DNA of 64,000 bases from Streptomyces sp. V1I1 (GTDB taxonomy: Bacteria; Actinomycetota; Actinomycetes; Streptomycetales; Streptomycetaceae), in the NCBI RefSeq assembly GCF_030817355.1, contig NZ_JAUSZH010000001.1:7415001-7479000 (forward strand), given 5' to 3'. Shown here piece after piece: positions 1-64,000 of this stretch. The position numbers and the translations under genes were made by a program. Position 1 is the first letter of the stretch. Each line of letters begins with the position of its first letter. The notes under the pieces are model-generated. The model worked only from the letters and a program-made list of their open reading frames with translations, searched no databases and had not been told where the DNA came from.

Positions 1-149
1 GGCAGGACTTCGACGCCTGCGAGCGCTGCCAGCCCGCGATGAGCTCCCGCCTGTACGCCAAGGGCGGGGTACTCGTACCCAGCGAGCACCACATCGGCGC
101 GTTCCACGACTGGATCCACGAGCGCCTGGGCACCCGGCAGGCGGAGTAG
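1..149 (+). CDS. Rieske-type aromatic ring-hydroxylating oxygenase alpha subunit, C-terminal end (probable glycine betaine demethylase)
   Basis: Only the last 48 codons are inside the window (reading frame begins at base 3, TAG at 147-149). The visible peptide contains DACERCQPAMSSR and ends HIGAFHDWIHERLG, a C-terminal signature of Rieske/SRPBCC oxygenase alpha subunits of the GbcA class. Family knowledge: GbcA with a reductase removes the first methyl of glycine betaine, giving dimethylglycine and formaldehyde. The call leans on context: every other step of choline-to-serine conversion follows immediately. The Rieske centre and the iron site lie outside the window, so the substrate cannot be confirmed. 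The gene converges on the IclR gene, 78 bp away. Confidence 0.6.
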   Translation, partial: QDFDACERCQPAMSSRLYAKGGVLVPSEHHIGAFHDWIHERLGTRQAE

Positions 150-227
150 TGCGGCAAGACCTGGGCCGCCGGGAATCCCCGCGGTGACCCACGTCCTACC
201 TGCGGATCCGGCTCTACCGCGCCGGGG

Positions 228-1025
228 TCAGCCCAGGTAGCCCATTCGGTGACTGATCTCCTCGGCCCCCTTGATCAGCAGCGGGGCGACCTCGCGCATG
301 CGCTCCTCGGTAAAGCGGTACGAGGGCCCTGACGCGCTGAGCGCCGCGATGACCTCTCCGTCCCGGGAGCGGACCGGCGCGGCCATGGCGTGCAGTCCGA
401 GCTCCAGTTCCCCAAGGGTCCAGGAGTAGCCGTGTTCTCTGGCCTCGGCGAGGTTCTTCTCGAGCTTTGTCTTCGCGGTCACGGTGCGCGGGGTCATCTT
501 CTTGAGGCCTGTCTGCGCCAGGAGCTCGGCACGCTCCTTGGCGGGCAGGTGGGCCAGCAGGATCTTGCCGCTGGAGGTGGCGTGCAGCGGGGTCAGCTGG
601 CCGACCCAGTTGTGCGCCCCCACCGCCGCAGGGCCGCGCACCTGAAAGAGATTGATCGCGTAGTGCTCCTGCATGACGGCGACGTTCACGGTCTCGCCGA
701 TCTCCTCGGCGAGGCGCTCGCAGACCGGGCGGCCCTGCTGCGTGATGTCGATGCGGCCCGTGACCGCGCCGGCCAGGCGCACGATGCCGAAGCCGAGGCG
801 GTACTTGCCGCGCTCGCCCGCCTGCTCCACCAGACCGCGCGCCTCAAGTGCGCCGAGCAGGCGGAATGCGGTGGATTTATGGACGTCGATCTCGGCTGCC
901 ACGTCACTGACGCCCGCTTCACCGTGTTGGGCAAGGATTTCCAGCACACTGATGGCACGGTCGACGGACTGGACTCCGCCGGGCTGCGATCCGGTCGTTT
1001 CGGTATCTGGACTGTAGTTGCTCAC
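228..1025 (-). CDS. IclR-family transcriptional regulator, probable regulator of betaine catabolism
   Basis: A protein of 265 residues with an N-terminal winged helix-turn-helix (about residues 15-75, including SVDRAISVLEILAQHGE and STAFRLLGALEARGLV) and a C-terminal IclR effector domain (LHATSSGKILLAHL; LGLHAMAAPVRSRDGEV). I chose the GTG at 1023-1025 because the upstream in-frame sequence does not look protein-like; no good Shine-Dalgarno precedes it, so a leaderless message is possible. It diverges from the choline dehydrogenase gene. A partial copy of the shared 17-bp inverted repeat (1017-1033) overlaps its start codon, and better copies lie at 1083-1099 and 1102-1118, which suggests autoregulation and control of the whole island. 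The effector is unknown; betaine or a demethylation product is an inference. Confidence 0.88.
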   Translation of the reverse strand: MSNYSPDTETTGSQPGGVQSVDRAISVLEILAQHGEAGVSDVAAEIDVHKSTAFRLLGALEARGLVEQAGERGKYRLGFGIVRLAGAVTGRIDITQQGRPVCERLAEEIGETVNVAVMQEHYAINLFQVRGPAAVGAHNWVGQLTPLHATSSGKILLAHLPAKERAELLAQTGLKKMTPRTVTAKTKLEKNLAEAREHGYSWTLGELELGLHAMAAPVRSRDGEVIAALSASGPSYRFTEERMREVAPLLIKGAEEISHRMGYLG

Positions 1026-1033
1026 AACGAAAC
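1017..1033. promoter_or_regulatory. Candidate IclR operator over the regulator start codon
   Basis: GTTGCT-N5-CGAAAC matches 10 of 12 arm positions of the motif GTTGCG-N5-CGCAAC found at other promoters of this island. It covers the GTG start of the IclR gene. No 19-bp partner was found here, unlike the other sites, so this is the weakest member apart from its position. Confidence 0.4.
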
Positions 1034-1082
1034 TATACGCGCAGTAAACAACAGCTGCGCAGAGGTACGCACGTCCCGGTAA

Positions 1083-1118
1083 GTTGCGTGGCTCGCAACC
1101 TGGTGCGTATAGCGCTAC
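1083..1118. promoter_or_regulatory. Tandem IclR-type operators in the iclR/betA divergent promoter region
   Basis: Two copies of a 17-bp inverted repeat lie 19 bp apart centre to centre: 1083-1099 is a perfect GTTGCG-N5-CGCAAC, and 1102-1118 is GGTGCG-N5-CGCTAC (10 of 12 arm positions). They sit 52-87 bp upstream of the betA start. The same spacing recurs at purU/betB and before the dimethylglycine oxidase gene. The motif is seen directly; assignment to the IclR protein is inference from position and co-occurrence. Confidence 0.65.
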
Positions 1119-1169
1119 TCGTACTAGCATGCCGGGCGTATCGAACGGCGCGAGCGAGACGAGGCAGCC

Positions 1170-2828
1170 ATGGCTCCCCTGCAGTACGACTTCGTCATCG
1201 TCGGCGGCGGATCGGCCGGCAGCGCACTGGCGAACCGGCTCTCCGCTGATCCGGGCAACCGCGTGCTGGTCCTGGAGGCCGGCCGGTCCGACTATCCGTG
1301 GGACGTGTTCATCCACATGCCGGCGGCGCTGACCTACCCCATCGGCAGCCGCTTCTACGACTGGAAGTACGAATCCGAGCCCGAGCCCAACATGGGCGGC
1401 CGGCGCGTCTACCACGCCCGTGGCAAGGTGCTCGGCGGCTCCAGCAGCATCAACGGCATGATCTTCCAGCGCGGCAACCCCATGGACTACGAGCGGTGGG
1501 CGGCCGACCCGGGCATGGAGACCTGGGACTACGCCCACTGCCTGCCGTACTTCCAGCGCATGGAGAACTGCCTGGCGGCCGACCCCGACGACGAGTTCCG
1601 CGGCCACGACGGCCCCCTCGTCCTCGAACGCGGCCCGGCCTCCAGCCCGCTCTTCCCCGCCTTCCTCGAGGCCGTCCAGGAAGCCGGCTACCCCCGCACC
1701 GACGACGTCAACGGCTACCGGCAGGAAGGCTTCGCCCCCTTCGACCGCAACGTCCACCGCGGACGCCGCCTGTCGGCATCGAAGGCCTACCTCAAGCCCG
1801 TGAAGAGGCGGCCGAATCTTGACGTCAAGACCCGTGCCCTGGTCACCCGCGTGCTCTTCGAGGGCAAGCGCGCCGTCGGCGTCGAGTACCGGCGCGGCCG
1901 CGGCAAGCCCCAGCAGGTCCGCGCCCGCGAGGTCATCCTCTGCGGCGGCGCGATCAACTCCCCGCAGCTGCTGCAGCTCTCCGGCGTCGGCAACGCCAAG
2001 GAGCTGAGCGCGCTCGGCATCGACGTCGTCCATGACCTCCCGGGCGTCGGCGAGAACATGCAGGATCACCTGGAGGTGTACGTCCAGTACGCCTGCAAGC
2101 AGCCGGTCTCCATGCAGCCGTACATGGCGAAGTGGCGCGCCCCGTTCATCGGCCTCCAGTGGCTCTTCCGCAAGGGCCCGGCCGCGACCAACCACTTCGA
2201 GGCCGGCGGCTTCGCCCGCAGCAACGAGGACGTGGACTACCCCAACCTGATGTTCCACTTCCTGCCCATCGCGGTCCGCTACGACGGCTCCTCGCCCTCG
2301 GGCGGGCACGGCTACCAGGTGCATGTCGGACCCATGTACTCCGACGCCCTCGGCTCCGTGAAGATCAAGAGCAAGGACCCGCGCGAGCACCCGGCCCTGC
2401 GCTTCAACTACCTGTCCACGGAACAGGACCGCCGCGAGTGGGTCGAGGCGATCCGGGTGACCCGCAAGCTCCTCAACCAGCCCGCGCTCGCCCCGTACAA
2501 CGACGGAGAGATCTCACCCGGGCCGTCCGTGGAGAGCGACGAGGAGATCCTTGCCTGGGTCGCGAAGGAGGGCGAGACGGCTCTGCACCCGTCCTGCACC
2601 TGCAAGATGGGCACCGACGAGATGGCCGTGGTCGACCCGGAGAGCATGCGGGTGCGCGGCGTGGAGGGGCTGCGCGTCGTGGACGCCTCCGTGATGCCGT
2701 ACGTCACCAACGGGAACATCTACGCACCCGTGATGATGATCGCGGAGAAGGCCGCCGACCTCATCCTCGGCAAGAAGCCGCTTCCGCCCTCCAAGGCCCG
2801 GTACTACCGGCACCGCGACCCACGGTGA
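1170..2828 (+). CDS. betA: GMC-family choline dehydrogenase
   Basis: Flavoprotein of 552 residues that oxidises choline to betaine aldehyde (and possibly on to betaine). It has an N-terminal FAD-binding Rossmann motif ([14 protein letters not shown], about residues 10-23), the GMC signature [14 protein letters not shown] (about 88-101), the second GMC signature [16 protein letters not shown], and the catalytic pair of the family, H473 ([10 protein letters not shown]) and N516 (NGNIYAP). Length is typical for BetA. The ATG follows a GAGG at about 7 bp. The stop overlaps the next gene start (GTGA), so the two are translationally coupled. Control by the IclR sites at 1083-1118 is inferred. Other GMC alcohol oxidases are possible in principle, but the betaine context makes choline the best substrate. 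Confidence 0.9.
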
Positions 2829-3649
2829 GAACACTGCTGAAGAGCGTCCGCTACGAGGTCCTGCCGGCGAAGTCCACACAGGACAAGGTGCTCGCCCATG
2901 TGCCGCGCGACGTGGTGGTCACGGTCACCGCGTCGCCGGCCAAGGGTCTTGAGCCGACCCTTGACCTCGCCACCCGGCTGGCGGCGCACGGCTACCGCGT
3001 CGTGCCGCACGTGCCCGCGCGGCTGCTGCGGGACGGCACCCACGTGGCGGAGGTGGTCCACCGGCTGCGCGAGGCAGGCGTGGACGACGTCTTCGTACCT
3101 GCCGGGGACGCCGATCCGCCCGCAGGCCCGTACGAGGGCGCGCTGCCCGTGCTACGGCACCTCGCCGAGCTGGGCAGCCCCTTCGCCAGGGTCGGCATCA
3201 CCGGCTACCCGGAGAGTCATCCGCTCATCGACGACGACGTGACCATCCAGGCGATGTGGGACAAGCACGCCCATGCGACGTACATAGTCAGCAACCTGTG
3301 CTTCGACTCGCGCGTGCTGGGGGAGTGGGTGACGCGGGTGCGGCGGCGCGATGTCACGCTCCCGGTGCACGTGGGCGTGGCCGGGCCCGTCGAGCGTACG
3401 AAGCTGCTGGCGATGGCGGCGAAGATCGGTGTGGGGGAGTCGGCGCGCTTCCTGGCCCGGCACGCCTCCTGGTTCGTGCGCTTCGCCGTGCCGGGCGGCT
3501 ACGCGCCGGAGCGGCTGCTGCGGCGCAGTGCCCCCGTGCTGACCGCGCCTTCTGCGGGGGTGGCGGGCCTGCACCTGTTCACGTTCAACCAGATCGCCGA
3601 GACGGAGCGCTGGCGACAGGCCATGCTGGACCGCCTTGACGGTTGTTAG
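2825..3649 (+). CDS. Methylenetetrahydrofolate reductase-like protein
   Basis: Protein of 274 residues resembling bacterial 5,10-methylenetetrahydrofolate reductases (TIM-barrel, FAD-dependent): [18 protein letters not shown] near the N-terminus, [32 protein letters not shown], and a C-terminal [16 protein letters not shown]. The GTG at 2825 overlaps the betA stop by four bases, so translation is coupled to BetA. In the betaine pathway the dimethylglycine and sarcosine steps load one-carbon units onto tetrahydrofolate; a reductase of this family could send 5,10-methylene-THF to 5-methyl-THF. It is shorter and more divergent than housekeeping MetF, so a specialised role in this operon, such as a different folate reaction, remains open. 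Confidence 0.75.
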
Positions 3650-3871
3650 CCCCCGCCCCGCCGCTTCCCGCTGTATCGATTTGCGGCTCCGCCGCGTGGG
3701 GGGCAAGCCCCCAGACCCGCCCCCTACGCCCTGCGGGCGTGGGGGGACCCCCAGTACGCCCTTCGGGCGTTGTCCTCAAACGCCGGCAATCAAGCCTCGT
3801 GGGGGTCCCCCCGGACGAAGTCTGCGGGATTGAGGCGCGGGTGTCCGGGGGCGGAGCCCCCGGACACCGGC
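3650..3871. repeat. GC-rich palindromic repeat cluster between convergent genes
   Basis: About 220 bp without a credible gene between two convergent units. It contains several palindromes, including a perfect 12-bp stem with a GGA loop at 3841-3867 that sits just after the purU stop and could act as its terminator (no T tract), CCCTGCGGGCGT/GCCCTTCGGGCG type arms near 3728-3770, and GGGGGTCCCCCC at about 3809-3820. The block 3773-3786 (TCCTCAAACGCCGG) is the reverse complement of 16935-16948 inside the soxD-soxA fusion, so both belong to one family of dispersed Streptomyces intergenic repeats. Confidence 0.7.
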
Positions 3872-4744
3872 TCAGCGGAAAACCACCGTACGGTTCCCGT
3901 CGACCATGACGCGGCTCTCGCTGTGCCACTTCACCGCGTGCGCCAGCACCTGCGCCTCCACGTCCCGCCCCACCGTGACCAGCTCGTCCGGGTCGAGCGA
4001 GTGATCCACGCGGACCACGTCCTGCTCGATGATCTGCCCCTCGTCCAGGTCCGAGGTCACATAGTGCGCCGTGGCCCCTACGAGCTTCACGCCGCGGTCG
4101 TATGCCTGCCCGTACGGGCGTGCGCCCTTGAAGCTCGGCAGGAAGGAATGGTGGATGTTGATGGCCCGGCCCTCGAGCTGCTTGCACAGGTCGTCGGAGA
4201 GGATCTGCATGTAGCGGGCGAGCACCACCAGGTCGATGTCCAGTTCACGCACCAGCTCCAGAAGACGTGCCTCGGCGTCGGCCTTGGTGTCCCTGGTCAC
4301 CGGGATGTGGTGGAAGGGGATGCCGTAGGTCCCGGCCAGCTCCTCGAACTCCTCGTGATTGGAGACGATGGCCGGGATTTCGATGTTGAGCGCGCCGGTG
4401 CGCCGGCGGAAGAGCAGGTCGTTCAGGCAGTGGCCGAATTTCGACACCATGATGAGCGTGCGGGTCGGGGTCGAGGCGTCCCGCAGGGTCCACGAGATCC
4501 GGTAGGCCTCGGCGACGGGGCCGAATCGGTCACGCAGGTGTTTCACGTCGGTGTCGGGGTCGGACACATCGAAGTGGACCCTCATGAAGAAGCGGTCCTG
4601 AAGCCGGTCGTCGAACTGCTGGCTCTCCAGGATGTTGCCGGAGTTCCTGACCAGGTAGCCGCTCACGGCGTGCACCAGTCCGGGCTGGTCCGGGCACGAG
4701 AGCGTGAGGACGTATTCGCGGCCAGGTTGCGGTCGAGGGGACAT
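3872..4744 (-). CDS. purU: Formyltetrahydrofolate deformylase
   Basis: PurU hydrolyses 10-formyl-THF to formate and THF, regenerating free folate when one-carbon units are in excess. The protein has 290 residues: an N-terminal ACT domain (EYVLTLSCPDQPGLVHAVSG, about residues 10-90) and a formyltransferase-like domain with NIEIPAIVSNHEEFE, a PFHHIPVT segment, and INIHHSFLPSFKGARPYGQA containing the catalytic His of the family, then GATAHYVTSDLDEGQII. The ATG at 4742-4744 is set by GGAGG at 4751-4755, six bases away. Two operator-like repeats (4759-4794) lie immediately upstream. In this island it should dispose of methyl groups removed from betaine; the formate it makes is a substrate for the formate dehydrogenase encoded at 51853-56926. 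Confidence 0.93.
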   Translation of the reverse strand: MSPRPQPGREYVLTLSCPDQPGLVHAVSGYLVRNSGNILESQQFDDRLQDRFFMRVHFDVSDPDTDVKHLRDRFGPVAEAYRISWTLRDASTPTRTLIMVSKFGHCLNDLLFRRRTGALNIEIPAIVSNHEEFEELAGTYGIPFHHIPVTRDTKADAEARLLELVRELDIDLVVLARYMQILSDDLCKQLEGRAINIHHSFLPSFKGARPYGQAYDRGVKLVGATAHYVTSDLDEGQIIEQDVVRVDHSLDPDELVTVGRDVEAQVLAHAVKWHSESRVMVDGNRTVVFR

Positions 4745-4758
4745 ACATGGCCTCCGTT

Positions 4759-4794
4759 GGTGCGTATTGCACAACACGGTGAGTGATACGCAAC
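4759..4794. promoter_or_regulatory. Tandem IclR-type operators upstream of purU
   Basis: GGTGCG-N5-CACAAC (4759-4775, 10 of 12 arm positions) and GGTGAG-N5-CGCAAC (4778-4794, 10 of 12) lie 19 bp apart centre to centre, the same phasing as at 1083-1118. They begin four bases upstream of the purU Shine-Dalgarno, placing them over or next to the purU transcription start. Confidence 0.6.
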
Positions 4795-4902
4795 ATGGTC
4801 AGCCCCTCGTGGGCCGTGGTCAAGAGAGTCGGGACAACTGGGTCTCGGGGAGGAATCGGCCCGTCTCGTCCTCTTGACGCGGGTCACGCGTTCGGCCATG
4901 GT

Positions 4903-4938
4903 GTTCCACCACAAGCAATGCGGTGCATGATGCGCAAC
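4903..4938. promoter_or_regulatory. Tandem IclR-type operators upstream of betB
   Basis: The strong copy is GGTGCA-N5-CGCAAC at 4922-4938 (10 of 12 arm positions). A weaker copy, GTTCCA-N5-AGCAAT (8 of 12), lies exactly 19 bp upstream at 4903-4919. The start codon of betB is 26 bp downstream of the strong copy. The rest of the purU-betB gap (4795-4902) shows no gene. Confidence 0.5.
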
Positions 4939-4963
4939 GAACTTCGGTCGAAGGGCTCCGCTC

Positions 4964-6433
4964 GTGGCAGATCTGTATCTGGACGGAGAATGGCGCAATC
5001 CGGTGGCCGGAGGCCTCCGGGAGATCCTCTGCCCCGCAGATGGCACGCTTGCGGCGGTCGTGTCCGAAGGGACGCGGGCCGACAGCGAGGCCGCGATCGC
5101 AGCGGCCCGCCGGGCTTTCGACGAAGGCCCCTGGCCGCGAACCCCCGAGCGGGAGCGCGGCGCGCTGCTGCTGCGCACCGCCGATCTGATCGAGCGCGAC
5201 GCCAAGGAGTTCGCCCGCGCCGAATCGCTGGACACCGGTAAGCGGCTGGTGGAGAGCGAGTACGACATCGCCGATGTGGTCTCCTGCTTCCGCTACTACG
5301 GCGGGATCGCGGGCACCAGCTCCGGCCGGGTGGTCGACACCGGACGCGACGACGCCGTCAGCCGCGTCACATATGAACCGGTGGGCGTGTGCGGATTGAT
5401 CACCCCGTGGAACTACCCGCTGCTCCAGGCGTCGTGGAAGGTCGCCCCCGCTCTTCTGGCCGGCAACACGATCGTCGTGAAGCCGAGCGAGCTCACCCCC
5501 TCCACAACCATCCTGCTGATGCGGGCACTTGACGAGGCCGGTCTCCCGGCCGGTGCCGCCAACCTCGTGCTGGGCTCCGGTCCCGAGGTGGGCGCACCGC
5601 TGTCCGAAGATCCTGCCGTCGACATGATCTCCTTCACCGGGGGCCTGGACACCGGCCGAAGGATCATGGCCACGGCCGCCGCGACCGTGAAGAAGGTCGC
5701 CCTCGAACTGGGCGGCAAGAACCCCAACGTCGTCTTCGCCGACGCCGATTTCGAGACCGCGGTGGACTTCGCTCTCACGGCCGTCTTCCTGCACTCCGGG
5801 CAGGTCTGCTCGGCCGGCGCCCGCCTGATCGTCGAGGACTCCCTCCACGACGCCTTCGTCGACGAGGTCGTGCGCCGCGCCGGGCGCATCCGTCTGGGCG
5901 GCCCCTTCGATCCCGAGGCCGATACGGGACCGCTGGTCTCCGCACAGCACCGGGAGAAGGTCGAGGCCTATGTCGCGGCGGGCCTGGCCGAGGGCGCCGT
6001 ACTGCGCTGCGGCGGCACTCGCCCCGAGGACCCGGCGCTCGGGAACGGCTACTACTACCCGCCGACCGTGCTCGACGAATGCCGCCAGGACATGCGCGTG
6101 GTGCATGAGGAGTCCTTCGGACCCGTGCTGACCGTCGAGCGCTTCAGCGGCGAGGACGACGCCGTACGCATCGCCAATGACACCGAGTACGGACTCGCCG
6201 GAGCCGTATGGACGCAGGACGCCGGCAAGGCCCAGCGGGTCGCGCGACGGCTGCGCCACGGCACCGTGTGGATCAACGATTACCACCCCTATGTACCGCA
6301 GGCGGAATGGGGTGGCTTCGGGCACTCGGGCGTGGGCCGGGAACTGGGGCCGACGGGCCTGGACGAATACCGCGAGCCCAAGCACATCTGGCAGAACATC
6401 CAACCCCGGCCGCAGCACTGGTTCCGCGGCTGA
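4964..6433 (+). CDS. betB: Betaine aldehyde dehydrogenase
   Basis: NAD(P)-dependent aldehyde dehydrogenase of 489 residues that would convert betaine aldehyde to glycine betaine. Family hallmarks are present: the [13 protein letters not shown] segment (about residue 145), the glycine-rich cofactor region [13 protein letters not shown], general base E248 (LELGGKNPN) and nucleophile C282 ([10 protein letters not shown]). The C-terminus is typical ([18 protein letters not shown]). The start is GTG at 4964, behind a weak GAAGGG. It is followed after 20 bp by the betaine importer genes, forming an operon that joins uptake with oxidation. Operator-like repeats precede it at 4903-4938. Confidence 0.9.
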
Positions 6434-6453
6434 ACGCCGAAGAGAGGTCGATC

Positions 6454-7542
6454 GTGACCCCAACGCAGACTGAACTGCCGCAGCGGCGCGGCATGTCCAA
6501 GGACCAGGACCGGCCACCGGTCATCTCCGTGCGCGGGCTGTGGAAGGTGTTCGGACCCAAGGCCGACCAGGTGCCGGATTCCGAGGAGCTGTGCCGGCTC
6601 ACGCGCCGCGAGCTCATGGACCGCACGGGATGCACGGCCGCCGTACGGGATGTGAACTTCGACGTGTCGCCCGGCGAGGTCTTCGTCGTGATGGGCCTGT
6701 CCGGCTCCGGCAAGTCCACATTGGTGCGATGTCTCACCCGGCTGATCGAACCCACCGCGGGCGAAGTCAACTTCGAGGGCGAGGACATCCGTGGCGCGGA
6801 CGCCAAACGGCTGCGCGAGCTGCGGCGCCGCAAGTTCTCCATGGTCTTCCAGCACTTCGGGCTGCTGCCGCACCGCCGGGTCGTCGACAACGTCTCGTAC
6901 GGCCTGGAGATACGCGGCATGGGCAAGGCCGAGCGCGCCAAGCGGGCCATGGAGGTCGTCGAACTGGTCGGCCTGGCCGGGTACGAGAACTCCTATCCCG
7001 ACCAGCTCTCCGGCGGAATGCAGCAACGCGTCGGTCTCGCCCGGGCGCTCGCCGGCGACCCGGACGTGCTCTTCTTCGACGAGCCGTTCTCCGCGCTCGA
7101 CCCGCTGATCCGCCGCGACATGCAGAACGAGGTCATCCGCCTGCACCACGAGGTCGGCAAGACCATGGTGTTCATCACCCACGACCTGTCCGAGGCGCTC
7201 AAGCTCGGCGATCGCATCCTCATCATGCGCGACGGCAAGATGGTCCAGTGCGGCACGGGTGACGAACTGGTCGGCGCTCCCGCCGACGACTATGTCCGCG
7301 AGTTCGTCAAGGACGTGTCCCGCGCCGAAGTCCTTACCCTGCGCTGGATCATGCGCGACCCAGAGCCCGGCGACGCCCTCGACGGCCCGGAGCTGGGCCC
7401 GGACGTCGTGGTGCGCGAGGCGACGCGGGCGGTGCTCGCCGCCGACAGGCCGGTCAAGGTCGTCGAGGGCGGGCGGCTGCTGGGCATCGTCGGCGACGAG
7501 GAGATCCTCGCGGTCGTCGCCGGGCAGGAAGGCGGCGCGTGA
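6454..7542 (+). CDS. Glycine betaine/proline ABC transporter ATP-binding protein
   Basis: ATPase of 362 residues of the ProV/OpuAA type. It carries the extended N-terminus usual in this family, Walker A (GLSGSGKST), Q-loop ([16 protein letters not shown]), ABC signature ([15 protein letters not shown]) and Walker B ([13 protein letters not shown]). The tail after about residue 285 (ending [20 protein letters not shown]) resembles a short CBS-like regulatory region. I chose the GTG at 6454 because AGAGAGG lies six bases upstream; the in-frame ATG at 6493 is an alternative. It shares an operon with betB and overlaps the permease start (TGATG). Because it is embedded in a catabolic cluster, import for use as a nutrient is more likely than osmoprotection alone. 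Confidence 0.9.
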
Positions 7543-9533
7543 TGGCTGTCGTCGTCAAAACAGCCGCGCCTGTCGCCTCCGTACGCCGAGTCAGCCGCCG
7601 CGTCGTGGTGGCCGCGATCGTGGTCGCCTGGCTGGTGCTGTTCGCCGCCCTGCGCGGGCGGCAGACCCTGGCGCTGGCGGCGGCCGACCTGACGGACCTG
7701 CACCGTTGGTTCAACTCGGTCAACGACAGCATCGGGGCGGACCGCAACAGCAACCCGCTCTTCCTCTACTTCTTCAACGAGATCCGGCTGGTCATCGACA
7801 GTCTCGTCACCTTCGTCCAGTCGCTGATCTCCCAGCCGCAGAGCGGGCGTCCGGTCCCCGTCATCGGCTGGCTGGGCGTCGTCGCCCTCGCCGGCTATGT
7901 CTCCTGGGCGTTCGGGAACATCCGCGTCGCGGCCCTGGCCGTGGCCGGGTTCGTCTTCTTCGGGCTGCAGGGGCTGTGGCAGGAAAGCATGGACACGCTG
8001 GCCCTGACCCTGTCGGCGGTCTTCGTCTCTCTGCTCATCGGGATCCCGCTCGGCATCTGGGCCGGGCTCTCCGACCGGGTGAACCGCGCCATCACGCCGT
8101 TCCTGGACTTCATGCAGACGATGCCGACCTTCGTCTATCTGGCCCCGCTCACCCTGTTCTTCCTCATCGGCCCGGCATCCGCCACGATCGCCACGCTCAT
8201 CTACGCGGCGCCTCCCGCGATCCGCATCACCGCGCACGCCATCCGCTCGGTGCCCGCCACCACGGTCGAGGCCGCCGAGTCGCTGGGATCCACCCGGCAG
8301 CAGACGCTCACCAAGGTTCTGCTGCCCATGTCCAAGCGGACCGTCGTGATGGGCGTGAACCAGACCATCATGGCCGCGCTGTCCATGGTCACCATCGCCG
8401 CTCTGATCGACGCTCCCGGTCTGGGCAAGACCGTCGTCAAGGCGCTGCAGACCCTCGACGTCGGCGTCGCCTTCAACGCCGGCCTCGCCATCGTCGTCAT
8501 GGCCATCGTGCTGGACCGGGTGACGACCGCGGCAGGTGACCGCGTAGAGGCCGCCAGGAAGCGTGGCGCCGGCCGCTTCACGAAGTGGCGCCGTCCTCTG
8601 CTGCTGGCCGGCGGCGCGGCGGCCGCGGTGTGCGTGTGGCTGTCCCACACCTATGTATGGGCAGCCCAGTTCCCCGGCGACGCCGGAGTCGGCGGCGCGA
8701 TCGCGCGCACGGCGGACTCGGTCACGCTGTGGACGCAGGACACCTTCGGCGGACTGACCAACGGAACCAGGGACCTGATCACCACAGCGCTGCTCAACCC
8801 CTTCGAGACGCTGCTCACCGAGTCACCCTGGTGGCTGGTCGGCGTCGTCCTCGTCGCCGTCGGCTCAGTGCTCGGCGGGTGGCGCGCGGGTGTCACGGCG
8901 GCGGTCTGTGTGGCCCTGCTCGTCGGGACCGGGGTGTGGTCGGACAGCATGACGACGCTGGCCTCCACGGCGGTGGCCACCCTGATCGTCATGTTGCTCG
9001 GCGTCGTGGCCGGTGTCTGGATGGGTCGCAGTCCGCTGGTCGACCGGCTGATCAGACCCAGCCTCGACGCGGGCCAGACCATGCCCTCGTTCGTGTATCT
9101 GGTGCCGTTCCTGGCGCTGTTCGGTGCGACGCGCTTCACGGCGATCATCGCCGCGGTCGTCTTCGCGGCCCCCGTGACGATCAAGATCATCGCGGACGGT
9201 GTGCGAGCGGTGCCACAGACCACGGTGGAGGCCGCCACGGCAGCCGGCTCCAGCACCTGGCAGATCATCACCAAGGTCCAGCTCCCCATGTCACGCAGCG
9301 CCCTGACACTCGCGACCAACCAGGGACTGATCTACGTCCTGTCCATGGTGGTCGTGGGCGGTCTGGTCGGTGCGGGCGCCCTGGGCTACGACGTCGTAGC
9401 CGGTTTCTCCCAGGGCCAGTTGTACGGCAAGGGCCTCGCGGCAGGACTCGCCATCGTTCTGCTCGGGGTCATGTTCGACCGGATAACCCAGGCAGCGGCA
9501 CGGCGCACGACGCGAACGCCCGGCGCCCGCTAA
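7542..9533 (+). CDS. Glycine betaine ABC transporter permease with two fused permease domains
   Basis: Integral membrane protein of 663 residues holding two complete binding-protein-dependent permease domains. The first EAA loop is near residues 235-265 (VEAAESLGSTRQQTLTKVLL) and the second near residues 560-590 (VEAATAAGSSTWQIITKVQL); each is preceded by the family segment QTMPTFVYL or QTMPSFVYL. Hydrophobic stretches are spread throughout. ProW-type permeases usually have one such domain and act as a pair, so this chain probably supplies both halves of the channel. The ATG at 7542 overlaps the ATPase stop. The binding protein gene follows 48 bp later. Confidence 0.88.
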   Translation: MAVVVKTAAPVASVRRVSRRVVVAAIVVAWLVLFAALRGRQTLALAAADLTDLHRWFNSVNDSIGADRNSNPLFLYFFNEIRLVIDSLVTFVQSLISQPQSGRPVPVIGWLGVVALAGYVSWAFGNIRVAALAVAGFVFFGLQGLWQESMDTLALTLSAVFVSLLIGIPLGIWAGLSDRVNRAITPFLDFMQTMPTFVYLAPLTLFFLIGPASATIATLIYAAPPAIRITAHAIRSVPATTVEAAESLGSTRQQTLTKVLLPMSKRTVVMGVNQTIMAALSMVTIAALIDAPGLGKTVVKALQTLDVGVAFNAGLAIVVMAIVLDRVTTAAGDRVEAARKRGAGRFTKWRRPLLLAGGAAAAVCVWLSHTYVWAAQFPGDAGVGGAIARTADSVTLWTQDTFGGLTNGTRDLITTALLNPFETLLTESPWWLVGVVLVAVGSVLGGWRAGVTAAVCVALLVGTGVWSDSMTTLASTAVATLIVMLLGVVAGVWMGRSPLVDRLIRPSLDAGQTMPSFVYLVPFLALFGATRFTAIIAAVVFAAPVTIKIIADGVRAVPQTTVEAATAAGSSTWQIITKVQLPMSRSALTLATNQGLIYVLSMVVVGGLVGAGALGYDVVAGFSQGQLYGKGLAAGLAIVLLGVMFDRITQAAARRTTRTPGAR

Positions 9534-9581
9534 GCCGGCCACAACCCAGCGGCCACAGGAACGAAGCACAGGAGGCAGCAC

Positions 9582-10580
9582 ATGTCAGGGAACTTCATCA
9601 CGCAGTCGCGGCCCGCGAGACGGCGGGCCGTGGCGGCCGGGCTGGCGCTGGGCCTGGCCGCGCTCACCGGTTGCGGCGGCGCCAAGGTCGGCGAGTCGGG
9701 ATCGGACAAGGCGGGGGGCGACTCCGGCAAGTGCGGCACGTTCAACCTCGCGATCAACCCCTGGGTCGGATACGAGGCAAACGCGGCGGTCATCGCGTAT
9801 GTCGCCGAGCAGGACCTCAAGTGTCAGGTCACCAAGAAGGACCTCAAGGAAGAGGTCGCCTGGCAGGGCTTCGGCACCGGCGAGGTGGACGCGGTCGTCG
9901 AGAACTGGGGCCACGACGACCTGAAGAAGAAGTACATCACCGACCAGAGGACCGCCATTCAGGCCGGTACGACCGGCAACAAGGGCGTCATCGGCTGGTT
10001 CGTGCCGCCGTGGCTGGCCAAGGAGCACCCGGACATCATCGACTGGAAGAACCTCAACAAGTACGCCGCCAACTTCAAGACGTCGGAGTCGGGCGCCAAG
10101 GGCCAGTTCCTCGACGGCGACCCGTCGTTCGTCACGAACGACGCCGCACTGGTGAAGAATCTCAAGCTTGACTACAAGGTTGTCTACGGCGGCAGCGAGG
10201 CTGCGCTCATCCAGGCGTTCCGACAGGCCGAGGCGAAGAAGACCTGGGTGATCGGGTACTTCTACGAGCCGCAGTGGTTCCTGTCGGAGGTCGACCTGGT
10301 GAAGGTGAATCTGCCGAAGTACGCGCCCGGCTGTGACGCCGATGCGGAGAAGATCGCCTGCGACTACCCCGAGTATCAGCTGGACAAGATCGTCAGCAGG
10401 AAGTTCGCCGAATCGGGCAGCCCTGCCTATGACCTCGTGAAGAACTTCACCTGGACCAACGACGACCAGAACCTCGTGGCGAAGTACATCGCCGAGGACA
10501 AGATGACGCCGGAGGCGGCGGCCAAGAAGTGGGTGGACGCCAACCGCGACAAGGTCGACGCCTGGCTCAAGAAGGGCTGA
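9582..10580 (+). CDS. Glycine betaine ABC transporter substrate-binding lipoprotein
   Basis: Protein of 332 residues with a twin-arginine-containing signal region (SRPARRRAVAAGL) and a lipobox (LAALTGC, Cys about 27) for membrane anchoring. The mature part belongs to the OpuAC/ProX family: AINPWVGYEANAAVIAYV near residues 55-72, GTGEVDAVVENWGHDDL, and several Trp/Tyr residues that could form the aromatic cage for a quaternary amine. An ATG with AGGAGG about eight bases upstream (9571-9576) is the start. It is the last gene of the betB-importer operon; a strong terminator follows at 10629. Confidence 0.92.
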   Translation: MSGNFITQSRPARRRAVAAGLALGLAALTGCGGAKVGESGSDKAGGDSGKCGTFNLAINPWVGYEANAAVIAYVAEQDLKCQVTKKDLKEEVAWQGFGTGEVDAVVENWGHDDLKKKYITDQRTAIQAGTTGNKGVIGWFVPPWLAKEHPDIIDWKNLNKYAANFKTSESGAKGQFLDGDPSFVTNDAALVKNLKLDYKVVYGGSEAALIQAFRQAEAKKTWVIGYFYEPQWFLSEVDLVKVNLPKYAPGCDADAEKIACDYPEYQLDKIVSRKFAESGSPAYDLVKNFTWTNDDQNLVAKYIAEDKMTPEAAAKKWVDANRDKVDAWLKKG

Positions 10581-10628
10581 TCCACCGGCTCGACACGAGC
10601 TGATCCACAAGCGGGACCGGGACGCACA

Positions 10629-10678
10629 GCCGTGCCCGGCGGGCTGCCGTGACAGCCCGCCGGGCACGGCTCTTTTTT
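10629..10678 (+). terminator. Strong intrinsic terminator after the betaine importer operon
   Basis: A perfect 18-bp stem (10629-10646 with 10653-10670) around a six-base loop, followed by TCTTTTTT. It ends the betB-importer transcript 50 bp after its last stop codon and separates it from the dimethylglycine oxidase operon. Confidence 0.93.
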
Positions 10679-10736
10679 GCCCCGGTTACGGCCGTGAAGG
10701 CCCCTTGACACCCACCCTCGGTGACCGGCATCGTGA

Positions 10737-13241
<2,505 letters not shown>

Positions 13242-13268
13242 GCCCCCACCCGTATGAAGAGGAGCGAT

Positions 13269-14120
13269 GTGAACGCACGGATCCTGGACGGCAAGCGGAC
13301 CGCGGCTGCGATCCGCACGGAACTCGCCGAGCGCGTCGCCAAGCTGGCCGCGCGGGGAATCACGCCAGGCCTCGGCACCGTGCTGGTGGGCGACGATCCC
13401 GGCAGCCACGCGTACGTCGCAGGTAAGCACCGCGACTGCGAACAGGCCGGGATCGCCTCCATCCGGCGCGAACTGCCCGCAGACGCGACGCAGGAGCAGG
13501 TGGAGGCCGTCATCGACGAGCTCAACGCCGACCCCGCCTGCACCGGCTACATCGTCCAACTGCCGCTGCCGCGGGGCCTCGACGCCAACGCAGTACTGGA
13601 GCGTATGGACCCGGCCAAGGACGCCGACGGCCTGCACCCCGTGAGCCTCGGCCGCCTCGCGCTCGGCGTCGAGGCCCCGCTGCCCTGCACCCCGCGCGGC
13701 ATCGTGGAACTGCTGCGCCGCCACGATGTCCCCCTCGCCGGAGCGCGGGTGTGCGTCATCGGGCGAGGCATCACCGTCGGCCGGCCGATCGGGATGCTGC
13801 TCACCCGCAGGTCCGAGAACGCCACCGTGACCCTGTGCCACACCGGGACCAAGGGTTTGGCCTGGCACGTACGCGAGGCGGACATCGTCATCGCGGCCGC
13901 CGGATCGCCCGGACTGATCACCCCCGAGATGCTCCGGCCCGGTGCCGTCGTCCTCGACGTCGGAATCACCCGCACCGACGAAGGGCTGATCGGCGACGTC
14001 CACCCCGACGCCGCCACGGTCGCCGGATGGGTCGCGCCCATGCCCGGCGGCGTAGGACCCATGACGCGGGCCATGCTGCTCGCCAATGTCGTTGAGGCCG
14101 CCGAGAGGAACGCCGCATGA
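13269..14120 (+). CDS. folD: Bifunctional methylenetetrahydrofolate dehydrogenase/cyclohydrolase
   Basis: Protein of 283 residues, the usual FolD length. It interconverts 5,10-methylene-THF, methenyl-THF and 10-formyl-THF. Signatures are [14 protein letters not shown] with the catalytic Lys, [35 protein letters not shown], and the NADP-binding [17 protein letters not shown]. The GTG at 13269 gives the standard N-terminus (NARILDGK) and follows AGAGGAG; an ATG 15 bases upstream in frame is less likely. The stop overlaps the glyA start (ATGA). In this operon FolD would take methylene-THF made by the dimethylglycine and sarcosine enzymes toward formyl-THF for PurU or purine synthesis. It may be a second copy beside a housekeeping folD. 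Confidence 0.93.
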
Positions 14121-15394
14121 ACACGCTGAACGCGCCACTCGCCGAGCTGGACCCGGAGGTCCACGCCGCCGTCGCCGCGGAGCTGGACCGCCAGCAGTCC
14201 ACCCTCGAAATGATCGCGTCGGAGAACTTCGCCCCCTCGGCGGTCATGGAGGCCCAGGGCTCGGTCCTGACGAACAAGTACGCCGAGGGCTACCCGGGCC
14301 GCCGCTACTACGGCGGCTGTGAACACGTCGACGTGACCGAGCGGCTGGCCATCGAGCGGATCAAGTCCCTCTTCGGCGCCGGGTTCGCCAATGTGCAGCC
14401 GCACTCCGGCGCCCAGGCGAACACCGCCGTCTTCTTCGCTCTGCTCAAGCCCGGTGACACCGTCCTCGGCCTCGACCTCGCGCACGGCGGGCACCTCACC
14501 CACGGCATGCGCATCAACTACAGCGGCAAGATGCTCAGTGTCGTGCCCTATCACGTGGACGAAACCGACAACCTGGTCGACATGGACGAGGTGGAGCGGC
14601 TCGCCAAGGAGCACAGCCCCAAGATGATCATCGCGGGCTGGTCGGCGTATCCCCGGCAGCTGGACTTCGCGGCCTTCCGGCGGATCGCCGACGAGGTGGG
14701 CGCGTATCTGATGGTCGACATGGCCCACTTCGCGGGCCTCGTGGCCGCCGGGCTGCACCCCAATCCCGTACCGCACGCCCATGTCACCACCACGACCACC
14801 CACAAGACGCTCGGCGGCCCGCGTGGCGGCGTCATCCTCACCAATGAGGCCGACCTCGCCAAAAAGATCAACTCGGCGGTGTTCCCCGGTATGCAGGGTG
14901 GACCGCTGGAGCATGTCATCGCCGCGAAGGCGGTCTCGTTCAGGCTCGCCGCGTCGCCGGAGTTCGCCGAGCGGCAGGCCCGCACGCTCGCCGGGTCCCG
15001 CATTCTCGCCGAACGGCTTACTCAGCCCGACGCGACCGCGGCCGGAGTGAGCGTCCTCACCGGCGGCACTGACGTCCATCTGGTCCTGGTCGACCTCAGG
15101 GAGTCGGAACTGGACGGGAAGCAGGCGGAAGACCTGCTGCACGGCATCGGCATCACCGTCAACCGCAACGCCGTCCCCTTCGATCCCCGCCCGCCCATGG
15201 TCACTTCAGGGCTGCGCATCGGCACCCCCGCGCTGGCCACGCGCGGCTTCACCGAAGAGGACTTCGCCGAAGTCGCCGATGTGATCGCGCTCGCGCTCCA
15301 GCCCGCCCCGGACGTCGCCGCGCTCCGCGCCCGTACGCAGGCGCTGGCCGCCAAACACCCGCTGTACCCGCACCTTTCAGGAGACGCCCGATGA
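14117..15394 (+). CDS. glyA: Serine hydroxymethyltransferase
   Basis: PLP enzyme of 425 residues that joins glycine with 5,10-methylene-THF to give serine (reversible). Signatures are [39 protein letters not shown], the [14 protein letters not shown] region, [20 protein letters not shown] and [11 protein letters not shown], where K230 is the PLP lysine. It overlaps folD and soxB by ATGA junctions. Its place between the demethylases that yield glycine and methylene-THF makes it the exit step of betaine catabolism toward serine. Confidence 0.95.
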
Positions 15395-16623
15395 GCCCCC
15401 GCACCCCGGGTGCCGACCTCCCCGAGCACCCCGACTGGCTGTGGCGCACGCCCGAGCCGAAGCCGTCGTACGACGTGGTGATCGTGGGCGGCGGCGGACA
15501 CGGTCTCGCGACCGCCCACTATCTGGCGAAGAACCACGGCATCACCAATGTGGCCGTGCTGGAGAAGGGCTGGCTCGCGGGCGGCAACATGGCCCGCAAC
15601 ACCACCATCATCCGTTCCAACTATCTGTGGGACGAGAGCGCCGGAATCTACGAGCACGCCCTCAAGCTGTGGGAGGGGCTGGCGGACGAACTCGACTACC
15701 CGATCCTCTTCTCCCAGCGCGGTGTGCTGAACCTCGCCCACAGCCTGCAGGATGTCCGCGACAGCGTGCGCCGAGTCGAGGCCAACCGGCTCAACGGTGT
15801 CGACGCCGAATGGCTGGACCCGCGGCAGGTCAAGGACGTCTGCCCCATCGTCAACATCTCGCCCGACGTGCGGTATCCGGTGATGGGCGGCACCTACCAG
15901 CCGCGGGCCGGCATCGCCAAGCACGATCACGTCGCCTGGGGGCTGGCGCGTTCCGCCGATGCCGCCGGCATCGACATCATCCAGAACTGCGAAGTCACCG
16001 GCATCGACATCGCCGGCGGTCGGGTCGTCGGCGTACAGACCACGCTCGGTCCCATCGCCGCCGGAAAGGTGGCGCTCTGCTCAGCCGGTCACACCTCGGT
16101 GCTGGCCGCCATGGCGGGCTTCGAGCTGCCGCTGCAGAGCCACCCGCTCCAGGCGCTGGTCTCCGAGCTGCTTGAGCCCGTGCACCCCACGGTCGTGATG
16201 TCCAACGCGGTGCATGTGTACGTCAGCCAGGCCCACAAGGGCGAACTGGTGATGGGCGCGGGCATCGACGCGTACAACGCCTACACACAGCGCGGCGCCT
16301 TCCACATCATCGAGCACCAGATGTCGGCCGCCCTGGAACTCTTCCCGGTCTTCGCCCGTGCCCATGTGCTGCGTACCTGGGGCGGCATCGTCGATGTCAG
16401 CCCCGACGCCTCGCCGATCATCGGACTCAGCCCGGTCGACAACCTCTACCTCAACTGCGGCTGGGGGACCGGCGGGTTCAAGGCCACCCCGGGCGTCGGC
16501 TGGGTCTACGCCCACACCATCGCCCACGACACCCCCCACCACCTCAACGCCCCCTTCTCGCTCGACCGATTCACCACCGGCGCGCTCGTCGACGAGCACG
16601 GCGCGGCCGCGGTGGCCCACTGA
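15391..16623 (+). CDS. soxB: Sarcosine oxidase beta subunit
   Basis: DAO-family flavoprotein of 410 residues, the catalytic beta subunit of heterotetrameric sarcosine oxidase. The FAD motif is [18 protein letters not shown] (residues 29-46), followed by [38 protein letters not shown] holds H178 and H180; one of these should correspond to the His that binds FMN covalently at the alpha-beta interface in studied enzymes. The C-terminal [18 protein letters not shown] is typical. The enzyme oxidatively demethylates sarcosine to glycine with THF as acceptor. Its start overlaps the glyA stop and the fused delta-alpha gene follows 12 bp downstream. Confidence 0.94.
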
Positions 16624-16635
16624 GGAGCCGAATCG

Positions 16636-19600
16636 ATGCTGCTCATCCCATGCCCCTGGTGCGGGCCCCGTGACGAAGCCGAATTCCACTACGGCGGTCA
16701 GGCACACGTGCCGTATCCCGAGGACAGCGCTGCCCTGACCGACCAGGAGTGGGCGCGCTACCTCTTCTTCCGCGACAACCCCAAGGGCCCGTTCGCTGAG
16801 CGCTGGAGCCATGCGGCCGGATGCCGTCGTTGGTTCAACGCTGTGCGCAATACGGCGACGAACGAGATCCTGACGGTGTACCGAGCGGGCGAGCCGAAGC
16901 CGAATCCAGCCCGTCCGGCGGAATTTGAGCCCCTCCGGCGTTTGAGGAGCGGGGTCCGGGGCGGAGCCCCGGTTACGGGAAGGGGCGGGGTGGGGGAGAA
17001 CTCCCTGGCCACCGGCGCGCACCCGGCGACGAAACCTCAGGCACTCGAGGCCGCAGGCACGGGCACTGGCACCGGCACTCAGCCCCTCCGCCTCACCACG
17101 GGCGGTCGCGTAGCCCGGGACGAACGGCTCACGTTCACCTTCGACGGCACGACGTACGAAGGCTTCCGCGGAGACACCCTCGCCTCCGCCCTCCTCGCCA
17201 ACGGCATCATCCAGGCCGGGACCAGCATCAAGCTCGGCCGCCCGCGCGGCATCTTCTCCGCCGGAGTCGAGGAGCCCAACGCCGTCGTCCAGATCGAGGA
17301 GCCGTTCCCCGAGCCCATGCTGCCCGCCACGGCCGTGGAGCTGTACGACGGGCTCGTCGCGAGCAGCCTCCCCGGCCAAGGGCGGCTCGCCACCGAACCC
17401 GACCCCGCGCGCTACGACGCCGTCCACGCCCACTGCGACCTGCTCGTCGTCGGCGCAGGACCGGCCGGACTCGCGGCCGCGTCCGCCGCCGCCGGCAGCG
17501 GCGCGCGCGTCATCCTCGCCGACGACCAGCCAGAGCTGGGCGGAAGCCTCCTCGGGACAGGCCAACTCATCGACTGGGCAGGCGAGTTGGGCGAGCGGCT
17601 CGCTGCCGAGCCCGAGGTGCGCGTGCTGCGCCGCACCACCGCCTTCGGCTACTACGACGACAATCACGTCCTCGCCGTCGAGCGCCGCACCAACCACCTC
17701 GGCGGCGAAGCCCCCGAGTACGTCTCCCGCGAGCGCGTCTGGCGCATCCGCGCCCGCCGCGTCGTCCTGGCCACCGGAGCGCACGAGCGGTCGCTCGCCT
17801 TCGCCGACAACGACCGCCCCGGCGTCATGCTGGCGGCATCCGCCCGTACGTACGCCAATCGCTACGGCGTCCTGCCCGGCCGTCGCGCCGTCGTCTTCAC
17901 CACCAACGACAGCGCCTACCCGGCCGCGCTCGACCTGGCGGCGGCGGGCGTGGAGATCGCGGCGGTCGTCGACACCCGCCTCGAACCGGGGGAGTGGGCG
18001 CGCCGCGCCCAGGACGCCGGGATCGAGGTGCTCGCCGGGCATGCCGTCACGGGCACCGAGGGCGGTGCGCGCCTCACGGCGGTGACTGTCGCCCCGTACG
18101 GAGAGTCCGCAGGGAACCGCGAGTTCGCCGTCGACCTGCTGCTGGTCTCCGGTGGATGGAACCCCGTCGCGCATCTGTTCAGCCAGGCGGGCGGAAAGCT
18201 GCGCTACGACGAGACGCTCGGCACGTTCGTCCCGGACACCTGCGGTCAGGCGGTCGAGGCCGCAGGCTCCGTCTCCGGTGTCTTCGATCTGCCCGGCGTC
18301 CTCGCTCAGGGCGCCGCGGCGGGCACCCGAGCGGTCGAGGCCGAGGGCTATGTGGCCGGCGTACCCGAGCTCCCGGTCGCGGCCGGCGAATCGCAGACCC
18401 CGTCCATGCAGGTCTTCGTCGTCCCCGGCGCCGCAGGCGCGCCCCGCTTCATCGACCTTCAGCGTGATGTCACCGTCGACGACCTCGCCCGCGCGACCGG
18501 CGCCGGTATGCGCTCGGTCGAGCACACCAAGCGCTACACCACCGCGGGCACCGCCAATGACCAGGGCAAGACCTCCGGTGTCCTCGCCAGCGGCACCGTC
18601 GCTCAGCTCCTTGGCGTGGACATCTCCGCCCTCGGTACGACGACGTTCCGCCCTCCCTACACCCCCGTTTCCTTTGCCACCCTCGCGGGCCGCGACCGCG
18701 GCGCGCTCCATGACCCTGCACGCGTGACCGCCCTGCACGACTGGCACGTTGAGCATGGCGCGCTCTTCGAGAACGTCGGTCAGTGGAAGCGGCCCTGGTA
18801 CTACCCGCAGGACGGCGAGGACATGAATGCCGCCGTGCTCCGTGAGTGCCGCGCTGCCCGAGAGGGCGTCGCCTTCATGGACGCCTCGACCCTCGGCAAG
18901 ATCGATGTGCAGGGGCCGGACGCCGCCGTCCTGCTCGACCGGCTCTACACGAACATGATGAGCACCCTCAAAGTCGGCATGATCCGCTACGGCGTCATGT
19001 GCCGACTCGACGGCATGATCTTCGACGACGGCACCGTCATCCGCCTCGCCCAGGACCGTTTCCTGGTCACCACCACGACCGGCAACGCGGCCGCCGTCCT
19101 GGACTGGATGGAGGAGTGGCTGCAGACCGAGTGGCCCGAACTGCGCGTCCACTGCACCTCCGTGACCGAGCAGTGGGCCACCGTCGCCCTCGTCGGCCCC
19201 CGCTCCCGCGACGTACTGGGCGCCCTCGCACCGGACCTCGCCGTGGACAACGACAGCTTCCCGTTCATGGCATGGCGCGAGTCGGCCGTCGCCGGAATCC
19301 CGGCCCGTGTCTGCCGGATCAGCTTCTCCGGCGAACTGGCCTACGAGATCAACGTGTCGCCGTGGGAAGCCCGCGCGCTGTGGGAGGCGCTCTACGAGGC
19401 GGGGAGCCCGTTCGGCATCACCCCGTACGGCACCGAGACCATGCACGTCCTGCGCGCCGAGAAGGGCTATCCGATCATCGGCCAGGACACCGACGGCACC
19501 GTCACCCCGCAGGACCTCGGGATGAGCTGGGCGGTGTCCAAGAAGAAGCCCGATTTCGTCGGCAAGCGATCCCACGCACGCGCCGACACCACGCGTGGCG

Positions 19601-19893
19601 ACCGCAAGCACCTCGTCGGCCTGCTCCCGGAAGACCCGGACTCGTTCCTCCCCGAGGGCACCCACCTGGTCGCCGACAGCGTGCTACCCGAGCCACCGGT
19701 GCCGATGCTCGGTCATGTCACATCGAGCTACCACAGCGCGGCGCTCGGCCGGACGTTCGCACTCGCCTTGATCAAGGGCGGCCGGGACCGCATCGGCGAG
19801 CGGCTGTTTGCACCTGTGGGCGACCGTCTGGTCCCAGTGACCGTCGCAAGTCCCGTCCTCTACGACCCCGAGGGAGCCCGCCGCGATGGCTGA
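16636..19893 (+). CDS. Fused sarcosine oxidase delta-alpha subunit
   Basis: One uninterrupted frame of 1085 residues. Residues 1-88 are a complete delta subunit with the zinc ligands of the family in register: C6, C9, H59 and C63. Residues 95-118 are encoded by a GC-rich dispersed repeat (DNA about 16921-16975), followed by a Gly/Thr-rich linker to about 149. From residue 150 on it is the alpha subunit: a 2Fe-2S-like N-domain (DTLASALLANGIIQAGTSIKLGRPRG), an NAD/FAD domain (CDLLVVGAGPAGLAAASAAA) and a C-terminal GcvT-like folate domain. In most genomes soxD and soxA are separate. An in-frame GTG at 16990 after GGGAAGGGG could give free alpha, but no stop separates the parts. A lost stop by sequencing error should be excluded. 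Confidence 0.9.
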   Translation: MLLIPCPWCGPRDEAEFHYGGQAHVPYPEDSAALTDQEWARYLFFRDNPKGPFAERWSHAAGCRRWFNAVRNTATNEILTVYRAGEPKPNPARPAEFEPLRRLRSGVRGGAPVTGRGGVGENSLATGAHPATKPQALEAAGTGTGTGTQPLRLTTGGRVARDERLTFTFDGTTYEGFRGDTLASALLANGIIQAGTSIKLGRPRGIFSAGVEEPNAVVQIEEPFPEPMLPATAVELYDGLVASSLPGQGRLATEPDPARYDAVHAHCDLLVVGAGPAGLAAASAAAGSGARVILADDQPELGGSLLGTGQLIDWAGELGERLAAEPEVRVLRRTTAFGYYDDNHVLAVERRTNHLGGEAPEYVSRERVWRIRARRVVLATGAHERSLAFADNDRPGVMLAASARTYANRYGVLPGRRAVVFTTNDSAYPAALDLAAAGVEIAAVVDTRLEPGEWARRAQDAGIEVLAGHAVTGTEGGARLTAVTVAPYGESAGNREFAVDLLLVSGGWNPVAHLFSQAGGKLRYDETLGTFVPDTCGQAVEAAGSVSGVFDLPGVLAQGAAAGTRAVEAEGYVAGVPELPVAAGESQTPSMQVFVVPGAAGAPRFIDLQRDVTVDDLARATGAGMRSVEHTKRYTTAGTANDQGKTSGVLASGTVAQLLGVDISALGTTTFRPPYTPVSFATLAGRDRGALHDPARVTALHDWHVEHGALFENVGQWKRPWYYPQDGEDMNAAVLRECRAAREGVAFMDASTLGKIDVQGPDAAVLLDRLYTNMMSTLKVGMIRYGVMCRLDGMIFDDGTVIRLAQDRFLVTTTTGNAAAVLDWMEEWLQTEWPELRVHCTSVTEQWATVALVGPRSRDVLGALAPDLAVDNDSFPFMAWRESAVAGIPARVCRISFSGELAYEINVSPWEARALWEALYEAGSPFGITPYGTETMHVLRAEKGYPIIGQDTDGTVTPQDLGMSWAVSKKKPDFVGKRSHARADTTRGDRKHLVGLLPEDPDSFLPEGTHLVADSVLPEPPVPMLGHVTSSYHSAALGRTFALALIKGGRDRIGERLFAPVGDRLVPVTVASPVLYDPEGARRDG
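16921..16975. repeat. Dispersed GC-rich palindromic repeat captured inside a coding region
   Basis: The segment contains CCCCTCC-GGCGTTTG-AGGAGCGGGG type arms and GGGGCGGAGCCCC, the standard layout of Streptomyces intergenic repeats. Bases 16935-16948 are identical, in reverse complement, to 3773-3786 in the intergenic repeat cluster. Here it is translated as part of the delta-alpha linker of sarcosine oxidase. Confidence 0.7.
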
Positions 19894-20479
19894 CACCGCT
19901 ACCCGCCACAGCCCCCTGGCGCACGCCGCCGGCCGCTTCGCCGCGGCCACCCGCGCCTCGGGCGGCGACGTGCGCCTGGCCGAACTGCCTTTCCTCGCCC
20001 AGGTCAACGTCCGGCTCGACCCCAAGGGGCCGGCTGCCGACGCCGTCGGGCTTGCCCTAGGTCTCCAACTGCCCCTCGAACCCAACACCGTCGTACACGC
20101 CGGTGACCGCTCTGCCCTCTGGCTCGGCCCCGACGAATGGCTCGTCGTCGGCCCGCCCGGCAGTCAGGCGGGCCTGGAGCACCAGATCCGGGCTGCTGCC
20201 GGCGACGAGCCGGCAGCGGTCACGGACGTCTCGGCCCAGCGCACCACCCTGCTCGTCGCGGGCCCTCGCGCCCGCGACCTGCTGGCCCACGGCTGCCCGC
20301 TGGACCTGCACCCGCGTTCCTTCGGGCCTGGCCGCTGTGCCCAGACCACCCTGGCCCGCGCGCAGGTCGTGCTGGTTGCACGCGACGAGGCCCGGGCCGG
20401 GTTCTGGCTGCTGGTCCGTTCGTCCTTCGCCGGGTATATGGCGGACTGGCTGTTGGATGCCGCGTCGGAGTACGTCTGA
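19886..20479 (+). CDS. soxG: Sarcosine oxidase gamma subunit
   Basis: Protein of 197 residues of the SoxG family, related to a truncated GcvT fold: LAELPFLAQVNVRLDP near residue 32, a WLGPDEWLVVGPPG motif near 75-88, VTDVSAQRTTLLVAGPRARDLLAHGCPLDLHP, and a C-terminal VRSSFAGYMADWLLDAASEY. It completes the four subunits of the enzyme. The ATG at 19886 lies inside the end of the delta-alpha gene (8-bp overlap). It is the last gene of the dimethylglycine oxidase operon. Confidence 0.92.
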   Translation: MADTATRHSPLAHAAGRFAAATRASGGDVRLAELPFLAQVNVRLDPKGPAADAVGLALGLQLPLEPNTVVHAGDRSALWLGPDEWLVVGPPGSQAGLEHQIRAAAGDEPAAVTDVSAQRTTLLVAGPRARDLLAHGCPLDLHPRSFGPGRCAQTTLARAQVVLVARDEARAGFWLLVRSSFAGYMADWLLDAASEYV

Positions 20480-20539
20480 GTCTGACGGACGGGCACGGCG
20501 CCACGGATGGCCCAGTCGGATCAGGCTTCCCGCCGGACT

Positions 20540-20728
20540 TGGGCAGTGTCGGAACCAAGCGTGTCCGCACAGGTAGACGGCTACACCCCACGCAACAAAA
20601 AGCGCGCCCGGAACCGTCGCGTGATCCAAAGGGTGAGCCGCCGACTTCTTCACTCCCGCAGCGAACGTGACCACGCCCAGAAGCAGAGGGATGTGGGCGT
20701 AGTTGTACGCTTTGACGGCCGCGACCGC
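20540..20728 (-). pseudogene. Fragment of a low temperature requirement A (LtrA)-like membrane protein
   Basis: A conceptual translation contains AAVKAYNYAHIPLLLGVV and FVAWGVAVYLCGHAWFRH, which resemble the last two membrane helices of LtrA-family proteins. No start codon or upstream part of the family is present; the fragment stops where the SbnA-like gene ends. I read it as a remnant of a gene cut when the neighbouring NRPS locus arrived. The remaining gap between soxG and the SbnA-like gene shows nothing else. Confidence 0.5.
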
Positions 20729-20744
20729 ACGCTGGGTGTCACGC

Positions 20745-21815
20745 CTAGGTCTTACGACCCTGGAGCTGATGGCGCCGGTCGCCGGTCTGCAGGTCCGGCA
20801 GTCGGCCCGGTCGCGTCGGTGGCGCGGGGGAGGGCGCCCATGAACCGGCGGACACCTCGTCGGAGTTGAGCACGGCCTCGCCGTACAGATCCTGCAGCCA
20901 ATTGGCCTGGTAAATGGTGTCGAGGTAGCGATCGCCCAGGTCCGGGGCGATGGCCACCGCGGTGATTTCACGCGCGTCATGCTGCGTCAGCCAGCCCATC
21001 GCGCCGCTGACCACCGTGCCGGTGGAGCCGCCGAACAGGAATCCGTGCCTGGCCAGACGATGGCACGTACGGATGGTGTCCGCCTCCTCGACGCGTATCA
21101 CCTCGTCCACATAGGACTCGTCGAGCAGCGGCGGACGGATGCTCATGCCCAGGCCGGGAATCATCCGGCGGCCTGGCGCACCACCGAAGGCCACCGAACC
21201 GACGCTGTCCAGTGCGATGATCCGCACCGGCCGGTGCCACTCACGGAAGTAGCGCGCGCAGCCCATCAGGGTCCCGGTAGTGCCGGCTCCGATGAACAGC
21301 ACGTCCAGCCCCGGGAACTGGCGGGCGATCTCCGGCCCTGTCTTGCCGTAGTGCGCCTTCCAGTTGCTCGGATTGGTGTACTGGCTGAGCCACACGTAGC
21401 GGTCGTCGGAGGCGCACAGTGCGCGGACGTAGTCGAGCCGCGCGCCCAGGAAGCCGCCGTAGGCCTCCTGTCCGGCGACGATGTGCACCTGGCTGCCCAA
21501 CGCCTCCATCATCAACCGGGTCGACAGGTTGCAGCGGGAGTCCGTCACGCACAGGAAGCGGTAGCCCTTGCTCGCCGCGATCATGCTCAGCGCCACGCCG
21601 AGGTTTCCGGACGAGGACTCGACCAGGATCGAATCCGGCGTCAGGACTCCATCCCGCTCAGCGGTCTCCACCATCTCGGTCGCGGCCTTCAGCTTGATGG
21701 AGCCGGCGAAGTTGAAGCCCTCACACTTCAGGAATAGCGAGTGCCCGAAGATCGACCGAAGGTCGACATAGAGCTCTTCTTCATTGAAGGCGTAAGGAAC
21801 AGATATGACGGGCAC
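20745..21815 (-). CDS. SbnA-like PLP enzyme, probable N-(2-amino-2-carboxyethyl)-L-glutamate synthase
   Basis: PLP-dependent enzyme of 356 residues of the cysteine synthase superfamily. FNFAGSIKLKAA carries the PLP lysine (K41), VESSSGNLGVALSMIAAS the phosphate/substrate loop, and LFIGAGTTGTLMGCARYF the glycine-rich PLP phosphate cup. SbnA joins O-phosphoserine and glutamate; SbnB then releases 2,3-diaminopropionate and 2-oxoglutarate. Its pairing with an SbnB-like gene supports this over cysteine synthase. The GTG at 21813-21815 has GAGGAG about seven bases upstream. The last 25 or so residues (APSPAPPTRPGRLPDLQ onward) exceed the family length and run into the LtrA remnant, so the native C-terminus may have been altered. 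Confidence 0.82.
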   Translation of the reverse strand: MPVISVPYAFNEEELYVDLRSIFGHSLFLKCEGFNFAGSIKLKAATEMVETAERDGVLTPDSILVESSSGNLGVALSMIAASKGYRFLCVTDSRCNLSTRLMMEALGSQVHIVAGQEAYGGFLGARLDYVRALCASDDRYVWLSQYTNPSNWKAHYGKTGPEIARQFPGLDVLFIGAGTTGTLMGCARYFREWHRPVRIIALDSVGSVAFGGAPGRRMIPGLGMSIRPPLLDESYVDEVIRVEEADTIRTCHRLARHGFLFGGSTGTVVSGAMGWLTQHDAREITAVAIAPDLGDRYLDTIYQANWLQDLYGEAVLNSDEVSAGSWAPSPAPPTRPGRLPDLQTGDRRHQLQGRKT

Positions 21816-21857
21816 GATGGTCTCCTCACCTGCAGCAGAGCATGGGGGAGCCCTGCG

Positions 21858-21959
21858 TCAGCGGCCGCGGTCCAGTACGCCCTGATCTGCGGCGACTTGA
21901 CCGGCGATCTCTCCTGGGATTACTCCTGCATAGGCCTCCTGGGCTCTCGGCCGGCTCAT
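21858..21959 (-). CDS. Possible 33-residue coupled peptide between the sbnB- and sbnA-like genes
   Basis: An ATG overlaps the sbnB-like stop (ATGA at 21959-21956) and opens a 33-codon frame beginning MSRPRAQEAYAGVIPGEIAG and ending VLDRGR. The overlap is the same as at other junctions of this operon. Against coding: third positions are unusually A-rich for this genome and no family is recognised. It may be a chance frame or the decayed tail of a gene. Confidence 0.2.
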   Translation of the reverse strand: MSRPRAQEAYAGVIPGEIAGQVAADQGVLDRGR

Positions 21960-23026
21960 CCGTACCGGCTCAGTTCGTGGAAGAAGTCGTCGACTACGTG
22001 CAACTCTCCGGAGCGGACCACCTCGTCGTAGACGTACTTGCCGACGGCGAGGTCGAGCACCCCGAGGCCGAAGGGCGAGAACACCACCGGCCGGTCTGCC
22101 GGCAGCGTCACCCGCCCGGCCATCACGTCGTCCAACGTGCCGTGCAGGAACTCCCGGTTGCCCGTGAGCTGCTCGGCCAGATGCGGCGACGTGTTGGCCT
22201 TCAGACAGTGCTCGACGTCATCGACGATGTTGGTCGAGGCGAGCACGATCTCCGGCGCGAGGTCGCGCAGCGACAGGTGCAGCACCAGCGGATTGTGTGC
22301 GAACGTCGACACGTCCCTGACGTGCGGCTCACCGGCGACGGTGGCGAAGATCACCAGGTCGCTGAGGCGGATCAACTTCTCGGCGCTGTCGTGCACGGTG
22401 ATCCGACCGGCGGTGCCCGACTGCTCCAGGTAGCACCGGAAGCCGGACGCGCTGTCGGCGGACAGGTCGTGCACGCCGATCTCGTCGAACGACCAGCCGG
22501 TGCCGGCCAGGAAGGTGTGGACGTAGCGGGCGATCAGGCCCGTCCCGATGAACCCGACGCGCGTCGGCCGCGGCCGGCCGTGGCTGAGGCATTCGGCCGC
22601 CGACGCCGCCGAAGCGGCCGTCCTGCTGGCGCTGATGATCGAGCTTTCCAGACAGGCGAACGGGTAGCCGGTGTCATGGTCGTTGAGGATCAGCACGGCC
22701 GAGGCCCGCGGGATGCCTGCCGTCACGTTCTCCGGGAAGCTGGAGATCCACTTCAGGCCGTCCACCCGCACCTCCCCGCCGATCGAGGCGGGCAACGCGA
22801 TGATCCGGGAGGAGGGGCGGTCGGGGAAACGCAGGAAGTAGGACGGCGGGTTCACCGAATGACCGGCGCTGTGCAGCCGGTAGGTGGCCTCGACCAACTC
22901 CACGATCTCCTTCTCGCGCCCCTGCAGCACGCGCTGAACCTGGGCACCGGAGATCACCGCGAACGGTGGCACAGTGATCGGCTCGGACATTGCGGACTCC
23001 GTGGCGGTGGGACGGATGGGGGTCAT
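21956..23026 (-). CDS. SbnB-like ornithine cyclodeaminase-family dehydrogenase (2,3-diaminopropionate synthesis)
   Basis: Protein of 356 residues of the ornithine cyclodeaminase/mu-crystallin family. FRFPDRPSSRIIALPASIGG and VDGLKWISSFPENVTAGIPR belong to the substrate half; RVGFIGTGLIARYVHTFLAG is the NAD-binding motif; SPFGLGVLDLAVGKYVYDE is the C-terminal signature. SbnB oxidatively hydrolyses N-(2-amino-2-carboxyethyl)-glutamate to 2,3-diaminopropionate plus 2-oxoglutarate. The ATG at 23024-23026 overlaps the dioxygenase stop (ATGA), which decides the start; the ATG at 22988-22990 would give a protein closer to SbnB length. Released 2-oxoglutarate could feed the neighbouring dioxygenase. 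Confidence 0.85.
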   Translation of the reverse strand: MTPIRPTATESAMSEPITVPPFAVISGAQVQRVLQGREKEIVELVEATYRLHSAGHSVNPPSYFLRFPDRPSSRIIALPASIGGEVRVDGLKWISSFPENVTAGIPRASAVLILNDHDTGYPFACLESSIISASRTAASAASAAECLSHGRPRPTRVGFIGTGLIARYVHTFLAGTGWSFDEIGVHDLSADSASGFRCYLEQSGTAGRITVHDSAEKLIRLSDLVIFATVAGEPHVRDVSTFAHNPLVLHLSLRDLAPEIVLASTNIVDDVEHCLKANTSPHLAEQLTGNREFLHGTLDDVMAGRVTLPADRPVVFSPFGLGVLDLAVGKYVYDEVVRSGELHVVDDFFHELSRYG

Positions 23027-24027
23027 CCTGCGGTCACCTCGACGGTCGGCGAGCAGTCGGCCAGGCGCACCGCGTCGGCCATCGCGACGAGCACTTCGCG
23101 CGGTCCCTCGAAGGGCTCCCTGCTGTGCGAGGTGCGGACGTTGTCGACGAGCATCAGGTCGCCGGCCTGCCACGGCTCGCGTGCGGTGTTGTCCTCGTAG
23201 ACCTGGTTGAGCAGCTGCACGACGTCCTCGCCGATCGGGTCGCCTTCGCCGAAGCGGGTATTGAACGGCAGTCCGTCGGCGCCGTAGACGTCCACCAGGT
23301 ACTCGCGCACCTCGGGGGCTATCGTCCACTCGTTGAGGAACGCGATCTGGTTGAACCAGCAGCGCCGGCCGGTGACCGGGTGTCGCACCACGGCGCTGCG
23401 GCGCTGCCTGGTGCGCAGTCCACCGTCGGGCTGCCACTCGAACTCGATCGCGTTGGCACGGCAGTAGCTCTCGACGGCGCCCCGGTCCTCGGTGCCGAAC
23501 GCCTCGGCCACGGACGCCCCGATCTCGTCGTTGTAGCTGCGGGTGAGCAGCCAGCCCTCCCGCTCGAACCGCTGGGTCAACTCGGTGGGCAGTGCGTCGA
23601 GCACGGTCTGTGAGTCGGCCACCGCGGTAGCCCCGCCCTCGGTGGGCGCACTGAGGCACGCGAACAGCATCAGGCCGGGGAACTCGAGCCGGTAGCTCAG
23701 TTCGTGGTGCATGCACATCGGCTGGTTCGGCGGCCACTGCGATGAGGAGTACACGCCGTCGGCGTAGGCCCGCCGAGGCGCGAAGGCCTCCTTCTCGGTC
23801 ATCAGCCCGGTGGTCAGCCTCGAGAAGACGGCACCGGTCTCGGCCGCGTCGCGCAGCCCGAGGCCGCGCGCCAGGACCGAACCGTGCTCGGCGACGACGG
23901 CGCGCAGCGCGTCCCGGTGCTCGGCCGCCCAGCTCAGCGCGTCGCCGGTGGTCTCGACCCGCAGCATCGGAGGTTTGCCGGGTTGCAGCTCCAGGTCGAG
24001 CAGTGACGCCTGGGATGAGGACGACAT
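23023..24027 (-). CDS. TauD/TfdA-family Fe(II)/2-oxoglutarate dioxygenase
   Basis: Protein of 334 residues. The metal-binding HxE motif is H107-H108-E109 (NQPMCMHHELSYRLEFPG), and the distal His is in NVRTSHSREPFEGPREV near residue 305; the Arg after it should bind 2-oxoglutarate. Family members in NRPS clusters (SyrP-like) often hydroxylate the beta-carbon of an amino acid, sometimes while it is bound to a carrier domain, so hydroxylation of diaminopropionate or another residue is possible. The ATG at 24025-24027 follows AGGAAAACGAG. It lies between the NRPS and sbnB-like genes in one operon. Confidence 0.82.
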   Translation of the reverse strand: MSSSSQASLLDLELQPGKPPMLRVETTGDALSWAAEHRDALRAVVAEHGSVLARGLGLRDAAETGAVFSRLTTGLMTEKEAFAPRRAYADGVYSSSQWPPNQPMCMHHELSYRLEFPGLMLFACLSAPTEGGATAVADSQTVLDALPTELTQRFEREGWLLTRSYNDEIGASVAEAFGTEDRGAVESYCRANAIEFEWQPDGGLRTRQRRSAVVRHPVTGRRCWFNQIAFLNEWTIAPEVREYLVDVYGADGLPFNTRFGEGDPIGEDVVQLLNQVYEDNTAREPWQAGDLMLVDNVRTSHSREPFEGPREVLVAMADAVRLADCSPTVEVTAG

Positions 24028-24050
24028 CTCGTTTTCCTTTCGGTCGCGGC

Positions 24051-27000
24051 TCAGGAAGAAGTCAGCAATTCGGCGGCGCGCAGCACGGCCTTGGCCGCCT
24101 CGGTCGGACGGGTGCGCAGGAAGTAGTGGCCGCCGTCGGCGAGTTCGTGCAGGTCGACGCGCTCGGCCAGGAGCTGCCAGTCGCGGTGGCGGCGTGGGAA
24201 CTCGGCCGTGTGCGGGTCGTCGGTGGCAACGACCACGGTGACCGGCGCGGACAGCTTCACCGTCGGCGGGGCGTCCAGGGTGTCGGCGAAATAACGGTGT
24301 GCGGCGACGCAGTCGTGCCGGTAGGCGGCACCGATATGCTCGGCGTGCTGCGCATCCAGCTCACCGAGCTCGGTGTAGCCGCTGTCCGCGCCCAGCCCCG
24401 CGGCGATCTCGGCGTTGCTCCGCCCGGTCAGCTCGGTGATGGCGGCGCGCCGGTCGGTGGCGTCACCGAGCAACTGCGCGCCAAGGAACACCCGCTGGAC
24501 GTCCACCCCGCGCTCTTGCAACTGCCTGGCTGTCTCCACAGCCAACGCGGCGCCCGAGGAGTGGCCCCACAGCAGGACCCTGGTCAGGCCACGCCGGGTG
24601 ATCTCGGCGATGACCTGTTCGACCACCTGTGCGATCGGCGCGAACGGCTCGCTCTCGGCGGCCACGTCGTGACCGGGCAGCTCGACGGCGTAGACCGCCA
24701 GGCCATCGGCCGGCAGTGCCCTGGCCATCGGCTGGAAGTTCACCGCGTTGCCGCCGGCGTAGGGGAAGCACACCAGGGCAGCGGCCTGCGCGCGGTCCGA
24801 TTCCGACAGTGGCTGCAGCAGCCCGGAGCGCCGCTCGGACCTGCCGTCGACCAGCTCGGCCAGATCAGCGAGGATCGGGTGACGGGTGACGTCCTTGAGG
24901 GTCACCGCACGGTCCAGGGTAATCGCCAGCTTCACTGCCGACAGCGACGTGCCGCCCCGGTCGAAGAAGTGGTCCCGCCGTCCGATCTGGTTCTCCGGAA
25001 TGCCAAGTACCTTCGCCCATGCGACCGCCAGCCGCTCTTCGGTGGGCGTACTCGGCGCGCGGTAGTCGTCCTCGACGACGTCGAGCTCTCCGGCGAGCGC
25101 CACCAGCGTCTTCTTGTCGATCTTGCTGTTGGCCGTCAGCGGCAGACTTTCCCGCCAGTGGAAGGCAGACGGGACCATGTACTCGGGCAGTGAAGCACCG
25201 AGCCGGTGCAACAGGACGTCGGCCTCGAGTGGCTGCCGGCCGGAGTAGAAGGCCACCAGGTGCTTGCTCTGGTCGGCGCGTTCGGCCACCACCACCGCGC
25301 CGTCGCGGACGCCGGGTATCCGCAGCAGGGTGTTCTCGATCTCGCCGATCTCGATCCGGAACCCGCGGATCTTGACCTGGGTATCGCGGCGGCCGAGGAA
25401 CTCCAGCTTGCCTTCAGGCTGCCAGCGGCCGTAGTCGCCGCCGAGGTAGAGCCGCATGCCTTCGCGGTGCGGATCCGCCAGGTAAGCCGCCTGGGTGCGT
25501 TCGGGGTCGTTGATGTAGCCGCGGCCGACACAGACCCCGGAGAAAGCGATCACACCCGGGGCACCCAGCGGCACCGGTGCGAGGTGTTCGTCGACGACGT
25601 AGACATGCACATTGTTGACCGCGCGGCCGAGCAGGATTCGGTCCGGCACCCGGTCCATGACCTCGTGGTTGGTGTCGTCCGAGGTCTCGGTCAGCCCGTA
25701 AGCGTTGACCAGCTTGATCTCCGGCTCGGCCGCGAACCAGCGCTCGGCGAGCTCCTTCTTCAGCGCCTCACCGGTCACCGACACGTACCGCAGGTCCGGC
25801 AGCTCGCGGGGGTGCTGCTCCAGACAGGACACGACGACTTCCAGGTAGGAGGGTACGACCTGGAGCACCGCGACCCGGCCGTCAATGATCTTGTCGACGA
25901 ACTGTTGGACGTCCAGGATCACTTCCTGCTCGACCAGCAGGGTCCGCCCACCGACCAGGAGCGCGGAAACCAGTTGCCACAGGGAGATGTCGAAGCACTG
26001 AGGTGCGGTCTGGGCGACCACCTGCCCCTCGCCGATCTCCAGGTCGTCGATCTTGGCGTAGAGGTGGTTGAGCATGCCCGCGTGCTCGCACATCGCACCC
26101 TTGGGCTCACCTGTGGAGCCGGAGGTGAAGTAGATGTAGGCGAGTTGGTCCGGCGCGACGCCGACGCCGAGATCATCGTCGGCATGGTCCTCTTCGTAGG
26201 CCGCCTCGACGAAGAGCCTCTGGACTCCGGGCAGGGAGTCGAGTGCCTGATCGAGGGTGGTGGTGCTGCCGGATTCGGTCAGCACCAGGGTGCATTCGGC
26301 ACGGGAGAGCGTGGCCCTGATGCGTTCGGCCGGGAAGTGCGGCTCGATGGGCAGGTAGACGCCACCGGCCTTGAAGACAGCGAGGACGGCGGCCATCCAG
26401 TCCAGGTTGCGCTCGGTCACCACCGCGACGACACCTTCGCGGCGCAGCCCCCGCGCCAACAGGGCTCGCCCCAGCCGGTTGGCACGGCTGTTGAGCTCCC
26501 CATAGGTCCACTGCCGGTCGCCGTGCACGGCTGCGACGGCGTCCGGGTGTGCCCTCGCCCGCTGCTCGAACAGTTCGTGGAACCGGCGGTCCGGCAGGTC
26601 CCGGCGCGGTCCGGCGAACCCTTCGAGCTGGAACTGGAGTTCCTCGGCGGAGAGCAGGCTCTGCCGCCCGTGCTCGGCATCCAGATCGGCGGCGATCAGT
26701 GCGAGTGCGGTGAGGTGATAGCCGGCGATCCTGGCGGCACAGTCCGCGTCGAGCACGTCGGTCCGATACCGCAACCGCAGCAGGAGTTGGCCCGCGTGCT
26801 GCGCGAACCCCACCCACAGCGCCGTGCCTTCGGCGAGATCGCCGCCGACGTCGGCCGGATCGAACACGGTCTCGAGCGACGGTTCGGTCAGGCCCAGCTC
26901 TGCCTTAAGACCATCGACCGCAAAGCCCTTGTGCGACAGCAGTTCTGACTCGACTTGATGGGTGTTCAGCAGCAGCGTCCGCCACGAGTCGGGTTCGGTC

Positions 27001-27305
27001 GTCAGCCGGCAGGGCAACGGTTGGCCGCCCTCCACGGCGACGTAGCCGGTCACGACCTCGTGCTCGCCGGACAGCGCAGCGAGCACCTTGGCATGCGCGG
27101 CCAGCAGCACCGAGTTGAGCGGAACCGCCAGGTCCTCCGCCAGTCGGCACAACGCTCCCACGACGTCGCCCGGGATCGTCGCCTCGTGCTCGTCAACGCC
27201 CGTCAGCGGATTGAGCGTCCATCGCGGAATCGTGGTGAATCCACCGGCGACGAGCACGCCGCGCCAGAACTCCCGCTCGGCTTCCACTTGCGCTCCCATC
27301 GTCAT
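24051..27305 (-). CDS. Single-module NRPS: partial condensation domain, adenylation, carrier, thioesterase
   Basis: Protein of 1084 residues. Residues 1-225 resemble only the C-terminal lobe of a condensation domain; the HHxxxDG site is absent. An adenylation domain spans about 240-740 (YIYFTSGSTGEPKGAM; NAYGLTETSDDTNHEV; YGRWQPEGKLEFLGRRDTQV), then a carrier domain with FFDRGGTSLSAVKLA, and a thioesterase (LVCFPYAGGNAVNFQPM; GHSSGAALAVE). By hand alignment to GrsA the specificity code reads D-I-W-Q-S-T-A-D-D-K; two acidic residues near the pocket end suit a basic side chain such as diaminopropionate (inference). The ATG at 27305 overlaps the upstream stop (ATGA); the ATG at 27299 is an alternative with better spacing to GGAGG. 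Confidence 0.9.
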   Translation of the reverse strand: MTMGAQVEAEREFWRGVLVAGGFTTIPRWTLNPLTGVDEHEATIPGDVVGALCRLAEDLAVPLNSVLLAAHAKVLAALSGEHEVVTGYVAVEGGQPLPCRLTTEPDSWRTLLLNTHQVESELLSHKGFAVDGLKAELGLTEPSLETVFDPADVGGDLAEGTALWVGFAQHAGQLLLRLRYRTDVLDADCAARIAGYHLTALALIAADLDAEHGRQSLLSAEELQFQLEGFAGPRRDLPDRRFHELFEQRARAHPDAVAAVHGDRQWTYGELNSRANRLGRALLARGLRREGVVAVVTERNLDWMAAVLAVFKAGGVYLPIEPHFPAERIRATLSRAECTLVLTESGSTTTLDQALDSLPGVQRLFVEAAYEEDHADDDLGVGVAPDQLAYIYFTSGSTGEPKGAMCEHAGMLNHLYAKIDDLEIGEGQVVAQTAPQCFDISLWQLVSALLVGGRTLLVEQEVILDVQQFVDKIIDGRVAVLQVVPSYLEVVVSCLEQHPRELPDLRYVSVTGEALKKELAERWFAAEPEIKLVNAYGLTETSDDTNHEVMDRVPDRILLGRAVNNVHVYVVDEHLAPVPLGAPGVIAFSGVCVGRGYINDPERTQAAYLADPHREGMRLYLGGDYGRWQPEGKLEFLGRRDTQVKIRGFRIEIGEIENTLLRIPGVRDGAVVVAERADQSKHLVAFYSGRQPLEADVLLHRLGASLPEYMVPSAFHWRESLPLTANSKIDKKTLVALAGELDVVEDDYRAPSTPTEERLAVAWAKVLGIPENQIGRRDHFFDRGGTSLSAVKLAITLDRAVTLKDVTRHPILADLAELVDGRSERRSGLLQPLSESDRAQAAALVCFPYAGGNAVNFQPMARALPADGLAVYAVELPGHDVAAESEPFAPIAQVVEQVIAEITRRGLTRVLLWGHSSGAALAVETARQLQERGVDVQRVFLGAQLLGDATDRRAAITELTGRSNAEIAAGLGADSGYTELGELDAQHAEHIGAAYRHDCVAAHRYFADTLDAPPTVKLSAPVTVVVATDDPHTAEFPRRHRDWQLLAERVDLHELADGGHYFLRTRPTEAAKAVLRAAELLTSS

Positions 27306-29890
27306 CCCCCTCCCCTCACGGTCGCCACGGTGTTGGGGGCCGCCGAACAGGGCGGCGCCGCAGTCGTCGTCGGCTGATAGTGATCCCGCATCTCCGCGGC
27401 TGGGTTTCCTCCCCACCGTGCGTGCTGGGGGATCTCCTCGCCTTTCATGAGGAAGGAGTCGGCGGCGAGCACTGCGCCGTCGCCTATGGTCACGCCGTAG
27501 TGGATGTGGGCACCGACACTGAGGGTGCAGCCGGCACCGATCGTGTTGTGGTCGGACTTGAAGGTGCCGTCCTCCTGCGAGTGGCACTGGATTTTGCTTC
27601 CCGCGTTGAGCGTGCAGTCGTCCCCGATGGTGACGAGCGTCCGTTCCGTCAACATGCAGCCGTCGTCGAAGAGCCGGCAGCCGAGCCGAACACCCAGCAG
27701 GCGCCAGATCACGTTCTTGAAGGGGGTGCCATTGAAGACATTGAAGTACTCGACAGGCACCTTCCAGAGACGCTCGTGCAACCAGAAGTTCGCGTCATAG
27801 ATGGAGCACAACTGCGGTCGCAGCGCGCGGAATGCCGTGATGCCACGCTCCACCAGTACGAAGTAGACAGCGGTGAACCCAAGGACGAGCGCCAGGGACG
27901 CAGCGATCACTACCTGCCCGAAAGCACCGTAATAATCGACGGTCGCAAGGCCGAGCAGCGTGAGAACGAAGAAGTGCAGCCAGCGCACGAACAGGAACAA
28001 GCCCATCGTGCGGATGTTGTAGCGGTTCTTTTCCGCGAGGTTGCGGCGCAACTCGTCCCCGGTCCGGAGATGGTCGAACCGGCTGTCGCGCTCCACCGAC
28101 CGGGGAATCTCGAAGCACGGCGAGCCGAGCAGGCCCACTCCCTCGCGGACCTCGCCGTCGAGCGGAATCATCACCTTCGTTGCGAGGAGGCAGTTGTCGC
28201 CCGTCCTGCCCCCTGAGGGATAGGCGATGTTGTTCCCCAGGAAGTTATGCGGCCCGATCGACGCTCGGGACACGAGGAAGGATGTGCTCGAGAAGTCGGC
28301 ATTGATGATGGAGAGCCCGTCGGCGATCATCGTTCCGCTGCCGACAGAGCTCAGGTACGGCGTCTCGTGCTGCACTTCCGTGCCGAAGTTCGACCCGGTC
28401 TGCTCGACATGAGACAAGTCGTATCCGAGGCCGCGCAAATAGTGAACGATGTAGGAGCTGTCACCGAAGAGCCATTTGTAGAACTTTATGTTCGTCATGC
28501 GCGCGATCGCCCGGTGCGCGGAGTAATGGAAGCCGTACAGCGGATAGACCTTGTCCGGCTTGATGAATAGGTTCAACAGGCGCGGAATGGTGAGCAATGC
28601 GGCGAAACCCACGACGGCGAAGCCGAAGAAGAGCACGAGGGAAAGGACCAGCGCGTCGATGAAGAGCTCCGGCGACGTGATCCCCACCGTGCCCGTGCCC
28701 AGTACGTTGCTCAGCGCCGGGACCTCGGTCAGCAGCATGTACGCGCCCCCGACGGTCAGCGGCACGTACAGGAAGATCACCTGGAGCAGGGTGAGGAGGC
28801 CGTAGCCGGCCCGGCGCAGCGTGCCGCAGCGCGCCGGCGCGACCCTCACGTAGTCGAGTTCCGTGCGCTGTGCCGGGGATCCGTGCCACCGCTGGCCGTC
28901 CGGGACCACCTGGCCGCTTTGAAGCGCGGAGGTGTGGCCGAGCTGCGCCCTGTCGCCCATCGACGTGTCGATGTCGAGCACGGTCTTCTCGCCGATGAAC
29001 ACGTCCCGGCCGAGGGTGACGGGGCCGGTCTGAATGCGCCCACTGTGCGCCCGGTAGCAGAGGAAGAACGCTTCCTTACGGATCACGGTGCCGGCGCCGA
29101 TCGTGAGCAGGTCGGTGCAGACCGGAATGGTGCGGGAATGGATGGTGACACCCTTCCCGATCCGCGCGCCGAGGGCCCGCAGGTACAGCACGTACAGCGG
29201 ATTGCCGACGAACAAGATCATCGGGTTGGCGTGGACCAGCGCCTTGACTGTCCAGAAGCGCAGATATGTCAGACCCCAGACTGGGAACTCGCGGGGTTCC
29301 CAGCGGCCGATGAGGATCCATTTGGCCACGATCGGGAACGTGCACAGGCCAACGAAGCCGGCGCCGCCGAAGAGGACCGACCGCAGGTAGATGTCGCTCA
29401 AACCTGAGCCGGCGGAGACCCACTCGTAGCCCCGGGCGGTGACATTTCCGGCGAGGAAGCAATACCCGAGGAAAATCAGGAACTGAAGCGTTCCGCATAG
29501 GACGTACTGCAGCGTGCTGGCCGGTGTCACCACCTTGGTCGACGCCGGGACCGACGACTCGGCAGGGGTGGGTGCTGTGTCCGCGAGCGCCGCCACCAGG
29601 CTTCGGATTGTTGGGTTTTGGTAGACGTCCTTCATCGACACCGATGGCAGGTCCGCCTGCTTCCTCACCCGTGCACAGAAATGGGCCAGCACCAACGAAT
29701 TGGCGCCGAGGTCATCGAAATAGTGGCTGTCGACCGACACCCGCTCGACGCCCACGACGTCGGCCAGCACCTCGGCCAGCATATCCTCGAGGTTTTTCTC
29801 GACGCCGGTCTTCGGGCCGGTGTACCTGCGCTTGGTGATAGCAGATTCATCCGGCCCGGGCGTCAAAACCTCGACAGATTCATCTTCCAT
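27302..29890 (-). CDS. Carrier domain plus Pls/PosA-type membrane terminal domain (poly-amino-acid synthetase-like), lacking an adenylation domain
   Basis: Protein of 862 residues. A carrier domain lies at about 30-105 with S65 in FDDLGANSLVLAHFCARV as the phosphopantetheine site. The rest has about six membrane segments (for example 127-150 and a pair near 360-430) separating three soluble blocks with left-handed beta-helix-like hexapeptide character (GARIGKGVTIHSR; VTLGRDVFIGEKTVLDID; IGDDCTLNAGSKIQCHS). This layout is that of the C-terminal part of poly(epsilon-L-lysine) and poly(diaminopropionate) synthetases, which there follows an A-T pair in the same chain. Here the A domain is on the next gene. 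The ATG at 29888-29890 follows AAGGGG; a longer frame to 30025 has no better start. Confidence 0.88.
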   Translation of the reverse strand: MEDESVEVLTPGPDESAITKRRYTGPKTGVEKNLEDMLAEVLADVVGVERVSVDSHYFDDLGANSLVLAHFCARVRKQADLPSVSMKDVYQNPTIRSLVAALADTAPTPAESSVPASTKVVTPASTLQYVLCGTLQFLIFLGYCFLAGNVTARGYEWVSAGSGLSDIYLRSVLFGGAGFVGLCTFPIVAKWILIGRWEPREFPVWGLTYLRFWTVKALVHANPMILFVGNPLYVLYLRALGARIGKGVTIHSRTIPVCTDLLTIGAGTVIRKEAFFLCYRAHSGRIQTGPVTLGRDVFIGEKTVLDIDTSMGDRAQLGHTSALQSGQVVPDGQRWHGSPAQRTELDYVRVAPARCGTLRRAGYGLLTLLQVIFLYVPLTVGGAYMLLTEVPALSNVLGTGTVGITSPELFIDALVLSLVLFFGFAVVGFAALLTIPRLLNLFIKPDKVYPLYGFHYSAHRAIARMTNIKFYKWLFGDSSYIVHYLRGLGYDLSHVEQTGSNFGTEVQHETPYLSSVGSGTMIADGLSIINADFSSTSFLVSRASIGPHNFLGNNIAYPSGGRTGDNCLLATKVMIPLDGEVREGVGLLGSPCFEIPRSVERDSRFDHLRTGDELRRNLAEKNRYNIRTMGLFLFVRWLHFFVLTLLGLATVDYYGAFGQVVIAASLALVLGFTAVYFVLVERGITAFRALRPQLCSIYDANFWLHERLWKVPVEYFNVFNGTPFKNVIWRLLGVRLGCRLFDDGCMLTERTLVTIGDDCTLNAGSKIQCHSQEDGTFKSDHNTIGAGCTLSVGAHIHYGVTIGDGAVLAADSFLMKGEEIPQHARWGGNPAAEMRDHYQPTTTAAPPCSAAPNTVATVRGGG

Positions 29891-29897
29891 GTCAGCC

Positions 29898-29929
29898 CCT
29901 TGAAGAAATTTCTCCTTGAGGAAATTTCG
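29898..29929. repeat. Two tandem 16-bp repeats at the translation start of the Pls-type operon
   Basis: CCTTGAAGAAATTTCT and CCTTGAGGAAATTTCG (plus strand) follow each other directly and differ at two positions. Each contains the palindrome GAAATTTC. On the mRNA strand each unit also carries a Shine-Dalgarno-like AAGG(A/G)G; the nearer one is the ribosome site of the Pls-type gene. The A/T content stands out from the surroundings. A regulator site or an RNA element is possible. Confidence 0.6.
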
Positions 29930-30254
29930 AACACGATGGGCCAATGCGGCCGGCATCCGGAGCCCTCGCGCTCCCTCGATGGCGGGAGCGAGCAATCCGG
30001 AAGCCACGAGCTCGTGAGCTCTCATCCGGTCACAAAACCGTCACCTGTAGTCTTCACCGTCCATCGTCGGGTTGCCACTCGAACTCGATTGGGTACCCGC
30101 TACCAAGACCTGTGGAGCGAAATAGATTTTCGGTCACTGGGCGCCGAACTGGGCCGATTACCGGTCAAGCACCTCTGAGTACAGAGAGTTGAGGGACGGT
30201 CAGGCTCGATGTACCCCTGTCGGCATCCCGCAACGGAAAGAATCGGCCGGCGGG
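29930..30254. other. Intergenic region upstream of the diaminopropionate-peptide operon
   Basis: No gene is supported. It must hold the promoter of the leftward NRPS operon, but I could not pick a convincing -35/-10 pair. A short inverted repeat (CGCTCCC ... GGGAGCG) lies near 29966-29995. A run of lower-GC sequence near 30090-30180 encodes no recognisable domain. Confidence 0.4.
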
Positions 30255-31763
30255 TCACACCGCCATGGGCCGGTCCGTCGGGGCGATCGGGGCCGGGAGC
30301 ACGGTGGAGCCGGTGAGATAGAGGTCGGTGGCCGCCGCTGCGGCCCGTCCCTCCGCGATGGCCCACACCACCAGCGATTGGCCGCGTCCCGAGTCGCCCG
30401 CGACGAACACGCCCTCCGCCTTGACGCGATCTGTCTGCTTCGCCTGCGCTGCTACGGCCGCGAAGCCGGCGTCCCGCGCGAAGTTTCCCCGCCCATCCAG
30501 CGTAAGCCCGAGCTGCTCCATCACGCCGCTGCCCCGCTCGGGACCGGAGAAGCCGAGGGCGAGCAGCACCAGCTCGGCCGGGATCATCCGCTCGGTGCCC
30601 TGCCGCGGCCTTCTGGCCTCAGGCTCCACTTCCGTCAGGTGCACCGCGCGCACGTGGCCGGCCCGGTTCCCCTCGAAGCGGAAGGTGGCGCAGGAGAAGA
30701 GCCTCGGATCCGTACCCTCCCGCCCCCGGGCCTCTTCATGGGCATGGGAGATCCGGTAGACCTTCGGATGGACGGTGGGCCAGGGCTCGCTGTCCGGCCG
30801 GGCGCCACCCGGCTCGGGGTTTATGTCCAGCTGCACCACGGAGGCCGCGCCCTGGCGCAGCACGGTGCCCAGGCAGTCCGATCCCGTGTCCCCGCCGCCG
30901 ATGATCACCACGTGCTTGCCCTCGGCGGTGACGGGGGGCGCTGCATAGTCGCCCTCCGTGACCCGGTTGGCGAGGGTCAGGTAGTCCATTGCCTGATGGA
31001 TGCCGCACAGCTCGCGGCCGGGTACGGAGATTTCCCGCCGCTCCGTGGCCCCGACAGCTACGACCACCGCGTCGTGGCGCCTCCTGAGCTCGGTGGCGTC
31101 CAGATCGCTGCCGACCTTCACACCGGTGCGGAACTTCGTGCCCTCTGCACGCATCTGCTCGATACGGCGGTCCAGGTGCCGCTTCTCCATCTTGAACTCG
31201 GGGATGCCGTAGCGCAGCAGCCCGCCGATGCGGTCGGCGCGCTCGTAGACGGCGACGGTGTGGCCGATTCGGGTGAGCTGTTGCGCCGCCGCCAGTCCCG
31301 CGGGTCCGGAGCCGATGACAGCGACCGTCTTCCCGCTCAGCCGCTGCGGCGGCTGCGGTGGCGCGTACCCGCGCTCCCAGATCTGGTCGGCGATGGCCTG
31401 CTCGACGTTCTTGATCGTGACTGGATCGGCATTGATGGCCAGTACACAGGCATCCTCACACGGCGCCGGGCAGAGTCGCCCGGTGAACTCAGGGAAGTTG
31501 TTGGTCGCGTGCAGCCGCTCGGCCGCGGCCCGCCAGTCGCCCCGCGCCGCGTACGCGTTCCACTCGGGGATGAGATTCCCCAGCGGGCAGCCGCTGTGGC
31601 AGAACGGTATGCCGCAGTCCATGCAGCGCCCTGCCTGCTCGGAGACGAGCGGCAGCAGCGTCTGTCCTGTGTGGACCTCGTTCCAGTCGCTCAGGCGTTC
31701 CTCGACGGGGCGCGCCACACTGGGCCGACGGGGGGTCTTGAGGAAGCCGTGGGGGTCGGTCAT
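30255..31763 (-). CDS. gltD: Glutamate synthase small subunit or GltD-like oxidoreductase
   Basis: Protein of 502 residues. The N-terminus carries the Cys-rich Fe-S motif (GRCMDCGIPFCHSGCPLGN, and LCPAPCEDACVL), followed by an FAD-binding motif (TVAVIGSGPAGLAAAQQL, about 150-167) and an NADPH-binding motif (HVVIIGGGDTGSDCLGTVL, about 290-308). GltD passes electrons from NADPH to the large subunit GltB for glutamate synthesis. The ATG at 31761-31763 has GGAGG eight bases upstream. No gltB is adjacent, which is unusual; it may serve another partner or support glutamate demand of the SbnA-like enzyme, but both ideas are inference. Confidence 0.88.
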   Translation of the reverse strand: MTDPHGFLKTPRRPSVARPVEERLSDWNEVHTGQTLLPLVSEQAGRCMDCGIPFCHSGCPLGNLIPEWNAYAARGDWRAAAERLHATNNFPEFTGRLCPAPCEDACVLAINADPVTIKNVEQAIADQIWERGYAPPQPPQRLSGKTVAVIGSGPAGLAAAQQLTRIGHTVAVYERADRIGGLLRYGIPEFKMEKRHLDRRIEQMRAEGTKFRTGVKVGSDLDATELRRRHDAVVVAVGATERREISVPGRELCGIHQAMDYLTLANRVTEGDYAAPPVTAEGKHVVIIGGGDTGSDCLGTVLRQGAASVVQLDINPEPGGARPDSEPWPTVHPKVYRISHAHEEARGREGTDPRLFSCATFRFEGNRAGHVRAVHLTEVEPEARRPRQGTERMIPAELVLLALGFSGPERGSGVMEQLGLTLDGRGNFARDAGFAAVAAQAKQTDRVKAEGVFVAGDSGRGQSLVVWAIAEGRAAAAATDLYLTGSTVLPAPIAPTDRPMAV

Positions 31764-31906
31764 GCGCCGCCTCCGTCGCCATCCGCGGTGCATTACGGCG
31801 TTCTGGACAGGATACGCCCACTTTGTTGCGTTTTGACCTGAGTGGGTTTGGGTCGGTTGTCTGCTGCGCCGGTGCGCGGCCTGGAGCGGCAGGCGTTCAT
31901 TCCTTG
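31764..31906. promoter_or_regulatory. Promoter region of gltD
   Basis: About 140 bp upstream of the gltD start, with GGAGG next to the ATG and an AT-richer block (31800-31850) that could hold the promoter. No operator is recognised. Confidence 0.3.
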
Positions 31907-32090
31907 TCGGATCTGCCAGGGTGGTCGGACAGCGCTGCGAGCAGCGTTTCGGCCTGCCCGACGGCGCCCGGGGCGTCGGTGCTCGCCGGCCCCTGTTCCG
32001 GCGGCAGTCGACGCCGCGACATCGGAGTTCCGTGGCCGCGGTCAGCCCGACGGGGCCGGCGCCCACGATCAGTACATCGGTGTGCACCAC
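31907..32090 (-). pseudogene. N-terminal fragment of an FAD-dependent aromatic monooxygenase
   Basis: Starting at tandem GTG codons near 32090 the translation gives VHTDVLIVGAGPVGLTAATE, the FAD-binding start of PheA/TfdB-type hydroxylases, then loses similarity after about 30 residues; another frame continues with APGAVGQAETLLAALSDHPG, which suggests a frameshift before a stop near 31907. Full-length relatives have about 500 residues. The remaining space up to 32296 shows nothing. Confidence 0.6.
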
Positions 32091-32296
32091 TGGTATCTCC
32101 CACCGAGAGGCCCCCTGTGCGGACCGCCCCGAGCCCATGCTCCCGGCTTCTGCGCCAGGTTGTATCGCGTGCTGAAGTCGTCTGCGGCTGCCACATCGCT
32201 CATGTCGCGCGGCATCCGCGCCACCCGTCTGACGGCACCTGGGTGAGCGACTTCGCCGCAGTGGGGTACTCCTTGTCCTGGGAGACGGGAGAAGTC

Positions 32297-32587
32297 ATGC
32301 GTACCGAACTGTGGGTGGTGGTGGCGGTCGCCGCTGCCCTGATCGTCACCACCGTGGTGCTGGCCGGCATGCTCCTGGTCAGACTCGTGAGGGCACGGCG
32401 GCTGCTGCGGGACGCGGGAATTCCCGTCGAGAACAAGATGATCTTCTGGGGTGCCCTGATCTACCTGGCGAGTCCGGTTGACCTGCTGCCCGACCCGGTC
32501 CTCCTGGACGACATCGGCTTTCTGCTGCTCGCGGTGCGTTCGCTCCAGTCCGCGGCGGACAGTGCGGGCGTCGCCCGCAGACGCTGA
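32297..32587 (+). CDS. DUF1232 (YkvA-like) small membrane protein
   Basis: Protein of 96 residues with an N-terminal membrane helix (VVVAVAAALIVTTVVLAGML) and a DUF1232 domain containing ALIYLASPVDLLPDPVLLDD, the family signature, followed by a second hydrophobic segment. The function of this family is not known. The ATG at 32297 follows GGGAGAAG. It appears monocistronic. Confidence 0.75.
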   Translation: MRTELWVVVAVAAALIVTTVVLAGMLLVRLVRARRLLRDAGIPVENKMIFWGALIYLASPVDLLPDPVLLDDIGFLLLAVRSLQSAADSAGVARRR

Positions 32588-32766
32588 CGACCCTTGGCCG
32601 ATCTGTTCAGCCTCTGCCCGCCGTCCGCCGCGGTGGTGGTCCCACGCAACAGCGGGATGACTACGCATAGTTGACTGGTCCGCGAACTGCCGCGCCAGCG
32701 GCTGTTCCACTGTTCCCTGGGGCCGGGTGAACCTCCCGGCCGCCACAGAAAGAGGAGAATTCGATC

Positions 32767-33684
32767 TTGGAGTCCTTAGGGGCACGCCCGACCCGCCGCG
32801 CGATACTGGCCATAGGTGCCGGGACGACACTGGCCGCCGTCATGTCCACCGGCGGGAGGGCATACGCTTCAGCGCCCGGCGGAGACGAGATCTCCAGGCA
32901 GCTGAGGGAGCTTGAGCAGGAGCATTCCGTTCGCCTGGGTGTGTTCGCCCGCAACACGGCCACGGGAAGAAGAGTGCTGTACCGCCCGGACGAACGCTTC
33001 CCCATCTGCTCGGTGTTCAAGACGCTCGCCACCGCAGCCGTCCTGCGGGACCTCGACCACAACGGTGAGTTCCTGGCCAGGCGCATCCGGTACACCGAAA
33101 AGGACGTCACGGACTCGGGATACGCCCCGATCACGGGTACTCCCGAGCATCTCGCGGGCGGCATGACCGTCGCGGAACTGTGCGCCGCCACCATCTGCTA
33201 CAGCGACAACGCCGCAGGAAACCTCCTGCTCCGCGAGCTGGGAGGCCCGACCGCCATCACCCGTTTCTGCCGCTCGATCGGGGACGGTACAACCCGGCTC
33301 GACCGGTGGGAGCCGGAGCTGAACTCGGCGGAACCGTGGCGCGTGACTGACACCACCAGCCCCCGTGCCATCGGACAGACCTATGCGCGCCTCACTCTCG
33401 GCGACGCGCTCACACACCACGACCGGGAACGGCTGACCGGGTGGCTGCTGGCCAACACGACCAGCGGCGAGCGCTTCCGGGCCGGACTTCCTGCGGACTG
33501 GACCCTCGCGGACAAGACCGGCGGGGGGAAGTACGGAACCAACAACGACGTGGGCATCACCTGGCCTCCCGACCGGCAACCGATCGTGATGGCCGTCCTC
33601 ACGACCAAACACGAACCCGACGCGGCGGCGGACAACGCGCTCGTCGCCGAGGCCGCCGCACTTCTGGCGGCGGCACTCACCTGA
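32767..33684 (+). CDS. Class A beta-lactamase, probably Tat-exported
   Basis: Serine beta-lactamase of 305 residues. It has a twin-arginine signal (PTRRAILAIGAGTTLAAVMS), the catalytic S82-V-F-K85 motif, the YSDN loop, an omega-loop EPELNSAEP with the catalytic Glu and Asn, and the DKTGGG motif. All residues needed for penicillin hydrolysis are visible. The start is TTG at 32767, chosen because AGAGGAG lies nine bases upstream and the product then begins just before the twin-arginine signal. Such chromosomal enzymes are common in Streptomyces. A regulator is not adjacent; a decayed BlaI-type gene lies 2.5 kb downstream. Confidence 0.93.
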   Translation: MESLGARPTRRAILAIGAGTTLAAVMSTGGRAYASAPGGDEISRQLRELEQEHSVRLGVFARNTATGRRVLYRPDERFPICSVFKTLATAAVLRDLDHNGEFLARRIRYTEKDVTDSGYAPITGTPEHLAGGMTVAELCAATICYSDNAAGNLLLRELGGPTAITRFCRSIGDGTTRLDRWEPELNSAEPWRVTDTTSPRAIGQTYARLTLGDALTHHDRERLTGWLLANTTSGERFRAGLPADWTLADKTGGGKYGTNNDVGITWPPDRQPIVMAVLTTKHEPDAAADNALVAEAAALLAAALT

Positions 33685-33735
33685 CCGGGCCACGCAACGA
33701 ACAGGCAGTGGCCGTGCTCAAGAGGCGGCACAGGC

Positions 33736-35823
33736 TCATTGGAGTGTGGCCCGGTCGCCTTGACGGACGCGGTGGACGCGGGCGAGGACGAGAACCGTGT
33801 CGTCGGCCGGTGGGTCAGGCAGCAGGCTCGTGAGGATGCGGTCCGCCATCGCCTCCAACGGCCCCGACGCTCGGCCCAGTTCGGCGCGCAAAGCGTCCAG
33901 GCCGGTCTCGATGTCCCGGCTGCGTGCCTCGATGAGGCCGTCGGTGTACAGGGCGAGGATTGCGTTCTCCGGGAGTTCAATCTCGGTCGTGCCGAAGGGG
34001 TAGCCGCCGATGCCGAGAGGGACTCCCAGAACGTCGTCGATGGTCTCGACGCTGCCGTCCTGGTGGAGTACCAGGGGCGGGGGGTGGCCGGCGCTGGCGA
34101 TCCGGGCGCGGCCGGTCGTCGGGTCGTACACGATGTAGAGGCACGTCGCCAGCTCGATGCCTGCCTCCTGGGCGCACTCGTCGAGCTCGGCGAGCAGGTC
34201 GTCCGGTTCGTGATCGTGCCTGGCCAGAGCCTTGGCGGTGATCCGGAGCCTGCCCATGGCGGCGGCGGCCGGCACCCCATGCCCCATCACGTCGCCCACC
34301 ACCAGGACGACCCGGTCGCCGGGCAGGCTGATCACGTCGTACCAGTCGCCGCCGACTTCGGTGATGTGGCTGCCTGGTACATACCGGTGGGCAATCTGTA
34401 CGTACGGGCTGGTCGCCAGTGCGCTGGGCAGCAGAGCGCGTTGGAGCGTGAGCGCGATGTCCTGTACTCGGCTGTACAGACGTGCGTTGTCCAGGCAGAG
34501 CGCGGCGCGCGAGGCGAGCTCACCGGCGAGGCTGAGATCCTCCTCGGTGAACGCCGGCCGGGCCGCGGACCGGCCGAACATCGCGAGTCCCTGAACGGTG
34601 CCCCTGGCGATGAGCGGGGCGACGAGGATGAAGGCCAGGCCGCTTTCGGCCAGCAGGCGTGCGCGCGCCTCGATGAGGACGGTGCGGGCCACAAAGTCCT
34701 CGTTCACCACGGCGGAGATCGGACGGCCCGTTCGCAGCATGTCGTGGATCACGGAGCCGGGCGGATAACTCACGCTCTCCACGCCGCTCACGAGCTCGTT
34801 GGCGGGAGGCGGCAGGATGGTCCCGGAGGCGATCCGGCGGGTGAACAGCGGCAGAGCCGGGTCGAATACCTCGGCCTCGTCCATCCACTCCACGACCTCT
34901 ACGACAGCGCCGTCGGAGAAGTCCGGAACCGCTGTTTCGACCAGCTCCTGGGCCGTGAGGTTCATGTCCAGGGTGGTGCCGATCCGGGCAGCGGCCCGGT
35001 CCAGCAGAGCCAGCCGCTGACGGCCGGCCGTGGCTTCCAGCATGGCCTGCTCCCGGTCGGTCACGTCCACCAGCAGCCCGCCCACGCCGGGCGGCGTGCC
35101 GACCGCCTGGCTCAGGGGGAAGAAGCTCACCGATCGCACCTGGTCACGGTCCCGACGACCCCGTGTGCGCATACCCACCAGCGTTCCCACGACGGGCAGG
35201 CCTCCCGCGGCAACGGAGCGGAGCATGCGCTGGTACTCGCCGCCGTCGGACGTGATCATGATCTCGTCCATGGGCCGCCCGAGGTGCTCCTCGATGGGGA
35301 GCCCGTCCATGTCGGCGAGCGCCTGGTTGAGGTGGACGTACCGGAGGTCCTGGTCGAGCATGACCAGACCGATGGGGCAGGTCTCGAAGAGCGCGTCGAG
35401 GAAGGCCAGGTTGGTCTTGACCCGATCGAGCTCGTCGCTGCGGCTCGCCAAGCCCATGACCACCGAACTTTTCCCGGCACCGGTCATGGGAAAGACCCGG
35501 AAGCCGCAGTCGAAGACCGTGCCGTCACGATGCCGTGCCGCCAGCCGGCCACGCCAGTACCCCAGAGTCCGGCCCCGCTCCACCAAAAGGGTGCACGAAT
35601 CGGAGGCGCCTTGGGGGGCGTCGGGGAAGAGAACGGCACCAGGCTTAGACAGGACCGCGGCGGAGTCGTACCCGAAAAGGTCGCGAGCGCCAGGCCCCCA
35701 GTAACAGACCAGGTTGTCGTCGTCGATACCGAAGACAGCCACAGGCACGTGCTCCAGCAGCGCCCCTGGCTCGGACCAGAACGGGCCATGAGCCTTCTCG
35801 CCCCCTGGCCGATCAGATGGCAC
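33736..35823 (-). CDS. PAS-PAS-GAF-SpoIIE serine/threonine phosphatase
   Basis: Protein of 695 residues. Two PAS-like sensor domains (about 15-140 and 145-260; FGIDDDNLVCYWGPGARDLF and DALFETCPIGLVMLDQDLRY), a GAF domain (about 275-440) and a PP2C/SpoIIE catalytic domain with the metal-binding acids in GGDWYD, GDVMGHG, LYTDGLIE and DDTVL. No HATPase anti-sigma module follows. Such proteins usually dephosphorylate anti-anti-sigma factors. I chose the GTG at 35821-35823 because GGAAGGGGA lies upstream at good spacing; a TTG at 35871 would add 16 residues. It converges on the beta-lactamase gene. Confidence 0.87.
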   Translation of the reverse strand: MPSDRPGGEKAHGPFWSEPGALLEHVPVAVFGIDDDNLVCYWGPGARDLFGYDSAAVLSKPGAVLFPDAPQGASDSCTLLVERGRTLGYWRGRLAARHRDGTVFDCGFRVFPMTGAGKSSVVMGLASRSDELDRVKTNLAFLDALFETCPIGLVMLDQDLRYVHLNQALADMDGLPIEEHLGRPMDEIMITSDGGEYQRMLRSVAAGGLPVVGTLVGMRTRGRRDRDQVRSVSFFPLSQAVGTPPGVGGLLVDVTDREQAMLEATAGRQRLALLDRAAARIGTTLDMNLTAQELVETAVPDFSDGAVVEVVEWMDEAEVFDPALPLFTRRIASGTILPPPANELVSGVESVSYPPGSVIHDMLRTGRPISAVVNEDFVARTVLIEARARLLAESGLAFILVAPLIARGTVQGLAMFGRSAARPAFTEEDLSLAGELASRAALCLDNARLYSRVQDIALTLQRALLPSALATSPYVQIAHRYVPGSHITEVGGDWYDVISLPGDRVVLVVGDVMGHGVPAAAAMGRLRITAKALARHDHEPDDLLAELDECAQEAGIELATCLYIVYDPTTGRARIASAGHPPPLVLHQDGSVETIDDVLGVPLGIGGYPFGTTEIELPENAILALYTDGLIEARSRDIETGLDALRAELGRASGPLEAMADRILTSLLPDPPADDTVLVLARVHRVRQGDRATLQ

Positions 35824-35951
35824 GAGACGTCCCCTTCCACCGCCGCTCTCCTGTTCATTATGCGGAACCAAGGCAGTTCCGGTCGGTGGAGAGCTTGACG
35901 GGCGCCCCCATGGTCACGAGTAGTGTCCAGTCGCAAGCAGCAGGTCATCGA

Positions 35952-36185
35952 TCATTGTCGAACATGAGCTCGATTGCGGGGCGCCCACCAAGCCCACTGT
36001 TCGGCCGGCGCCGCGAGATGGAACGCCGCGAGAGCGGCGGAGATGGAGAATGAGGCAGCCAGCGCGTGCCACACGGCCGCGGCGAGGACAGGGGCCCGGT
36101 GCGGCCAGGCACTGCGCAGCAAGATCCGCGGCGCGGCACAGCCGACGGCGACCGCATGGCCGAGCAGGGCCGGGGCCGCGTTCAC
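35952..36185 (-). pseudogene. Truncated M56 (BlaR1/MecR1-like) membrane metallopeptidase
   Basis: Seventy-seven codons from a GTG that overlaps the BlaI-type stop (GTGA). The product has the N-terminal hydrophobic segments of Streptomyces M56 peptidases (LLGHAVAVGCAAPRILLRSA and AVWHALAASFSISAALAAFH) but ends after AEQWAWWAPRNR. Full-length relatives have about 300 residues and an HExxH zinc site, which is absent. A deletion seems to have joined this end to the region before the SpoIIE gene. Confidence 0.7.
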
Positions 36186-36595
36186 GGTTCGGTCCGTCGG
36201 CCCACGTTTCGCAGGGCCTCGCGCAGGGCCGCAACCTCGTCGTCGGGCATCTTCTCTACGAACTGGACAAGAGCGGCCGACCGGTCCTCGCTCGCCCCGA
36301 GTGCGTCCTCCATCAGAGCCGCCGACTATGCCTCGCGGCTGCGTACTGGCGTGTACAACCAGGCCCGCCCCTGCTTGCCGCGCAGCAGCCAGCCCTTGTG
36401 GAACAGGATGTTGGTGACGGTCATCACGGTCGTGTACGCGAGGGGTCGCTGTTCATTGATGTCGTCGACGATTTCCCGCACCGTGGCGGGGCGGTTCCAT
36501 CTCCAGAGGCGGTCCATAATCTCCGCCTCGAGTTCCCCCAGCCGACGCATGGCCCCGATTCCCTTTCCCTTCGCGCCTGTTGTACGTAAGGACAT
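36182..36595 (-). pseudogene. BlaI/MecI/CopY-family repressor interrupted by an in-frame amber codon
   Basis: From the ATG at 36593-36595 the winged-helix domain is intact (LGELEAEIMDRLWRWNRPAT; AYTTVMTVTNILFHKGWLLR), ending YTPVRSREA at a TAG (36326-36328). Beyond the TAG the same frame continues with SAALMEDALGASEDRSAALV and VEKMPDDEVAALREALRNVG to a TGA at 36182-36184, exactly the missing dimerisation part. Relatives usually have Tyr here, so a TAC-to-TAG change is the simplest cause. Total length with readthrough is 137 residues, typical for the family. The 89-residue product would keep DNA binding but not normal dimerisation. Confidence 0.8.
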
Positions 36596-36648
36596 AGTAG
36601 GCGGGAGTGTGAACGCGGTCCGCGTGGCCTGTGTTTACGATGGGGGCG

Positions 36649-37059
36649 ATGTCACGCAATGAGAAGCCCGGTGAGCCGCAACCACTGTTGCGGCTCACCG
36701 GGCTTCTCGTGTTCGGGCTGCTCATAGGGCTGCTTGGTATGCACGGCCTCGGGTCCGCACCGGCCGCGGCACATATGACGGGGCATGTGCGTACTGCTGA
36801 GCCCCAGCAGGTCGCCGCCGTCATGGACGCGCCGGACGAGTGCGGCCACGACGGTCACGGGCGTAGCGGGCACGCGGATCACGCCGATGCGACGTGTGCC
36901 TCAAGCGGCGTGGCCGGGTCTCCCGTGCTTCCCGCCCTCGCCCCGGCAGCGATCGGTCATGCCGAGGGTGCCGAGGGGCCGATCACCGCCACTGGTAGCG
37001 GTCCCGACGGAGGCAGGGCGCCTCCCTCTCTCTCAGAATTGCAACTCCTGCGGATTTAA
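36649..37059 (+). CDS. DUF6153 family protein, His-rich, membrane-anchored
   Basis: Protein of 136 residues with an N-terminal hydrophobic helix (LLRLTGLLVFGLLIGLLGMH) and a His/Asp/Cys-rich middle (CGHDGHGRSGHADHADATC) that could bind metal. The family is typical of Streptomyces and often sits beside BlaI/M56 or DUF305 genes, as here; a role in copper handling is a guess. The ATG at 36649 is preferred over 36631. Codons 5-20 are covered by a perfect 21-bp inverted repeat (36661-36708), which is striking. It diverges from the BlaI-type gene. Confidence 0.65.
   Translation: MSRNEKPGEPQPLLRLTGLLVFGLLIGLLGMHGLGSAPAAAHMTGHVRTAEPQQVAAVMDAPDECGHDGHGRSGHADHADATCASSGVAGSPVLPALAPAAIGHAEGAEGPITATGSGPDGGRAPPSLSELQLLRI
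36661..36708. promoter_or_regulatory. Perfect 21-bp inverted repeat at the start of the DUF6153 gene
   Basis: Bases 36661-36681 are the exact reverse complement of 36688-36708, with a six-base loop CCACTG. In RNA this is a very stable hairpin starting 12 bases after the A of the start codon. It could hinder translation, act as an attenuator, or be a protein-binding palindrome. No T tract follows. Confidence 0.7.
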
Positions 37060-37152
37060 GGGCAGGCCACGCGACGCCGCTATCTGTCCGTACTGGGCGC
37101 GGCGCCGCGATTCGCCATGCTCTTTCACAGACAAATCCCAGGAGTTTCCCGC

Positions 37153-37782
37153 ATGAACGCGCACCACAAGCTGATCCGTCGTACCGCCCTCGTCGCCGCC
37201 ACCGGAGTGGCTGCCCTGGTCTTGGCCGCCTGTGGCGGTGGCGGGCACGACATGGGGTCCATGAAGCCCGGCTCCTCGTCGTCCGCCACCACGGCACCGG
37301 CGAAGGCAGGGGACCACAGCGCGGCGGATGTCTCCTTTTCCATGGAGATGATCCAGCACCACCGCCAGGCGGTGGAGATGGCCGAACTGGCTGCCACGCG
37401 CGCCTCGTCCACCGAGACCAAGGACCTGGCCACGAAGATCAAGGGCGCCCAGGACCCCGAGATCAAGACCTTGTCCGGCTGGCTCACCTCGTGGGGCGAG
37501 GAGGTCCCCGCCGACATGACCGGCACGGGCCACGACATGTCGCCGTCCATGCCCGGCATGATGAGCACGGACGACATGGACGAGCTGAAGAAGGCGAAGG
37601 GCGCCGAGTTCGACAAGGCGTTCGCCGAGATGATGATCAAGCATCACGAGGGCGCCATCGAAATGGCCAAGACCGAGAAGGCGGAGGGCAAGTACGACCC
37701 CGCCAAGAATCTGGCCGACGATGTGATCAAGGCTCAGACGGCCGAGATCGAGCAGATGAACAAGATGCTCGGCAGGAGCTGA
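37153..37782 (+). CDS. DUF305 family lipoprotein (putative metal-binding)
   Basis: Protein of 209 residues with a lipoprotein signal (LVAATGVAALVLAAC, Cys about 26), a linker rich in Met/His (GHDMGSM), and a DUF305 domain made of two similar helical halves, each with the family motif: SFSMEMIQHHRQAVEMAELA and FAEMMIKHHEGAIEMAKTEK. Met/His-rich loops (GHDMSPSMPGMMS) suggest copper or silver binding outside the cell; this is inference. The ATG at 37153 follows CCAGGAG. It probably shares transcription with the DUF6153 gene 93 bp upstream; a terminator follows. Confidence 0.85.
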   Translation: MNAHHKLIRRTALVAATGVAALVLAACGGGGHDMGSMKPGSSSSATTAPAKAGDHSAADVSFSMEMIQHHRQAVEMAELAATRASSTETKDLATKIKGAQDPEIKTLSGWLTSWGEEVPADMTGTGHDMSPSMPGMMSTDDMDELKKAKGAEFDKAFAEMMIKHHEGAIEMAKTEKAEGKYDPAKNLADDVIKAQTAEIEQMNKMLGRS

Positions 37783-37791
37783 TTCGCTGAA

Positions 37792-37829
37792 GCGGGGCGG
37801 CCGGCGGGGCAATCCGCCGGCCGCCCCGC
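37792..37829 (+). terminator. Stem-loop terminator after the DUF305 gene
   Basis: A perfect 16-bp GC-rich stem (37792-37807 with 37814-37829) and a six-base loop, nine bases after the stop codon. Only a weak T run follows, as is common in Streptomyces. The 238 bp from here to the protease gene show no gene. Confidence 0.8.
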
Positions 37830-38067
37830 GCCGTTTGGGCCGGGTACTACGGGGGCGCCCGAACTCGCATGGCGAGCCAGTATCAGGCCGTTCGGTCAGA
37901 CTGTTACGGCCTCGCTCCGCACCTCAGGCACGGCCGCGTGCGAATTTCGCCGACCGGAGCCCGACCGGTCAGAGGCCCCCGACCGAGCCGCGTCCCGGTG
38001 CCGTGCGGCCAGAGGCCCGGCGCCGGGACGCGGTGGTGCTCAACTGCTCAACACTTACTGACCGGCG

Positions 38068-38904
<837 letters not shown>

Positions 38905-39399
38905 TCAATGGCGAGCTCATGCCAACCCACGGAACCGGAAGTCGCCACCGAATGAAGTGCGTTGAAAAACGGCAGCACGCCGCAAGGCGTCCGAACCCAG
39001 TGGGGGATGAGTCCGCAAAGCGCCCTGCGATTATGTGGAACAAGCGGCCGGAGTGACAAGGGGGCGCAATCCCTCAACTCCCTTAGGACTCAGGCCCGTT
39101 GGGGCCATACCGGCCGATCCCAGCGCTAATGCCGCCTGCTGTTACACGAGTGATACGAAATCTCCGGAGAGCTGTGTCATTGGCGCAATCCGCGCTGAAG
39201 TCAGCGGTGCGAGTGCGGTAATCAGGCCGGTGGCGTCGGCAGCAGCGAGTTGCGGCTCCCGGCCGGCGCCGTCTTGCGATGCCGGCGTTGCGGGCGACCT
39301 GGCGCCGAGATCGCAATGTACGAGCCCGCCCGGCCAGTGCTCCCGCGTCAAGCCACCGGCAGAGTCCCCTGGCAGGTACCCGGTCAGCCGTTGTAGTCA

Positions 39400-39712
39400 G
39401 CGCCTCGAGCTCCGCGAGCGAGCAGCACGGTACTTGGCTCAGCGACCCGCGGCTGCGGAAGATGCGGACGGTGGCCTGGACGAGAATGGCGAGCTCTGGG
39501 TCGGTCTGGACATTCAGCGCGTCAATGAAGCGATAGACGCTGATGAATTCGGCGAACGGGGCGAAGATATTGCGGCCCTGTGCTTCGCCATGAGCCTGTA
39601 CGGAAACTTTCCGATATCGCTCTGCTATGCGTGCGAGAACTTCTCGAAGGAGAACCTCGCCCTGATCGGGAAGGCGCTCTATCTCACGTGCAGCTATTCC
39701 GAGCCCAGCTGA
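39400..39712 (+). CDS. Unrecognised partial frame of atypical composition
   Basis: The frame ending at TGA 39710-39712 encodes DENGELWVGLDIQRVNEAID, then GERGEDIAALCFAMSLYGNF, and ends KALYLTCSYSEPS. Its codon use is A/T-richer than neighbouring genes and the segment looks protein-like, but I recognise no family and see no ribosome site or clear start; the frame stays open upstream to 39035 through unlikely sequence. It may be the 3' remnant of a foreign gene. Confidence 0.25.
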
Positions 39713-39742
39713 TCGTCAACAAGCCGCTGACCGAACAGCGAC

Positions 39743-39850
39743 TGGGCCTGGCGGCTGCCGTTCCTGGCCGGCGCCTTGCTGATCGCCGTCGGCCTCGTCG
39801 TGCGGATGAAGTTGAGCGAATCGCCGGAGTTCGAGGCCGACACCGGAGCG
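39743..39850 (+). pseudogene. Fragment of an MFS transporter (metabolite:H+ symporter type)
   Basis: Translation gives WAWRLPFLAGALLIAVGLVV followed by RMKLSESPEFEADT, which matches the sixth helix and the following SESPxF segment of MHS-family transporters. Sequence before and after does not continue the family, so only a small internal piece of about 36 codons remains. Confidence 0.55.
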
Positions 39851-40187
39851 CGGGTGCTGATCGTGGTGACCTTCCTCATCGCCATCGGCGTCATCCACGC
39901 CCCGCGGACGTACGGCGGGCGCTGCTCGCCAGCCGCGCGGCGAACGCCGCGTGGGACGAGGCCTTCGGCCGGGCCGAGCAGGAGCCCGTACGTCATCGAG
40001 GACTCACCCGCAGGGAGGCGGAGGATACCGCGCGAACGGCGGAACCCGCGCTGGGACCGGGTTGAGGAGGCTGGCGGGAGCGCGACACAGGCCCGGCCCC
40101 GACGCCGAAGGACACAGACTGAGCGGTCCGGGGGCGCGCGGACTGAGCGGTCCGGGGCGCGGCGCCGTCGTTCAACGACCAGCATGC

Positions 40188-41222
40188 TCAGGAGTGCAGG
40201 GTCGCCTCGCCCGTGACGTGGATGCCGGTGCGCTGGCCGGGGCGTACGGCAACGGGACCGGCGACTCGGATGTCCACCGGACTCGTCAGCCCGTCGACGT
40301 CGACGGTGACCATGGCGTCGTGGCCGTAGAAGCTCACCTCGGTCACGGTGCCCTGGACTGCCGTTGCGGTTTCGGTGAGTTGCAGTTGCTCGGGCCGCAG
40401 GAGAACGGTCCCGGTGCGGCTGTCCCCGGCGGTCGGTGCGAGGGGCAACCGGCCCAGCGCGGTGGTGGCTGTGCCGTTGGCGGCGGTTGCCGGCAGAAGT
40501 ACGGCGTCGCCGACGAAACGGGCCACCCAGGGGTCGGCGGGGTGCTGGTAGACCTCCTGGGGCGTGTCGCACTGGGCGACCTTCCCGTTTCGTACGACCG
40601 CGACGAGGTCGGCCGTGGAGAGGGCTTCCTGTTGGTCGTGGGTGACCAGAACGGCGGTGGCGCCGGTGGCGTGCAGGGCGGCGCGGACATCTGCCCGGAC
40701 TCCCGCGCGCAGGGAGCTGTCGAGGGCGTTGAACGGCTCATCGAGCAGGACCAGCGCGGGTTTTGGTGCCAGGGCTCGGGCCAGGGCGACGCGTTGCTGC
40801 TGACCGCCGGAGAGTTCATGGGGCATCCGGTTGCCGTATCCGCCCAGGCCGACGAGTTCGAGCATCTCTTCCGACCGGCTGCGGCGCTTGCCGCGATCGG
40901 TGCCGGTCAGGCCGAAGGCGACGTTGCGAGCGACGCTCAAGTGCGGGAAGAGCGCGCCTTCCTGCGGGACGATGCCGATGCTCCGGCTCTCCGGTGGCAG
41001 GTTCAGCCCTGGGGCGGTCAGGGTGCGTCCTGCGACCGTGATGGTGCCCGAGTCGGCGCGCAGGAAGCCGGCGATGATGCGGAGCAGGGTGGTCTTGCCG
41101 CAGCCGGACGGACCGAGCACGGCAGCGAGCGCGCCGCCGGGGACGGTGAGGTCCACCCCCTTGAGGACGGCCGCGTCCGGGCCGTAGGCCTTGGACACTC
41201 CGGTGATCTGCAGAGCGGTCAT
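40188..41222 (-). CDS. Ferric iron ABC transporter ATP-binding protein (FbpC-like)
   Basis: ATPase of 344 residues. Walker A (LGPSGCGKTT), Q-loop (GIVPQEGALFPHLSV), signature (LSGGQQQRVALARAL), Walker B (LVLLDEPFNALD) and the switch His (LVTHDQQEA) are intact, with a C-terminal TOBE-type domain from about 270 (GTVLLRPEQLQL). The PQEGALFPHL Q-loop is typical of iron importers. The ATG at 41220-41222 overlaps the permease stop (ATGA). Last gene of the iron operon. Confidence 0.9.
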   Translation of the reverse strand: MTALQITGVSKAYGPDAAVLKGVDLTVPGGALAAVLGPSGCGKTTLLRIIAGFLRADSGTITVAGRTLTAPGLNLPPESRSIGIVPQEGALFPHLSVARNVAFGLTGTDRGKRRSRSEEMLELVGLGGYGNRMPHELSGGQQQRVALARALAPKPALVLLDEPFNALDSSLRAGVRADVRAALHATGATAVLVTHDQQEALSTADLVAVVRNGKVAQCDTPQEVYQHPADPWVARFVGDAVLLPATAANGTATTALGRLPLAPTAGDSRTGTVLLRPEQLQLTETATAVQGTVTEVSFYGHDAMVTVDVDGLTSPVDIRVAGPVAVRPGQRTGIHVTGEATLHS

Positions 41223-42808
41223 GTGCGGTGCCTCCCGAGGAGGTAGGAGGGGACGGCGGCCAGCAGGATCAGGATGGCGGCGTACGGGGCGGCGGCGGCG
41301 AACGATCCTGTTCCGGTCTCCGTCCACAGGCGGGTGGCGAGGGTGTCCATACCGGTGGGGCGCAGCAGCAGGGTGGCGGGCAGTTCCTTCATGCAGACCA
41401 CGAAGGTCAGGGCGGCCCCGGCGGCGACGCCGGGTGCGGCCAGCGGCACGGTGATCTCACGCAGGACGCGCAGCGGGCTGCGGCCGAGTGAGCGTGCGAC
41501 GTCCTCCAGGACAGGTGGGGCCTGGAGCACGGCGGTGCGGGTGGCGGCCACCGCCACGGGCAGGAAGAGCACGGCGTACGCGCAGACCAGCAACGGGAGT
41601 TCCTGGTAGAGCGGTTCGGCGTAGCGGACGGCGAAGAAGACCAGGGACAGCGCGACGGTGATGCCCGGCAGGGCGTGGCCCGCGTAGGCGGACTGTTCCA
41701 GCAGATGCGCGGTCCGGCCCCGGTGGCGGGCGGCGATCACCCCGACGGGCAGGGCGAGCAGCGTGGTGAGTGCGGCGCCCGCGGCGGCGATGCCGAGCGT
41801 CGTGGCCGCGATGTCGAGAAGTCCGGCCGGGTCCCAGGTCGCGGAGTTGCCGACGGCCAGCCAGTATCCGAGCGTGGCCAGCGGAGTGACCACGGCGACG
41901 GCCGTGACCGCCGCGCACCAGGCCAGCGCGGGCACCCGCCACCGGCCCAGCGGTGCGGGCACGGCGCGGCGTGCTGTGCCGGTACCGGTCCTGGCGTGCC
42001 CCGCGCGTCCCCGCGTACGCGCCTCAAGGGCGACCAGTGCCACTGTCATCACCACCAGCACGACGCTCAGCGCGGCGGCCGGGGTGCGGTCGAAACTTGA
42101 CCGGTAGGACGTGTAGATGCCGCGGGTGAAGGTGTCGTAGCGCATCAGGGAGACCGCGCCGAAGTCGGACAGCACATACAGCGCGACCAGCACCGCGCCT
42201 CCCGCCGCCGCGGGGCGAATCTGGGGCAGCGTGACACGCAGGAAGGTCCGCAGCGGCCCGAGGCCGAGCGAGCGGGACACTTCTTCCTGTGCCGGATCGG
42301 TGCCGCGCAGCGCCGCAGTGACCGGCAGGTAGACGTACGGGAAGCTGACCAGCGTCAGCGCCAGCGCGGCTCCCGAGAAGCCCGCCAGTTCCGGGAAGGC
42401 GGAGAGCCAGGCGAAGGCCGCGACATAGCTCGGCACGGCCAGCGGCAGGGTGACCAGCACCGACCAGACGCGGGCGCCGGGCAGCGAGGTCCGCACGGTC
42501 AGCCAGGCCAGCGAGACACCCAGGAGCAGGCAGGCCGTCACAACGACGGCGGCGAGCCCGAGACTGCGGCCGAGCAGCTGGGCGGTGCGCTCATTGGCGA
42601 CGACGTTCCAGGCGAAGCCGGGGCCGCGTTCCAGGGAGCGCACCGCGAGATAGCCGAGCGGCAGCAGCGCGAACAGCGCGGCGACAGTGGCCGGCACCAG
42701 CAGGACGGCCGGCGGTCGGCGCCCAGCACTCAGCCGCCCGGCCGGCGCGGGAGTGCCGGCCGGGCGGGCAGCGGGATCCGTCCGGACGACGGGATCCTTG
42801 GCGTGCAT
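41219..42808 (-). CDS. Ferric iron ABC transporter permease (FbpB-like, two-domain)
   Basis: Membrane protein of 529 residues with two permease domains and about twelve helices. EAA-type loops are visible as EEVSRSLGLGPLRTFLRVTL (about residue 190) and EDVARSLGRSPLRVLREITV (about residue 445). This fused layout is the norm for FbpB/AfuB. It moves ferric iron delivered by the binding protein encoded upstream. The ATG is at 42806-42808, six bases after the binding protein stop. Confidence 0.9.
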   Translation of the reverse strand: MHAKDPVVRTDPAARPAGTPAPAGRLSAGRRPPAVLLVPATVAALFALLPLGYLAVRSLERGPGFAWNVVANERTAQLLGRSLGLAAVVVTACLLLGVSLAWLTVRTSLPGARVWSVLVTLPLAVPSYVAAFAWLSAFPELAGFSGAALALTLVSFPYVYLPVTAALRGTDPAQEEVSRSLGLGPLRTFLRVTLPQIRPAAAGGAVLVALYVLSDFGAVSLMRYDTFTRGIYTSYRSSFDRTPAAALSVVLVVMTVALVALEARTRGRAGHARTGTGTARRAVPAPLGRWRVPALAWCAAVTAVAVVTPLATLGYWLAVGNSATWDPAGLLDIAATTLGIAAAGAALTTLLALPVGVIAARHRGRTAHLLEQSAYAGHALPGITVALSLVFFAVRYAEPLYQELPLLVCAYAVLFLPVAVAATRTAVLQAPPVLEDVARSLGRSPLRVLREITVPLAAPGVAAGAALTFVVCMKELPATLLLRPTGMDTLATRLWTETGTGSFAAAAPYAAILILLAAVPSYLLGRHRT

Positions 42809-42814
42809 GACGGC

Positions 42815-43834
42815 TCAGACCATCCCGGCATCCTGCAGCATCTTCAGGGTCTCCTGAAGCGATTCGAGCTTGCCGAGGTCGATCTTGGGGGCGTCGAGGG
42901 AGTCCAGCGGCGGCAGGTCCTTGACCGTGCTGGTGACGCCGGCGGCCAGCGGGTATTCCTTGGTGTCCTCGGCGAAGTAGGTCTGCGCCTTCTTCGAGAG
43001 CAGGAAGTCGACGGCCTTCTGGGCCACGGGGGCCTGGTCGCTGCCCTTGAGGATGCCGACTCCGGCTGCGTTCACGAGGGCGCCAGGGTCGCCGCCCGGC
43101 AGGAAGTGGATCTTTGCGCCCACCTTGTCCTCGCCCTTCTCGGCGACCTGCTCGTACCAGTAGTAGTGGTTGACCAGGCCGAGGGAGACCTCGCCCTCCC
43201 CGACCGCGTCCAGCACCTTGAGGTTGTTCTCGTACACCTTCGGATCGTTGGCCTTCAGGCCCTTCAGCCAGGTGCGGGTGGCTTCGTCGCCCTCCAGGAC
43301 GCGCATGCCCGTGACGAAGGCCTGGAAGGAGGCGTTGGTCGGGACGTATCCGATCTTGCCCTTCCACTCCGGCTTGGTCAGCTCGTGGACGCTGTCCGGC
43401 ACTTTGGTGACCTTGCCAGGGTTGTACGCGAGGACGCGCACGCGCCCGGAGGTGCCCACCCAGTCGCCCGCGCCGCCGCGGAACGCCGCGTCGACCTGGT
43501 CCAGCGACGTCTGCGGCAGCTTCTGCAGACGGCCCTTCCTGGAGAGGGCTCCAAGGGCTCCGGCGTCCTGGGAGAAGAACAGCCCGGCCTTGGTCTTGTC
43601 GCCCTCCTCCAGGATCTGGGCAGCCAGCTCGGCGCTGTCGCCGTAGCGGACAGCGACCTTGGTGCCGACAGCCTTCTCCAGCTCGTCCAGCAGCGGTTTG
43701 ACCAGCTTCTCGTTGCGGCCGGAGTAGATGACGAGCCCGGCGTCGTCTTCGTCGTTGCCGCAGCCCGCGAGCGCGGGCAGAAGCAGGGCTGCCGCGACGA
43801 GCGCGGTCAGACGTCGGACCAAGGGGCGTCGCAT
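42815..43834 (-). CDS. Ferric iron-binding lipoprotein (FbpA-like)
   Basis: Protein of 339 residues with a lipobox (LLLPALAGC, Cys about 25). The mature part is a class of periplasmic iron-binding fold: LVIYSGRNEKLVKPLLDELE at the start, FFSQDAGALGALSRKG, and the Tyr pair in LVNHYYWYEQVAEKG that binds ferric iron in FbpA relatives. It heads the binding protein-permease-ATPase operon and lies 105 bp downstream of a DtxR/IdeR-type box, so iron repression is expected. Confidence 0.92.
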   Translation of the reverse strand: MRRPLVRRLTALVAAALLLPALAGCGNDEDDAGLVIYSGRNEKLVKPLLDELEKAVGTKVAVRYGDSAELAAQILEEGDKTKAGLFFSQDAGALGALSRKGRLQKLPQTSLDQVDAAFRGGAGDWVGTSGRVRVLAYNPGKVTKVPDSVHELTKPEWKGKIGYVPTNASFQAFVTGMRVLEGDEATRTWLKGLKANDPKVYENNLKVLDAVGEGEVSLGLVNHYYWYEQVAEKGEDKVGAKIHFLPGGDPGALVNAAGVGILKGSDQAPVAQKAVDFLLSKKAQTYFAEDTKEYPLAAGVTSTVKDLPPLDSLDAPKIDLGKLESLQETLKMLQDAGMV

Positions 43835-43938
43835 GAGAGAAGCCTTCCTGCGTGGCTCACTTCCGTCGCCGCACGTCGCGTCGTCAGGGAGCGAGCGGCG
43901 TAGCGGTGCCGCGGAGGAACCTTTGAACGCCCTATGAA

Positions 43939-43957
43939 TAAGGTAAAGCTAACCTAA
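43939..43957. promoter_or_regulatory. DtxR/IdeR (DmdR)-type iron box upstream of the iron importer
   Basis: On the minus strand the 19 bases read TTAGGTTAGCTTTACCTTA, close to the iron-box consensus TTAGGTTAGGCTAACCTAA. It lies about 105 bp upstream of the FbpA-like start in an otherwise GC-rich region. The regulator (DmdR/IdeR) is encoded elsewhere; its action here is inferred from the motif. Confidence 0.85.
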
Positions 43958-44078
43958 TCGTCAAGGGTGACGTACACAACAGGTCCGCGGTGGGCGACCG
44001 GGCGGCGAAGCCGACCCTACCGGCGGCTGTTCTGTGGATCTTCAGTGGATCGGCCGTGACTGTGCTGTGACTATCAAA

Positions 44079-44097
44079 TAAAGTAAGGCTTTCCTAA
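44079..44097. promoter_or_regulatory. DtxR/IdeR (DmdR)-type iron box at the start of the A-T-acyltransferase gene
   Basis: TAAAGTAAGGCTTTCCTAA matches 14 of 19 positions of the iron-box consensus. It ends nine bases before the GTG start at 44107, so it should overlap the promoter or transcription start of a leaderless or very short-leader message. Confidence 0.7.
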
Positions 44098-44106
44098 GAT
44101 GCGCTC

Positions 44107-46704
44107 GTGATAGCGCCTTCCGGCCTGCTCCCAGGCACCAAGACCGTCCCGTTCGCCCGCAGTCTCGCGGCCCACGGCGACCGCACGGCGGTCATCACCG
44201 CCGACGGCGCGGTGTCCTACCGTGAGCTCGCCGCACGGGTGACCGAGACCGCACGCCGCCTCGGCCCGGAACGGCGCCTTGTCCTCCTCGTCGGCGCCAA
44301 CACGGTCGACGCTCTTGTTGTCCACCTGGCGGCGCTGGCCGCGGGGCACCCCGTCCTGCTGGCGCCGGGCGACCATGCCGAAGCCGTGCAGTCGCTGACC
44401 GACGCCTACAACCCGGACGTCGTGGCACGCCCCGACGGCGGCGCATGGGTGCTCGACGAGCGACGCGCGGTCTCAGCGCACACCCTGCACCCGGACCTCG
44501 CGCTGCTGCTCAGCACCTCAGGCTCCACGGGATCACCCAAACTCGTCCGCCTGTCGCACGAGAACCTGCAGGCCAACGCGGAATCCATCGCGGAATACCT
44601 GGGCATCCGTGACAGCGACCGCGCGGCCACGACCCTGCCCATGCACTACTGCTACGGCCTCTCCGTCATCCACAGCCATCTGCTGCGCGGCGCCGGCCTG
44701 ATCCTCACCGACCTGTCGGTCGCCGACGCCTCCTTCTGGGAGCTGTTCCGGACCGGCCGAGGTTCGACGCTGGCCGGGGTTCCCTACACCTTCGACCTGC
44801 TCGACCGGGTCGGCTTCGCCACGATGGAGCTGCCGCATCTGCGTTACGTCACCCAGGCGGGCGGGCGGCTGGCGCCCGACCGGGTTGCGCACTACGCGGC
44901 CCTGGGCCGGGCCGCAGGCTGGGACCTGTTCGTCATGTACGGCCAGACCGAGGCGACGGCCCGCATGGCGTACCTGCCACCGGACCTCGCTCACGCCCAT
45001 CCCGAGGCGGCCGGTGTCGCGATCCCCGGCGGCTCCTTCCGGTTGCAGCCGCTGCCGGACTGGCCCGGCCAGGACACCGGCGAGCTGGTGTACGCGGGCC
45101 CCAACGTCATGCTCGGCTACGCCGAAAGCCCTGACGACCTCGGGCTGGGCCGGTCCATCGACGAGCTGCACACCGGTGACATCGCCCGGCGCACCCCCGA
45201 CGGGCTCTACGAACTGCTCGGGCGGCGAAGCCGGTTCGTGAAGATCCTCGGCCTGCGGATCGATCCGCAACAGGTCGAGGCGATGCTCGAGAAGCACGGC
45301 ATCACCTCCTGCTGCACCGGTGACGACGACGAGTTGGTAGTGGCCGTCTCGGGCGATCCGGACGCTGTCGACGCGGTGCGCGTGCGGCGGATGGTGACCG
45401 GCGAATGCGGCCTGCCGGCCCGCGCCGTGCGTGTCCGTGTCCTCGCCGAACTGCCCCGGCTCGCCACGGGAAAGGCCGACTACCGGGCCATACGCGAACT
45501 GACCCGGCCCGAGGCGTCCGCAGAGGCGGCGAAAACCGTACCGGCCCGGCGGACGACGCCCGCCGGACCCGTTGACCTGTGCCGGCTGTACGCGGAGATT
45601 CTCGACCGGGACCAGGTCACAGAGGACAGCAGCTTCGTCAGCCTGGGCGGCGACTCGCTGTCGCACGTCGAGATGTCACTGAACCTCGAGGAGGCGCTCG
45701 GCCATCTGCCCGACAACTGGCACACGCTCCCGATCCGTGAGCTCAGGAAGCCGTCGGGGCAGCCGGCCGAGGACCGGCCGAAAACCCGCCGCCGCACCCT
45801 GGAGACCGGGGTCGCCCTGCGCGCCGTCGCCATCGTGCTGATCGTCGGCTCGCACATCCATCTCTTCATGGTCAAGGGCGGCGCCCATGTGCTGCTGGGA
45901 GTCGCCGGGTACAACTTCGCCCGCTTCCACCTCACTTCGGCCGACCGCCGCGAGCGCCTGCGGAACCTCGGGCGGAGCATCACACGGATCGCCGCGCCGA
46001 GCGTGGCCTGGCTGGCGCTGATGCTGCTGGTCACCGACGACTATCGGCTCACCGACGTCCTGCTGCTCACCAGCCTCCTCGGACCGCACACCGGCTTCTG
46101 GTTCATCGAGGCCCTGGTCTACATCCTGGCGGCCGTCGCCGCCGTGCTCGCCGTACCGCTCGTGGACCGCACCGAGAGGCGCTTCCCCTTCGCCGTTCCC
46201 GCGGCCCTGATGACGCTCGGGCTGATCGGGCGCTACGACCTCTTCGGCCTCGACGCCCGCGGCCACATTCCGCTGGCGGTCACCGTCTTCTGGCTCTTCG
46301 CCATGGGGTGGGCCGCCGCGAAGGCGGTCACTGTGCGGCAGCGGCTGCTGGTGACGGTCGCAGCCATGGCGACAGTTCCGGGCTTCTTCGGGCAGCCGGC
46401 CCGCGAGGCGGTCATCATCGCCGGCCTCGCACTCCTGGTGTGGGTGCGGAATCTGCCGAGTCTGGCCTCCGTCAACCGAGTGGCAGGCGTACTGGCCGGC
46501 AGCTCTCTCTACATCTACGTGACGCACTGGCAGGTCTTCCCGCGACTGGACGACCAGTTCGCGGTGGTGTCGATGATCGCCTCACTCCTCGTCGGCATCG
46601 CATACGCCGCCTTGGCGACCAGGGTGATGCGGTGGCGGCCGTTTTCACGAGAGCGGTGGATCAAGCTCCGTTCACGGCGGGGGAGCATGGGCTCGGTCCC
46701 GTGA
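44107..46704 (+). CDS. Adenylation-carrier-acyltransferase-3 protein, iron-regulated
   Basis: Chain of 865 residues with three parts. Residues 15-470 are an AMP-forming ligase (LLLSTSGSTGSPKLVRLSHE; FVMYGQTEATARMAYLP; ELHTGDIARRTPDGLYELLG; LATGKADYRAIREL with the catalytic Lys). Residues 490-560 are a carrier domain with S517 in VSLGGDSLSHVEM. From about 570 it is an acyltransferase-3 membrane domain (LRAVAIVLIVGSHIHLF with the conserved His, and about nine further helices). Such a chain could activate an acyl or amino acid, load it on its own carrier and transfer it across or at the membrane. Substrate and acceptor are unknown. The iron box suggests a role in iron limitation. Its 3' end overlaps pcaD by 44 bp. 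Confidence 0.82.
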   Translation: MIAPSGLLPGTKTVPFARSLAAHGDRTAVITADGAVSYRELAARVTETARRLGPERRLVLLVGANTVDALVVHLAALAAGHPVLLAPGDHAEAVQSLTDAYNPDVVARPDGGAWVLDERRAVSAHTLHPDLALLLSTSGSTGSPKLVRLSHENLQANAESIAEYLGIRDSDRAATTLPMHYCYGLSVIHSHLLRGAGLILTDLSVADASFWELFRTGRGSTLAGVPYTFDLLDRVGFATMELPHLRYVTQAGGRLAPDRVAHYAALGRAAGWDLFVMYGQTEATARMAYLPPDLAHAHPEAAGVAIPGGSFRLQPLPDWPGQDTGELVYAGPNVMLGYAESPDDLGLGRSIDELHTGDIARRTPDGLYELLGRRSRFVKILGLRIDPQQVEAMLEKHGITSCCTGDDDELVVAVSGDPDAVDAVRVRRMVTGECGLPARAVRVRVLAELPRLATGKADYRAIRELTRPEASAEAAKTVPARRTTPAGPVDLCRLYAEILDRDQVTEDSSFVSLGGDSLSHVEMSLNLEEALGHLPDNWHTLPIRELRKPSGQPAEDRPKTRRRTLETGVALRAVAIVLIVGSHIHLFMVKGGAHVLLGVAGYNFARFHLTSADRRERLRNLGRSITRIAAPSVAWLALMLLVTDDYRLTDVLLLTSLLGPHTGFWFIEALVYILAAVAAVLAVPLVDRTERRFPFAVPAALMTLGLIGRYDLFGLDARGHIPLAVTVFWLFAMGWAAAKAVTVRQRLLVTVAAMATVPGFFGQPAREAVIIAGLALLVWVRNLPSLASVNRVAGVLAGSSLYIYVTHWQVFPRLDDQFAVVSMIASLLVGIAYAALATRVMRWRPFSRERWIKLRSRRGSMGSVP

Positions 46705-47455
46705 CCGTGAAGTGGGCGCGCAGGGCGGCGAGTACGGCATCCGGGCGCTCGGCGGGGGCGAGGTGGGAGGCGTGCGCGAGTTCGGTGAGTGTGGCGCCGG
46801 GGACGGCGTCGGTGATCTCCCGGGCATGAACGGGCGGGGTGGCAGGGTCGTCCCGGCCCGCGATCACCAGCGTAGGGGCGGTGATCGACGGCAGCACATC
46901 GCGCACGTCGTACGTGGCCACGGCATCGCAACAGGCTGCGTACGCCCCCGCGTCGGTGTGCCGAAGGTCGTCCAACAGGCCAGGCACCGTGAAGCCGGGA
47001 GTGAACCAGCGTGAGGCAGCCGTCCGGGCGATCGGGCCCGTGCCTTCGCGACGTACCAGCGCTGCCCGCTCGCGCCACGGCGCGGCGTCGCCGAAGTGCG
47101 CCGAGGAGCAGACCACGGCGAGTCGGTCGATCCGCTCGGGGTGGTGTGCGGCGAGCCACAGGCCGACGGCTCCGCCGAGTGAGACTCCGGCGTACGAGAA
47201 GCGGTCGACGCCCAGCGAGTCGGCGAGCCCGAGTACGAGTCCGGAGAGGTCGGCGACTGTCGCTCCGGGGCCGATCTGGTCCGCGGGGGAGCCGCCGTGG
47301 CCGGGCAGGTCCCACCGTACGACCCGGTGTCCGGTCGAGAGCTCGGGCGCGACGCCGTCCCACAGGGCCGTGGAGGTGCCGAGGGACGGGCCGAGCAGGA
47401 GCGGGGGAGCGGTGGCGGGGCCTTCGCAACGATGGTGCAGCAGCCTGTCGTTCAT
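46661..47455 (-). CDS. pcaD: 3-Oxoadipate enol-lactonase
   Basis: Alpha/beta hydrolase of 264 residues that converts beta-ketoadipate enol-lactone to beta-ketoadipate. Visible are the oxyanion region (LLLGPSLGTSTALWD), the nucleophile elbow YAGVSLGGAVGLWLA, the acid region LVIAGRDDPATPPVH and the catalytic His in ELAHASHLAPAERPDAV. No fused PcaC decarboxylase domain is present. The ATG overlaps the pcaB stop (ATGA). The last 44 bp overlap the 3' end of the oppositely transcribed acyltransferase gene. Confidence 0.9.
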   Translation of the reverse strand: MNDRLLHHRCEGPATAPPLLLGPSLGTSTALWDGVAPELSTGHRVVRWDLPGHGGSPADQIGPGATVADLSGLVLGLADSLGVDRFSYAGVSLGGAVGLWLAAHHPERIDRLAVVCSSAHFGDAAPWRERAALVRREGTGPIARTAASRWFTPGFTVPGLLDDLRHTDAGAYAACCDAVATYDVRDVLPSITAPTLVIAGRDDPATPPVHAREITDAVPGATLTELAHASHLAPAERPDAVLAALRAHFTVTGPSPCSPAVNGA

Positions 47456-48789
47456 CGGCGTTCCAATGCGCGGTCGGTGAGGGTACCGGCGGATCCGGTG
47501 TAGCGGGCGGGGTCGGTGAGTTCGGCCGGCAGGAGCCCGACCAGGCCCGGGACTTCGCCGAGGACATCCGTGAGGCTTTCGCCTTTCGCACGGGCCCGTT
47601 CGGCGGCGGTGGCCAGGAGCCCCTTCGCGCGGGCCCGGCCCAGACGAGCGCCGAGGACCGCGGCCAGGCGCTCCGAGACGATCAACCCGTCGGTGAGATC
47701 GAGGTGTTCGCGCATCAGATCCGGATGGACCCGCAGGCCTTCGGTGAGTTCGGCGGCATCCCGGGCGGCGCCCCCGACGAGCCGCAGCAGGTCGCGCAGT
47801 GGCTCCCACTCGGCGTGCCAGGCGCCGGCCGGCCGCTCGTCCTCGGCCGCCATCGAGGCGTACAGCACGGAGGCGAGGGCGGGAGCCCGTCGCGCGGCCG
47901 CAGCGACGAGCGTGGCGCGTACCGGGTTGGCCTTGTGTGGCATTGCGGATGAGCCACCGCCGCGGCCCTCGCGCACCTCACCGATCTCGGTGCGGGAGAG
48001 GGTGAGCACATCGACGGCCGCCTTGCCCAGTGCCCCCGCCGTGAAAGCGAGGGCGCCCGCGAGGTCGGCGACCGGAGTGCGCAGGGTGTGCCAGGGCAGC
48101 GGCGGCTCCCTGAGCCCGGTCTCCTGCGCGTACGCGGCCACCAGTCGTGGTCCCACCACCTCGCCGGTGTCCGCCCAGGCGCTGAAGGCCGCCAAAGTGC
48201 CTGCCGCGCCGCCGAGTTGGGCAGGCAGGGACTCCCGTACAGCAGCGAGGCGGTCGCGGGCGTCCAGCACCAGTGACCGCCAGCCGGCCGCCTTCAGCCC
48301 GAACGTGGTCGGCACGGCGTGCTGGGTGAGTGTGCGGCCCGGCATCACCGTGTCGCGGTGCTCCCGGGCCAGCCGCTCCAGCGCGCCGGAGGTCCGTCCG
48401 AGGTCGTCGAGGATGAGGGACAGCGTCCGCGAGGCGACCAGCATCGCCGCCGTGTCGAGGATGTCCTGACTGGTGGCTCCCCGGTGGACATACTCGGCCG
48501 CCTCATGCGGCACCGCGGCGGTCAGGTCCCCGACCAGCGGGATCACCGGATTGCCGCCGGAGCGGGCGCGCAGAGCCACGTCGCGTACGTCGAAGTGGGC
48601 CGCGTCCGCCGCTGAAGTCACCGCCCGGGCCGCTTCCTCGGGCGCGAGCCCGCACGCTGCCTGCGCGCGAGTGAGCGCCGCCTCGGCATCGAGCATCGCC
48701 TGGAGGAACGCGGCGTCGGAGGTGGCGGACTCGGCGGGGGAGCCCGCCCGCCCGGGGGCCAGCAGTCCGTCGTCGCTCTCGTACGTCAT
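47452..48789 (-). CDS. pcaB: 3-Carboxy-cis,cis-muconate cycloisomerase
   Basis: Protein of 445 residues of the fumarase/aspartase superfamily. The signature GGSSAMPHKANPVRATL holds the catalytic Ser loop; other conserved blocks are EYVHRGATSQDILDTAAML and GRTLTQHAVPTTFGLKAAGW. It cyclises carboxymuconate formed by PcaHG. The ATG at 48787-48789 is five bases from the pcaG stop; the stop overlaps pcaD. Confidence 0.93.
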   Translation of the reverse strand: MTYESDDGLLAPGRAGSPAESATSDAAFLQAMLDAEAALTRAQAACGLAPEEAARAVTSAADAAHFDVRDVALRARSGGNPVIPLVGDLTAAVPHEAAEYVHRGATSQDILDTAAMLVASRTLSLILDDLGRTSGALERLAREHRDTVMPGRTLTQHAVPTTFGLKAAGWRSLVLDARDRLAAVRESLPAQLGGAAGTLAAFSAWADTGEVVGPRLVAAYAQETGLREPPLPWHTLRTPVADLAGALAFTAGALGKAAVDVLTLSRTEIGEVREGRGGGSSAMPHKANPVRATLVAAAARRAPALASVLYASMAAEDERPAGAWHAEWEPLRDLLRLVGGAARDAAELTEGLRVHPDLMREHLDLTDGLIVSERLAAVLGARLGRARAKGLLATAAERARAKGESLTDVLGEVPGLVGLLPAELTDPARYTGSAGTLTDRALERR

Positions 48790-48794
48790 CGGAA

Positions 48795-49346
48795 TCAGAA
48801 CTCCAGGAAGACCGTTTCGCCGTCGCCCTGCAGGCGGACGTCGAAGCGGTACGTGCCGTGCGGTCCGGAGTGGGCGATCAGTGTTGCCCGCCGGGCCGGT
48901 TCGAGTGTGTCGAGGAGTGCGTCCCCGGGCGTGTCCTCCAGATAGGCGCGTGTGTACAGGTGGTGCAGCAAACCGCGGGCGAAAACGGCGACGCAGATGT
49001 ACGGGACTCCGCCGGGCGGAAGCGTACGGACGGCCCAGCGACCGTCGGCATCGGTCGGCACCCGGCCGAAACCGGTGAAGTCCACGCCGTCGCGGCCGAC
49101 GACCCTGCCGGTGACGGGGTCGTGGCGCAGCGATCCCGGCCGTCCCGTGCGGGAGCCGTCCGGAGCGGGCTGCCAGGTCTCGACGAGCGCGTCCGGTACG
49201 GGGTTTCCGGCACCGTCGTACACATGGCCGTGCAGGGTGATGGTGTCGGGGTGGCCTGCTGGGGCGACCTCGCCGCCGCCGGTGAACGGCAGGGCGTATC
49301 CGTAGAACGGGCCGACGGTCTGCGAAGGCGTGGGCGGCGTGGACAT
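48795..49346 (-). CDS. pcaG: Protocatechuate 3,4-dioxygenase alpha subunit
   Basis: Intradiol dioxygenase subunit of 183 residues (PSQTVGPFYGYALPF at the start; GRVPTDADGRWAVRTLPPGG; YICVAVFARGLLHHLYTRAY). As in other alpha subunits, the iron ligands are not complete; it pairs with PcaH. The ATG at 49344-49346 overlaps the pcaH stop (TGATG). The assembled enzyme opens protocatechuate to carboxymuconate. Confidence 0.92.
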   Translation of the reverse strand: MSTPPTPSQTVGPFYGYALPFTGGGEVAPAGHPDTITLHGHVYDGAGNPVPDALVETWQPAPDGSRTGRPGSLRHDPVTGRVVGRDGVDFTGFGRVPTDADGRWAVRTLPPGGVPYICVAVFARGLLHHLYTRAYLEDTPGDALLDTLEPARRATLIAHSGPHGTYRFDVRLQGDGETVFLEF

Positions 49347-50107
49347 CAGTGGCCTTCCTCGGTCCAGGTGGCTGACGGGCCGTCCAGGACGATGTCCCAG
49401 CGGTATCCGAGTGACCACTCGGGGACGGACAGATCGTGGTCATAGGCGGCCACGAGACGCTCGCGGGCACCGCTGTCGGTGACGGACTGCAGCACCGGGT
49501 CATACGCGAAGAGCGGGTCGCCCGGAAAGTACATCTGCGTGACCAGACGCTGGGTGAACGCGGTCCCGAAGAGCGAGAAGTGGATGTGGGCCGGGCGCCA
49601 TGCGTTCACGTGGTTGCGCCACGGGTACGCGCCGGGCTTGATCGTCGTAAAGCTGTAGCGGCCCTCGTCGTCGGTGAGGCAGCGCCCGGAGCCGGTGAAG
49701 TTCGGGTCGAGCGGCGCGGGGTGCTGGTCGAGCTGATGCGCGTACCTGCCGGAGGCGTTGGCCTGCCACAGCTCGACGAGCTGGCCGCGTACCGGCCGGC
49801 CGGCGCGGTCGAGGATGCGGCCGGTGACGGTGATCCGCTCTCCGAGGGGCTCGCCCAGGTGCTGCCGGGTCAGATCGCGGTCCAGGTCGGTGACGTCGGT
49901 GACGCCGAAGGCGGGCCCGGACAGCTCGACGGCCTCGGGGTCGCGCATGGGTATCAGCGGCCGGTGCGGATGGCGCAAGTGGCTGCTGCGGTACGGCGGG
50001 TAGTCGCGCGGCGGGTGGTGCCCGCCGGCCACGGCGGCCGGCACCTTGGCGATCTCGTCGTCGATGTCCCGCTGGCTCAGGCCGTCGGGCAGGGGCTCGG
50101 AGGTCAT
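49346..50107 (-). CDS. pcaH: Protocatechuate 3,4-dioxygenase beta subunit
   Basis: Catalytic subunit of 253 residues. Iron ligands of the family are visible: Tyr in NASGRYAHQLDQ, Tyr in KPGAYPWRNHVNAWRPAHIH and the two His in AWRPAHIHFSLFG. It begins with PPYRSSHLRHPHRPLIPM, typical for PcaH. It is the first gene of pcaHGBD and diverges from a MarR-type regulator with paired inverted operator-like sites between them. Confidence 0.94.
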   Translation of the reverse strand: MTSEPLPDGLSQRDIDDEIAKVPAAVAGGHHPPRDYPPYRSSHLRHPHRPLIPMRDPEAVELSGPAFGVTDVTDLDRDLTRQHLGEPLGERITVTGRILDRAGRPVRGQLVELWQANASGRYAHQLDQHPAPLDPNFTGSGRCLTDDEGRYSFTTIKPGAYPWRNHVNAWRPAHIHFSLFGTAFTQRLVTQMYFPGDPLFAYDPVLQSVTDSGARERLVAAYDHDLSVPEWSLGYRWDIVLDGPSATWTEEGH

Positions 50108-50135
50108 CGGCGACCTTTCCGTTCGGATGATTAGT

Positions 50136-50152
50136 CAGTGTACTGAGTATTG
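50136..50152. promoter_or_regulatory. Operator-like site proximal to pcaH
   Basis: CAGTGTACTGAGTATTG, containing a near-palindromic AGTGTACT core, lies about 30 bp upstream of the pcaH start. A second copy in the opposite orientation is at 50193-50211. Likely bound by the adjacent MarR-type protein. Confidence 0.65.
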
Positions 50153-50192
50153 GTTTGTGGGTGAGAAGCTAGCTGTCCTGCACCTGGCTGGT

Positions 50193-50211
50193 CAATACCC
50201 TCAGTACACTG
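50193..50211. promoter_or_regulatory. Operator-like site proximal to the MarR gene
   Basis: CAATACCCTCAGTACACTG is the reverse complement of CAGTGTACTGAGGGTATTG, the same element as at 50136-50152 with two extra bases. It is 58 bp upstream of the chosen MarR start. The inverted arrangement fits autoregulation of a divergent promoter pair. Confidence 0.65.
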
Positions 50212-50268
50212 GGCAGTCGAAGAGACCGGGAATAGATGAGAGAGCAGTACGCACGAGAGGACGGTGCC

Positions 50269-50751
50269 GTGTCTGCGGTCGACCTGAGCAGCCATCCAGG
50301 ACACCTGGCACGGCGCCTCCAGCAGGCCCACCATCTGCTGTGGAACACGATGGTCTCCGAGGAGACCACCTCGCCCCAGTTCGCCGTCCTCAACGCCCTG
50401 GTCGCCGACCCGGGCCTGGACCAGCGCACGGTGGGGGAGCGGGTCGGCCTGGACCGCTCGACCATCGCCGAGGTGATCAGCAGGCTGGACCGGCGCGGCC
50501 TGCTGTACAAGGTGCGAGACCCCCAGGACGGCCGGCGCTTTCTGCTCCGCGTCACGGACGAGGGGGTCCGTACGCACCGTAAGGTCTCGCTGCGTACGGC
50601 CAGGATGAACCAGGTCTTCCTCGCCCCGCTCGCCCCGGAGGAGCAGGCGCTCTTCCTCAAGCTGATGCGGCGCGTCGCGGACGCCGCCGAAGAGCTGCGC
50701 AACCCCGCCGAGTCCCTCGGTGCGACGCAATCGCGCGCGGCACGTCCATGA
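50269..50751 (+). CDS. MarR-family regulator of the pca operon (PcaV-like)
   Basis: Winged-helix protein of 160 residues: helices leading to TSPQFAVLNALVADPGLDQR, recognition region LDRSTIAEVISRLDRRGLLY, wing VRDPQDGRRFLLRVTDEG, and a C-terminal dimerisation helix. S. coelicolor has a MarR protein (PcaV) divergent from pca genes that is released by protocatechuate; position and size fit the same role. I prefer the GTG at 50269 because GAGAGG lies eight bases upstream; the ATG at 50236 is an alternative with a poorer ribosome site. Confidence 0.85.
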   Translation: MSAVDLSSHPGHLARRLQQAHHLLWNTMVSEETTSPQFAVLNALVADPGLDQRTVGERVGLDRSTIAEVISRLDRRGLLYKVRDPQDGRRFLLRVTDEGVRTHRKVSLRTARMNQVFLAPLAPEEQALFLKLMRRVADAAEELRNPAESLGATQSRAARP

Positions 50752-50801
50752 ACGTGTACACAGGCGAGCACCGGATCGTCTTGCCGGGGTAGGAGTCTGC
50801 C

Positions 50802-51740
50802 GTGCTGCTGAGACAACTCGAGTATCTGACCGCGCTGGCGCGCGAACGCCACTTCGCGCGGGCCGCCGAGGCCTGTCATGTGTCCCAGCCGTCGCTCTCC
50901 GCGGGTATCCGGACGCTGGAGCGCGAGCTCAAGGTCATGATCGTGCGACGGGGAAGGCGCTTCGAGGGCTTCACCCCCGAGGGCGAGCGGGTGGTGATGT
51001 GGGCCCGCAGGATTCTGGCGGAGCGCGACGCCCTGCGCGACGACCTCGCGGCGATGGACGGCGGGCTGACCGGCGTGCTGCGGGTGGGAGCGATCCCGAC
51101 GGCGCTGACCGCCGCACAGCTGCTGACCACGCCGTTCTTCGACCAGCACCGCCAGGTCAGGATCTCGCTGGAATCGGTGTCGTCGAGGGAAATGGTGCAC
51201 CGGCTGGCCGAGTTCGACCTCGACGTGGGGATGAGTTACGTGGACGGGGAGCCGCTCGGCAACGTACGCACGGTTCCGCTGTACCGCGAGCGCTATCTGC
51301 TGCTGACACCGAAGGACTGCGAACTGGCGGACCGGGAGCGGGTCGGCTGGGCCGAGGTGGCCGGCGTCCCGCTGTGCCTGCTCTCCCCGGTAATGCAGAA
51401 CCGCCGGATCCTGGACCGTAACTTCGCCGACGCCGGAGTGAGCGTCAGCCCCTCCGTGGAGACGGACACCGTGTCGGCCCTTTACTCCCACCTCGGGACC
51501 AAGCGGTGGTCCAGCGTCATCGCCCACGCGTGGCTCGGCCTGTTCGGCGTGCCCGAGGGGATGCGGCTGGTGCCCATGGAGCGGCCCGCCCGCAACCACC
51601 ACATCGGTCTGGTGCTGGCCGACCGCGATCCGGGGCTCAGCCTGGTGCGGGCGCTGGTGGACGTGGCCCACCGGGTGGACATGGGCACCGCCCTGGACGA
51701 CATCCTGCGCAGGCATCTGCACCCGCCTGTACACCGTTGA
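50802..51740 (+). CDS. LysR-family transcriptional regulator, probably of the formate dehydrogenase operon
   Basis: Protein of 312 residues. The N-terminal helix-turn-helix is typical (LLRQLEYLTALARERHFARA; ACHVSQPSLSAGIRTLEREL), followed by the effector-binding domain (LRVGAIPTALTAAQLLTTPF). The GTG at 50802 follows AGGAG at seven bases. It is oriented toward the formate dehydrogenase genes 113 bp downstream; LysR genes of this kind occur next to fds operons in other actinobacteria, so it may control them. The gap 51741-51852 shows no other gene. Confidence 0.85.
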   Translation: MLLRQLEYLTALARERHFARAAEACHVSQPSLSAGIRTLERELKVMIVRRGRRFEGFTPEGERVVMWARRILAERDALRDDLAAMDGGLTGVLRVGAIPTALTAAQLLTTPFFDQHRQVRISLESVSSREMVHRLAEFDLDVGMSYVDGEPLGNVRTVPLYRERYLLLTPKDCELADRERVGWAEVAGVPLCLLSPVMQNRRILDRNFADAGVSVSPSVETDTVSALYSHLGTKRWSSVIAHAWLGLFGVPEGMRLVPMERPARNHHIGLVLADRDPGLSLVRALVDVAHRVDMGTALDDILRRHLHPPVHR

Positions 51741-51852
51741 TAGACGGCGGCTAACAGGCCATAGCCAAGAACGTTTGGACGCCCCCGGAAAACCGCAGGA
51801 CAGTGCCCCTGTACATGCCGCTGTACATGTCGCGCGATCGAAGGGGCGGGTC

Positions 51853-52326
51853 ATGGCGCCGTTGCCGGAGCAGTCCTTGGAGCATCGGGTGCGTTCGATC
51901 GTCGCGGAGCACCGCGGCGACCGCGGTGCGCTGTTGCCCATCCTCCACACCGTCAGGGAAGAACTGGGGTACGTCGATCCGGCGGTGATCCCGGTCCTGG
52001 CCACCGAACTGAACCTGTCGAGGGCCGACGTGTACGGCGTCGTCACCTTCTACGAGGACTTCCGTCAGACCCCGCCGAGCCGCAGGACCGTACGGATCTG
52101 CCGCGCCGAGGCGTGCCAGGCGGTGGGCGCGGTGACGGTGGCCGACCGCGCCCGCGAACGGCTGGGGATCTCCTTCGGCGAGACCACCCCCGACGGGGAG
52201 GTCACCCTGGAGCAGGTCTTCTGCTTCGGCAACTGCGCCACCGGCCCGGCGGTCCAGATCGACGGTCGGCTGTACGGCCGGGTCGGCCCCGAGCGGCTGG
52301 ACGCTCTGCTGGAGGTGGACGCATGA
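51853..52326 (+). CDS. fdsG: Formate dehydrogenase gamma subunit (NuoE-like)
   Basis: Protein of 157 residues of the 24-kDa/NuoE family. ALLPILHTVREELGYVDPAV and VYGVVTFYEDFRQTPPSRRT are family blocks; the 2Fe-2S ligands are in ICRAEACQAVGA and FCFGNCATGPA. It carries electrons between FdsA and the NAD-reducing FdsB. The ATG at 51853 after AAGGGGCGGG fits better than an upstream in-frame start. Overlaps fdsB by ATGA. Confidence 0.88.
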   Translation: MAPLPEQSLEHRVRSIVAEHRGDRGALLPILHTVREELGYVDPAVIPVLATELNLSRADVYGVVTFYEDFRQTPPSRRTVRICRAEACQAVGAVTVADRARERLGISFGETTPDGEVTLEQVFCFGNCATGPAVQIDGRLYGRVGPERLDALLEVDA

Positions 52327-53879
52327 GCACCCCTGTGACGGTCTATGTGCCCCGCGACTCCGCGGCCCGCTCGGTGGGCGCCGACGAGGTCGCCGACCGG
52401 ATCGCCGAGGCTGCCACATCGGCGGGCCGTACGGTGCGTCTGATCCGCAACGGCTCCCGCGGGATGCTGTGGCTGGAGCCGCTGGTGGAAGTGGCGACCC
52501 CGGCCGGCCGGATCGCGTACGGCCCCCTGGCACCCGAGGACGTCGACGGCCTGGTCGCCGCCGGGATGCTCGACGGAGCCGGGCATGCGCTGTGCCTGGG
52601 CCCTACCGAGGACATCGGCTGGCTCCGCGACCAGACACGGGTCACCTTCGCCCGCGTCGGCGTCATCGATCCGCTCTCCGCCGACGACTTCACCGCGCAC
52701 GGCGGCCTCGCAGGCCTGCGGCGCGCCCTGGAGCTCACCCCGGACGAGATCGTCACCGAGGTCACCGAGTCCGGGCTGCGTGGCCGCGGCGGCGCCGGCT
52801 TCCCGGCCGGCATCAAGTGGAAGACGGTCCAACAGGCGGAGTCCGAGCTGAAGTTCGTCTGCTGCAACGCCGACGAGGGCGACAGCGGTACGTTCGCCGA
52901 CCGCATGCTGATGGAGGGCGACCCCTTCACCCTCATCGAGGGCATGACCATCGCCGCCCACGCCGTCGGTGCCAGTGAGGGCTACATCTACGTGCGCTCC
53001 GAGTACCCGGACGCGGTGGCCACCCTGCGCGCGGCGATCGCGACGGCGTACGAGCACGGCTGGCTCGGCAGCAACATCATCGGCTCGGATCTCCGCTTCG
53101 ACCTGTTCGTCCGGGTCGGCGCGGGCGCGTACATCTGCGGCGAGGAGACCTCCATGCTGGAGAGCCTGGAGGGCAAACGCGGCACGGTCCGCGCCAAGCC
53201 GCCGATCCCGGCGCTGGAAGGCCTGTTCGGCAAGCCGACCGTGGTCAACAACGTCCTCACGCTCGGTTCCGTACCGATGATCCTGGCCGACGGCGCGAAA
53301 GCCTTCGCGGACCTCGGCACCGGCCGCTCCCGGGGCACGCAGGTCTTCCAGCTCGGCGGCAACATCGCCCGGGGCGGCATTGTCGAGACCGCCTTCGGTG
53401 TCACGCTCGGCGAGCTGGTCGAGGGGTACGGCGGCGGGACCCGGTCGGGGCGGCCGGTGCGCGCGGTCCAGGTCGGCGGGCCGCTCGGGGCGTACCTGCC
53501 CACGTCGCGGTTCGAACTGGCCATGGACTACGAGGCGTTCGCAGCAGCGGGCGCGATGGTCGGACACGGCGGTGTGGTGGTCTTCGACGAGACCGTGGAC
53601 ATGGCGGGGCAGGCCCGGTTCGCCATGGAGTTCTGCGCCGCCGAGTCGTGCGGCAAGTGCACCCCCTGCCGGGTCGGAGCGGTCCGCGGCGTCGAGGTCA
53701 TCGACAAGATCGTCGCGGGCGAGAACCGGTCGGCCAACCTCGTACTCCTGGGCGACCTCTGCGACTTGATGACCGAGGGCTCGCTGTGCGCGATGGGCGG
53801 GCTGACCCCGATGCCGGTGAAAAGCGCCCTGGAGCACTTCCCCGCAGACTTCGCAGCGACGACGGAGGCAAGGCGATGA
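52323..53879 (+). CDS. fdsB: Formate dehydrogenase beta subunit (NuoF-like, NAD and FMN binding)
   Basis: Protein of 518 residues. A thioredoxin-like 2Fe-2S N-domain of the NuoE type precedes the NuoF core: GLRGRGGAGFPAGIKWK (NAD site), NADEGDSGTFADRMLMEGDP (FMN site), GAGAYICGEETSMLESLEG, and the 4Fe-4S ligands in AESCGKCTPCRVG plus a distal Cys near LGDLCDLMTEGSLC. It reduces NAD with electrons from formate. Joined to both neighbours by ATGA overlaps. Confidence 0.92.
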   Translation: MSTPVTVYVPRDSAARSVGADEVADRIAEAATSAGRTVRLIRNGSRGMLWLEPLVEVATPAGRIAYGPLAPEDVDGLVAAGMLDGAGHALCLGPTEDIGWLRDQTRVTFARVGVIDPLSADDFTAHGGLAGLRRALELTPDEIVTEVTESGLRGRGGAGFPAGIKWKTVQQAESELKFVCCNADEGDSGTFADRMLMEGDPFTLIEGMTIAAHAVGASEGYIYVRSEYPDAVATLRAAIATAYEHGWLGSNIIGSDLRFDLFVRVGAGAYICGEETSMLESLEGKRGTVRAKPPIPALEGLFGKPTVVNNVLTLGSVPMILADGAKAFADLGTGRSRGTQVFQLGGNIARGGIVETAFGVTLGELVEGYGGGTRSGRPVRAVQVGGPLGAYLPTSRFELAMDYEAFAAAGAMVGHGGVVVFDETVDMAGQARFAMEFCAAESCGKCTPCRVGAVRGVEVIDKIVAGENRSANLVLLGDLCDLMTEGSLCAMGGLTPMPVKSALEHFPADFAATTEARR

Positions 53880-56683
53880 GCCTGATCAAGGAGCCGGATC
53901 ACGGTACTCCCGCACGGCCGGGCGAGGCGGCCGTGGCGGTGGAGATCGACGGCAAGGAGGTGCTGGTCCCGGAGGGCACCTCGGTGATGCGCGCCGCCGC
54001 CGAGGCCGGTATCGACATCCCCAAACTGTGCGCCACCGACAGCCTCGAACCCTTCGGTTCCTGCCGCCTGTGCCTGGTGGACATCGACGGACGCAAAGGC
54101 ACCCCGGCGTCGTGCACCACGCCGGTCGCGCCGGGCATGAAGGTACGCACCCAGACGCCGAAGGTAACCGAACTGCGCCGCGGCGTCATGGAGTTGTACA
54201 TCTCCGACCACCCCCTGGACTGCCTGACGTGTCCCGCCAACGGGGACTGCGAACTGCAGGACATGGCCGGGGTCGTCGGTCTGCGCAAGGTCCGCTACGG
54301 CTTCGACGGGGAGAACCACCTCGACGAGCCCACCGACAGCTCCAACCCGTACTTCGACTTCGACGCGAGCAAGTGCATCTCCTGCTCCCGCTGCGTACGG
54401 GCCTGTGGTGAGGTGCAGGGCACCTTCGCCCTGACCATCGAGGGCCGGGGTTTCGCCTCCAAGGTCGCGGCGGGCGCGGGCGGCAGCTTCATGGAGTCCG
54501 ACTGCGTGTCCTGCGGCGCGTGTGTGCAGGCCTGCCCGACCTCCACGCTCCAGGAGCGTTCCGTGGTCGAGCTGGGCATGCCGACCCGCAGCGTGATCAC
54601 CACCTGCGCGTACTGCGGTGTGGGCTGCTCCTTCAAGGCCGAGCTGCGCGGCGACGAGGTCGTACGGATGGTCCCGTACAAGGACGGCGGGGCCAACGAG
54701 GGCCACTCGTGCGTCAAGGGCCGGTTCGCCTTCGGCTACGCCTCCCACCCCGACCGCCGGCTGAAGCCCATGGTGCGCGAGCGGATCACCGACCCCTGGC
54801 GGGAGGTGGAGTGGGAGGAGGCCGTCGGCCATGTGGCCCGGCGCATGCTCGACATCCAGGCCCGGCACGGCGCGGGCGCGATCGGCGGCATCACCTCATC
54901 CCGGTGCACCAACGAGGAGGTCTACGCCGTCCAGAAGATGGTCCGCGCCGCCTTCGGCAACAACAACGTGGACACCTGCGCGCGGGTCTGCCACTCGCCG
55001 ACCGGCTACGGCCTCAAGCAGACCTACGGCACCTCGGCCGGCACCCAGGACTTCAAGTCCGTTGCCAAGGCGGACGTCATCCTGGTCATCGGCGCCAACC
55101 CGACCGACGGGCACCCGGTATTCGCGTCGCGGATGAAGCGCAGGCTGCGGCAGGGCGCCCAGCTCATCGTCGCCGACCCGCGCCGGATCGACCTGGTGCG
55201 CTCCCCGCACATCGAGGCGGCGCACCATCTGCAGCTGGCGCCGGGCACCAATGTGGCGCTGGTCAACGCTCTCGCGCATGTCGTGGTCACCGAGGGCCTG
55301 GTGGACCGCGAGTTCGTCGGGGAGCGCTGCGAGGACTTCGAGCTGTGGGAGCGGTTCATCGCCCGCCCGGAGCACAGCCCCGAGGCGGTCACCGACATCA
55401 CCGGCGTGCCCGCCGACGAGCTGCGAGCCGCGGCCCGGCTGTACGCCGCCGCCCCCAACGCTGCCATCTACTACGGCCTCGGGGTCACCGAACACAGCCA
55501 GGGCTCGACGATGGTGATGGGCATGGCCAACCTCGCCATGGTCACCGGCAACATCGGCCGCGACGGCGTCGGCGTGAACCCGCTGCGCGGGCAGAACAAC
55601 GTACAGGGCTCGTGCGACATGGGCTCCTTCCCGCACGAACTGCCGGGCTACCGGCATGTGTCGGACGACGCGGTGCGTACGGTCTTCGAGACGCTGTGGG
55701 GGAGGACCCTCCAGTCGGAGCCGGGCCTGCGCATCCCCAACATGTTCGACTCGGCGATCGACGGCTCCTTCCGCGCGCTGTTCGTGCACGGCGAGGACAT
55801 CGCCCAGTCGGACCCGAACACCAAGCACGTCACGGCCGCGCTGTCGGCGCTGGAACTGGTCGTCGTGCAGGACCTGTTCCTGAACGAGACCTCGAAGTTC
55901 GCCCATGTCTTCCTGCCGGGCACGTCCTTCCTGGAGAAGGACGGCACGTTCACCAACGCCGAACGCCGGATCAACCGGGTGCGGCCGGTGATGGCGCCGA
56001 AGACCGGCAAGCACGAGTGGCAGATCGTCTGCGAGATCGCGCAGGCGATGGGGTACCCGATGAAGTACGACAACGCCGCGCAGATCATGGACGAGATCGC
56101 GATGACCACACCGACCTTCGCCGGGGTGTCGTTCGAGAAGCTCGACCGGGTCGGCAGCGTGCAGTGGCCGTGCAACGACGCGGCGCCCGAGGGTACGCCG
56201 ATCATGCACGTGGACGGATTTGTCCGGGGCAAGGGCCGGTTCGTGGACACCGTGTACGTGCCGACCGAGGAGCGCAGCACCCGGAAGTACCCGCTGATCC
56301 TCACCACGGGCCGCATCCTGTCCCAGTACAACGTCGGCGCCCAGACCCGGCGCACCGGCAATGTGGTCTGGCATCCGGAGGATGTTCTGGAACTGCACCC
56401 GCACGACGCCGAGGTGCGCGGAATCCGGAACGGGGACATGGTGGCGCTGGCCAGCCGGGTGGGCGAGACCAGTCTGCGGGCGAGGATCGACGACCGGATG
56501 CCGGTCGGTGTCGTCTATACGACCTTCCACCACCCCACGACCGGAGCCAATGTGGTGACGACCGAGCACTCGGACTGGGCGACCAACTGCCCGGAGTACA
56601 AGGTGACGGCGGTTCAGGTGACGCTGAAGCAGCTCGCCTCGGCGCCTTCCGCTCCCGTCACCGTCCCCGCAGTCGTGGAGTGA
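53876..56683 (+). CDS. fdsA: NAD-dependent formate dehydrogenase alpha subunit (molybdopterin, Fe-S)
   Basis: Catalytic subunit of 935 residues. It opens with a 2Fe-2S ferredoxin domain (GSCRLCLVDIDG), a His/Cys-ligated cluster (DHPLDCLTCPANGDCELQ), two 4Fe-4S motifs (CISCSRCVRACGEVQG; CVSCGACVQACPTSTL) and the MopB core with CAYCGVGCSF. The molybdenum ligand is C372 in CARVCHSPTG, so this is the Cys form, not selenocysteine. The catalytic Arg region and C-terminal pterin-binding part (EHSDWATNCPEYKVTAVQV) are present. It oxidises formate to CO2. Metal cofactor genes and fdhD are not in the window. Confidence 0.94.
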   Translation: MSLIKEPDHGTPARPGEAAVAVEIDGKEVLVPEGTSVMRAAAEAGIDIPKLCATDSLEPFGSCRLCLVDIDGRKGTPASCTTPVAPGMKVRTQTPKVTELRRGVMELYISDHPLDCLTCPANGDCELQDMAGVVGLRKVRYGFDGENHLDEPTDSSNPYFDFDASKCISCSRCVRACGEVQGTFALTIEGRGFASKVAAGAGGSFMESDCVSCGACVQACPTSTLQERSVVELGMPTRSVITTCAYCGVGCSFKAELRGDEVVRMVPYKDGGANEGHSCVKGRFAFGYASHPDRRLKPMVRERITDPWREVEWEEAVGHVARRMLDIQARHGAGAIGGITSSRCTNEEVYAVQKMVRAAFGNNNVDTCARVCHSPTGYGLKQTYGTSAGTQDFKSVAKADVILVIGANPTDGHPVFASRMKRRLRQGAQLIVADPRRIDLVRSPHIEAAHHLQLAPGTNVALVNALAHVVVTEGLVDREFVGERCEDFELWERFIARPEHSPEAVTDITGVPADELRAAARLYAAAPNAAIYYGLGVTEHSQGSTMVMGMANLAMVTGNIGRDGVGVNPLRGQNNVQGSCDMGSFPHELPGYRHVSDDAVRTVFETLWGRTLQSEPGLRIPNMFDSAIDGSFRALFVHGEDIAQSDPNTKHVTAALSALELVVVQDLFLNETSKFAHVFLPGTSFLEKDGTFTNAERRINRVRPVMAPKTGKHEWQIVCEIAQAMGYPMKYDNAAQIMDEIAMTTPTFAGVSFEKLDRVGSVQWPCNDAAPEGTPIMHVDGFVRGKGRFVDTVYVPTEERSTRKYPLILTTGRILSQYNVGAQTRRTGNVVWHPEDVLELHPHDAEVRGIRNGDMVALASRVGETSLRARIDDRMPVGVVYTTFHHPTTGANVVTTEHSDWATNCPEYKVTAVQVTLKQLASAPSAPVTVPAVVE

Positions 56684-56686
56684 GCC

Positions 56687-56926
56687 ATGACCCATGCACC
56701 GATATCCGCCCATGTACGACTGGCCAACGAAATCGCCGTACAGTTCCGGCACCGCGATCCGGCCACGGCGGCCGAGGAGATCGCCGCGCACATCCGGGCG
56801 TTCTGGGATCCACGGATGCGCGCCCGGCTCATAGCCGACGCCGAGACAGGCAACAGTGAGCTGGATCCCCTGATCGTGTCCGTCGCCGCCCTCCTGCCGC
56901 CACCCGTCGTCCGCGTCTCCGAATAG
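56687..56926 (+). CDS. fdsD: Formate dehydrogenase delta subunit
   Basis: Protein of 79 residues of the FdsD family (VRLANEIAVQFRHRDPATAA; EIAAHIRAFWDPRMRARLIA). It is needed for assembly or activity of soluble NAD-dependent formate dehydrogenases. It starts three bases after the fdsA stop and closes the operon. Confidence 0.88.
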   Translation: MTHAPISAHVRLANEIAVQFRHRDPATAAEEIAAHIRAFWDPRMRARLIADAETGNSELDPLIVSVAALLPPPVVRVSE

Positions 56927-57673
56927 ACATCGGACACTCGCTCGCCTTCATTCGGAGAATCGCCTGGAACGGGTTCACCCCTCGACGGTCCGATAGCGGC
57001 ACGGGAGCAGCACGCGGTCGATCTGGGTCAGTTGCTCAGGGAAGAACAGAGTCCCGAGAGTGTCGTCCGCGCGGTCGCCGAGCGGGCCGAGTGCGGGAAG
57101 CGAGACCGACGGCGGCGTGGCTGTAGTAGCTGAATGTTGCGATCCCACATGTCGAGGCGGGTCGCCTGGTGTGCCGACAGAGACCATAGCCGCCCCCTGG
57201 ACGCAGTTCTCCCCTTGTGCTTCCGCTGCTCAGGCTCGAGTCCGGGTTGCCCTTCGTGGCGGACCGGTACTCCGCCGGACGTTACGCCCGGGGTCGAACC
57301 GTGGGTACGGGAGGCGCGCATTCCGTGGGCGCATTGGGGCCGCAGTTGGGGCGCGACACGACGTGTGGCGCGCGCTTTGCGCTGCAACGGCGAGTGGCCG
57401 GCGGCGAACGGAGCCGCACAAAGGGCTGGACAGTCCACCGCGAAACGGCGGTTTCCGGGGAGCCGCGGACGCAAACGGCGACCGGTGACAACCCCGCGCA
57501 GGCGCAGGATCGTTGTCGAGGCCGTATCGGTTGAACTTCGATACGGCCTCTGGTCTGCAACACCTCTGACGCCGATACCACGTATTGATCACTGCGGCAA
57601 CCTCTCTTTTTCTCGGTGTGGCTGGTTATGATCTGCATCCCTCGCGTCCCCGCTCTCCCCGCCCCGAGGACTG
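56927..57673. other. Intergenic region between fdsD and the conservon
   Basis: About 750 bp. The frames in it are Arg/Gly-rich and lack recognisable domains or ribosome sites, so I support no gene. A stem-loop at 57518-57550 is listed separately. The stretch just before 57674 is AT-richer (CTCTCTTTTTCTCGGTGTGG around 57602) and probably carries the conservon promoter. Confidence 0.5.
57518..57550. terminator. Stem-loop upstream of the conservon
   Basis: A perfect 12-bp stem (57518-57529 with 57539-57550) and a nine-base loop. No T tract follows on either strand. It could terminate upstream transcription or belong to the leader of the conservon. Confidence 0.5.
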
Positions 57674-60004
57674 ATGTCACCCATAGCGCCGGAAGGCCAA
57701 CGAAACCTGTCGAGAATTCGTCGGCGGCGTACCCTGCGCCTGCGTACCTTGCTCATCTGGCTGGCGGTGGTCCCCACCGTGGCGATGGGTGTCCAAGTCG
57801 TCGTGACCGCCGACCGATTGCTGGAGCAGTCGAAGCACCTGCGCGCCGATGTGGCGGCCGGTGAGCGGATCGGCATACCCCTGTACAAGCTCATGGTCGA
57901 GATGCAGGCCGAGCGGGCGATGACGGCTGCGCGGTGGGCGGGTTCCTCCGTATCCGAGAAGGACCTGCGGAACCGGCGCACGGCAACGGACCAGGCCGCG
58001 GCCGAATTCCGCCGGTCGTCCGCCACCGCTGCGACGGGATCCGAGCAGGCGGACCGTCGCCTCCTGGAGGTGAGGAAAGGTCTCGACGACCTGGGCGCCT
58101 ACCGCGAACGCGTGGACGCCCGCAGCGGTATCGCCGACAGTTCGATCGCCTACTACACCAGCGTGATCACCCAGATGATCCGCTTCTACCAGGACGAGTT
58201 CAGCCATGTCGAAGACGGCGAGCTCGCCCAGGAGAGCCGTGTGGTCGTCGCCATGTTCTCGGCGTCGGAGATCCTGGCGCAGGAGGACACGATCCTCGCG
58301 CAGGCCGGGCCGTCCAGGGAGCTCAGCACCTCCAGGTTCGCCGACTTCGTCAACGCCGTCGGAGCCCACAGCTACCTGTACGACATATGGATCGTGCCCT
58401 ATCTGTCCGGCGACGGGAGCGAGCTCTACGCGCAGATCAACGGCTCGGACGCGTGGCAGACCAAGAGCCGCATCGAGCAGGCGGTCGTGTCCGAGCACAC
58501 GGACGTCGGCCTCCGTGTGAAGCTGCCCGGAGAGATCAGGGGCTGGCCGGCCGCGCATGAGAAGTGGGCGGCGCAGTGGGGCACGCTGAACGCCGACCGG
58601 GCGCGGGGACTGCTCGCACACGCCGACGCCAAGGCGGCAGAGCTCGAGACGGAGGTCGCCTGGATGGTCGCGGGGAGCGGCGGGGCACTGCTGATCGTCG
58701 CAGGCGTCGTCGTGTTCACCACGCGTACGGTGCTCCGCCGCCTGCGCGGTCTGCACGAACGCACGGTGACCATCGCCGAGGAGACACTGCCGGACGTCGT
58801 GGCCCGTCTGCAGCATGGTCAGCCCGTCGATGCCGACAGGCTGCCCAGGCCGAGGGGGGATCAAGACGAGGTCGGACGTATCAGCGATGCGTTCGCCCGG
58901 GTCGTTGCCGTTTCCGTCGACGGGCACAGGCAGCTCGCGGACGAGCGTCACGGCTTCGGTATGTTCGCCGCGGGCATCGCCTCACGCACCGGAAACCTGG
59001 TCAGCCGCCAGTTGAGCCTCACCGAAGACCTCCAGGACACCTTCGGCCACGACGAAGCGCTCCTTGCCCAGTTGATGAGGTCCGACCAGTTGACGGTGGG
59101 CATGCGGCGGCAGATCGAGAACCTGCTCATCCTGGCGGGCGGTGAGATCCCTGACCCGCACACCGAGCCCATGCGCGTCGCCGACCTGCTGCGCGAGGCC
59201 GCCGCGGAAGTCGAGGACTTCCGGCGGATCGAGCGGCAGGCCCTGGACGAGATCAGCGTGGAACCGCGCGTGATCAGCCAGATCAGCCACCTCCTGGCCG
59301 AGCTGCTGGACAACGCCACCAGGTTCTCCCCGCCGAGGTCGAAGGTCGTCATCCGCGCCGACTTGGTGGCTGACGGTCTGTCGGTCGAGATCGAGGACCG
59401 CGGTCCGCGAGTGACCCCCGCGAGCTACGAGGAGATGAACGGGCGGCTGCACTCGGCCCCGCCGTACGCCGTCCTGGCGGAGAACGCACACAGGCTGGGT
59501 CTCTTCGTGGTCGGCCATCTCGCCGAGCAACTCCGGGCCACGGTCACGCTGCGCAGGTCGGTATACGGCGGGACGTCGGCCATAGTGATCATTCCCAAGG
59601 AGCTACTCGTGCCGACCGAGCGGGAACAGCCACGCAAGCTTGCGCCGCCCGTCCCCCCTCAGCCTGTCCCCGCCAAGCCTCTCCCCGCACCGCGCCGCAT
59701 CGATGAACGTAAGCCCGAACTGGTCCTGCATTCGCGGTCCGGGCTGCCGAGCCGCCGGACGCATGAGCGGTCGCAGGAGAGCACGCAGCCGGTTCGGCCC
59801 GTGGCGCCGGACGGCGACTCGCGGCCCGCCCTGCCCGAGCGCGTTCCGCAGACCCATATCGCCGAGCAACTCCGCGAGCCACGCGAACCGGAACCAGTGG
59901 TCGGTCAGAACGCGGCGACACCTGAAGAGGTGGCCGACGCCTGGGCGGACTACGAACACGGAACCCAGACAGTAGAAGCAGAGCTCCGACAGGATCAGCC
60001 ATGA
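57674..60004 (+). CDS. cvnA: Conservon sensor kinase-like protein with nitrate/nitrite-sensing-type domain
   Basis: Membrane protein of 776 residues. One helix near 22-45, an extracytoplasmic NIT-type domain (IPLYKLMVEMQAERAMTAAR onward), a second helix near 335-357, a HAMP-like linker and a C-terminal HATPase (HLLAELLDNATRFSPP N-box; HRLGLFVVGHLAEQLRATVT). The phospho-accepting His box of ordinary kinases is not evident, as in other CvnA proteins. A Pro-rich tail follows (PVPPQPVPAKPLPAP). The ATG at 57674 follows GAGGACTG. First gene of a four-gene G-protein-like signalling set. Confidence 0.9.
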   Translation: MSPIAPEGQRNLSRIRRRRTLRLRTLLIWLAVVPTVAMGVQVVVTADRLLEQSKHLRADVAAGERIGIPLYKLMVEMQAERAMTAARWAGSSVSEKDLRNRRTATDQAAAEFRRSSATAATGSEQADRRLLEVRKGLDDLGAYRERVDARSGIADSSIAYYTSVITQMIRFYQDEFSHVEDGELAQESRVVVAMFSASEILAQEDTILAQAGPSRELSTSRFADFVNAVGAHSYLYDIWIVPYLSGDGSELYAQINGSDAWQTKSRIEQAVVSEHTDVGLRVKLPGEIRGWPAAHEKWAAQWGTLNADRARGLLAHADAKAAELETEVAWMVAGSGGALLIVAGVVVFTTRTVLRRLRGLHERTVTIAEETLPDVVARLQHGQPVDADRLPRPRGDQDEVGRISDAFARVVAVSVDGHRQLADERHGFGMFAAGIASRTGNLVSRQLSLTEDLQDTFGHDEALLAQLMRSDQLTVGMRRQIENLLILAGGEIPDPHTEPMRVADLLREAAAEVEDFRRIERQALDEISVEPRVISQISHLLAELLDNATRFSPPRSKVVIRADLVADGLSVEIEDRGPRVTPASYEEMNGRLHSAPPYAVLAENAHRLGLFVVGHLAEQLRATVTLRRSVYGGTSAIVIIPKELLVPTEREQPRKLAPPVPPQPVPAKPLPAPRRIDERKPELVLHSRSGLPSRRTHERSQESTQPVRPVAPDGDSRPALPERVPQTHIAEQLREPREPEPVVGQNAATPEEVADAWADYEHGTQTVEAELRQDQP

Positions 60005-60405
60005 CGACGACATCGAACGACATGATCTACAGCATCCTGGACAACAATCTGAGCAGGATCGCCGGCGTCCAGGGAGCCGTGCTCCTGTCCAACGACGGGA
60101 TCAAGCTCAGCGCCTACCTGCTGGAACGGCCGCAGGCGGAGCGCATCGCCGCGGCGTCCTCCGGAATCGCGGCCACGATGAAGGCGATATCCAGGGAGGT
60201 CGGCGGCGGCCGGGTGATCCGCCAGCTGGTCGAGATGGACGACCGGTATCTCTGCATCGTCGGATGCGGGGAGGGCAGCACGCTCATCGTCGTGACCTCC
60301 CGCAAGGCACGGCTCGGGGAGTTGGGCGGCGAGGCGGTGCGGACCGCGCAGGCGCTCGGTGAGTGGCTGGGCACACCTGAGCGCACCCAGGCGCCCACGT
60401 CGTAA
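60001..60405 (+). CDS. cvnB: Conservon roadblock/LC7-domain protein
   Basis: Protein of 134 residues with a roadblock/LC7 fold (IAGVQGAVLLSNDGIKLSAY; VIRQLVEMDDRYLCIVGCGE). Such proteins act as partners or GTPase-activating factors for CvnD-type GTPases. The ATG overlaps the cvnA stop (ATGA); its own stop overlaps cvnC (TAATG). Confidence 0.92.
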   Translation: MTTTSNDMIYSILDNNLSRIAGVQGAVLLSNDGIKLSAYLLERPQAERIAAASSGIAATMKAISREVGGGRVIRQLVEMDDRYLCIVGCGEGSTLIVVTSRKARLGELGGEAVRTAQALGEWLGTPERTQAPTS

Positions 60406-60770
60406 TGGCGGACGATCCGCAGCACGGAGGCCGCCGCCGGACGCGGCTGTACGCCATGACCGATGGCCGTACAGCCGCTCCGCACACCGTCCTGACCATG
60501 GACACCACGATCACGGCGGTGGTCGGCGCGGACGCCCACGGCGGCCTGCCCACCGAGTGGCAGGCCATCCTCTCCATGTGCCCGGCGCCGGACGGGCGGG
60601 CGGTCGCCGAGATCGCGGCCCGGATGCACATGCGCCTCACTCCGATGACGGTCCTTCTCGGCGAACTCGCGGACCGCGGGCTTATCCACCACCGGCCGCC
60701 CCTGGCGGAGGCCGAGACCACCAATGTCCACCTGCTCATGAGAATCAGGGACAGCCTTGCCCGGATATGA
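60405..60770 (+). CDS. cvnC: Conservon DUF742 protein
   Basis: Protein of 121 residues with the DUF742 layout: RTRLYAMTDGRTAAPH near the start, a central PTEWQAILSMCPAPDGRAVA and a winged-helix-like C-terminus (PMTVLLGELADRGLIHHRPP). Function unknown beyond membership in the conservon complex. It overlaps cvnD by 14 bases. Confidence 0.92.
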   Translation: MADDPQHGGRRRTRLYAMTDGRTAAPHTVLTMDTTITAVVGADAHGGLPTEWQAILSMCPAPDGRAVAEIAARMHMRLTPMTVLLGELADRGLIHHRPPLAEAETTNVHLLMRIRDSLARI

Positions 60771-61347
60771 CTCCCCTGCCCAGGAAGCGGCCCCCGTCAA
60801 GATCCTGATCGCCGGGGGATTCGGCGTCGGCAAGACGACGCTGGTCGAGACGGTCTCCGAGATCGAGCCGCTGCGAACGGAGGAGCGGCTGACGGCCGCG
60901 GGGGTCGGCGTCGACGACCTCGACGGCATCGAGTCCAAGACGGTGACCACCGTCGCGATGGACTTCGGCCGTATCATCCTCACCGACGCCGGAGTCGTCC
61001 TCTATCTGTTCGGTACGCCGGGCCAGGAGCGCTTCTGGTTCATGTGGGACGACCTGCTGAACGGGGCTCTCGGAGCGATCGTGCTGGTCGACACCCGGCG
61101 CCTGGACCGCAGCTTCCCGGCCGTCGACTTCTTCGAGAACCGCGGGCTTCCGTTCGTGGTCGGCGCGAACTGCTTCAACGGCGAGCAGCCGTACACCGCC
61201 GAGGAGATCGGGGCGGCGCTGCACCTGCGTGACCCGAACACACCCATCCTCATGCTCGACGCCCGCTCCCGTCAGGACGCCCGTGACGCCCTGCTGTCGC
61301 TCCTCGACATGCTCATCGCCAAGGCAAACACCTCTGCGCCTGTCTGA
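60757..61347 (+). CDS. cvnD: Conservon small GTPase
   Basis: Ras-like GTPase of 196 residues. The P-loop is ILIAGGFGVGKTTLVETVSE (about residues 16-35), G3 is LFGTPGQERFWFMWDDLLNG and the guanine specificity region is VVGANCFNGEQ, where N-C-F-N replaces NKxD as in other CvnD proteins. Translation probably begins at TTG 60757 within the cvnC 3' end. It would switch with CvnA-C at the membrane. Confidence 0.92.
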   Translation: MPGYDSPAQEAAPVKILIAGGFGVGKTTLVETVSEIEPLRTEERLTAAGVGVDDLDGIESKTVTTVAMDFGRIILTDAGVVLYLFGTPGQERFWFMWDDLLNGALGAIVLVDTRRLDRSFPAVDFFENRGLPFVVGANCFNGEQPYTAEEIGAALHLRDPNTPILMLDARSRQDARDALLSLLDMLIAKANTSAPV

Positions 61348-61380
61348 ACGAGGAAGCCGCCGCGTATCAGCGTGGACGCG

Positions 61381-61833
61381 TCAGCGCTGATACGTGCCCA
61401 CCAGTGTGCCGGCGGCCAACTCCCGTCCGTTCAGGGCCTGGTGCACGGAGTGGGACGACACATGGCCGTGCAGGGGCGGCGCCTCGGACACGGCAAACAG
61501 CCGGAAGAAGTAGCGGTGCGCCCCGTGACCCGGTGGAGGCATCGGCCCGCCCCAGCCCACTCGTCCGAAGCCGTTGGGCCACTCGCGGCCGCCGGGAGGT
61601 GTCCCGCCCTCCTCCACCCCCGAACTCTCGGGGGCGATACCGGTGACCAGCCAGTGCAGGAACGTCCCACTCGGGGCGTCGGGGTCCTCGCAGAGCAGGA
61701 CCAGCTCGGCAGTTCCGTCCGGCACTCCGGACCAGGTCAAGGGAGGCGAGACATCGTCCCCTTCCCCGCTGTAGCGGCGGGGGATCGCCTCGTGGTCGCT
61801 GAACGCCGTGCTTGTGAGCTCGATTCGGGTCAT
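61381..61833 (-). CDS. YbhB/YbcL-family (PEBP-like) protein
   Basis: Protein of 150 residues of the phosphatidylethanolamine-binding-like family. ELVLLCEDPDAPSGTFLHWL is the ligand-binding signature and GGPMPPPGHGAHRYFFRLFA the second conserved block. Cellular role in bacteria is unclear. The ATG at 61831-61833 is the first plausible start. It converges on cvnD (33 bp apart). Confidence 0.88.
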   Translation of the reverse strand: MTRIELTSTAFSDHEAIPRRYSGEGDDVSPPLTWSGVPDGTAELVLLCEDPDAPSGTFLHWLVTGIAPESSGVEEGGTPPGGREWPNGFGRVGWGGPMPPPGHGAHRYFFRLFAVSEAPPLHGHVSSHSVHQALNGRELAAGTLVGTYQR

Positions 61834-61943
61834 GTGCGCCGCTGTACCCGGAAGGGCACGGAAGGCACCGCTCCGGTCGGCAGAACACTCGATCGGCCGA
61901 GGCGGCGCCGCGGCACCCCGGTTCGGCTGACGCGACTTGCAGG

Positions 61944-61981
61944 CGAGAGGCTGTACCGGGGAAATCCGGTACAGCCTCTCG
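61944..61981. terminator. Perfect stem-loop between two leftward genes
   Basis: A perfect 16-bp stem (61944-61959 with 61966-61981) with a six-base loop. It lies about 65 bp downstream of the carotenoid-oxygenase gene and 110 bp upstream of the YbhB-like gene, so it probably ends the former transcript. Confidence 0.75.
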
Positions 61982-62019
61982 ACCCGGGCGCCAGGCAGTG
62001 TGCCCAGGCACCCGGCCCC

Positions 62020-62043
62020 GGTTCCGGTTCCGGTTCCGGTTCC
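62020..62043. repeat. Four tandem GGTTCC hexamers
   Basis: GGTTCC is repeated four times without interruption, ending two bases before the stop codon of the leftward carotenoid-oxygenase gene. It is a simple repeat prone to length change; no function is evident. Confidence 0.85.
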
Positions 62044-62045
62044 TG

Positions 62046-63428
62046 TCAAGCCGCGGCGGCCTCGGCGTCGGGGGCGTCGGCGGCGTCCGGGATCCAGGAG
62101 CCGTGGATCATGGCCGGCACCCGACGCGGCAGGTGGATGGTGGCGATCGGCGGGACGGACAGATCGGATGCGTCCAGGACGAGCATCCTGGAGGCGTCCT
62201 GGTTCAGGTCGCTGACGATGGTCAGCAGATAGCCGGCGTCCTCGTCGGTGGCGTCCGTGGCCGGGACGAACACGGCCTCGCTGGGGAGCTGTCCCGTTCC
62301 CACGGGCAGCAGTTGGCGGGCTCCGGTCGACCGGTCGTACTTGACGAGGGCGTGGTTGCCGATACCCAGGTCGTCCGGGAAGGAGAGCGCGTACTGGTAT
62401 CGGTGCTCTTGGCCGAGGAGATCGTCGTTGATGGTCGGGAATTCGACTGTCAGGTCGTCGGTCGCCTCCTCCTTGACGTTGCCCGCCGCCAGGTCCACTG
62501 TCCAACGCCGCTGACGGGAGCCTGAGTTGGGCTCGGCGCCGCGGTCCGGGGCGCCCACCCACCAGTTCCAGGAGCGCTGCCAGCCGGTACGGCCCACGCA
62601 CGGGCCCTCGACGACGATCCGCCCGTACGCGTCCTCGTAGGCGTTGGCGAAGTGCATCCCGTACCCCTGACCGATCTCGAACCAGCGGATCCTGCTCGCC
62701 CCGCCGAAGCCCCGCGGCATGATGCCGATGCGCGACCGCTGCTCGTCGCTCCAGCGGTACGGGATGCCCGAGTGCTCGGCCGGGTCGAAGGTCACCGACC
62801 CCTCCAGGAACACGACGTAGTGCTCGGTGATTGCGAAGTCGTGCTTCAGCGCGGCGCTTGCCCCCGGGACCTCCTGGCTCTGCAGGACGTCACCCTTCGG
62901 GGAGGCCACGTGGTGGACCAGGAACGGCGGGAACGGCGAGGACGCGAAGAAGTGCAGCTCACCGGTGACCGGGTCCTCCTTGGGGTGCGCGGTCATCGCC
63001 GTGGTCAGCTTCCCGCCGAAGTCGAATGCGCCCACGGTCTCCAGATCGGCAGTCAGCTCGAAGGGGAGCGCCGACTCGCACAGCGCGAGCAGTCGGCCGC
63101 CGTGCTCGATGACATGCGTGCCCGCGGTGCTGGCGGTCAGGTCGGGGCCCCGGTCCGTCATATACGGCGCGCCCTGAAGGGCGGGGGTGTGCACCCAGCG
63201 GTTGCGGTACCACCCGGCGCGGCCCTCACGCAGCCGGATGCCGTGCACCATGCCGCTGCCCTTGAACCAGTGGGTGGGGGTGATGCCGGGCTTCGGGTTG
63301 TGGCTGTTACGGATCAGCCGGCCGGTCAGCTCGGGCGGCAGGCTGCCCTCGACGGTGAGTTGTGTCGCGGTGATCTCGTCGGCGACGGGGGCGTAGTGGC
63401 CGGTCAGGTAGGGCTTGTTCGTGCTCAT
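62046..63428 (-). CDS. Carotenoid oxygenase-family protein (carotenoid or lignostilbene cleavage dioxygenase)
   Basis: Protein of 460 residues, typical family length. Conserved blocks: LTGRLIRNSHNPKPGITPTH near residue 35, WFKGSGMVHGIRLREG, TTAMTAHPKEDPVTGELHFF, ALKHDFAITEHYVVFLEGS and a C-terminal PAMIHGSWIP; the four His ligands of the non-haem iron should be those in AHP, KHDF, HFAN and IHGSW. The family cleaves carbon double bonds in carotenoids, apocarotenoids or stilbenes; the sequence alone does not decide. The ATG at 63426-63428 follows AGGAGAGG. A SRPBCC gene lies 119 bp upstream in the same direction. Confidence 0.88.
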   Translation of the reverse strand: MSTNKPYLTGHYAPVADEITATQLTVEGSLPPELTGRLIRNSHNPKPGITPTHWFKGSGMVHGIRLREGRAGWYRNRWVHTPALQGAPYMTDRGPDLTASTAGTHVIEHGGRLLALCESALPFELTADLETVGAFDFGGKLTTAMTAHPKEDPVTGELHFFASSPFPPFLVHHVASPKGDVLQSQEVPGASAALKHDFAITEHYVVFLEGSVTFDPAEHSGIPYRWSDEQRSRIGIMPRGFGGASRIRWFEIGQGYGMHFANAYEDAYGRIVVEGPCVGRTGWQRSWNWWVGAPDRGAEPNSGSRQRRWTVDLAAGNVKEEATDDLTVEFPTINDDLLGQEHRYQYALSFPDDLGIGNHALVKYDRSTGARQLLPVGTGQLPSEAVFVPATDATDEDAGYLLTIVSDLNQDASRMLVLDASDLSVPPIATIHLPRRVPAMIHGSWIPDAADAPDAEAAAA

Positions 63429-63547
63429 GGTGGTGACCTCTCCTACGGGTTGTGCGGGGGACTGACTCGAGTGAGTGGGTAGTGGTGGTGGTGACCTCTC
63501 GCGGAGGGCGGCGGGGAGCGGGACGGCTCCCCGCCGCCGCGACGCCG

Positions 63548-63994
63548 CTAGCGGCGCTCGGCCTCCGTCTTCAGGTGGCTCAGCCACGCCTCAAGGGACT
63601 GTTCGAGCGCCTGCCGGAGCTGCTCGGGCTGGGCGTCGACCGGAGCTCCGCTCCAGGACTCCTCGGTGTGGACGGTCACCACGCCGTCCGTCTCCTTGAA
63701 GGTCCATACGTGGACACCGTCGATGCCCTGCGACGGGCCTCCCCAGACGATGCGCCGGCCGGGCACGATCTGGCGGACCGTGGAGGTGATGTCGAGGCCG
63801 TGGGTGAGCCACCGGAAACTGGCGCCGGGGGCGAGTGGGCCGTCGAGCTCGGCCCGCTCGATGTCCGGGTTCCAGCCGGCCCAGGAGTCGATGTCCGTGT
63901 GCACCGCCCAGACGGTGGCGAGCGGGGCGTTGACGGTGGTCGAGAGCCGTACGACTACGGGGGCGCACTCGTCGACGGTGATGTCGGTGTTCAT
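63548..63994 (-). CDS. SRPBCC-family (polyketide cyclase/START-like) protein
   Basis: Protein of 148 residues with a START-like hydrophobic-pocket fold: TVNAPLATVWAVHTDIDSWA, then WNPDIERAELDGPLAPGASF, VRQIVPGRRIVWGG and a C-terminal helix (EQLRQALEQSLEAWLSHLKT). Such proteins bind hydrophobic ligands; no catalytic function can be assigned. The start is the ATG at 63992-63994, near the window edge, so a longer N-terminus cannot be excluded. The 119-bp gap before the next gene contains TGGTGGTGACCTCTC-like sequence twice (about 63429-63443 and 63487-63501). Confidence 0.8.
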   Translation of the reverse strand: MNTDITVDECAPVVVRLSTTVNAPLATVWAVHTDIDSWAGWNPDIERAELDGPLAPGASFRWLTHGLDITSTVRQIVPGRRIVWGGPSQGIDGVHVWTFKETDGVVTVHTEESWSGAPVDAQPEQLRQALEQSLEAWLSHLKTEAERR

Positions 63995-64000
63995 GTCGAG

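Follow-up and report, generated by a model that had tools for sequence, protein, structure and literature searches.

The Pls/PosA family, whose products are isopeptide-linked cationic homopolymers, includes synthetases of epsilon-polylysine, poly-Dab and delta-polyornithine; in the accessible part of one account, its known members are single chains whose adenylation (A) domain signatures begin with Asp and have Glu as their third residue; at position 2, Phe is reported for PDAP and PDAB synthetases and Ala for the lysine-type enzymes (PMC10522769). The available text on Streptomyces albulus PD-1, a known source of beta-poly-2,3-diaminopropionate (beta-poly-Dap) of 0.5-1.5 kDa, presents its synthetase PDAPs as a single chain with the order A-T-Pls (T, carrier) and without a thioesterase (TE) (PMC4668381). 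Recombinant Pls by itself forms an ester at the C-terminus of the polymer, according to an excerpted report (PMC9606270).

Related chemistry is also found on separate proteins. In capreomycin biosynthesis, the portion of the account available states that CmnA-A1 loads L-Dap onto CmnI-T in trans (PMC12400406). In the dapdiamide pathway, again as partly accessible, DdaD, a protein of 578 aa, tethers a Dap derivative for oxidation by DdaC, which epoxidises a fumaramoyl group (PMC12451424). The ramoplanin and enduracidin systems have separate A-T proteins with an N-terminal extension, which in the ramoplanin case is required for complementation in trans (review PMC8949500).

The window considered here is a stretch of 64,000 nucleotides from Streptomyces sp. 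V1I1. An earlier note had placed five genes on its minus strand at 20745-29890, and all five are confirmed there by profile matches, with a remnant of a condensation (C) domain falling below its cut-off (Table 1). They encode T-Pls, a truncated-C/A-T-TE protein (C*-A-T-TE), a TauD dioxygenase of the HxE type, SbnB and SbnA, so that the gene content bears out the note's divided Pls-type synthetase with two carriers, joined to Dap synthesis. Genes overlap as ATGA at two junctions: the T-Pls stop with a possible A-T-TE start (ATG 27305), and the TauD stop with the SbnB start (ATG 23026, a later ATG at 22990 also being possible). Like PDAPs with NjxA/NjxB, the operon combines a Pls-type terminal domain and carrier with SbnA- and SbnB-like Dap enzymes. 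With PDAPs compared by description, it differs in that its A domain has another signature and sits on a second protein, one that brings a carrier of its own; its Dap genes adjoin the synthetase, whereas those of PDAPs do not, and it has a TauD gene, whereas the account of PDAPs, as far as available, describes none (PMC4668381).

Table 1. Features of the operon, in positions of the window
Feature	Position	Strand	Basis
T-Pls, carrier plus Pls/PosA-type terminal domain, six hydrophobic helices, no A domain, 862 aa	27302..29890	-	PF00550, TIGR02353, hydropathy
Carrier domain of T-Pls, Ser65 in LGANS	29585..29779	-	PF00550, residues 83-147 of P0005
Pls/PosA terminal domain, three soluble blocks between helices	27398..29500	-	TIGR02353, residues 176-876 of P0005
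C*-A-T-TE (probable C-domain remnant, adenylation domain, carrier, thioesterase), 1084 aa	24051..27305	-	profile matches, code DIWQSTADDK
Adenylation domain, signature DIWQSTADDK	25122..26570	-	PF00501, PF13193, alignment
TauD-type Fe(II)/2-oxoglutarate dioxygenase	23023..24027	-	PF02668, invariants, AlphaFold model
SbnB-type enzyme, 2,3-diaminopropionate synthesis	21956..23026	-	TIGR03944
SbnA-type enzyme, 2,3-diaminopropionate synthesis, GTG start	20745..21815	-	TIGR03945

The T-Pls reading frame, which opens with the ATG at 29890, matches TIGR02353 along the whole profile (1-695 of 695) with 900.8 bits against a cut-off of 423.1. Six hydropathy peaks set apart the three soluble blocks, in keeping with the six or seven transmembrane helices expected of a Pls/PosA synthetase, and it is on hydropathy that the six-helix topology rests; the AlphaFold model, built from a 15-row alignment without L140, L143, L151, L160, L167 and some further proteins, has a pLDDT of 38.4. 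Ser65 and many other positions are invariant in alignments of 12 and 15 rows, window included, and the idea that T-Pls is a decayed relic was rejected on these grounds. A loose carrier motif occurs in 159 of 164 T-Pls rows and the other five retain the Ser in variants (CANS, SADS), the motif being loose enough that L107 also passed although its carrier core looks missing by eye. In the window and the split loci the A domain belongs to another protein than the carrier and terminal domain of T-Pls. Among loci with the C*-A-T loader, only L122 (genome G105) joins them on a single protein, of 2323 aa and in the different order T-Pls-C*-A-T-TauD, with SbnB and SbnA adjoining.

The loader matches the AMP-binding (256.7 bits), PP-binding (30.8) and Thioesterase (71.4) profiles, all above cut-offs. 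The region before its A domain looks like a C-domain remnant; a working C domain was rejected, since the Condensation match is below cut-off (18.5 against 30.6) and the HHxxxD motif is absent in the 18 split loci checked. In this apparent likeness to a C domain it differs from the ramoplanin and enduracidin extensions, for which the review reports no homology (PMC8949500), and unlike in those systems the partner of the A-T protein is a polymerase domain. Of 154 rows searched for the motif in the A-T carrier, 149 have it; four of the remaining five are cut off, L175 is not.

By alignment, the A-domain signature is DIWQSTADDK, in positions that we take to follow GrsA numbering. It has Asp at position 1 and Trp at position 3, and the operon thus shares TIGR02353 with the Pls/PosA family while departing from the family's Glu3, as given in the accessible account (PMC10522769). 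The same signature was read in 154 A-domain rows, which are not independent, since they count the reference, contain some loci twice and include L212; close to it come DIWQCTADDK, read once (L118), and two rows truncated just ahead of the final residue. For these counts and those of the carrier motifs, frames had to reach 250 aa and matches 300 or 600 columns. DIWELTADDK occurs in an unrelated NRPS whose gene directly precedes annotated sbnA and sbnB, and DIWQATCDDK stands beside TauD and a PLP/lyase/kinase set. Such signature neighbours next to sbnA and sbnB suggest that the A domain prefers L-Dap. The earlier note had named activation of an unrelated amino acid as an outcome that would speak against it; the code, assigned by similarity, favours Dap as the substrate.

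The supply of Dap is indicated by both pathway enzymes, SbnB (TIGR03944, 419.2 bits against 326.9) and SbnA (TIGR03945, 379.5 against 349.95) scoring above curated equivalog cut-offs. TauD matches PF02668 with 151.2 bits (cut-off 27), and its putative metal residues His107, Glu109 and His301 and putative cosubstrate residue Arg310 do not vary across 20 aligned rows, the window's among them. The closest fold to its AlphaFold model (pLDDT 78.6) is 1y0z, the Arabidopsis gene product At3g21360, and the predicted structure leaves the reaction unfixed. The earlier note had spoken of a possible hydroxylase and a hydroxylated oligomer. A dioxygenase is indeed present; the hydroxylated residue is chemically awkward, as Dap oxidised at the beta position becomes a carbinolamine if its beta-amine is free. 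A simple beta-hydroxy-diaminopropionate should be unstable, the carbinolamine being expected to collapse, so TauD may work later or otherwise: after acylation, by desaturation, or on another substrate instead.

The operon is common. All five genes are found in 69 of 78 genus loci, the window's own included (63 collinear, six with SbnA divergent), and in 74 of 80 GTDB loci; these 80 are the most similar among 515, share some members with the 78 and over-represent TE-bearing forms. The gene order proposed in the earlier note thus recurs, and the clustering of A, TauD, SbnB and SbnA beside T-Pls far exceeds chance. The note had also considered that a full-length Pls synthetase might be the true neighbour in close relatives; in none of the 69 genus loci with all five genes does a Pls-type A domain precede T-Pls, although the same query did detect such domains in L035 and L038. 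A distant, partial exception is a plasmid of Pseudonocardia (L208), where TauD comes after a fused A-T-Pls. A T-Pls relative occurs in 71 of 199 genus genomes (four of the 71 with only the fused kind), and a TIGR02353 match above cut-off in 110 of 199 among the matches listed. The genus loci were drawn from those matches, with at most five candidates per genome scored, and form a set without L035, L038, L120, L121 and the fused L123-L126. The divided machine looks widespread in Streptomyces. Four orphan T-Pls loci (L105, L107, L111, L165) lie in genomes that also hold an A-T gene cluster, complete in three and running off the contig in the fourth (L069).

Two components vary in different ways. 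Of 74 genus loci with the A gene, 72 also have TauD, the exceptions being L073, which is cut by the contig end, and L104, truly without TauD. Within its 20 kb, L104 has T-Pls, A and SbnA, and neither TauD nor SbnB was matched. In L115, T-Pls and TauD are accompanied by an unrelated A domain (DASVATMRSK). The TE of the earlier note is present in the window and is not general: it was found in 37 of 69 complete genus loci, three of them weak (31-34% identity), and not found in 32, and its presence or absence needs five label changes on the tree. No general role can therefore rest on the TE; an essential release enzyme was rejected, and the TE is, as judged from these loci, dispensable.

The loading half also has a life of its own. 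C*-A-T, TauD, SbnB and SbnA occur in the same order in 10 of 15 loci without a Pls match nearby, TauD stands with the A-T gene in these 15 loci, and the signature is DIWQSTADDK in 15 of 15. The sequence behind the earlier note showed these genes beside T-Pls only; to judge by their arrangement, C*-A-T(-TE)/TauD/SbnB/SbnA is a portable cassette, found beside ordinary NRPSs too. In S. albulus PD-1, the accession numbers of NjxB (EXU92121.1) and the NRPS EXU92123.1 hint that these two, with any gene lying between, may be this same cassette; its Dap enzymes would in that case already have been assayed. The Pls domain is 51-54% identical to the fused A-T-Pls enzymes L123-L126, whose relatives include fusions to diaminobutyrate aminotransferase and whose code DFECLSVVTK would fit the Phe2 given for PDAP/PDAB synthetases in the available text (PMC10522769). 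A Pls tree of 68 rows chosen from 296 available (L121 was too short) was rooted on the genome's own lysine-type synthetase, a rooting discarded for its identity of about 25% and the length of the branch on either side, 5 changes per column. With that row removed, two label changes are needed to account for split and fused rows; 47 split rows without L122 form one side (support 82), and a single clade of 48 split rows including L122 is not rejected (AU p 0.477). A single origin of the split rows, neither shown nor rejected by the tree, is not claimed; the divided form appears, by sequence, to be a variant of the polylysine-type synthetases.

The reading that best explains the operon is a portable 'oxidised-Dap' cassette coupled to an A-less Pls polymerase. 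SbnA and SbnB would make L-2,3-diaminopropionate, which the stand-alone A domain would activate and load onto the carrier of its own chain and, in trans, onto that of T-Pls, so that one A domain would serve two carriers. The described parallel is CmnA-A1, likewise a single L-Dap A domain for its own carrier and that of an A-less protein; CmnI has an ordinary C domain where the operon has a Pls membrane domain, and trans-loading in the operon is our inference (PMC12400406, in the part available). TauD would then oxidise carrier-tethered Dap, and the Pls domain would join residues iteratively via the beta-amine and itself release the chain; the TE, where present, would edit or recycle the A-T carrier. 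What is observed comprises the genes and their order, their conservation, a single natural fusion and the cassette standing without Pls; Dap specificity, trans-loading, a tethered substrate for TauD, the beta-linkage and the oxidised nature of the product are inferred from them. We consider this proposal, taken whole, rather probable. Points against it are the expected collapse of beta-oxidised Dap whose amine is free, the patchy occurrence of the TE, the loci L104 and L115, and orphan T-Pls genes on two plasmids (L213, L214), beside which the plasmids carry no annotated A-T gene. A bolder extension is put forward tentatively, as a possibility that we would not yet expect to hold: that about a third of Streptomyces species make an undescribed oxidised-Dap oligomer or polymer, with dehydro- or N-acyl-carbinolamine residues, on a two-carrier, one-A-domain divided Pls machine whose loading and oxidising part moves as a cassette and has been taken up by polymerases and ordinary NRPSs alike.

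Plain beta-poly-Dap would also follow from a Pls-type domain together with SbnA and SbnB, and has its precedent in S. albulus PD-1 (PMC4668381, as accessible); the Pls domain would polymerise unmodified Dap while TauD acts elsewhere or only on chain ends. The near-constant presence of TauD with the A gene, its fusion behind the A-T carrier in L122 and its place beside the A-T gene where Pls is missing indicate that TauD is part of the monomer cassette, and make this reading unlikely. Equally improbable is a short peptide or capped dipeptide, in which oxidised Dap from the cassette would be coupled just once or a few times by the Pls domain: two carriers fit a defined dipeptide, and the known Dap polymer is itself only 0.5-1.5 kDa (PMC4668381, in the part available), but the full 695-position Pls domain is retained with its helices and blocks, and the five-gene set has no second A domain. 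A comb-like Dap-Dap polymer, with its backbone from one carrier and side residues from the other, gains something from the full-length synthetase also encoded in this genome, whose code has Ala at position 2; it leaves TauD without a role, no account of genes for such a polymer was found in the open-access literature, and we think it quite improbable.

The logic of DdaD and DdaC (PMC12451424, as partly accessible) suggests instead an antibiotic of the dapdiamide kind, in which the A-T-TE protein tethers a Dap derivative, TauD oxidises it, the TE releases it and T-Pls is incidental. An A-T protein and a TauD-type enzyme are common to both, as adjacent genes in the operon and fused in L122, and C*-A-T-TE with TauD does occur without Pls nearby. 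Against this, the TE was not found in nearly half of the complete genus loci and T-Pls is naturally fused to the rest in L122. Dapdiamide clusters encode ATP-grasp amide ligases and a fumaramoyl supply. The two genes flanking the operon in the window encode a glutamate synthase subunit and SoxG, neither a ligase by profile matches, and no flanking gene is common to most loci, the commonest family occurring in only 15 of at most 80 compared. Such an antibiotic is very unlikely.

In single-chain Pls synthetases the roles of the parts and chain release are hard to tell apart; here the A-T(-TE) loader and the T-Pls polymerase come naturally as separate proteins, with which loading, oxidation and polymerisation can each be tested. 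Common as the operon is, no description of it was found in the open-access literature (subscription papers lay outside the scope). The portable Dap-loading and oxidising cassette also marks further NRPS clusters.

The five genes that the earlier note had described are confirmed by Pfam and NCBIfam matches. They run in the order T-Pls (a carrier with a Pls/PosA-type terminal domain but no A domain), C*-A-T-TE (the loader), TauD, SbnB and SbnA. The T-Pls protein scores 900.8 bits with TIGR02353 (NCBIfam cut-off 423.1), SbnA and SbnB each exceed an equivalog cut-off (TIGR03945 and TIGR03944, NCBIfam), and TauD is identified by a PF02668 match (Pfam). In the loader, AMP-binding, PP-binding and Thioesterase all exceed their Pfam cut-offs; its N-terminal part (C*) looks like a C-domain remnant, since the Condensation match is below cut-off and spans merely profile positions 186-278 of 456 (Pfam), and since no HHxxxD motif was found before the A domain in any of 18 split loci. 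Six hydropathy peaks in T-Pls divide three soluble blocks, and soluble blocks set off by helices in this way are also described for Pls and for PDAPs, the poly-diaminopropionate synthetase of S. albulus PD-1 (PMC4668381). ATGA overlaps between the T-Pls stop and the A-T-TE start, and between the TauD stop and the SbnB start, point to a single coupled operon.

Positions of the operon and of other features in the window
Feature	Position	Strand	Length
Five-gene set	29890 to 20745	minus	
T-Pls	start ATG 29890	minus	862 aa
C*-A-T-TE	start ATG 27305	minus	1084 aa
Glutamate synthase small subunit frame	30255-32138	minus	
Frame with AMP-binding domain, outside the operon	44107-46704	plus	866 aa
Run resembling a folate/sarcosine oxidase operon	10803-20479	plus	

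The A-T(-TE)/TauD/SbnB/SbnA cassette is read as a portable unit that would make a single building block, load it and oxidise it, with the Pls polymerase as one customer, because the same signature and gene order recur without Pls nearby; this extends the original interpretation. With the C*-A-T part as query (E <= 1e-220), 89 places were found in 77 of 199 genus genomes, and 74 of them adjoin T-Pls by coordinates. The other 15 (L219-L233) were searched in stretches of 13-20 kb, which gave no Pls match, and some of their source genomes have T-Pls elsewhere. All 15 carry the window's A-domain signature, DIWQSTADDK, and in 10 of them the A-T gene is followed by TauD, SbnB and SbnA, ordered as in the window. 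Seven of these 10 have further A domains of NRPS type within the stretch and are candidates for clusters that use an oxidised diaminopropionate unit. In the remaining five a TE is present, TauD is divergent, an SbnA-like protein (30-31% identity) lies upstream, and no SbnB match was found within the 13-20-kb stretches. Two published leads may be set beside these loci. In S. albulus PD-1 the diaminopropionate enzymes NjxA and NjxB are reported as adjacent to each other and away from the PDAP synthetase gene; NjxB is EXU92121.1 and a table of the same paper contains the NRPS EXU92123.1 (PMC4668381), a spacing that fits SbnB, TauD and A-T of the cassette when accession numbers alone are compared. 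A proteome study places S. scabies SbnB near sbnA and an NRPS gene (PMC11479980).

The signature is nearly invariant across 154 A-domain rows, which are not independent, and it resembles the codes for small polar residues. A similar code, the serine code DVWHFSLVDK, occurs in an NRPS of locus L218; the second A domain of this NRPS has DIWELTADDK, and annotated sbnA and sbnB directly follow its gene. In locus L210 the code is DIWQATCDDK, and TauD lies nearby together with genes for a lyase, a GHMP kinase and a PLP enzyme. The C*-A-T-TE of L212 carries DIWQSTADDK itself, and enzymes of these three kinds (lyase, GHMP kinase, PLP enzyme) adjoin it too, a set like that of 2,3-diaminobutyrate pathways. 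Taken together, these codes and neighbours favour L-2,3-diaminopropionate (L-Dap) as the loader's substrate; the code by itself would suit 2,3-diaminobutyrate or another close homologue as well.

In the proposed mechanism, SbnA and SbnB would make Dap, one A domain would load both carriers, TauD would oxidise the tethered residue, Pls would couple through the beta-amine, and the TE, present in about half of genus loci, would edit. Each of several steps has a reported precedent: CmnA-A1 charges CmnI-T in trans with L-Dap (PMC12400406), DdaC acts on a Dap derivative that DdaD tethers (PMC12451424), stand-alone A-T modules, some N-terminally extended, complement modules without a working A domain (PMC8949500), and Pls forms C-terminal esters unaided (PMC9606270). 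TauD residues His107, Glu109, His301 and Arg310, with putative roles assigned by analogy, are kept in 20 of 20 aligned rows, the window included. A natural fusion in genome G105 (L122) joins T-Pls, C*, A, T and TauD, in that order, in a single 2323-aa frame with SbnB and SbnA next to it. Because TauD here occupies the TE's place after the A-T carrier, the fusion suggests that this carrier holds the residue on which TauD acts. Chemistry calls for caution about the hydroxylation that the earlier note had considered: a hydroxyl group placed on the beta-carbon of Dap while the amine is free would yield a carbinolamine. A simple hydroxy acid is therefore less likely than a dehydro-residue, an in-chain N-acyl carbinolamine or later oxidation.

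Is the set simply a divided member of the known synthetases? Those carry A-T-Pls on one chain, and Glu at position 3 of the signature is reported as conserved among Pls-type enzymes (PMC10522769); the window loader's signature lacks it. Neither the single chain nor the signature was found, so the five-gene set is not a plain member; it would act as a Pls-type synthetase that receives its residues in trans. Its Pls domain is 51-54% identical to the fused A-T-Pls enzymes L123-L126 (signature DFECLSVVTK), with an aspartokinase-like gene adjoining L123 and L125 (translations judged by eye). A diaminobutyrate aminotransferase is fused to two database relatives, and a Skermanella relative lies next to ectB. 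By these likenesses, fusions and neighbours the polymerase half is assigned to the poly-Dab/poly-Dap kind; the loader half does not belong to it. Two Pseudonocardia plasmids have the oxidase in common with the window, though not its loader: in L208 a fused A-T-Pls (DLERLSTVT-, as against DIWQSTADDK) is followed by a TauD 56% identical to the window's, and L216, from an ant-associated strain, has its A and Pls parts annotated as two genes, a TauD (54%) after the Pls part and, farther along, a cysteine synthase-like protein that shares 32% identity with SbnA of the window. The tree is compatible with a single origin of the split rows but does not demonstrate one.

A relative of the window's T-Pls occurs in 71 of 199 genus genomes (E <= 1e-150), four of which (G060, G096, G150, G165) have the fused kind only; across the phylum sample, matches at 1e-100 were found in 6 of 396 genomes and 3 of 236 genera. 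The proposed search for the gene order bore out the arrangement, with A, TauD, SbnB and SbnA all adjoining T-Pls in 69 of 78 genus loci (63 collinear, six with SbnA reversed). The original interpretation, a divided polymerase joined to Dap synthesis, is partly supported; a TE is found in 37 of the 69, three of these being weak matches. Among the nine incomplete loci, four (L069, L073, L096, L118) lie at the end of a contig or in a short stretch, L104 is without TauD and SbnB, three (L105, L107, L111) are orphan T-Pls genes, and L115 has an unrelated A domain downstream, its A-T gene seeming to have been deleted from inside. In GTDB, 74 of the best 80 of 515 loci are complete; 79 of these 80 come from Streptomyces records and one from Kutzneria sp. 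744. Orphans without A-T nearby also include L165 and the plasmids L213 and L214. The genomes of L105, L107, L111 and L165 have another cluster with an A-T gene; the carrier query matches L105 twice, and the carrier's serine region is apparently missing from L107.

Three TIGR02353 genes exceed the cut-off in the window's genome: the window T-Pls, that of another split cluster at 8.107 Mb (L034), which has no TE and whose SbnA is divergent, and, at 3.449 Mb, a full-length A-T-Pls. The two split clusters are 90.1% identical in the A domain, and 65.7% in Pls, 64.0% in the C remnant and 70.4% in TauD. Since the A domains are far more alike than these other parts, it is probable that gene conversion has kept them alike, preserving the same substrate. 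A domains of three other within-genome pairs are 75-82% identical, and at the DNA level identity rises to 98-100% in stretches of the A domain. The full-length synthetase has the signature DAESIGTVV; Ala at position 2 is also reported for lysine-type enzymes, and the strain may also make epsilon-polylysine.

Around the operon, residues 20-46 of the glutamate synthase frame match the FAD-binding monooxygenase domain PF01494, perhaps a fragment that precedes the real start. The folate/sarcosine oxidase-like run, recognised by its opening residues and by a SoxG match to its last gene, ends convergent to SbnA.
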